From: a virus
DNA length: 21,739 nucleotides
Direction: 5' to 3' (one strand)
Virus record (IMG/VR): IMGVR_UViG_3300031951_001378
Location: 1-21,739 of that record
Within the stretch, counting starts at the first letter, position 1, and each line of letters opens with the position of its first letter. The position numbers were made by a program, and so were the translations under genes. The notes under the pieces are model-generated. The model searched no databases. It saw only the letters and a list, made by a program, of their open reading frames with translations, and had not been told where the DNA came from. Shown one piece after another: positions 1-21,739 of the stretch.

Positions 1-46
1 CGGCTGCTGTATAGGTCTGGACGAAGAATTTACTTAGTGGATTCAC
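1..46 (-). CDS. Possible start of a further gene (partial)
   Basis: A GTG at 46-44 overlaps the TGA stop (45-43) of the upstream 51-codon gene in a GTGA arrangement and opens a frame that runs off the window edge (MNPLSKFFVQTY...). The overlap style matches the rest of the window, but only about 15 codons are visible and the Shine-Dalgarno match is poor (only a GGA). The product cannot be recognised. This could be a chance open frame. Confidence 0.3.
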   Translation of the reverse strand, partial: MNPLSKFFVQTYTAA

Positions 47-198
47 TTATTCCGGAGCCTATTCGAGAGTAGATACCCTGCAACAAGACCCACAAGAAGT
101 GGCTTCTTAGTGTCTTTGAGGTTAGCTAAACCGCGAACAAACTCTTCTTTGTCGGCTTGGGACTCAGCCCGATTAAGCCGGTTAACAAGTGCAATCAT
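43..198 (-). CDS. Small single-span membrane protein, 51 aa
   Basis: The product has a polar, charged N-terminal half (residues 1-32, rich in R, E, K and D). A short hydrophobic stretch follows at about 34-46 (LLVGLVAGYLL), then a basic tail (NRLRNK). This suggests one membrane segment or a membrane-associated helix. The start was chosen at ATG 198-196 because GGAGGAATT lies directly upstream; a longer in-frame ORF to 264 has no such site. It is the first gene after the terminator at 274-296, so it probably belongs to a separate transcript. Small membrane proteins in phage late regions can act in lysis (holin or spanin), but there is no endolysin beside it and one short segment is not enough to call a holin. 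Confidence 0.7.
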   Translation of the reverse strand: MIALVNRLNRAESQADKEEFVRGLANLKDTKKPLLVGLVAGYLLSNRLRNK

Positions 199-233
199 AA
201 TTCCTCCAGAAGAAGGTGCAAGGTACAGCAGCA

Positions 234-262
234 GGGTTCCGGGTTTCCCCGGCGTCAAACCC
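234..262 (-). other. Predicted leader hairpin with GAAA tetraloop
   Basis: Read on the minus strand, CCGGG-GAAA-CCCGG (252-239) forms a perfect 5-bp stem with a GNRA-type tetraloop. A second 5-bp stem, GGGTT/AACCC (262-258 with 238-234), encloses it, with a 5-nt bulge (TGACG) on the 5' side. It lies between the terminator at 274-296 and the strong ribosome binding site of the 51-residue gene, so it would sit in that gene's 5' leader. There is no U-tract. Any regulatory role is inference. Confidence 0.4.
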
Positions 263-273
263 AAGGATAAATG

Positions 274-296
274 AAAAAGCCCCCATATAGGGGGCT
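274..296 (-). terminator. Intrinsic terminator closing the late operon
   Basis: On the minus strand AGCCCCC (296-290), a five-base AT loop and GGGGGCT (284-278) form a perfect 7-bp, mostly G-C stem, followed at once by a run of T (277-274). It starts only 6 nt after the stop codon of the Lys-rich gene ending at 303. No U-tract follows on the plus strand, so it should work only on minus-strand transcripts. Confidence 0.9.
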
Positions 297-302
297 AAAT
301 CA

Positions 303-593
303 TTACTTCTTTTCCTTCTTTTTCTCCCGCTTTTCCTCGGCTTTTTCGCCTTTTTTGCCTTCCTTCTTTTCGTGGGCTTTTTCCTTCTTTTCTATGCCCT
401 TGATAATTTTCTTATCGATAGCTATGTCTTTACGCATAGTTTTAGGGTCGGCTTTTTTGCCATGAGCTTTGTCTTTTTTCTCAAACTCTTCTTTTTGTTC
501 TTTATCAAGCTTTCGAGTAAGATAGGCATCAACGGGTTCGTCTTTAGACTTGACGTATTTGCCCTTCATCATTTTAGCTTTAGGCTTCTTCAT
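303..593 (-). CDS. Very Lys/Glu-rich small protein, 96 aa
   Basis: The protein is highly charged and dominated by Lys and Glu, especially after residue 60 (repeated KKEK/EKKE blocks). It should be soluble, low-complexity, and helical or disordered. The segment YLTRKLDKEQKEEFEKKDKA looks like an amphipathic charged helix. The start was placed at ATG 593 because GGAAGGA lies 5 nt upstream; the frame extends to 620 without such a site. The gene overlaps the preceding 29-codon gene by 14 nt and is the last gene before the terminator at 274-296. No enzymatic motif is visible. Binding to nucleic acid or to an acidic partner is possible, but nothing in the sequence proves it. Confidence 0.8.
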   Translation of the reverse strand: MKKPKAKMMKGKYVKSKDEPVDAYLTRKLDKEQKEEFEKKDKAHGKKADPKTMRKDIAIDKKIIKGIEKKEKAHEKKEGKKGEKAEEKREKKKEKK

Positions 594-669
594 TTTTATC
601 CTTCCCACAGCCACATCCACCGCAGGCGCAGGTGCTTACTTCTTCTTGCTCTGGCGAGCTGATTTGCAC
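580..669 (-). CDS. Cys-motif micro-protein, 29 aa, GTG start
   Basis: The frame runs GTG 669 to TAA 580 and encodes an acidic N-terminal part (MQISSPEQEE) followed by a compact C-x-C-x2-C-x-C cluster (CACGGCGC, residues 14-21) and a short KDK tail. It overlaps the upstream 34-codon gene by 34 nt and the downstream Lys-rich gene by 14 nt, in a different frame from each. The Cys cluster matches the style of its two upstream neighbours, which argues that it is real. The ribosome binding site is weak (an AGGA-like stretch more than 20 nt away), so translation may depend on coupling. Metal binding is inferred from the Cys spacing only. Confidence 0.6.
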   Translation of the reverse strand: MQISSPEQEEVSTCACGGCGCGKDKNEEA

Positions 670-740
670 GTGTTGCAACGACATTTGCATCCTTTCATAG
701 GCTTATTTTTAGTACAGGAACATCCACAAGAAGCACACAT
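636..740 (-). CDS. Cys-rich micro-protein, 34 aa, probably metal-binding
   Basis: ATG 740 to TAA 636 encodes a 34-residue product with eight cysteines (2, 5, 7, 9, 18, 20, 22, 25), first as C-x2-C-x-C-x-C and then C-x-C-x-C-x2-C, ending in SKKK. Such density in a basic micro-protein looks like a metallothionein-like or zinc-knuckle fold; no His is present. The start lies directly after the stop of the upstream 53-codon gene (ends 741) with no gap, which implies translational coupling. Its function and whether it is virion-associated are unknown. I recognise no named family. Confidence 0.7.
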   Translation of the reverse strand: MCASCGCSCTKNKPMKGCKCRCNTCKSARQSKKK

Positions 741-902
741 TTACTTGCCTTTCTTGTTCTTCAATGCTTTGAAGTCAGCCCCTGTAATCTTTCCCTTAGG
801 GTTAGCCGCTCCGGCGATCTTCTTTTGCTTTGGGGAAAGGTTCTTGCCCTTGCCAAATCCTGGTTCACCTTTTTTCTTACCGCATCCGCATACAGCACAC
901 AT
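741..902 (-). CDS. Small basic protein with N-terminal Cys motif, 53 aa
   Basis: ATG 902 to TAA 741. The N-terminus carries C-x2-C-x-C (MCAVCGCG), followed by Lys/Gly-rich sequence and a conserved-looking C-terminal block, NPKGKITGADFKALK. From memory, blocks of the type NPKGKITGADFKAL recur in small uncharacterised phage proteins, which supports this as a true gene, but no function is established. The start overlaps the TAA of the upstream gene by one base (TAATG), so translation is probably coupled. Confidence 0.8.
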   Translation of the reverse strand: MCAVCGCGKKKGEPGFGKGKNLSPKQKKIAGAANPKGKITGADFKALKNKKGK

Positions 903-1039
903 TACTTCTTACCTTTCTTAGGGGCCGGTACTTTTTTCTTGCCCTTACCTTCCGGCACACAGTTAGGGACCTTTTTACCGCCTTGACTCTTAAAGCCTAC
1001 TTGGACGTATCCGTCCCAGCATGGATTATTTTTTGCCAT
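902..1039 (-). CDS. Small phage protein with CWDGYVQVG...PNCVP motif, 45 aa
   Basis: ATG 1039 to TAA 902. The N-terminal half, NNPCWDGYVQVGFKSQGGKK followed by VPNCVPEG, is a compact motif with two Cys (7 and 27) that I recognise as recurrent in small uncharacterised phage proteins. The C-terminus is a Lys/Pro tail. The gene overlaps the preceding 44-codon gene by 14 nt and is coupled by TAATG to the next one. Its position in a virion-gene operon suggests a late role, perhaps structural. No catalytic residues are visible. Confidence 0.8.
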   Translation of the reverse strand: MAKNNPCWDGYVQVGFKSQGGKKVPNCVPEGKGKKKVPAPKKGKK

Positions 1040-1160
1040 TTTTCTTCTTCACCTTCTTGGGTAGTTTCTTACCCTTAGGAGTCTTCTCTTCCCACTCTTT
1101 AGCCATTTCTGGGTGCTTAGCGTACATGAACTTTCTTTGAGCCTGAGACTTGAAAGGCAT
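1026..1160 (-). CDS. Small Lys-rich phage protein (MPFKSQAQRKFMYAKHPEMA type), 44 aa
   Basis: ATG 1160 to TAA 1026. The N-terminal half, FKSQAQRKFMYAKHPEMAKE, followed by WEEKTPKGKKLPKK, belongs to a widespread family of tiny uncharacterised phage proteins (recognised from memory). The C-terminus is nearly all Lys. AGAGG lies 5 nt upstream of this ATG and decides the start; the frame could otherwise extend to 1226 through the end of the preceding gene. One base separates it from the upstream stop codon. Its small size and strong charge suggest nucleic-acid binding or packaging, but the family function is not established. Confidence 0.85.
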   Translation of the reverse strand: MPFKSQAQRKFMYAKHPEMAKEWEEKTPKGKKLPKKVKKKNGKK

Positions 1161-1161
1161 A

Positions 1162-1743
1162 CTAACCTCTGCCTTCTCTAGGTACAAATGAGGTGTAGTT
1201 AGCGTATTGCTGGAACTGCGGGTCATTTATGAGCTCTTCTGGGTTGACTTGGTTACAGTCGATTGTGAAGAGGGTATAGTCATCGGTAATGATTCCCTTA
1301 GGGAAAATCTGCTTTACCGTAAATACTTGATCTCGAAATACTACTCGATCTCTTAGGTAGGCATCGGGATTAGTAGGGAGGTATTTTAGCTGGGGTATGG
1401 TGCGAGCTTCTCCGCCGGATAAGCTTGAACCGTCGATAATATCCATGTTTATAGTGATGCGTAAAACGTCAGTGTTGTAGAAGCCTCGTTCACTTTGAAC
1501 GGTAACGCCTTGAAACAAGGCAGCATTTACTACAGGAATGGTGTGTGGACCTTCCCATCTACGACCGCCTCCAACGCTGCTTCCTACATCGTATATAGCG
1601 TCAACAACGGTAAGGTCTTGATCGTATAGCCACCACTCTATTTCGTAGCCTACAGTGCGAACAACTTCTTTTGTGGTACCAGAGATGATAGAGCCACGTT
1701 CGTGCTGAATACTAAAACGGCCCTCTCGTCTCTCTCCACGCAT
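1162..1743 (-). CDS. Probable virion structural protein, 193 aa
   Basis: The protein has alternating hydrophobic and polar segments and no signal peptide or membrane segment. Notable blocks are YEIEWWLYDQDLTVVDAIYD (about 33-52), HTIPVVNAALFQGV (67-80), RGFYNTDVLRITINMDII (85-102) and RDRVVFRDQVFTVKQIFPKG (131-150). The pattern resembles small beta-rich structural proteins found near head-tail genes of actinophage-like phages, so a connector or tail-completion role is possible. That assignment is a resemblance, not a motif proof. ATG 1743 is preceded by GAGGAG at good spacing, and only 3 nt separate it from the upstream stop. Confidence 0.75.
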   Translation of the reverse strand: MRGERREGRFSIQHERGSIISGTTKEVVRTVGYEIEWWLYDQDLTVVDAIYDVGSSVGGGRRWEGPHTIPVVNAALFQGVTVQSERGFYNTDVLRITINMDIIDGSSLSGGEARTIPQLKYLPTNPDAYLRDRVVFRDQVFTVKQIFPKGIITDDYTLFTIDCNQVNPEELINDPQFQQYANYTSFVPREGRG

Positions 1744-1746
1744 CTA

Positions 1747-2022
1747 TTACTCCTCTGAAGCCGGTAGAGTAAACGCGTCTGTTTCTGAATTATAGGTAGA
1801 TCCTACCGCAATTCCAAAATCAGCTAGAGGAAGCTTATCTGAGACGTCTTTTATTACGGGTTCACTTAGAAAGATAGCTGCTAAACGCTCGTCTGTGTGG
1901 AGAACGTCTACGACTTCTCCATCAATAATGAACGCAAGCTTTACTGGCGGTAGAGCTGACGCATCTCGAACTTGTTGTTCTGGCTCTTGTTTTGGAGTTT
2001 CTGGAGTAGTTTCTTCTGTCAT
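1747..2022 (-). CDS. Small acidic protein, possible structural accessory, 91 aa
   Basis: The first 25 residues are acidic and rich in Pro, Gln and Glu (MTEETTPETPKQEPEQQ) and probably disordered. The rest looks like a small beta-strand domain: VKLAFIIDGEVVDVLHTDER, later VGSTYNSETDAFTLP. The GxxY...FTLP ending is a pattern I associate with small phage virion proteins, but I cannot name the family. The start ATG 2022 overlaps the stop of the zinc-ribbon gene in an ATGA arrangement, with GGAAGAG upstream, which implies coupled translation. No catalytic motif is visible. Confidence 0.75.
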   Translation of the reverse strand: MTEETTPETPKQEPEQQVRDASALPPVKLAFIIDGEVVDVLHTDERLAAIFLSEPVIKDVSDKLPLADFGIAVGSTYNSETDAFTLPASEE

Positions 2023-2258
2023 AGCTCTTCCTTATACATAGATTTTCCAACTGGTTCCCACTTGTGTAATGGACAGCTTGCATTAGGGAGCTTAGTTTTA
2101 AGCTTCATGATGCATCCGCACTCTTTACATTGTGTAGTTGCTTTAATAAACTTATCGCAACCCTTGCAAATTTCTAGACGCTTTTCAGCAATATCAGTCT
2201 CTACTCGACCAATATTTTTATTGAACAGGTCCCAAGGACGGGCTGGTCTCTCACTCAT
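2019..2258 (-). CDS. Zinc-ribbon-like protein, 79 aa
   Basis: The core has two CxxC pairs, CKGC (residues 31-34) and CKEC (44-47), plus Cys49, Cys62 and His65 (CPLHKW). This fits a treble-clef or zinc-ribbon site with extra ligands. The N-terminus (RPARPWDLFNKN) and the helix before the first knuckle (KRLEICKGCDKFI) match a small phage family I recognise but cannot name with certainty. Function is not established; DNA or protein binding through zinc is the usual guess. ATG 2258 has AAGGAG upstream, 9 nt separate it from the stop of the Cys-repeat protein gene, and its own stop overlaps the next start by 4 nt. Confidence 0.85.
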   Translation of the reverse strand: MSERPARPWDLFNKNIGRVETDIAEKRLEICKGCDKFIKATTQCKECGCIMKLKTKLPNASCPLHKWEPVGKSMYKEEL

Positions 2259-2267
2259 TCATGCTCC

Positions 2268-4301
2268 TTATATAGTACCTAAAAAGTTATCTACAGTTGA
2301 TCCTTGACTTCCTGCAGAGGGGGCCTTAATTATACCCACAGAGGTTCCCTTTGTAGGACTTGTAGGGGTATGGTTTACAGTGGTTAATAGTGTGCCTCCT
2401 AGGTTTGCCGCAGAATATGCTCTAGAAGTGATCGTGTTTCCACTAGTGCTTACGTACACAGAACCGACGGTTGTATAGCCAGTTGTATTGCTTGATATGG
2501 TGGACGAAGCTGCAGACACTACGCTATTCGACACCGAGCTTACAACTACTAATGCAGTGGTATAGGTAATAGTAGTTACCCCACCGCTGTAAGTAACTCC
2601 GCTACAGCATCCAGCAGGGGTACAACCTGATCCTGTGCAAGTTGCCCCACCTTGATCACAAACCGTATCATTATAGCTTGCGTCTACTACGCTACCGCAA
2701 CACCCGGTAGGTGTGCATCCAGCGCCAAAACAATAAGCTATATTTGCATTACATACCGGTGTGCCAAAACCATACCAATATTGAGGCTGGTTCTCCAGCT
2801 TACCGCAGTCGCATCTACGCCGCGTTATAGAACCGCAACTGCAATTGTAATTTACGGCTTGAGTAGATGTAGAACAGCTACAGTTATAACTTCTATTTAC
2901 GTTAGAGGTTGTGCAACTACAGCTATAACTTCTGTTTACGTTCGAGGTAGTACAGCTGCAGTTATAGCTACGATTCACATTAGAGGTTGTACATCCGCAA
3001 CTATAGCTGCGATTAACAGTAGAGGTCGTACAGCTACAACTTACAGTACTGCTTCCCGTAGATCTAGCGCAGCATACGAACTGTCCGTCTCCGCAGGGAC
3101 CTCCAATACCGGCACAGTTAGAGCAGCCTACTTGACTCCAACCTCCACCACTGAGTCCAGCACAGCTGTTTCCGTCATTAATTACATATTGTGTTTCTCC
3201 AGGGACAGTTACTGTTCCAGAACACTGACCAGCATTAGCACAAGCTGTGCTGCTGTAATTTGTCTGGCTTTCTTGACAGGTTGCAGTTCCAGCGCACTGG
3301 CCAAATGATTGACAGCAACTATTGTTATAGTTAGTTTGAGTCTCTTGACAGGTAGCGCTACCTGAACACTGACCATTGCTTTGGCAGCAAGTGCTACTGT
3401 AGTTAGTCTGACTTTCTTGGCAAGTGGCCGTTCCAGAGCATTGCCCGTTATTTTGGCAGCAAGTGCTACTGTAGTTAGTTTGGCTTTCAGTACAAGTGGC
3501 GGTACCGGAACATTGCCCATTGTTTTGACAACAAGTGCTGCTATAACTAGTTACTTGTTCGTTGCAAGAAACAGATCCAGAACACTGAGAATTATTTTGG
3601 CAGCAAGTGCTGCTATATGTAGTTGTAGTCCCATCATTAACGCAGGAAGTAGAGGCGCAGCCTGCAGAACAACCGCTAGGGGTACAAGTACATCCGTTAC
3701 CGTTACAGTAACAGCTAGCAGTTCCAGTACACGCAGTTCCTCCTCCAAAAGGACCAGAGCATGCATTTGTAGACGTGAACTGTTGAACGGTATTACATGG
3801 AGTTGTAGTGCTAGTAAAGCAGCTTCTTCTTGCTATAGTTACAGTTCTTGTAGAAGTAAAGCATGATCCAGTTATTGGAGTTGTATTAGAGCTACTTGTA
3901 TAGGACGGATAACTAGCCCACCAAGATCCAGAGTCAGTTATCCAGAACGTTACTCCCGTACCGCCAGTAACATCTGCTTGAACTTTAACATCAGTATTTC
4001 CAAGATTTGCTGATGCTATTGGGTAAGTAGATGCAGCATCGTCCGCAATAGCAGTATTGCTACCACTAACTCTCCAATTACCTCTAAGGGCTGTCCAAAC
4101 CTGCCCAGAATCAGCAGTTCCTAAACCAGTTACTGTGGAAGCCCTGTTAAATGCGTCTTGAATTTTAGAAGCAAACCATTGTTTCCATTGTCCACCGACT
4201 TTAACGAATGCAGAAGTAGCGACCTTCCATTGGCCGCCTACTTTTACAGAAAGACCTGTTGCGGTCCTCCAGACACCGTTAACTCGAGATGAACCTGGCA
4301 T
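2268..4301 (-). CDS. Giant Cys-repeat adhesin-like virion protein, 677 aa
   Basis: Residues 7-43 carry three related W-containing units, two with VKVGGQWK, a style seen at the N-terminus of phage fibre proteins. Residues 47-130 look like the first half of a LamG/concanavalin-like beta sandwich (DAFNRAS, GTADSGQVWTALRGNWRVSG, then TFWITDSGSWWAS). Residues 575-677 look like the second half (GSVYVSTSGNTITSRAYS, KGTSVGII, ending STVDNF). Between them lie 64 cysteines (residues 147-566), including five 24-residue repeats plus one decayed copy (229-371), five 13-residue repeats plus a partial one (421-498), and three GCTPxGC-type knots (204-215, 529-535, 560-566). No signal peptide is visible. The start overlaps the upstream stop (TAATG). 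I infer a disulfide-stabilised or metal-binding adhesin at the tail tip. The split LamG-like reading is mine. Confidence 0.85.
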   Translation of the reverse strand: MPGSSRVNGVWRTATGLSVKVGGQWKVATSAFVKVGGQWKQWFASKIQDAFNRASTVTGLGTADSGQVWTALRGNWRVSGSNTAIADDAASTYPIASANLGNTDVKVQADVTGGTGVTFWITDSGSWWASYPSYTSSSNTTPITGSCFTSTRTVTIARRSCFTSTTTPCNTVQQFTSTNACSGPFGGGTACTGTASCYCNGNGCTCTPSGCSAGCASTSCVNDGTTTTYSSTCCQNNSQCSGSVSCNEQVTSYSSTCCQNNGQCSGTATCTESQTNYSSTCCQNNGQCSGTATCQESQTNYSSTCCQSNGQCSGSATCQETQTNYNNSCCQSFGQCAGTATCQESQTNYSSTACANAGQCSGTVTVPGETQYVINDGNSCAGLSGGGWSQVGCSNCAGIGGPCGDGQFVCCARSTGSSTVSCSCTTSTVNRSYSCGCTTSNVNRSYNCSCTTSNVNRSYSCSCTTSNVNRSYNCSCSTSTQAVNYNCSCGSITRRRCDCGKLENQPQYWYGFGTPVCNANIAYCFGAGCTPTGCCGSVVDASYNDTVCDQGGATCTGSGCTPAGCCSGVTYSGGVTTITYTTALVVVSSVSNSVVSAASSTISSNTTGYTTVGSVYVSTSGNTITSRAYSAANLGGTLLTTVNHTPTSPTKGTSVGIIKAPSAGSQGSTVDNFLGTI
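2847..3041 (-). repeat. 39-bp tandem repeat (13-aa CxC unit), five copies
   Basis: This codes residues 421-485 of the Cys-repeat protein. Each unit has the form (S/N)C(S/G)C(T/S)TS.....Y, with consensus SCSCTTSNVNRSY. Units start at residues 421, 434, 447, 460 and 473. The fifth is diverged in its second half, and a shortened sixth (NCSCGSITRRRCDC) runs to 2804. The C-x-C pairs recur every 13 residues. Confidence 0.9.
3189..3617 (-). repeat. 72-bp tandem repeat (24-aa four-Cys unit), five copies plus a decayed one
   Basis: This codes residues 229-371. Units begin at Tyr229, 253, 277, 301 and 325, with the decayed sixth at 349. Each full unit starts YSSTCCQNNGQC-like and has cysteines at unit positions 5, 6, 12 and 18, followed by ES/ETQTN. 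The sixth unit keeps only two of the four cysteines. Codons differ between units, so the copies are not recent exact duplications. Confidence 0.92.
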
Positions 4302-4531
4302 TATACGTACTGCACCCAGATGTCCCCATCACTACCGCCTGTAGGGGCATTGGTAGAGACAGTTATATTGCGAACAACGTTAGATGAAGTAGATGCGGTT
4401 GTAACTTGACCGTTCACAACATTTACTGCACCGATTGCTGATGGGGTAATACCTAAAGCAGCTGGGTTTAGTTGTGGACTTCCAAAAGCTTCCCATTGAG
4501 AAGTTGCATTATTCCAACGCTTAATAGCCAT
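4301..4531 (-). CDS. Small fibre-associated protein, 76 aa
   Basis: The N-terminus, MAIKRWNNATSQWEAFG, is a Trp-containing unit similar in style to those in fibre proteins. The C-terminus, NAPTGGSDGDIWVQYV, shares the DGDIW element with the upstream 189-residue protein (TDGDIWIDSD). The middle is Ser/Thr/Val-rich. It may be a small tail-fibre subunit or an adaptor between its neighbours; no enzymatic motif is present. Both ends are coupled to neighbours by TAATG overlaps (at 4531 and 4301), so stoichiometric production with them is likely. Confidence 0.75.
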   Translation of the reverse strand: MAIKRWNNATSQWEAFGSPQLNPAALGITPSAIGAVNVVNGQVTTASTSSNVVRNITVSTNAPTGGSDGDIWVQYV

Positions 4532-5100
4532 TAGTTAACTCCATACACTAGGGCTGTGCCACCAGAAAACGTTCCGGTAGACAGAGAGATAGTCATTTTT
4601 GTTAGGGCTGCGACCTGTGTGAACGCATTATTAGCGTTTAGCATAGTTACTACATCCGAGGTGTTGGTATAAACCCCACGTAGTTGACCCCAAGCAAAGC
4701 TAGTTGTATCTTGAGTATCCACGATTTCAACAGAAAAGTGATTAGTTGTTATCCCAGACTTTACGTTAGTAATGCTAAATAGAGCTGTTCCAGAAGCATA
4801 ATTAACCACGTTATCGTTTAGTGTGATGTTTACTGTGGCGTTTGCAGACGGACGAACTCCACGGAACACTACGTACACGTCTTTATATGCAGATGAAATA
4901 GAAATATCAGTAGTGCTACCAGAAAGAGTAACCTGAGAAACTAAGTTCTTTCCAGCATTGTTTTGAACATCTGAATCTATCCAGATATCGCCATCGGTAG
5001 GTGTTGTAGGTTGATTGGCGCCTATGAAGACGCGCTTGCCAGCGTATTCGTCAGTGAACGATATAGGTCCTAACGGCTGGCCGTTATTTTGGACCGCCAT
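4531..5100 (-). CDS. Probable tail fibre or virion surface protein, 189 aa
   Basis: After a short N-terminal part containing GPISFTDEYAGKRVFIG, a GDIW element occurs at about residues 37-40 (PTDGDIWIDSD). The rest is a Thr/Ser/Val/Asn-rich beta protein (YKDVYVVFRGVRPSANATV, later FAWGQLRGVY). It ends GTFSGGTALVYGVN, an ending typical of short phage fibre or receptor-binding tips. No Cys is present, in contrast to the protein two genes downstream. It is coupled on both sides by TAATG overlaps. The fibre-type role is inferred from composition, ending and neighbours. Confidence 0.75.
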   Translation of the reverse strand: MAVQNNGQPLGPISFTDEYAGKRVFIGANQPTTPTDGDIWIDSDVQNNAGKNLVSQVTLSGSTTDISISSAYKDVYVVFRGVRPSANATVNITLNDNVVNYASGTALFSITNVKSGITTNHFSVEIVDTQDTTSFAWGQLRGVYTNTSDVVTMLNANNAFTQVAALTKMTISLSTGTFSGGTALVYGVN

Positions 5101-5435
5101 TACGAGACCTCAGAACCGAAAGCTTGGAAGGTTAAGTTTGCAGTAGACGCAATTACTGTAACTGTGTCTGTTGCAGAGAGGGTTAGACCAAGGGTAAAGG
5201 TGGTCGTAGTGTTAGCTGGAATAGCTGTGTCAAACGCAAGGTACTGTGCGTTAGCTAACGCAGCGTTGTCTTCACGAACTGCTATGCGGTAGGTTGCGGC
5301 AGTAGTTCCGCGGTTACATATGACCAGGGTTGATACCACAGCCGAGGTGGCAGCAGGAACCGCATATAGCTGGGTTCCGCCAGATACGTTTGCGGCCGGG
5401 GCAACCTGACCTAAGATCTTATACGTTGTCGGCAA
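5100..5435 (-). CDS. Small beta-rich virion-type protein, 111 aa, TTG start
   Basis: The sequence has a regular beta pattern: YKILGQVAPAANVSGGTQLY, AVVSTLVICNRGTTAATYRI, then NTTTTFTLGLTLSATDTVTV, and ends AFGSEVS. I recognise this type as a common small phage protein, with the ICNRG..ATYRIAV and LAFDTAIPANTTTT segments as its hallmarks. A role as a small surface or decoration protein is likely but not proved. The start is TTG 5435: AAGGAG lies about 7 nt upstream and no nearby ATG fits. The gene overlaps the end of the glycosyltransferase gene by 17 nt. Confidence 0.8.
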   Translation of the reverse strand: MPTTYKILGQVAPAANVSGGTQLYAVPAATSAVVSTLVICNRGTTAATYRIAVREDNAALANAQYLAFDTAIPANTTTTFTLGLTLSATDTVTVIASTANLTFQAFGSEVS

Positions 5436-6495
5436 GAGATTGCTCCTTAGAGTAGAATTCTAGATTCGCCGTAAGGCGAGAGTCATTCGGGCTCAATTCT
5501 ACGGCTTTGGTTCCGTATTGAAATGCCTTATCGAACAAACCTAAGCGATACGAGGCTATGGCCGCGTAATCCCAGGGAGCCGATCCCCAGGCAAATTCTT
5601 CACATAAATACTCTAAAGGCTTTTCTGTTATCTCCAGGGCGCTCTCTGCAGCGTCTAGACAGTCAAACCAACGGTTATTTTCGTAGTAAAGCTTGGCTAG
5701 CTCTACGTAACCCTCTCTACGATCTGGGGCTTCTTCTACAGCTTTCTTTAACCAATCTTCTTTTTCTACAAAGTCTTCCATCATTTTAGCTATATACCTC
5801 ATCGATGCTGCTCGTTCCGGTTTCCATACCGCCTTTGGTAAGGAAAGATGTCGTTTAAACTCTTCTACGGACTCAGCAAACTTTCCGTAGAAGAAAAGCT
5901 CTCTGGCAAAGTAAAAAGCGTTGCGATCGTCATATGGGTCTTCTTTTACAGACTGAGCAAGTAGTGGGAAGTATTGAGATCTAGGCTTTGTGTTATCAGC
6001 GTGATGGTGGATTTGTAAGGTTGTCCACCCTTGAACTTCATCCATACGATCAGTAACCAGTACCTCATGAACCGGATGTTTCCACCTATACCCGTGTCGT
6101 CTGTGGATTTTGTCCCCGCCGTATTGTAGGCCTGGGCTTCCATCCTCGTTCCAATTCCACGTATATTGGTACCTAGGTCTGGTTATGTTTGTGTTGGAGA
6201 GGGCCTCTAATTCCTTACGCCATCCAGGAACTAGAACCTCGTCCATATCAAGGGCTATGCAAAAATCAATATCACTTGGTAGTAGGGCTAGAGAAGCATT
6301 GCGAGCATCATCAAACCTCCAAGGCTTGACGCTAATTGTGTGGCACACAATTCCTAGGCTCTCAGCTACTGCCTTGGTATTGTCTGTAGACCCGGTATCG
6401 GCTATGAGCAAATAATCTGCTTCTTTAGCGGATTCATACCAAGACTTTATAAACTGCTCTTCGTTTAGTGCTATCGTATAGACGGCTATTTTCAT
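5419..6495 (-). CDS. Family-2 glycosyltransferase with helical-repeat C-terminus, 358 aa
   Basis: The N-terminal GT-A domain (about 1-160) shows IALNEE (8-13), ADTGSTDNT (32-40) and the metal/nucleotide-binding region ALDMDE (81-86), followed by a His/Trp-rich acceptor region (RRHGYRWKHPVHE, 132-144; IHHHAD, 162-167). These are standard features of family-2 inverting glycosyltransferases using a nucleotide sugar. Residues about 175-345 form repeated helical pairs (FYFARELFFYGKFAESVEEF, YVELAKLYYENNRWFDCLDA, AIASYRLGLFDKAFQYGTKA), typical of TPR repeats for protein binding. ATG 6495 was chosen over TTG 6510 because of GGAG 9 nt upstream. It sits inside a fibre gene cluster, so I infer glycosylation of a phage virion protein; modification of host envelope sugars is the alternative. 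Confidence 0.9.
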   Translation of the reverse strand: MKIAVYTIALNEEQFIKSWYESAKEADYLLIADTGSTDNTKAVAESLGIVCHTISVKPWRFDDARNASLALLPSDIDFCIALDMDEVLVPGWRKELEALSNTNITRPRYQYTWNWNEDGSPGLQYGGDKIHRRHGYRWKHPVHEVLVTDRMDEVQGWTTLQIHHHADNTKPRSQYFPLLAQSVKEDPYDDRNAFYFARELFFYGKFAESVEEFKRHLSLPKAVWKPERAASMRYIAKMMEDFVEKEDWLKKAVEEAPDRREGYVELAKLYYENNRWFDCLDAAESALEITEKPLEYLCEEFAWGSAPWDYAAIASYRLGLFDKAFQYGTKAVELSPNDSRLTANLEFYSKEQSLADNV

Positions 6496-6510
6496 GCCCT
6501 CATGCTCCAA

Positions 6511-6621
6511 TTATTCTTCTGGGTAAACTAAGTCGTAACCTACGACCACTCCTTCATCGTTCTTTACTTCGAACTTTTCTGCCCCAGTTTCTGGGTCAAT
6601 TCCTAGGCTTGTGCGAATCAT
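6511..6621 (-). CDS. Small acidic protein, 36 aa
   Basis: ATG 6621 overlaps the TGA of the 608-codon fibre gene in an ATGA arrangement and the frame ends at TAA 6511, encoding [20 protein letters not shown] and then [16 protein letters not shown]. The same frame is open upstream to 6753, but that part lies inside the fibre gene and reads like noise, so the start is placed at the overlap. The composition is acidic and beta-like, with no cysteines and no recognisable domain. Coupled translation with the fibre gene suggests a related late function, such as a small chaperone or fibre accessory. That is inference. Confidence 0.65.
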
Positions 6622-8444
6622 GAGAACCTTCCCCAAACACTTACTGTGCTGGATGACATAGACGATATTGTTGTAGGTAGATCTGTTTGAGCAGCCACTG
6701 CTCCGGTAATTCTTGGAGATAGTGTAGACATAGTTGCAGGTACTGAGCTCCAAGCAAGCTGTAGATTTCCTGGAGTAGATGCCAAGACTATAATTCCAAG
6801 AGCGTATCTAGTTCCAGCAGTCAAGGTATAGCTTGCAGGAAAACCACCAGTGGTGTCTAGAGTTCTTGTATAAAGAGTGTTAGTAGTTCCAAATAGTGTT
6901 GGATCAGTAGCGGTTCTAGCCACTAATGTAGCAGTGTTTCCTGAGACTGTGTAAATACCAAAACGTATTAATGAAGCTCCTGTTGTAGCTATGTTTGCTG
7001 AAGCAACGCTAATAGAGGTAACTGCGGCTTCCCAAGATGGGGTAAACATAGTTAAATAAACGGTTCCAGAGGTAGGGGTTCCTGTGAAATTACCTATGCG
7101 TGGGTACACATCTACTATAGAAGTAGTTTGATTCATAGGGCCAGCATTAGCTACTAGAGGGTTGCTCCAAACTAATCCCGTAGTCTCATCAGACTTTGCC
7201 GATAAGAATAGGCCATTTGCGCCAACTGCTAGGTTGTCCACTGCCCCATTTGCTGTAGCGGCAAGTAAATCTCCCTTTGCCGTTACAAGGTGAGTTCCTA
7301 GAAGAGTAGTAGTTTCTGCAGGAACTGTAACTGTTACATCAGCTACAGGATCTGTAAATGAGAGGGTAGTCTCAAAATCATTTGCAGTGCCTTCGACAGT
7401 TATGGAAGAGTCTGATAGGTATAGGCCTGAAACTGTTGGGCTAGTTAAAGTAAGCCCGGATACTGTAGCGGCAGTTCCTCCAAGGGATACCGAGGTAGAG
7501 CCAATGGTTACGCTAGAGTTAGCAAGCTTTACGTTAGTTACGTTAGCATCAACAATCTTTGCGGTAGTTACTGTGTTATCTGTAGGGGTGCGGGTATCTG
7601 AAAGACGAGTATCAGATCCGTATACAACTTCTGTTGTAGACGCATTGCCCGTTGCTGGGATATTCTTTGTAGAGGCGGTTCCAAGACCAGTTACCTGAGT
7701 ATTAGCAATGCTTAGAAGCGATTGATCTAGACCAAGAATTGCGGAAGATGCAGTCCCAGTATTTGTTATAGGGCCGGTTACGGAGATTACTCCGGAAGGA
7801 CCGACAATCTGTCCTGCGCTATACCAACCTTGAATATCGCTCCACACATAAATATCACCATCAGAATCCACAATGTATGCGTCATTCTGTGTAGGTGTTG
7901 GGGTCGTAGGTAAGTTTGCTGGAGTTGCAACGCTACCAATTAATTTAATTGGAATACCTTGTGGACCAGTTGGACCGGTAGCACCCGTTGGGCCTGTTAC
8001 TGTTGAGTCAGCTCCGGTTGGTCCTGTTGGGCCTGTTGGACCTTCTGGTCCTGTAGGACCAGTTACTGTTGAGTCAGCGCCTGTAGGTCCGGTTGGTCCG
8101 GTTGGGCCAGTAGGGCCTGTGGGACCAGTAGGGCCTGTTGGTCCTGTAGGACCAGCGGGAACTGTAAAGTTATAAATAGCCGCTGTTGGAGTTCCAGAGT
8201 TAGTTACAGCGGCAGAAGATCCAGGGGCACCAGTTGTTACAGTACCAATAGTTGCGGTAGAGCTAGGGCCAGTTGGGCCGGTTACACCGGAAGAATAAGG
8301 AAGGGAGTTCCAAAGCTGAGTTCCATTACCGACTTTAAAGCGTCCGGTATCGTATTCATAACCTACTTCACCTTGAGCAAGCAAAGGGTTATTAGAGGAC
8401 CATGCAGCAGCGGTATCGCGGCGGAATTGAATTTTAACAGCCAC
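6618..8444 (-). CDS. Collagen-like tail fibre with Mtd-N-like head domain, 608 aa, GTG start
   Basis: Residues 3-50 ([20 protein letters not shown], then [17 protein letters not shown] and WNSLPY) match the small N-terminal domain found in phage fibres and in major tropism determinants (Mtd_N type). Gly-Pro-Thr triplets occupy about 54-60 and 98-163. A GD.Y.W module (165-216, IPIKLIG...[17 protein letters not shown]) follows. Residues 220-430 are fibre-shaft-like ([40 protein letters not shown]). The C-terminus (about 437-608) is a beta-rich tip with Trp, Tyr and Thr. GTG 8444 has AGGAGA upstream. It follows the 118-residue collagen-like gene by 10 nt. A receptor-binding fibre is the likely role. 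Confidence 0.88.
7956..8153 (-). repeat. Gly-Pro-Thr triplet repeat region of the 608-aa fibre
   Basis: This codes residues about 98-163: near-perfect G-P-T triplets, interrupted twice by a GADSTVTGP element. The DNA is a series of 9-bp units of the form (g/a)cc(a/t)gt(a/t)gg on the plus strand with codon variation. Such repeats form trimeric collagen-like shafts in phage fibres. Confidence 0.9.
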
Positions 8445-8454
8445 TTATGGTCTC

Positions 8455-8811
8455 CTAACCAAGAACGTTTCCGGCATCAATAGTTGGTGCGCCACCGTAT
8501 ATTGTATTAGCTGCGCCGCCATCTATGTTCTGAAAGATTGGGCCAGTTGGTCCAGTAGAACCTGTAGGACCTGTAACACCTTGTAAACCTTGTGGTCCAA
8601 TTGGACCAGTCGGACCAACAGAACCTGTTGGGCCTGTTACTCCTTGAGCTCCCTGCGGACCTGTGGGTCCCGTTGGTCCAATAGGACCTGTAGGGCCAGT
8701 TGCTCCCTGAGACATGCTGATACGCCAAACAGAGCCGTCCCAGTACCATGTCTGATCCCCGACTGTAAATGTTTGATTTAAAGTGGGGGAGTTAGGGAAA
8801 TCAATGGGCAC
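8455..8811 (-). CDS. Short collagen-like virion protein, 118 aa, GTG start
   Basis: The N-terminal domain (1-35: [20 protein letters not shown] followed by SVWRI) is a short phage fibre head motif with W-Y-W and W. Collagen-like triplets (36-91) have GPTGP, GPQG and GVTGPTGS units. A C-terminal tail, [13 protein letters not shown] (95-107), ends in IDAGNVLG. The GPTG shaft suggests a trimer. GTG 8811 follows GGGAG at 4-nt spacing and overlaps the upstream gene's stop region by less than a codon. With the 608- and 680-residue proteins this is the third collagen-like product in the window, and the shortest; it may act as a minor decoration fibre. Confidence 0.85.
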
Positions 8812-8812
8812 A

Positions 8813-8974
8813 TTACTCCCAAATCTCTAGCTCAGGATTTAGAGGAGCATCACCGTTAACTAATTTCCATGCTAAATACTGTGAGCTGTCTTCGTCAACT
8901 CTTATCGGAAAGCCCACAGAATCAAAGGTAAAGATTATTCCATCTGGACTTTTTTCAAATTTAGGCGTTGTCAT
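8813..8974 (-). CDS. Small acidic protein of unknown function, 53 aa
   Basis: ATG 8974 to TAA 8813, with AAGGAG just upstream, encodes [20 protein letters not shown], followed by a part containing [18 protein letters not shown] and ending NPELEIWE. It fills the otherwise empty space between a paralogous fibre-like gene and the short collagen-like gene, with 8 nt on one side and near-contact on the other. The composition is acidic and beta-like. I recognise no family, and no metal or catalytic motif is visible. The ribosome binding site and tight fit make it a credible gene. Confidence 0.75.
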
Positions 8975-8982
8975 TTTTCTCC

Positions 8983-10290
8983 TTAGAATGGGTTATTAAA
9001 TACCCAAACACCTTGGTTAATAGCGTTACTGTATACATTGCCAGCCTGAAGAACAAGAAATTGGTTTGAAGATCCGGTAGTTGATACATGCCAAGTATTT
9101 AAATCTATCTGATGATTGATATCGGGGACAAATTCATTAACATCTATAACATCAAGAATAGTAACCTTATATGTAGTTGGGTTTATAGAAAATTTTACAA
9201 ACTCATATCCTGAAGTAGTCATGGTAATCCAAGTATCAACACCTATGGGCCAAACCATGTTGTTACTCCAGGATCTCCAACTGGGTTGTGGATCAGCAGT
9301 CTCATCTACGCGAGTTATGGTATTTCCGTTTCTAACAAAAATATTTCCATTTGAAGGGTAGTAAATTTGACGATTATTAGAAAGTTCTAAACCCCAACCA
9401 TCAAATAGGGCGTCTCCTCCATCGAAGCCTACAGCAGAAAAATTCCCAGTTACATCGTACCCCCCAGCTAAATTAAGTAAGTCATAGTGTGGGCATCCTG
9501 CGCTGTCACGAAAAACACGCATTCCAGCACCTGCTTCTGGGGAATTGTTTGCTGCCCCAAACTTATGCTTTACAGGCCAAGTAACGCTATACGCTTGTCT
9601 AGACCCAACGGAAGGCGCCTCACTTTGCACTAACGCAACTGAGGTACCATTAAATGAGTAGCTTATTCTTCTAAATAAACCCGTTGCAGTGTCGTATGTT
9701 TGAGCGTGATGATAAGCAATTCCAGTAGCATTATTGTAATTTCCCGGAGCATCTGTATTATTTTGAGGTTGTGCTTGAGGACCACCTGTAATAGTAGTTG
9801 CAGTAGCGGCTACAGCATTGTTGGCAATTCGAAATGCAGTAAATGAATTAGAACCGGCAGCGGGTGAGGTGTGCTGGTGCATGACGTACTTGCCTTGAGC
9901 ATTTACAGTTCCAGTATCAATATTAGTGCTTGTAGAGCTAGTTAAAGTTATGCCTGCAGCGCCAGTACCAACAGTAATTGCGCCCGTTGTTTGATTTACT
10001 CTAAATGGAAGAGCATATACTTCAGCATAAGCGTCGTTTATAGCGTAATGACGGGAGGTAGAAACAAAGTCTCCGCCGCCCAGGTTAAAAGTTCTTCGAT
10101 AAATAGTAGAACTTTGTGTGTAACCCACTGCAGCAGAAGTAGTAAATCTAGCAGAACCTGGATGTACTACTTTAAAATCAATTGGTTTCCTATAAGCACG
10201 AAAGTCTGCCCCAGGATGTTGACGCCATGTAGGTTTTTGTGGTTCAGATTGAATTTTAGAAAATTGACCTAAAAATGCACCATCAGTCAT
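8983..10290 (-). CDS. Fibre-like paralogue C of a three-gene tandem family, 435 aa
   Basis: This is the third member of a tandem family. Family blocks here include the glycine patch (FNLGGGDFVSTSRHYAI), the block LPFRVNQTTGAITVGTGA, ISYSFNGTSVALVQSE, LELSNNRQIYYPSNGNIFVR, GVDTWITMTTSGYEFVKFSI, NPTTYKVTILDVIDVN and a final QFLVLQAG. The regular beta pattern and G/N/T-rich loops suggest a beta-propeller-like or sandwich surface protein, but I cannot name the fold. The start is ATG 10290 (AGGAG upstream); TTG 10299 is in frame but less likely. One base separates it from the previous gene. A virion receptor-binding role is inferred from the cluster. Confidence 0.75.
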   Translation of the reverse strand: MTDGAFLGQFSKIQSEPQKPTWRQHPGADFRAYRKPIDFKVVHPGSARFTTSAAVGYTQSSTIYRRTFNLGGGDFVSTSRHYAINDAYAEVYALPFRVNQTTGAITVGTGAAGITLTSSTSTNIDTGTVNAQGKYVMHQHTSPAAGSNSFTAFRIANNAVAATATTITGGPQAQPQNNTDAPGNYNNATGIAYHHAQTYDTATGLFRRISYSFNGTSVALVQSEAPSVGSRQAYSVTWPVKHKFGAANNSPEAGAGMRVFRDSAGCPHYDLLNLAGGYDVTGNFSAVGFDGGDALFDGWGLELSNNRQIYYPSNGNIFVRNGNTITRVDETADPQPSWRSWSNNMVWPIGVDTWITMTTSGYEFVKFSINPTTYKVTILDVIDVNEFVPDINHQIDLNTWHVSTTGSSNQFLVLQAGNVYSNAINQGVWVFNNPF

Positions 10291-10291
10291 T

Positions 10292-11674
10292 TTATCCAAC
10301 TCCTGTCATTGGGTTTTTGTACACACGTATTGTTGGCCAGTAGTTACGGTCTTGAGTATGAACCATTACAATAAATTGATTATTACTTCCTGTAACACCG
10401 TTACCAAACCACACAGCTCCAGCATCCCAGTTTTGACCTCTTTGCATAGTGCGATTAAAGAAGCTTTCTATAATTGTAACTTTGTAAGTATTTGGGTCAA
10501 TTTTAAACTTTGTCCAGTGACGATCTCCTCCTGTAGAGCAGGAGATCCAAGTATCTACTCCCACTGGTGTGGCATAATAACCAAAGTCATTTCTAGATAC
10601 GTCTAGCCAGTCTGCAGTGGCTGAAACATCAGTCAAAACGTTTCCGTTTCTTAAAATAACTCGTTCATCTTCAGTCCATATAATTTGACGTCCATTTGAA
10701 AGGTCAAATCCATATGCCCTAAACGGACGATCAAATACTCCCCCACAAAATGACGTATCTACTGTAGAGGCTACTACTCCAGTGTTGTTAATAATATCAA
10801 AACGCCCATACCCATTATTATCTAATCTATAGCGGACTACTCCTAAAGTAGAAGAACCAAAATACCCAGTATTATATTGGCTATAGTTAGTTACTACATA
10901 GTTTGTCCCACCTTCTCCTTGAGAAAAAGTAGAAACAACTGCATTACCTTTAACGTTCCTTACTGTTGATAATGTAGTTCCATTATAAGAAGCAACTAAA
11001 TCCACATAACTTCTTGGAGTGGATTCTTCATAAGCATTCATAACAAAGTATGCGGTGTTGTCTCCGTTTGCCCTTGTAGTACCTAACATATAATTATCAT
11101 AAGAACGCACAGGTAAGGCAGAAGTACCTACGTTTATAAAGGACTGTCCAGTTACAGTGTTGCCTGCAACATTACACGCAGAAATAGTGCCACTGTTATA
11201 GGTTAAATTAGGTGGGCCACTAAAGTCGCCAAAACTAAACACATATGTCCCAGAAATTGCCCAAGCTTGTGTACTTGAAGTGGTCGTAGTGTTATTTAGG
11301 TTACCCCAAATTCTAGCACCGGTACCTTCAGTTATTACTCCTGTTGTTTGATTAACAGTAAAAGGTTTTACATAAACTTCTGTAGAGTACGTTTCTGGAG
11401 AGGTTCTTAAAATAGTAAATTGAGAGGAGGCGTATGAAAACTGGCCCCCACCATGGTTAAATAATCTATGGTCCTGAATAGTTCTAGGAACAATGCAATT
11501 ATTGGTGTCAAACCCTGTAGCTAACATGCGCTTTGAGTCTACTAATGCAAACGGGGAATCAGCATATCCGTTTGGTCCCCAAGCGCTATCTGGCCTAATA
11601 GTTGTACCAAAACCCCTATTGGCAGATTTCTTACGAGTTTTAACTAATTCATTTAGTGGAAGTATTCCGTCCAT
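10292..11674 (-). CDS. Fibre-like paralogue B of a three-gene tandem family, 460 aa
   Basis: This is the middle member of the family. It has the same order of blocks as its neighbours: a glycine patch (FNHGGGQFSYASSQF), VKPFTVNQTTGVITEGTGAR, VASYNGTTLSTVRNV, FDLSNGRQIIWTEDERVILR, PVGVDTWISCSTGGDRHWTK, FKIDPNTYKVTIIES and NNQFIVMVHT. It shares the C-terminal blocks more closely with paralogue C than with A. ATG 11674 directly abuts the upstream stop (0 nt), with AGGAAG upstream. The N-terminus (first 40 residues) is not shared and could be an anchoring segment. No enzymatic motif is visible; a surface adhesin is the best guess. Confidence 0.75.
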   Translation of the reverse strand: MDGILPLNELVKTRKKSANRGFGTTIRPDSAWGPNGYADSPFALVDSKRMLATGFDTNNCIVPRTIQDHRLFNHGGGQFSYASSQFTILRTSPETYSTEVYVKPFTVNQTTGVITEGTGARIWGNLNNTTTTSSTQAWAISGTYVFSFGDFSGPPNLTYNSGTISACNVAGNTVTGQSFINVGTSALPVRSYDNYMLGTTRANGDNTAYFVMNAYEESTPRSYVDLVASYNGTTLSTVRNVKGNAVVSTFSQGEGGTNYVVTNYSQYNTGYFGSSTLGVVRYRLDNNGYGRFDIINNTGVVASTVDTSFCGGVFDRPFRAYGFDLSNGRQIIWTEDERVILRNGNVLTDVSATADWLDVSRNDFGYYATPVGVDTWISCSTGGDRHWTKFKIDPNTYKVTIIESFFNRTMQRGQNWDAGAVWFGNGVTGSNNQFIVMVHTQDRNYWPTIRVYKNPMTGVG

Positions 11675-13075
11675 TTATCTTCCTTGCCTTCCGTGTCTTA
11701 TAACCCTAATTTTTGCTCGAGTACTCATGTTTAGCTCGCTTGGAGTAACAGTTAAGAAAAACTGCCGATCAGTACCAGTCATGAGAAGACCGCTATTATT
11801 GTAAGCAGCATTTATTCGATTAAGAGTTTTAGTGCCCCAATTAATATTAAAACTGTCTAAGTATTTAACCTCTAGCGTTGCTGGATTTATGTAAACTTTT
11901 ATCATTTCAACTGGGGTTACAACATTTGGGAGCCACCAAGTGTCTTGAGCTACAGGATTCATTTTAATAGCCAGATTTCTCCCACTACCAGGTATTACTA
12001 GGCCAGCAGTAGGGCCTTTTCTTATTTGTTCAGTAACATTTGTTACTGCGTATCCGCTTCCAGGAGTTCCAATTCTAAATACATGGGCATCTCTAGTAAA
12101 AATTAGGGTTGTTCCATCAGATAGTTGGAGTCCATTAATATCTGGATAATGAACCTGTGGATTTCCCCCCAGAAGAGTATTTCCATTTAGGGTTGAAACC
12201 GGGGCTAAAACATTGTCAAGAGCTTGAAATCTTGTTGCCCCAGCACTAGTCACAAACTGTCTAAAACCTACAGTAGCTACAGCGGTTCCCGCCTCAAAAT
12301 TAGCGCTCCATTGAGGAGCAATAGGAGTTGTACAGTGCCATTGACTTAAACTGGTGTTTGTAGCATCTAAAGCATTTTCTCTTACTTTAGTAAGAGTAGT
12401 ACCATTGTAAGAGTATACAAGATCATACGCACCAATTTGAGTTCCAGACGAGTTATGCGTTCTCGCTCCTGGAGCAAAATAAGATGTGTTACCGTTTCTA
12501 GTTACAGACTGCTCATGGTTATTATTATAAGAGGCGTGTGCTAGTGGCGCACCCACGTTATTTGCTGCTCCAGCAACTTGAGATTGTATACCAGATACGG
12601 TGTTATTAGATACTGTCCAAGCGGCTATGTAAGTTTGCCCTAAATAACCGAAAAACCATGCATGGCTTCCCGCGCCACCCCACATTGAGGTTGAGGTTTC
12701 TGCACCAGAGGCACTATTAAAGATAACTTGAGCGCCAGTACCAACAGTAATTGCACCCGTTGTTTGATTTACTTGAAAGGGTAATACATACAGCTCTGCG
12801 CCAGACGGACTTCCTTGACGATAGTAGTTAGTTGCGGCAAAAGAATACTGATTTCCGCCGTGATAGTAAGTTCTGTTATAAACAACTGAGTTTGACTGCA
12901 CTCTAGTTGCCGTGTTTAATGCCGTAGTAGTAACAAGTTTAAGGTCTACTGTTGGGTCCCCAAATTGAACTAAGTCGGGATAGGGACGGAGCCAATCTCT
13001 AGATTTAGTTTGTCGACCTTCTAAAGACTTTTCTAACTTAGCAATTTCGTTAAGTTTGTAGATATCGTTAGACAA
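11675..13075 (-). CDS. Fibre-like paralogue A of a three-gene tandem family, 466 aa, TTG start
   Basis: This is the first member of the family. It has the glycine patch (YYHGGNQYSFAATNYY), LPFQVNQTTGAITVGTGAQV, LVYSYNGTTLTKVRENAL, LQLSDGTTLIFTRDAHVFRI, INPATLEVKYLDSFNINWG and DRQFFLTVTP, and ends in a basic tail (RVIRHGRQGR). The C-terminal half is the most diverged of the three. Translation starts at TTG 13075: AAGGAG lies 6 nt upstream and the next Met in frame is far inside. The gap to the 864-residue fibre gene is 13 nt. The role is inferred to be a virion surface protein that recognises host or environmental glycans. Confidence 0.75.
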   Translation of the reverse strand: MSNDIYKLNEIAKLEKSLEGRQTKSRDWLRPYPDLVQFGDPTVDLKLVTTTALNTATRVQSNSVVYNRTYYHGGNQYSFAATNYYRQGSPSGAELYVLPFQVNQTTGAITVGTGAQVIFNSASGAETSTSMWGGAGSHAWFFGYLGQTYIAAWTVSNNTVSGIQSQVAGAANNVGAPLAHASYNNNHEQSVTRNGNTSYFAPGARTHNSSGTQIGAYDLVYSYNGTTLTKVRENALDATNTSLSQWHCTTPIAPQWSANFEAGTAVATVGFRQFVTSAGATRFQALDNVLAPVSTLNGNTLLGGNPQVHYPDINGLQLSDGTTLIFTRDAHVFRIGTPGSGYAVTNVTEQIRKGPTAGLVIPGSGRNLAIKMNPVAQDTWWLPNVVTPVEMIKVYINPATLEVKYLDSFNINWGTKTLNRINAAYNNSGLLMTGTDRQFFLTVTPSELNMSTRAKIRVIRHGRQGR

Positions 13076-13088
13076 CTTCTACTCCTTA

Positions 13089-15683
13089 CTAAGCCGCGGC
13101 TATAGTGGTTATGTTACCGTTCGCGTCAGTGGTCACAGTATAGCTGGTAGTGACCGCAGTTCCGCCCACTGTTACTACTTCCTGGAAGGAAGCTATGTAG
13201 CCGGAGGCATTATAGGTAATGTTTTGGACCGTCTTATTTGCCGATACTTTGTACTTAGTTAGGCGGTTAGAGGCATCGTATGTGTAATCGCCAGAAACAA
13301 TCGCTGTTTGAGTGATTAATGAGCGATCTTGAGCGTCTACATAAGCCTTAGTAGTAGCGTGTCCAGAAGTTGTTGGGGTAGCTACTGTTGCGGTGCCTGT
13401 TACAGTAAGGGTGCTTGAGAAAGAACCGGTTGAGGCGCTAATACCTGAAAGGGTAAGGCCGGCCTCAGAGAAGTTTACTGATGCGGTTGGCTTAGTAACG
13501 GCATTGTCAAAGAATTTAAATAGGCCGTCAGATGCATCTCGAACCGCTCCAGCAAATACTCTACGAGCTGAAACGCTTGCGCTACCTGCTGGGGAAACCG
13601 CAGCTGAGGTTACGTTAGCGTTAGTCTTAGCGTATGTAAATGTAGTGGCAAGAGGAACAGCAATAATTGAGTAGGTTCCGTCAAATGTAGCGTCAACTCC
13701 TGATACCACTACCACGTCACCTGCACGATATGTGTGGGCTGATGCGGTAGTTAGGGTCGCTACGTTGTTAGTCAAAGCCTTGTTAGTAATTGAGGCTGTG
13801 ATAGCAGATACAGGGACTGTGTGCTCAAGCATGAGACCAAGATCTAGAGCGTCTGCCTGGTTTGCAGTTCCTACGAAGATAAATGGATCTGTAACAGCAA
13901 GGTTGCTTGTCTCAACTGTAGTTCCTGCACCACCGAAGGAGATGGTACCTACTACAGAGACGTTACCTTGGATGTTCATATCACCGTTAATACCAACGCC
14001 ACCTACAACGGTGAGAGCACCTGTAGTTGGAGAGGTAGAAGGTGTTGGGATTTCAATATGGACGTTTACATCTGGGGTAATTTCCATCTGGGTGTTACCA
14101 GAGTCATAGCCACCAGCAGCAAAAACAATCTTGTTTTCTGCTCCAGAAGCACCTGTTGCGATAACTAAGTTACCGTTATAGGTGTCGTTTAGAGTGTCGT
14201 GGAAGATGTAGGCGTCTCCAGGACCGGTAATTCCGTAGGTTGTGTCATCAAACTGAGATCCTGTGATACCAAAGCCAACCCAACCAAATGAGTCATTACC
14301 GTTGTTCATGTAAGCGATAATGTCTGTGGATGAAGTTGCTGTCTGGTTCTGGAACGCAATCTGAGCAAATGAGCTTGCGTCACCTGTAATTCTAAATACA
14401 GCAGCTGGGCTAGTTAAATCTCCAGCGCCTACTGCGTAAGATTCTGCGTTTGGACCGATGTAAGCAATACCACCAGCGGTAAGGTCGCCATCAATGTCCG
14501 CTTCTCCGCTGATATTTAGGTTTCCATCTGCACCAATACCACCATCTACAACAAGAGCACCTGAGGTATTTGTAGTTGATTCGGTGTCGATTGTGATGTG
14601 AACACCCTCATTTTGGATAATCTCCATTTGAGTTGTTCCGGCGCTAAATCCACCAGCAGCAAATACGATGTTGTTACGAAGACCAGTTTCGTCAGTAGCA
14701 AATACTAGGTTTCCATCGCCTGTAGGCTTATATGTGGTTCCTGGAGGAGTTACTGGAGTAGCTTCAAGAGTTCCTACGTTAGTAGCAAAACGGAAGGTCA
14801 GGGGAGAAGGAACTAGTGTTACAGTTCTAATTCCATCAAAACCTGTACCAACACCTTCAACTCGGACAACATCTCCGGTTGTATACCCGTGCGCTGTAGC
14901 TGTTGTTAGTGTTGCTTGTCCTGAAGCCACTGCCTTTGTTCCAACAGCAAATTCTGTTGTACGTGGGGCAGACATGAAGATGTATCCATCATGTGGGCCG
15001 GTAATTCCATAAGTTACTGCGCTGAAGTCATTGCTGGTAATACCCATGTCAATGAATCCGGAATCATTTGTTCCATCAGCAGTGTAGATAATTATGTCGC
15101 CAGATGCGTTTGCGCCGTTTGATAGGTTAGCAAGAGATAGCTGAGCAAAGTCTGCGCTAGACGCTGTGTAAACTCCCATAACATCTGTAAGTCCAGCAGC
15201 CTCTTCAAATGTATCAGCAGCTTGGCCTTGAGAGTTACCTATATAAGTTTTAGTTAAATAAAGTGTGTCTGCCCAAGTTGGGTTAGTACCTGTTGTTGCA
15301 AGTACTTTGTTAGTGTTTCCAGCTTGGCTAGGAAGACCTTGTTGTCCAAGCGCTAAAATTTCTAGGTTTGCGTTTCCAAAAGCAACAGTAGATGTAGCAG
15401 TGTGCTGAGTTACTACAATGTAGGTATTGGTTCCATCTGTAACAACATCGTTTACATAGTAAAGAGTTCCGTTGGTGTACGTTCCGCGGTAGTCGATACC
15501 TTCTGTAACTAGAACCCACTTAGTTGCGTTAGTAGGAACAACGCCAGTTGCAGCATCTGTTGCTGTAAACGCGTAAAGGTTCGGCCCGTACTTGACTAAG
15601 TCGTTGTATGAGTACTCAGTCGCAGGGTTGTAGATTCCCGCCCAATTAAAGCGGATCTTTCCCAAATCTATAATCTGGGCCAT
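13089..15683 (-). CDS. Large modular tail fibre, 864 aa
   Basis: Residues 10-110 hold two short W/Y-rich units (FNWAGIYNPATEYSYNDLVK and YRGTYTNGTLYYVNDVVTDG), similar to small carbohydrate-binding modules of the chitin-binding 5/12 style. Two long related modules follow, about 179-392 and 439-573. They share SxDIIxY, TYGITGP, NLVxAT, IVFAAGG and TQMEI, and each ends SGALVVDGG/TGALTVVGG. A FCCH-like beta domain (AVASGQATLTTATAHGYTTG, 251-315) interrupts the first module; a second FCCH-like copy lies at 635-698. The C-terminus has the fibre motif SGHATTKAYVDAQ (773-785) and a final beta tip. ATG 15683 has GGAGGT upstream and abuts the previous stop. A long receptor-binding fibre is the likely role. 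Confidence 0.88.
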   Translation of the reverse strand: MAQIIDLGKIRFNWAGIYNPATEYSYNDLVKYGPNLYAFTATDAATGVVPTNATKWVLVTEGIDYRGTYTNGTLYYVNDVVTDGTNTYIVVTQHTATSTVAFGNANLEILALGQQGLPSQAGNTNKVLATTGTNPTWADTLYLTKTYIGNSQGQAADTFEEAAGLTDVMGVYTASSADFAQLSLANLSNGANASGDIIIYTADGTNDSGFIDMGITSNDFSAVTYGITGPHDGYIFMSAPRTTEFAVGTKAVASGQATLTTATAHGYTTGDVVRVEGVGTGFDGIRTVTLVPSPLTFRFATNVGTLEATPVTPPGTTYKPTGDGNLVFATDETGLRNNIVFAAGGFSAGTTQMEIIQNEGVHITIDTESTTNTSGALVVDGGIGADGNLNISGEADIDGDLTAGGIAYIGPNAESYAVGAGDLTSPAAVFRITGDASSFAQIAFQNQTATSSTDIIAYMNNGNDSFGWVGFGITGSQFDDTTYGITGPGDAYIFHDTLNDTYNGNLVIATGASGAENKIVFAAGGYDSGNTQMEITPDVNVHIEIPTPSTSPTTGALTVVGGVGINGDMNIQGNVSVVGTISFGGAGTTVETSNLAVTDPFIFVGTANQADALDLGLMLEHTVPVSAITASITNKALTNNVATLTTASAHTYRAGDVVVVSGVDATFDGTYSIIAVPLATTFTYAKTNANVTSAAVSPAGSASVSARRVFAGAVRDASDGLFKFFDNAVTKPTASVNFSEAGLTLSGISASTGSFSSTLTVTGTATVATPTTSGHATTKAYVDAQDRSLITQTAIVSGDYTYDASNRLTKYKVSANKTVQNITYNASGYIASFQEVVTVGGTAVTTSYTVTTDANGNITTIAAA

Positions 15684-15944
15684 TTATAATACCTCCATTA
15701 GCAAACGTCCGCCGGTTCCCCAACTAAAGGTGAGGGTGTTGTAGGTCCAAACCCAATTACGGTAATCATTAGATAGAGTAACGAATTGGTCCGGGAGACT
15801 GATTGGTTCATCGCCAAGAATTCTATCTATAACTACTGCACTAGTCTGGTTATTCTGCTTAACACCGTAAAAAGCCTGATCGACTATGTCTTCCAGGGAA
15901 GTCTGCCCTGGTCCATAGTTCAAAAGGGAGGGGGAGGCGGTCAT
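15684..15944 (-). CDS. Small virion-type protein of unknown function, 86 aa
   Basis: The N-terminal half is helical in character (SLEDIVDQAFYGVKQNNQTS). The C-terminal half is aromatic (NDYRNWVWTYNTLTFSWGTG). No Cys, signal peptide or catalytic motif is present. The start ATG 15944 overlaps the upstream stop by one base (TAATG), with AAGGAG nearby, and the stop abuts the ATG of the 864-residue fibre. This suggests a small component of the fibre attachment or baseplate made in proportion with the fibre, but the family is not recognised. Confidence 0.75.
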   Translation of the reverse strand: MTASPSLLNYGPGQTSLEDIVDQAFYGVKQNNQTSAVVIDRILGDEPISLPDQFVTLSNDYRNWVWTYNTLTFSWGTGGRLLMEVL

Positions 15945-16369
15945 TACTTGACTCCTTCTGTCAGGTTAACGGTTAGGTTGACTACGTCTTCTATGGGGCA
16001 GCTAGCTTTGATCACATCGCCAGTCTGTAAAACAAACTCGGTAGCTACTGGATATCGATTTACTTCCGGTTCTGAGACATCTCCGACTCGGGTGTCTCCA
16101 GATACCAAAGGCAGGACCATATATTTGGTTGTCAAAACTCTTGTTGAAGTCAACAAGAAAGTAGAGGTATTAGCAGCTCTATAAACATAAAGTTTTACTG
16201 GGAGGATGGTTCCGTAGGTGTTTGTAGCCAGAACAGAGCTTACTCGGGTTTTTGACGTTGCAGTAAAAATAGTTGTTGAGCTAGGGTCTTTATCTGTAAC
16301 TTGAACGGTAACGCTTTTGGCGTTTCCAGTCTCCGCCACTGTACCCACGGGGTACGCATATCCTGGCAT
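15944..16369 (-). CDS. Beta-rich virion-type protein, 141 aa
   Basis: The protein is Thr/Val/Ser-rich with alternating hydrophobic residues, such as AKSVTVQVTDKDPSSTTIFT, LPVKLYVYRAANTSTFLLTS and EFVLQTGDVIKASCP. It resembles a small beta sandwich, as in phage tail or decoration proteins. The TGDVIKAS element near the C-terminus is common in small beta-sandwich virion proteins. ATG 16369 has TAGGAG upstream. No family is recognised with confidence, and a structural role is inferred from composition and neighbours. It is coupled to the next gene by TAATG. Confidence 0.75.
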   Translation of the reverse strand: MPGYAYPVGTVAETGNAKSVTVQVTDKDPSSTTIFTATSKTRVSSVLATNTYGTILPVKLYVYRAANTSTFLLTSTRVLTTKYMVLPLVSGDTRVGDVSEPEVNRYPVATEFVLQTGDVIKASCPIEDVVNLTVNLTEGVK

Positions 16370-16400
16370 TTAAGCTCCTACTCCAAAAAGGATAGTTTGA

Positions 16401-16859
16401 TTATACCTCAGACAAATTTTGTTTAATGCTTAATTCTTTGTAGTCCTGCATATCCTTTATTAAAGACTCCCAACGAACTTCGCTAGGCTCCTCATAATCT
16501 ATGTTGTAGTCGTTTATTGCCCCAGGTTTGAATACCAGAGTATTCACACCTAATTTGTTGACCTTTTCCGCTAATTCTTGATCCGAGGTTACTACGCAGT
16601 CTACCGGCCCACATCCGCTCAGATACTCGATTCTTCGATAATCTGGGTCGTCCTTGGGACAAGGCAAATTGTTGTCCAAAAGCTCGTGTGATTTATAGAT
16701 CTTGTTCATCCTTAACCACATGTCTGCTTCGTTCCAGTCACTGCAGAGAAGAACTACTTTTCTGCGGTCTTTTAGGGCTTCCATAAGTTTAAACCCGTAA
16801 GGTATGGGTTTTCTTCTTTTATCCCTGAGTACTCCGTCTAAGTGAATCAATATGGCCAT
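16401..16859 (-). CDS. HAD-fold-like protein lacking the nucleophile Asp, 152 aa
   Basis: The N-terminus MAILIHLDGVL matches HAD superfamily motif I (hhhDxDGxL), but the usual nucleophile position is His6; the second, acid/base Asp is kept (Asp8). Motif II-like Ser40 follows a hydrophobic strand (VVLLCSDWNEAD). A later strand plus loop (VDCVVTSDQELAEKVNKLGV, 86-105; TLVFKPG, 107-113) fits the end of the Rossmann-like core. At 152 residues it is a minimal, capless form. Classical phosphatase chemistry through an Asp phosphoenzyme looks impossible, so it may be a degenerate binding domain or use other chemistry. ATG 16859 has only a weak AGG upstream. Sitting between structural genes is unusual for an enzyme. 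Confidence 0.7.
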   Translation of the reverse strand: MAILIHLDGVLRDKRRKPIPYGFKLMEALKDRRKVVLLCSDWNEADMWLRMNKIYKSHELLDNNLPCPKDDPDYRRIEYLSGCGPVDCVVTSDQELAEKVNKLGVNTLVFKPGAINDYNIDYEEPSEVRWESLIKDMQDYKELSIKQNLSEV

Positions 16860-16879
16860 AGGCCTAGTTTATCCGAATA

Positions 16880-17203
16880 TTACGCTTGTAAGATCCCCTG
16901 TACAAAGAATCTAACTCCCGCAGAACCAGCAACGACTATTGAATCGGTGTTATTCACTCCAAAACGGAAAGTCTCGTAGCTATTAAACGCTGGTAGTGGG
17001 AGCTTATGTGCTATTAAGGCTCCACCTAGTTCGGTTCCGGTGGAAGTCTTAACGGTCACATAAATCTCTGCATCAGAAGATGTGGTGTTAGTAGCAATGA
17101 CTGAGCATAGATAATTACCAGTAGATGTCCAAGCATTATTTCCAGAGCCAAAAGCTGCGGAAGTTGTTTGGTCATAGATTGCTAAATTGCCAATACCTGC
17201 CAT
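16880..17203 (-). CDS. Small beta-rich virion-type protein, 107 aa
   Basis: The pattern is strand-rich and Thr/Ser/Ala-rich (NYLCSVIATNTTSSDAEIYV, ELGGALIAHKLPLPAFNSYE, TDSIVVAGSAGVRFFVQGIL). In plan it resembles the 111-residue protein at 5100-5435: a short strand pair, a turn with N-x-T/G, then a long strand, and both could be small sandwich proteins. That similarity is weak. TAGGAG lies upstream of ATG 17203, one base after the collagen-like gene. Its role is probably a small decoration or fibre accessory protein; no motif proves it. Confidence 0.75.
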   Translation of the reverse strand: MAGIGNLAIYDQTTSAAFGSGNNAWTSTGNYLCSVIATNTTSSDAEIYVTVKTSTGTELGGALIAHKLPLPAFNSYETFRFGVNNTDSIVVAGSAGVRFFVQGILQA

Positions 17204-17204
17204 G

Positions 17205-19247
17205 TTACGCTCCTAACCACCAAGATAATGCAAGGCTTGATGGACCTGGTGGGCCTTGTTCACCAGTTGCACCCGTAGGCCCTGTAGGTCCTACAGTTCC
17301 TGTAGGTCCAGTTGGACCAAGAGGTGCTGCTCCTGTTTCAACCCAGTATCCATCATAGAAAATAAAAATACTGCCTGTATTTGGATCAAACCACGAATCT
17401 CCCTCAACTGCTGGAGATGGTGGAGTTGAAGATGTTGTAGTCCAAGCTCCTAGTGGACCTGTGGGTCCTGTAGGTCCTTGCGATCCCGTCGGTCCTTGTG
17501 GACCAACAATCATTCCTACATCATCCCACTGTGATCCATCCCAAAGCCAAAGATGTCCGCCATCTTCTTCGACAATATACGCATCGCCCGCAGTATTTCC
17601 AGTTGATGGGAGATCTGCAATTAATGAAACAGTTCCCTTTATTACAATTGATGTTCCTTGCGGACCAGTCGGACCAGTAGCTCCGGTAGGTCCTATAGGA
17701 CCAGTATCACCTACTGCTCCTGTCGGGCCTGTTGGGCCTGTTGGGCCTTGTGGTCCAGTGGAACCAGAGTAGTAAGGTGCCCAATAAGCAGTTCCTGGCG
17801 GATACCCTGGGTTTGGCCCAAGAATTCTTATAAATAATTCACCTGGGTTACCGTAAGGACTTCCAACAGGAGTACTTACAATATCTCCTACATTGTAATC
17901 AGCACCGTTGTCGTAATCGCCAACATAATTAGGAAATGTTCCCGCAGCGCCAGTAGGACCTGTTGGTCCCTCAATATTTCCAACGTTGTCCCATTCAGAA
18001 TTTATATTGTCCCAAACGTATAAATTACCGTTTACAAGATAAGCATCGCCAATGTTTCCCGTTGGTTGTGCGGCAACAAGTGCAGCATAACTTGAGTAAG
18101 AACCAAGAATATTTACGCCGGTTCCTTGAGGACCCGTAGGACCAGTAGGACCTTGAGGTCCAGTTAAACCATTTGGTCCCATCAATCCCATAGGGCCAGT
18201 TGGGCCAGTTGGACCGTGTGAACCTGTTGGTCCGGTCGGACCTTGAATTCCTTGAGGACCGGTCGCTCCGGTAGGTCCAGTTACATTTGATGCAGCGCCA
18301 GTAGGGCCAGTCGGACCAGTTGCACCAACTTCACCTTGAGGTCCTGTTGGACCAGTTACAGTAGAGGCTGCTCCTGTAGGTCCGGTTGGTCCAATCTCTC
18401 CGGCTATACCTTGAGGTCCTTGTGCACCAGTCGCGCCTGTTGCTCCTGTAGCACCGGTCGCGCCAGTAGGTCCTGTAGATCCTTGTGGACCAGTTGGACC
18501 AGTTACTGTGGATGCTGCACCCGTAGGACCTGTAGATCCGGTGGGACCAGTAGGTCCAGTTGGGCCTTGAATTTGACCTACGTTATCCCAAGTGTTGCCT
18601 TCCCAAACATAGAGATCGCCGTCAATTAAATATCCGTCGCCCTTTTGCTGACCTGTAATGGACTGTAGCTGAGCGTAATTAGATAGGGTGCCCTGTATTG
18701 TTAGGCCGGTTCCCATAGGACCTGTAGGGCCCGTAGGACCAGGAATTGTAGATGCCGCACCAGTAGGGCCAGTAGCACCAGTAGCTCCTTGAGGTCCTTG
18801 AGAACCAACGGCGCCAGTCGGACCGGTTACACCTTGAGGACCTGTTGCTCCAGTTGCGCCAGTCGCTCCAGTTGCACCAGTAGGACCGGTTTCTCCACGA
18901 GCACCAGTAGGACCAGTGTTTCCAGATAAACCGATTGGACCAGTCGCACCAGTTGGGCCGGTAGGACCAGTTACGTTAGATGCTGCACCTGTTGCACCAG
19001 TAGGGCCAGTGGGTCCTTGTGAACCTGTAGGGCCTTGTGCACCGGTGGGTCCCGTTGCTCCAGCAGCACCAGTAGCGCCGGCAGCACCAGTAGGGCCAGT
19101 AATTGATTGTCCAGCAGCACCGGTTGGACCGATTGGTCCTGTTGGACCGGCAGGACCAGTAGGACCACTGCCTCCGGTACCAGGTTCAATAATAACTACA
19201 GGAGTTGAATCCTCAGTTATCTCAATAATCTCTATTTCGTCAGACAC
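17205..19247 (-). CDS. Large collagen-like modular fibre, 680 aa, GTG start
   Basis: A short acidic N-terminus (1-22) leads into long G-x-y triplets, mainly GPTG, GATG and GPQG (28-180, 228-376, and shorter runs at 498-531, 582-598 and 643-669). A repeated small module separates them at about 182-228, 377-427 and 532-582: hydrophobic strands, then GD.Y.(V/I) and (L/D)(Y/W)(V/L)W....WD.VG.I. Residues 436-494 ([20 protein letters not shown] ... YWAPYYS) resemble a small chitin-binding-style module. Residues 601-640 ([20 protein letters not shown]) form another W-rich module. It ends in a short aromatic tip. GTG 19247 overlaps the upstream gene by 8 nt. A trimeric host-recognition fibre is likely. 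Confidence 0.9.
17241..19166 (-). repeat. Collagen-like G-x-y repeat blocks of the 680-aa fibre
   Basis: On the plus strand this reads as 9-bp units of the type (g/a)cc(a/t)gt(a/t)gg(a/t) with many synonymous changes. It is interrupted by three related domains at about 18701-18564, 18119-17967 and 17654-17502 and by two other small modules. A recurring GAAS(T/N)VTGPTG element marks block boundaries. Confidence 0.85.
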
Positions 19248-20334
19248 TGAAATTTCCGTTGGTAGTTGTTACTTCGGTTCTAGTAAACACCTTACCAGTT
19301 AGATATGTCTTAATTCCTCCAAGAGAATCAGTCATTTGAATATCCCAATAAGCTGTTCTAGGAAGTTTTGCTGTAACTTCTGGATCTAAGTGCAGAAGCA
19401 AGGTGTCTAGTGTGCCTCCAGGTACGGAAGCTTCTTTTGTAATCTCGAAAGTTGCAAGGATAAGCGGCCCAACTTGATTTGCTGGGTACTTTGGGAAAAG
19501 GCGGATCTGTGATAAAGGTGTAAGAGTTGCAAGATCCTTGTTGAACTTGAGTCGTAGATTGAACTCGTCTCCGCCGTATAGGGACAGATCTCTTGTTGGG
19601 ACTGGGCCTTCTGGGGTAACGTCCCCGTATGTAGGCATAGATAGGAATACTCTTTGTGGCATAGATCCGTCGTCGACTTCCTGTGGACGATAAACCGGTA
19701 CGTAACGGTTTGTACGACGGCTAATTCTGCGGAAGGTAAATACTTCAATCTTGTACATACCAATACCAAGCATGTTGCAAAGCTCACGGTATTGCTCTTT
19801 ACGCTGTTGTACAAGCTCCATTAGCTGGCGATAACGCTCAGAACGAGGAATAGAAACGCCGTCTGGAGAAATAATGTCAATATCAAACGCTGCATCAGTA
19901 GCTAGCGTGTATAGAGCCATAGTAGAGGCCAAAATTACGAGGGGATACTCATCAATTGGTGGAAGAGTAGTTAGTGTTGCTCTAGCACCATTGCTATCGG
20001 TGGTGCTTCTAGCGTGCTCATTAAACGCAGTTGTTACGTAATACTCAATCTCAGAGTCTGTAAAGTACTTGTAGTTAGTACCAGAAATGGTTACTGTGGC
20101 TCCAGCTACAGGTACTGTAGCGAGCTCAACCATACCCACAACCTCTTCTACAACTGAGGTGCTGGACACGTTAGTGTTGTTTACTTTGATTACTAGATTA
20201 GATGCCTTGACTGGGGCGTAAGTAAGTTGAAAGCGCTTACTAGAGCCGTCAGCCTCGAAGGTCTCAACGAATGATCGGCCAATATCACCGATTTCAGCTC
20301 TAAGTCTGTCAGAAAGCGCTGCTAGAGTGGCCAC
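19240..20334 (-). CDS. Head-tail connector-like protein with BppU-like C-terminal domain, 364 aa
   Basis: The N-terminal part ([20 protein letters not shown], then [20 protein letters not shown]) has a short helix and a beta domain. The middle holds a helical segment ([20 protein letters not shown]) and a charged helix ([20 protein letters not shown]), typical of connector or neck proteins. The C-terminal part (about 230-345: [52 protein letters not shown]) resembles the BppU N-terminal type of beta domain used to anchor receptor-binding proteins. GTG 20334 was preferred because GGAGGA lies 4 nt upstream; an in-frame ATG at 20355 would add 7 residues but has a poor site. It is the first gene after the terminator, and its 3' end overlaps the next start by 8 nt. 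A structural link between neck and fibres is inferred. Confidence 0.75.
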
Positions 20335-20360
20335 TAAATCCTCCGGCTCATCCATCTAAT

Positions 20361-20379
20361 CATCCAATAATTTTGGATG
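20361..20379. promoter_or_regulatory. Perfect 7-bp inverted repeat upstream of the connector gene
   Basis: CATCCAA, five A/T bases, TTGGATG. It lies between the terminator at 20391-20437 and the start codon at 20334. It could be an operator, a processing hairpin in the leader, or part of the leader of a new transcript. There is no convincing -10/-35 pair: the best candidate (TTACAT, 17 nt, TTAGAT on the minus strand) is weak. The repeat is clear; its function is a guess. Confidence 0.4.
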
Positions 20380-20390
20380 TAAGTCTTACT

Positions 20391-20437
20391 AAAAATAAGA
20401 AGCCCACTCCAACAGGAGGGCGTTTGTCGGAGTGGGC
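20391..20437 (-). terminator. Strong intrinsic terminator after the capsid operon
   Basis: On the minus strand GCCCACTCCGAC (20437-20426) pairs with GTTGGAGTGGGC (20413-20402) over 12 bp, with one G-T pair and a 12-nt loop, followed by TTCTTATTTTT (20401-20391). It lies 18 nt after the stop codon of the gene ending at 20455 and separates the capsid genes from the downstream connector and fibre genes. Confidence 0.92.
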
Positions 20438-20454
20438 GACTTAGTGGAGGCTAA

Positions 20455-20820
20455 TTAAAGCCTGTCGTAGAGATAACCCTTTTCTTGAAGATGTTGGGCT
20501 ACCTGCTTGGACACCTTGTACTTTTGACCAGCTTTGAAAGAGTAATTATTACCCACGCCGATCGTTACAAAGTCCAAATCTTCCGCTACTCGGATTACTG
20601 TTGAATCATCTGCGGTGGTAACACCAACGCTTTCGACTTCATCAATAACAGTAGGAACGCCTGGAACTGTCAGGTCTACTACTTCAGTTTCTAAACGAAC
20701 TGCGTCAATTGCTGTAGCAATTGACATTTCTTCAGATCGCTTTGCTAGAGCTTCAGCGTTTGCTTTGATTAGCTCTTCGCGTTGACGTCCTGTGACGTCT
20801 GTTACTTTTGCTTTTGCCAC
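20455..20820 (-). CDS. Small head-associated protein, 121 aa, GTG start
   Basis: The N-terminal part is helical and charged (KVTDVTGRQREELIKANAEA, KRSEEMSIATAIDAV). The C-terminal half is acidic and beta-like, ending with KVSKQVAQHLQEKGYLYDRL. The final part (DFVTIGVGNNYSF, KAGQKYKVSKQVAQHL) is a compact conserved-looking domain that I associate with small head proteins encoded next to capsid genes in uncultured aquatic phages. GTG 20820 has GGAGAA about 8 nt upstream and gives MAKAKVTDVTG; the frame could reach 20859 but has no good site there. It follows the capsid gene by 62 nt and is the last gene before the terminator. A head-completion or decoration role is inferred. Confidence 0.8.
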   Translation of the reverse strand: MAKAKVTDVTGRQREELIKANAEALAKRSEEMSIATAIDAVRLETEVVDLTVPGVPTVIDEVESVGVTTADDSTVIRVAEDLDFVTIGVGNNYSFKAGQKYKVSKQVAQHLQEKGYLYDRL

Positions 20821-20847
20821 GATTAGTATTCTCCAATGTTTGTGTTG

Positions 20848-20869
20848 GGGGGCGAGCAAGCCCGCCCCC
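20848..20869 (-). other. G/C hairpin without U-tract between capsid and next gene
   Basis: On the minus strand GGGGGCGGG, a CTTG loop and CTCGCCCCC form a 9-bp stem (one G-T pair) in the 62-nt gap after the capsid gene. It is followed by CAACACAAAC, not a T-run, so it is not a classical intrinsic terminator. It may slow transcription or protect the 3' end of the capsid message and so lower expression of the downstream gene. That is inference. Confidence 0.5.
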
Positions 20870-20882
20870 TAACGAGTTTAAA

Positions 20883-21739
20883 TTAGTTGGTTTCTGCCAA
20901 GACTACAGACTGGTCAGTGATTAGACCGAGACCGTAGATTGCGTACCAAGCAAGCGCATGCTCACGACCGAAGTCGAGGATACCGCCATCGCGGAGTTCG
21001 ACTGGGAGGGAGATTGCGTGACCAAATGCATTGTCACCAATAAAGATTGCTGTGTAGCGATCCTTGTTACCGTTACCGGTCTTTGTTACTGGAGTGGTGT
21101 AACCGCCACCAGTTGGGTAGACAATTGAGCCAGGAGCAACAGCAGTATCAGTTGTGTAACCTGAACCTGCACCGTTTGTTACCTTCTGGATCTGTGTGGT
21201 CTCAATGAATACTGTGTCGTATAGACGACCAATCTCACCGAGCATGAAGTTACCAGGAGCAGCGTACTTAGTTACTTCGATGAACTCTGGGAGGTCACGA
21301 AGACGACGGCTCTGGTGTGGGTGGACGAACGCAACATATGTTTCGCCCAACCGTGGGATGTTCTTGGTTGAGAGAGTCTCTACAGCATCCTTAACTGTTG
21401 CAGTTGTTAGATGGAAGTTACCTGTCAAGGAAGCACGTGAAGTTCCAACGGTTCCTGAGGTATACCAGTCGTTGACAGCAACGTTAGCAGAACGATCATA
21501 ACCGTAAATAACGGAAGATGCTGCCATGAGTGTGTCACGAGCCTGGCCGTCGAGATAAAGGGCCATGTTACGGCCTAGCAAACGTGAAGCTGATGCCATC
21601 ACGTCATCGAAGGATGCGTTAAGTAGAAGCTCAGAAACTGCAATTGCATAACCGTGCTCAGCAACAGTAATTGAGAACTGCTGTGCGGTTAGTGCCTTAG
21701 TTTCCATGCGAACACCTTCGACCAATGCTGATGCAAAGC
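20883..21739 (-). CDS. Major capsid protein, N4-gp56-like (5' end outside window)
   Basis: The frame is open to the window edge (no start codon with a ribosome binding site), so the N-terminus is missing. The visible part has features of the N4-gp56 family of HK97-fold capsid proteins: GVRMETKALTAQQFSITVAE near its start, YVAFVHPHQSRRLRDLPEFI, the loop GEIGRLYDTVFIETTQ, then GDNAFGHAISLPVELR and a final domain HALAWYAIYGLGLITDQSVV. About 285 codons are visible. Capsid proteins of this family are roughly 300-400 residues long, so most of it is here. It is followed by a G/C hairpin and a small head protein. This family call is from recognised motifs, not a search; that it is a capsid protein is well supported. 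Confidence 0.88.
   Translation of the reverse strand, partial: FASALVEGVRMETKALTAQQFSITVAEHGYAIAVSELLLNASFDDVMASASRLLGRNMALYLDGQARDTLMAASSVIYGYDRSANVAVNDWYTSGTVGTSRASLTGNFHLTTATVKDAVETLSTKNIPRLGETYVAFVHPHQSRRLRDLPEFIEVTKYAAPGNFMLGEIGRLYDTVFIETTQIQKVTNGAGSGYTTDTAVAPGSIVYPTGGGYTTPVTKTGNGNKDRYTAIFIGDNAFGHAISLPVELRDGGILDFGREHALAWYAIYGLGLITDQSVVLAETN

What the first reader, a model, noticed from the sequence alone, without database searches (positions are those of the whole stretch)
2268..4301. 64-cysteine phage protein with two unrelated tandem Cys repeats
Between residues 147 and 566 of this protein there are 64 cysteines, about one in every 6.6 residues. They fall in five 24-residue units with four Cys each (plus a decayed sixth), five 13-residue C-x-C units (plus a partial one), and three GCTPxGC-type knots. 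Very few phage virion proteins are known to be disulfide-rich, because assembly occurs in the reducing cytoplasm. The Cys count is even and the spacing is regular, so either disulfide ladders form after lysis or the Cys bind metal. This is the best candidate in the window for an undescribed adhesin or armour architecture.
Basis: partly seen in the sequence, partly recalled or inferred. Interest (0 to 1): 0.92.

Follow-up and report, generated by a model that had tools for sequence, protein, structure and literature searches.

The report
Phage adhesin with variable disulfide knob
A virus of (probably) actinobacteria carries a sugar-binding-type tail protein into which a 420-residue, cysteine-packed and wildly variable knob is plugged at one loop, and in every one of about 90 relatives the knob has an even number of cysteines, which says that they are all tied in pairs, as in a cow's ultralong antibody loops.

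Summary
The Cys segment is not a stand-alone array. It is an insertion at one fixed hairpin tip of a jelly-roll (CBM66/ConA-like) domain whose halves are residues 47-144 and 574-677. I found about 95 relatives in IMG/VR, one per phage as a rule, and none among 50,697 GenBank phages by tblastn. The insertion site is the same in all, but the insert differs: 10-528 aa, with unrelated repeats. Phages with 99% identical major capsid protein carry unrelated inserts. The number of Cys in the insert is even in 92 of 92 unique inserts (57 clusters, at least 48 changes on a tree), against about 50% for other residues. It is even where the repeat unit holds three Cys, and multiples of four are not preferred. 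This is strong evidence for complete disulfide pairing rather than metal sites. Gene position (fibre cluster of a BRock-like contractile phage), fold (that of the glycan-binding tip of mycobacteriophage Douge's central fibre) and hypervariability point to a receptor-binding adhesin. Disulfides and binding are inferred, not measured. The repeats of this window were found in no other contig.

The parts
2268..4301 (-). whole gene, 677 aa, 64 Cys
4173..4301 (-). residues 1-43: repeated KVGGQWK N-terminal segment, probable virion anchor (matches phrog_25859; shared with a gene next to a tail fibre gene in Vibrio T5-like phages)
3870..4163 (-). residues 47-144: first half of the CBM66/ConA-like jelly roll, ending in a long strand (127-142) that leads to the insert
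2604..3863 (-). residues 147-566: hypervariable Cys-rich insert, 64 Cys
3642..3863 (-). residues 147-220: irregular part, 12 Cys
3258..3617 (-). residues 229-348: five 24-aa units CC-x5-C-x5-C, 20 Cys
3186..3257 (-). residues 349-372: decayed sixth 24-aa unit, 2 Cys (Cys 1 and 4 lost together)
3069..3185 (-). residues 373-411: NDGxxC...FVCC module, 6 Cys, recurring in L005/L153 (69%) and L006/L156 (52%); predicted with pLDDT about 72-88
2805..3038 (-). residues 422-499: 13-aa C-x-C units (five, then partial ones), 14 Cys
2694..2753 (-). residues 517-536: GCTPxGCC module, 5 Cys
2604..2660 (-). residues 548-566: GCTPxGCC module, 5 Cys, recurring in L136 (84%), L125, L129, L138, L134
2271..2582 (-). 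residues 574-677: second half of the jelly roll, beginning with a long strand (574-590) that returns from the insert
4301..4531 (-). upstream gene, 76 aa, TAATG overlap with this gene; 96% identical in the phage of L002
2019..2258 (-). downstream gene, 79 aa, DUF6171/phrog_13558, syntenic in relatives

Best explanation
It is a fibre-cluster adhesin of a BRock-like contractile phage of actinobacteria. The N-terminal KVGGQWK segment ties it to the virion (inferred). The two conserved parts fold together into one CBM66/ConA-like jelly roll (predicted structure). The tip of one hairpin of this sandwich is drawn out into a beta-ribbon stalk that carries a knob built of shuffled Cys-rich mini-modules. 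All 64 Cys are paired in 32 disulfides (inferred from parity across the family), formed once the particle leaves the reducing cytoplasm (inferred). The knob is the receptor-contacting part and is swapped or rebuilt quickly, while the jelly roll and the rest of the virion stay much the same. So it works like a cow's ultralong CDR-H3: constant beta-sandwich, ribbon stalk, variable disulfide knob.
For: Same insertion site in 98 proteins with both halves; insert 10-528 aa. Insert Cys even in 92/92 unique inserts (91 of them with 4-64 Cys); other residues 37-74% even, the high end only for rare ones; 46.5 expected; 57 clusters at 50% identity. At least 48 changes of Cys number on the core tree, all even. 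Even totals also where the repeat unit has 3 Cys, and in two copies fetched afterwards (10 and 14). The few odd proteins owe it to a single Cys outside the insert. In L281/L285/L286, which lack the insert, poly-Pro-separated C-terminal Cys modules hold 2, 18, 12, 6 and 6 Cys, each even. Window and L002 phages: MCP 99% identical, nearest genes upstream and downstream 81-96%, insert without similarity. Fold: CBM66 4b1m Z 17.7 over 151 residues, Douge central fibre 8zdp Z 16.8; Douge's tip-CTD binds mycobacterial glycans (PMC13033339). Long strands 127-142 and 574-590 flank the insert. Host: MCP 71-72% to Streptomyces phages, WhiB in 21 of 30 contigs over cut-off.
Against: No disulfide, binding or virion location was measured. 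The insert is largely unpredicted (pLDDT under 50). Glycan-binding folds do not prove binding. The stalk is a prediction, and no coordinates were available to check Cys-Cys distances. The actual receptor and host are unknown. The knob could be variable for reasons other than receptor choice.
Confidence: 0.68

Rival explanations
1. The Cys bind metal (Zn, Cu or Fe-S clusters): a metallothionein-like or multi-zinc segment that scavenges or is stabilised by metals.
For: Dense CC, CxC and CxxC-like spacings; works in a reducing cytoplasm; the neighbour at 2019-2258 is a small Cys-rich protein.
Against: Even number in 92/92 inserts with 48 multiples of four against 44 that are not; His averages 0.4 per insert; Cys spacing differs completely between relatives. 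Tetrahedral Cys4 sites would favour multiples of four, and thiolate clusters need no even number.
Confidence: 0.07
2. Structural armour: disulfide cross-links stabilise the capsid or tail, as in phages Milano and 7-7-1.
For: Disulfide networks that stiffen virions are known (PMC10811340, PMC12796354).
Against: The segment is the least conserved part of the region; phages with 99% identical capsid protein have unrelated inserts, and L281's orthologue has none at this site. It sits among fibre genes. Cross-links to a conserved partner would conserve some Cys positions.
Confidence: 0.1
3. A secreted or lysis-released protein (decoy, exclusion factor or effector) that is not part of the particle.
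For: Cys-rich, extracellular-looking, hypervariable; virion presence was not tested.
Against: No obvious signal peptide at the N-terminus by eye; the N-terminal KVGGQWK segment recurs next to phage tail fibre genes; the gene overlaps its upstream neighbour within a conserved fibre cluster.
Confidence: 0.1
4. Low-complexity sequence produced by repeat expansion without a defined structure, its Cys number even by descent.
For: Tandem repeats; low pLDDT over most of the insert.
Against: Strong synonymous bias between copies; at least 48 changes of Cys number, all even; odd-Cys repeat units with even totals; conserved modules with fair prediction.
Confidence: 0.05

Closest known systems
C-terminal (tip) domain of the central fibre protein gp20 of mycobacteriophage Douge (PDB 8ZDP, PMC13033339)
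   Same: Same jelly-roll fold (Z 16.8, 170 residues aligned), phage of actinobacteria, fibre protein; shown to bind mycobacterial glycans
   Different: 13% identity; I saw no report of a Cys-rich insert there; siphophage, not contractile
CBM66 of Bacillus subtilis (PDB 4B1M/4B1L)
   Same: Best structural match (Z 17.7, rmsd 2.3 over 151 residues)
   Different: 9% identity, no insert, bacterial enzyme module; sugar-binding residues not compared
Bovine ultralong CDR-H3 antibodies (PMC5994613, PMC7366855)
   Same: Works alike: beta-sandwich, ribbon stalk, disulfide knob with variable Cys number biased to even
   Different: No homology; Ig fold, somatic diversification; loops of up to about 70 residues against inserts of up to 528 here
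Disulfide networks of phages Milano and 7-7-1 (PMC10811340, PMC12796354)
   Same: Disulfides in phage virions made in a cytoplasm
   Different: Largely intersubunit locks in conserved sheath, baseplate and capsid proteins at about 2% Cys; here a variable insert at 15% Cys
Borockvirus phages (Streptomyces phages BRock, LuckySocke)
   Same: MCP 71-72% identical, similar neck/tail gene neighbourhood
   Different: They have a simple tail fibre or tailspike gene at this place; no homologue of the Cys protein found by tblastn

Membership tests
CBM66/ConA-like jelly-roll fold | beta-sandwich fold covering the whole domain | tested here: met
   Both halves (50-144 and 574-677 of the predicted model) align as one domain to 4b1m, Z 17.7, 151 residues, 2.3 A
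CBM66/ConA-like jelly-roll fold | recognisable sequence membership in a Pfam lectin/CBM family | tested here: not met
   No Pfam family at E <= 0.1
CBM66/ConA-like jelly-roll fold | sugar binding | not testable with these tools
   needs glycan array or adsorption assay
Split jelly-roll/Cys-insert family defined here | insert between the two halves at one site, with even Cys number | tested here: met
   98 proteins; 92/92 unique inserts of 30 aa or more have an even Cys number
Disulfide-stabilised knob | Cys oxidised in pairs | not testable with these tools
   inferred from parity; the parity test itself has precedent (PMC3177088)
Stalk-and-knob (ultralong CDR-H3-like, by mechanism) | paired long strands leading into the knob | tested here: inconclusive
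   Strands 127-142 and 574-590 predicted with confidence; in L165 strands 83-99, 104-114, 228-238 and 243-260; coordinates not available
Diversity-generating retroelement target | reverse transcriptase in the same genome | tested here: not met
   PF00078 in 0 of 30 contigs, several about 100 kb; contigs may be incomplete
Borockvirus-like contractile phage | MCP homology and neck/tail gene order | tested here: met
   MCP 71-72%; 1162-1743 matches the BRock/LuckySocke gene before the tail fibre gene at 28-29%
Milano-type disulfide-locked virion | interchain disulfides in structural proteins | not testable with these tools
   needs non-reducing gels or cryo-EM

The most novel reading that the evidence does not exclude
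Uncultured phages, many of actinobacteria, have evolved an antibody-like recognition system: a constant jelly-roll scaffold that displays an endlessly rebuilt disulfide knob, matured by oxidation only after lysis, with total Cys pairing as its one structural rule and module shuffling as its source of diversity.
Probability: 0.4. Interest if true: 0.93.

Novelty: new variant of a known kind. Interest (0 to 1): 0.82.

Why it matters
If true, phages use disulfide-rich knobs as a hypervariable recognition element, a mode of receptor-binding variation distinct from reverse-transcriptase-driven diversification or fibre swapping. It also makes a clear question testable: how a protein made in a reducing cytoplasm gets 32 correct disulfides outside the cell. 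The family is a natural library of very different disulfide-rich folds on one scaffold.

Tried and rejected
tblastn of several members or parts against 50,697 GenBank phages gave no full relative: the phiST1 hit is an unrelated repeat protein, and the Burkholderia and Vibrio phage hits share only the KVGGxWK segment. PDB sequence searches found nothing real: none with the window protein, and weak alphavirus E1 matches with a profile (E 0.05-0.1) that I take as Cys composition. Scans for the 13-aa and 24-aa repeats elsewhere in IMG/VR found no relative. A first alignment with separate half-domain fragments was misaligned and dropped. A control on other ORFs of the same loci (27 of 37 with 4 or more Cys even) is weak, since these counts are few and small and may include spurious ORFs; residue controls within the inserts were used instead. 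Thioredoxin genes occur in 12 of 30 contigs, but that is common in phages and says little. Dedicated oxidases were not searched. DGR rejected. Foldseek alone gave no significant PDB hit for the whole model, probably because the low-confidence insert dilutes the score; VIA-align resolved it. BFVD gave only uncultured Caudovirales proteins at E <= 0.001.

Full report
Observation. The gene runs on the minus strand from 4301 to 2268 and encodes 677 aa with 64 Cys, all between residues 147 and 566. Other genes of the window average 0.42% Cys; this segment has 15.2%. Copies 2-4 of the 24-aa repeat differ mostly by synonymous codons, so the protein sequence is selected. The gene begins in a TAATG overlap with the gene before it.

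What the Cys segment is. Relatives in IMG/VR show a conserved N-terminal part, a conserved C-terminal part and, between them at one fixed point, a segment that differs between lineages. Two profile HMMs for the conserved parts, run over all ORFs of the fetched loci, gave 98 distinct proteins with both parts; the segment between them is 10 to 528 aa. L281, L285 and L286 have only a 10-aa hairpin there. The Cys segment is thus an insertion at a hairpin tip. The predicted structure of the window protein has the two parts at pLDDT about 80-96, and they align together as one jelly roll to CBM66 (4b1m, Z 17.7) and to the glycan-binding tip domain of the Douge central fibre (8zdp, Z 16.8). Long strands (127-142 and 574-590) lead into and out of the insert. 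A second member, L165, shows further strands beyond the sandwich. This is consistent with a ribbon stalk but was not checked on coordinates.

Parity. In 92 unique inserts of at least 30 aa the number of Cys is even in all 92 (0 to 64); every other residue is even in about 37-64% of inserts, except residues so rare that zero is common. Independent placement predicts 46.5. Inserts fall in 57 clusters at 50% identity (at looser thresholds their shared low-complexity composition merges them), and the core tree needs at least 48 changes of the Cys number, none of them odd. It is not a trivial effect of even repeat units: L122, L123, L143, L149 and L154 carry four to six units of three Cys each, yet their totals are even. 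Proteins with an odd total (L059, L069, L121, L163, L108, L281 group, L199, L294) owe this to one Cys outside the insert. Two extra copies read afterwards from G014 and G027 also have even inserts, 10 and 14. In the L281 group the Cys modules sit at the C-terminus between poly-proline linkers, each again with an even number. An excess of even counts is an accepted sign of disulfide pairing (PMC3177088). Multiples of four are not preferred (48 against 44), and His is nearly absent, which speaks against zinc sites. Symmetric cross-links of one Cys to the same Cys of another copy would not force even numbers; pairs within a chain, or pairs of different Cys between chains, would.

Pairing inside the 24-aa unit. 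The decayed sixth unit has lost the first and fourth Cys together and kept the second and third, so I predict 1-4 and 2-3 pairs (inference from one event). Close relatives likewise gain or lose Cys two at a time (L269/L271, L135/L162, L143/L149).

Hypervariability. The phages of L002 and L004 have an MCP 99% identical to the window's. The genes that adjoin the Cys gene in L002 are in the same order and mostly 81-96% identical (one, 1747-2022, 67%), the jelly-roll halves are 87% and 70% identical, but the insert has no detectable similarity. The orthologue in the phage of L281 (MCP 96% identical) has no insert, though its jelly roll and neighbours are more diverged. Some modules recur in other contexts (NDGxxC...FVCC, GCTPxGCC), so inserts are mosaics. 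The window's own two tandem repeats were found in no other contig. No reverse transcriptase was found in 30 contigs.

Phage and host. MCP is 71-72% identical to Streptomyces phages of the BRock group, which have a tail sheath. The window's gene 1162-1743 corresponds at 28-29% to the gene just before the tail fibre gene there. The Cys gene is therefore in the fibre slot between capsid/neck and sheath genes. WhiB, which among the 14 control genomes is found only in Corynebacterium, is present over cut-off in 21 of 30 contigs. The family is single-copy in 28 of 30 contigs.

Mechanism. Best reading: a virion adhesin with a constant lectin-like scaffold and a variable, fully disulfide-paired knob that makes contact with the host. 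Shown here: split domain, fixed site, even Cys, hypervariability, gene context. Predicted: jelly roll and the flanking long strands. Inferred: disulfides themselves, oxidation after lysis, location in the virion, receptor contact. Disulfides in virions assembled in a cytoplasm have precedents in phages Milano and 7-7-1.

Novelty. The scaffold fold and disulfide-bearing virions are known. A hypervariable disulfide-knob insertion in a phage fibre domain, with complete Cys parity across dozens of unrelated inserts, I found described nowhere in the searchable literature; that search covers only open-licence papers.

Noticed in passing
L206 (ORF of 583 aa): A relative with a 98-aa insert at the same site that has no Cys but is dominated by Tyr/Ser/Thr (YTYAYTYAYTYSG...), so the site also takes another kind of insert.
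   Followed up: partly
L281, L285, L286, about 2830-4930: Orthologues without the insert carry a C-terminal string of Cys-rich mini-domains separated by long runs of prolines, each with an even number of Cys.
   Followed up: yes
L118 and L255 inserts: Both use CYQT and NPYNC mini-repeats, but in opposite order along the insert, as if the two arms had been exchanged.
   Followed up: no
window 8983-13075 (-): Three consecutive genes of 438, 460 and 466 aa look like paralogues; none had a match in the flanks of the close relatives fetched.
   Followed up: no
window 5419-6510 (-): A glycosyltransferase family 2 protein with TPR repeats lies inside the fibre cluster and is kept (71-85%) in relatives; it could glycosylate a fibre protein.
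   Followed up: partly
window 6618-8444, 8455-8811 and 17205-19247 (-): Three genes with long GPTGPTG collagen-like repeats in the same cluster.
   Followed up: no
L128: The Cys-insert gene is fused, apparently by a frameshift or deletion within the second jelly-roll half, to a small Cys-rich gene like the downstream one of the window (2019-2258).
   Followed up: no
L059, L069, L121, L294: A lone Cys in the jelly-roll core at the same place (GGCGP/QGCGP) in proteins whose insert is even; its role is unclear.
   Followed up: no

Follow-up and report, generated by a model that had tools for sequence, protein, structure and literature searches.

Three tandem paralogues predicted as beta-propellers form a probable exchangeable receptor-binding tip set of a phage tail fibre

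The window analysed here, i.e., a whole virus record of 21,739 bases, carries three adjacent paralogous genes that, in the reading we consider likely, make up a swappable receptor-binding tip cassette of seven-bladed propeller adhesins, mounted on the tail fibre encoded upstream. The binding, the docking and the stoichiometry in this reading are inferred.

All three genes lie on the minus strand. The first (11675..13075, 466 aa, TTG start) is separated by 13 nt from the fibre gene upstream of it, and the second (10292..11674, 460 aa) follows with a gap of 0 nt. The third (8983..10299) encodes 438 aa if translated from a TTG and 435 aa if translated from an ATG at 10290. The ATG is probably the genuine start, because GGAG is found nine bases before it and the resulting MTDGAFLG is common to the orthologues; the gap to the second gene is then about 1 nt, as opposed to -8 nt with the TTG. 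A reading of this DNA made from its letters alone (hereafter the sequence-only reading) had described three almost unspaced genes of about 435-466 aa, which these open reading frames bear out, its 435 aa for the third gene agreeing with the ATG. It was also right to propose an origin by duplication. Pairwise BLASTP comparisons of the trio gave 32% (E 7e-27), 27% (1e-20) and 30% (5e-27) identity over 375-433 columns and, on a similarity so far past chance, the three are true paralogues. The blocks VNQTTGxIT, SYNGTT, LS.GRQI, NPxTYKVT and QF.V occur in all of them in the same order, as had been claimed, albeit imperfectly in some cases. The glycine patch listed along with these blocks is strong in the relatives grouped with the record L005 and weaker in the window, where the only part in common to the trio is a GG near residue 74.

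The sequence-only reading had called the proteins fibre-like. This label is wrong, as structure prediction for the first and third genes yielded beta-propeller heads. The AlphaFold2 model of the third gene, built from a 12-row alignment, had a pLDDT of 77.1 and a pTM of 0.81, and that of the first gene, built from 18 rows, a pLDDT of 71.5 and a pTM of 0.78. Propellers accounted for most of the top Foldseek matches (best 50 of 235 at E <= 0.001). In VIA, the top match of the third gene was Escherichia coli YncE (Z 16.2, rmsd 4.0, 297 residues aligned), and the first gene was matched to Sec12 (Z 15.8, rmsd 4.7, 313 aligned) and YncE (Z 15.4, rmsd 4.3, 304 aligned). PLL-type lectins (6gxs, 6rg2, 5mxe and 6gxr) matched the third gene at Z 14.1-14.9 over 288-311 residues (6gxs: Z 14.9, rmsd 4.4, 311 aligned; 6rg2: Z 14.7, rmsd 4.1, 288 aligned), tied with many non-lectin propellers and at about 6-8% identity. 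On these models, the first and third genes encode beta-propellers. Seven blades were counted by eye from the DSSP strand list of the third-gene model, and the second gene is presumed to share the fold through its alignment to the other two. Sequence comparison gave little: neither Pfam nor PHROG held a curated match for the window trio, 12 members of the family had only weak matches there (the best, for one member, being PHROG 24898, tail fibre, E 0.0011), and a sequence search of solved structures found no relative (best E 0.068).

The strand lists of both models contain an N-terminal strand (residues 41-45 in the third gene, 42-49 in the first) and leave the last blade with three strands. 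An N-terminal strand completing that blade fits a closed ring, judging from strand order alone. In the first-gene model a low-confidence helix at residues 4-17 precedes the all-beta domain, and the models have no further domain C-terminal to the propeller and a short N-terminal helix of low confidence. Mapped on the third-gene model, the motif blocks are mostly C-D hairpins: VNQTTGxIT in blade 1 (VNQTTGAIT, residues 101-109, 9973..9999, minus strand), SYNGTT in blade 3 and NPxTYKVT in blade 6 (NPTTYKVTI, residues 373-381, 9157..9183, minus strand). In blades 5 and 7, strands A-B or B carry LS.GRQI and QF.V.

One face of the predicted propeller is much more variable than the other. With loops sorted by predicted strands, mean identity over 18 rows was 0.18 for the 143 positions of the D-A and B-C loops and 0.51 for the 63 positions of the A-B and C-D loops, a comparison biased in so far as the A-B and C-D loops are shorter and easier to align than D-A and neighbouring positions are not independent. 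Among the three window paralogues the corresponding values were 0.12 and 0.47, and in the three orthologue trios 0.66 and 0.90, 0.72 and 0.85, and 0.65 and 0.93. The contrast kept its sign in five narrower sets; blade by blade it was absent or reversed in a few cases, e.g., for both the window paralogues and the third-gene trio in blade 4. The conservation of the C-D hairpins could reflect folding alone, and the asymmetry does not prove a receptor-binding face.

Relatives of the trio were recovered by alignment scans of IMG/VR, in the records L004, L007, L005, L006, L008 and L017; scans with the single proteins of the first and second genes recovered nothing. The trio of the window recurs with its gene order unchanged in L004 and L007, at 67-74% identity; between these two records, DNA identity is 89% over 12.8 kb. 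L005 and L017 have three propeller genes each, L006 has at least two where its contig ends, and L008 has one distant copy in a different gene setting. Among 50,697 phage records, DNA and protein searches with each of the three proteins gave no match, nor did a search of the same records with the third gene of L005 at E up to 1. Genome contigs scanned with the 12-row alignment contained no relative, and thus no link to a host was obtained.

Copies per genome, which the sequence-only reading had suggested counting, numbered exactly three in 5/5 complete records (the window, L004, L005, L007 and L017), all placed after the fibre gene and before the gene that comes next. The L017 record begins within the last codons of its fibre gene (NVTAIAQV, stop), and its set is therefore complete at three. 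Because L004 and L007 are near relatives, these records amount to about three independent observations.

Judging from their conserved genes, the records with the trio stem from two lineages, i.e., BRock-like contractile phages and Karimac-like phages, whose capsid proteins are unrelated. The capsid protein of the window is 71-72% identical to those in six records of BRock-kind Streptomyces phages. A sheath gene in L007 and in L027, a collinear record treated below, is 41-49% identical to that of Alone3, a relative of BRock; the Karimac genome contains no relative of the Alone3-type sheath. BRock is described as a myovirus in the available text of its source (PMC7453282). L006 shares 57.9% identity with Karimac-type phages in the portal and has the gene order of Karimac, and the capsid proteins of the window and L006 are unalike (PHROG 1357 versus 1623). 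Searched with a propeller profile, the complete Alone3, BRock and Karimac genomes gave no hit. Streptomyces is the host of the nearest isolates.

Common to both lineages, in one order, are genes of 107 aa (16880..17203), 141 aa (15944..16369) and 86 aa (15684..15944), all on the minus strand of the window and with no function assigned, followed by the fibre gene and the three propellers. Between the window and L005, identity was 61%, 56% and 68% for the three small genes, 62% for the fibre and about 30-41% for the propellers. The position of the block differs between the lineages. In that of the window it is found downstream of the capsid gene, and L005, L006 and L017 have it upstream of the portal gene.

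Trees of the propellers gave one clade of the third-position genes from all six records (100/99), which stood also in a second tree made without L008 and the second gene of L017 (2/18 rows, with long branches). The first and second positions correspond one to one within the lineage of the window; across lineages, a single clade was rejected for each of them (AU p 0.031 and 0.009, respectively). One-to-one orthology of all three positions across lineages was therefore rejected, holding for the third only. Since the third-position clade spans the lineages and the first and second positions do not, at least two genes would predate the parting of the lineages, or their exchange of the block, a history that long branches make uncertain; the step to three may have been taken twice, or the record may have been blurred by gene conversion. 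The sequence-only reading had held that a separate distant orthologue cluster for each paralogue in unrelated phages would speak for independent acquisition over local duplication. Such a cluster was obtained for the third position, in phages with an unrelated capsid, and the sharing of the whole block, fibre included, points to duplication followed by joint exchange rather than to independent acquisition. Also considered was whether the first and third genes of the window had recently undergone gene conversion. In the blade-1 hairpin they are identical at 15/18 codons, as opposed to 7/18 and 11/19 codons between each and its own orthologue; compared with the other 14 within-genome pairs pooled (109/205 codons), the chance probability was 0.008, or about 0.12 after correction for 15 pairs, and the event was not established.

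The set has been exchanged beside nearly unchanged neighbours. L006 and L017 share 98.5% identity over 4842 bases, a stretch that begins 17-18 bases ahead of the 581-aa gene located after the set; their 581-aa proteins are 97.6% and their portals 99.6% identical, whereas their third-position propellers are only 43.9% identical and the sets about 40% alike. The portals of L005 and L006 are only 92% identical, yet the third propeller of L005 is 73% identical to that of L006, closer than that of L017. On these alignments, the propeller set was replaced in L006 or L017, from the second gene onward at the least; the bound is set at the second gene because L006 is cut before its first. In L027, which is collinear with the window through the capsid, collagen-like, fibre and glycosyltransferase genes (capsid protein 80% identical), the same slot holds a single 447-aa gene without similarity to the propellers and with no relative found beyond its own contig. 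Its product may also be a propeller, which is a mere impression from the sequence. Downstream of other such fibres stand members of a family of 316-323-aa proteins, found in the same slot as one copy in L023 and as two tandem copies in L022, or glycine-rich proteins. A scan with the fibre returned 17 loci, six of them matching it in a short N-terminal stretch only. Three were propeller-bearing records already known, and the remaining 14 had no propeller in the available DNA, several ending in or just after the fibre gene. The earlier suggestion of a receptor-binding role gains support from this behaviour, the genes being swapped beside near-identical neighbours, replaced in L027 and most variable on one face.

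The fibre gene (13089..15683, minus strand, 864 aa; PHROG 9851, tail fibre) is constant at its start and varied at its end. The first 120 aa are alike in 10/10 fibres compared (52-100%), and the last 75 aa of 11 fibre ends fall into three types mutually without similarity at E 1e-3. The type found in the window precedes a propeller set, and nothing else, in 4/4 cases (the window, L004, L007 and L005), a match that covers few lineages and four fibres, L004 and L007 being near relatives. The last eight fibre residues of L017 agree with this type, and the two other types precede other tip proteins. The propellers, in turn, carry a short N-terminal peptide that alignment and a motif scan single out as a proposed anchor to the fibre: MSNDIYKLNEIAKLEK in the first gene (13028..13075, minus strand), MDGILPLNELVKTRKK in the second (11627..11674, minus strand) and, in a divergent form belonging to the lineage of the window, MTDGAFLGQFSKIQSE in the third (10243..10290, minus strand). 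By hand count, a motif of the NE type occurs near the start of 13/17 propellers with an N terminus, and is lacking in L008 and, within the lineage of the window, in all three genes at the third position; a pattern scan catches 11, one of which is the divergent third gene of the window. That these peptides dock on the fibre end is something we infer from sequence.

In the cassette reading, each propeller would be held by its short N-terminal helix (of the [LIVM]NE-x-x-K type) and a flexible, often glycine-rich linker, which would attach it to the C-terminal domain of the fibre, with the last 75 aa as the proposed docking domain. The conserved face, formed by the A-B and C-D loops, would point toward the virion or adjacent propellers, and the variable face, formed by the D-A and B-C loops, would bind a cell-surface receptor, most likely a glycan. 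At a single fibre tip, the three proteins would jointly fill the equivalent positions.

It counts against this reading that many propellers act as enzymes or scaffolds and not as lectins. The trio could be sialidase- or lyase-like enzymes that cut a surface glycan instead of purely binding it; propeller endosialidases are described for phages K1F and phi92 in the available text of PMC4901313, and sialidases and an arabinanase stand among the Foldseek matches listed. Nevertheless, comparable scores were obtained for many non-enzyme propellers, no Pfam enzyme family was matched, and the sialidase Asp-box pattern in its strict form was found in 0/18 members (a loose form once, in the first gene of L005). 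We therefore regard a catalytic role as improbable. Still less probable, to our judgement, are structural propellers of the baseplate or tail that take no part in host binding. Seven-bladed propellers do serve as scaffolds, the nozzle of SU10 being an example in the accessible part of PMC9509320. In relatives whose neighbouring genes are conserved, however, the copy set, the fold family and the sequence have all been replaced, which is unlike a core structural protein, and the profile found no such propeller in the complete Alone3, BRock and Karimac genomes.

Two further readings are sub-cases of the tip cassette. Each paralogue may dock on its own at a site of the same kind and recognise a different receptor, as alternatives or in mixture; several hosts or receptors would then be recognised by a single phage, or by a population whose tips are mixed. 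The concentration of their differences in the D-A and B-C loops (0.12 versus 0.47 elsewhere), the NE-type motif shared by 13/17 and the one or two copies of the other tip family in the same slot agree with this; a free mixture, however, should vary in copy number, and the propellers have so far been constant at three. We regard this version as a tentative possibility, which we would sooner doubt than adopt. That constancy, found in both lineages and also after replacement of the block, speaks for an obligate hetero-oligomeric tip with one of each paralogue, a composite surface and a need for all three. Inheritance of the set together as a block points the same way, and a third position forming one cross-lineage clade while the first and second are rejected fits three having been reached separately in each lineage. 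On the other hand, the single unrelated protein in the slot of the collinear L027 indicates that three are not needed for fibre function, the independent observations number only about three, and the homotrimeric Gp45 of phi11 shows that propeller receptor-binding proteins can be homotrimers (PMC4901313, available text); we hold the obligate tip to be possible and rather doubtful. Slightly more doubtful is its extended form, in which an obligate trio of different propellers shares one fibre, a code of anchor peptide and fibre end plugs tip sets onto unrelated virions, and three sites on the fibre end account for the number three having been retained, or arrived at twice.

In the open-access literature, as far as its available text goes, we found no trio of paralogous propellers that unrelated phages retain as one unit. 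The nearest parallel to the multi-gene set would be phiKZ, in which gp132 and gp133 presumably lie beside gp131. According to the accessible parts of PMC4901313 and PMC6115969, the C-terminal domain of phiKZ gp131 (PDB 4GBF) is, like the proteins encoded in the window, a seven-bladed propeller, placed at the baseplate periphery and suspected of receptor binding. It is, however, one domain of a larger protein, and no sequence relation to the window was found; 4GBF was absent among the Foldseek and VIA matches listed, which is no evidence of a difference. The same parts describe Gp45 (PDB 5EFV), the receptor-binding protein of the Staphylococcus phage phi11. It resembles the set in the window in having a propeller as the receptor-binding part of a tail protein (a role we propose here) and an N-terminal helical part; in Gp45 an N-terminal strand closes the last blade, as may also be the case in the window. 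Gp45 has five blades, one gene, a homotrimeric state, a long stem and C-terminal towers, whereas the set in the window has seven blades, three genes and only a short N-terminal peptide, with no sequence relation found. Alteromonas phages A5 and V22, morphologically distinct and distantly related, also have a fibre module in common, which the available text presents as a single fibre with a chaperone and no propeller set (PMC10579305). In eCIS fibres, propeller lectins occur near collagen-like shafts, and the window likewise has collagen-like proteins beside its propellers; propeller and shaft are fused in one injection-system fibre in the former and encoded by separate phage genes in the latter (PMC12923769, in the part available).

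Propeller receptor-binding proteins and exchanged fibre modules are thus each already known (PMC4901313 and PMC10579305, as far as their available text describes them). The records examined here provide a natural experiment, in which near-identical phages carry different sets and the fibre end predicts the type of tip. Changes or widening of host range by exchange of tip parts would thereby become directly testable, and the fibre end may serve as a rule for spotting tip proteins that homology searches miss in uncultured phages.

The DNA encoding the blade-1 hairpin (the VNQTTGxIT region) is 92% identical over 51 bases between the first and third propeller genes of the window (12731-12781 and 9958-10008, respectively, both on the minus strand), whereas the two proteins are only 27% alike. 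From the sequences, gene conversion between the two genes at this hairpin is possible, albeit the signal was not significant after correction.

In the slot following the fibre gene, another tip family (318-323 aa) takes the place of the propellers in two other records, as a tandem pair in L022 (8673-10601) and as a single copy in L023. The Karimac-like record L005 carries two serial fibre-plus-tip units (1-2187 and 3494-9722), the first fibre end being paired with a glycine-rich tip and the second with three propellers. Inside the shared block, a 152-aa gene (16401-16859, minus strand), the product of which had no match in the Pfam search, is present in the window and its lineage members L004 and L007 and absent from L005.

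Three collagen-like (GPTGPTG) tail proteins (17205-19247, 8455-8811 and 6618-8444, all minus strand) flank the block, the last bearing an Mtd_N-type N-terminal domain. We also noticed a 677-aa protein (2268-4301, minus strand) with a long Cys-rich repeat region, unusual for a phage, composed of units of the SSTCCQNNGQCSGTATCQESQTNY kind; the repeat DNA has periods of 39, 72, 78 and 144. This protein had no Pfam match, and no relative was seen in the propeller-carrying records L004 to L008. Adjoining the fibre genes is a gene for a family 2 glycosyltransferase with TPR repeats (5419-6510, minus strand; PHROG 13126, E = 6.5e-118; Pfam Glycos_transf_2), which is conserved in L004, L007 and L027, the last a record collinear with the window. 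Virion proteins are possible targets of glycosylation by this enzyme.
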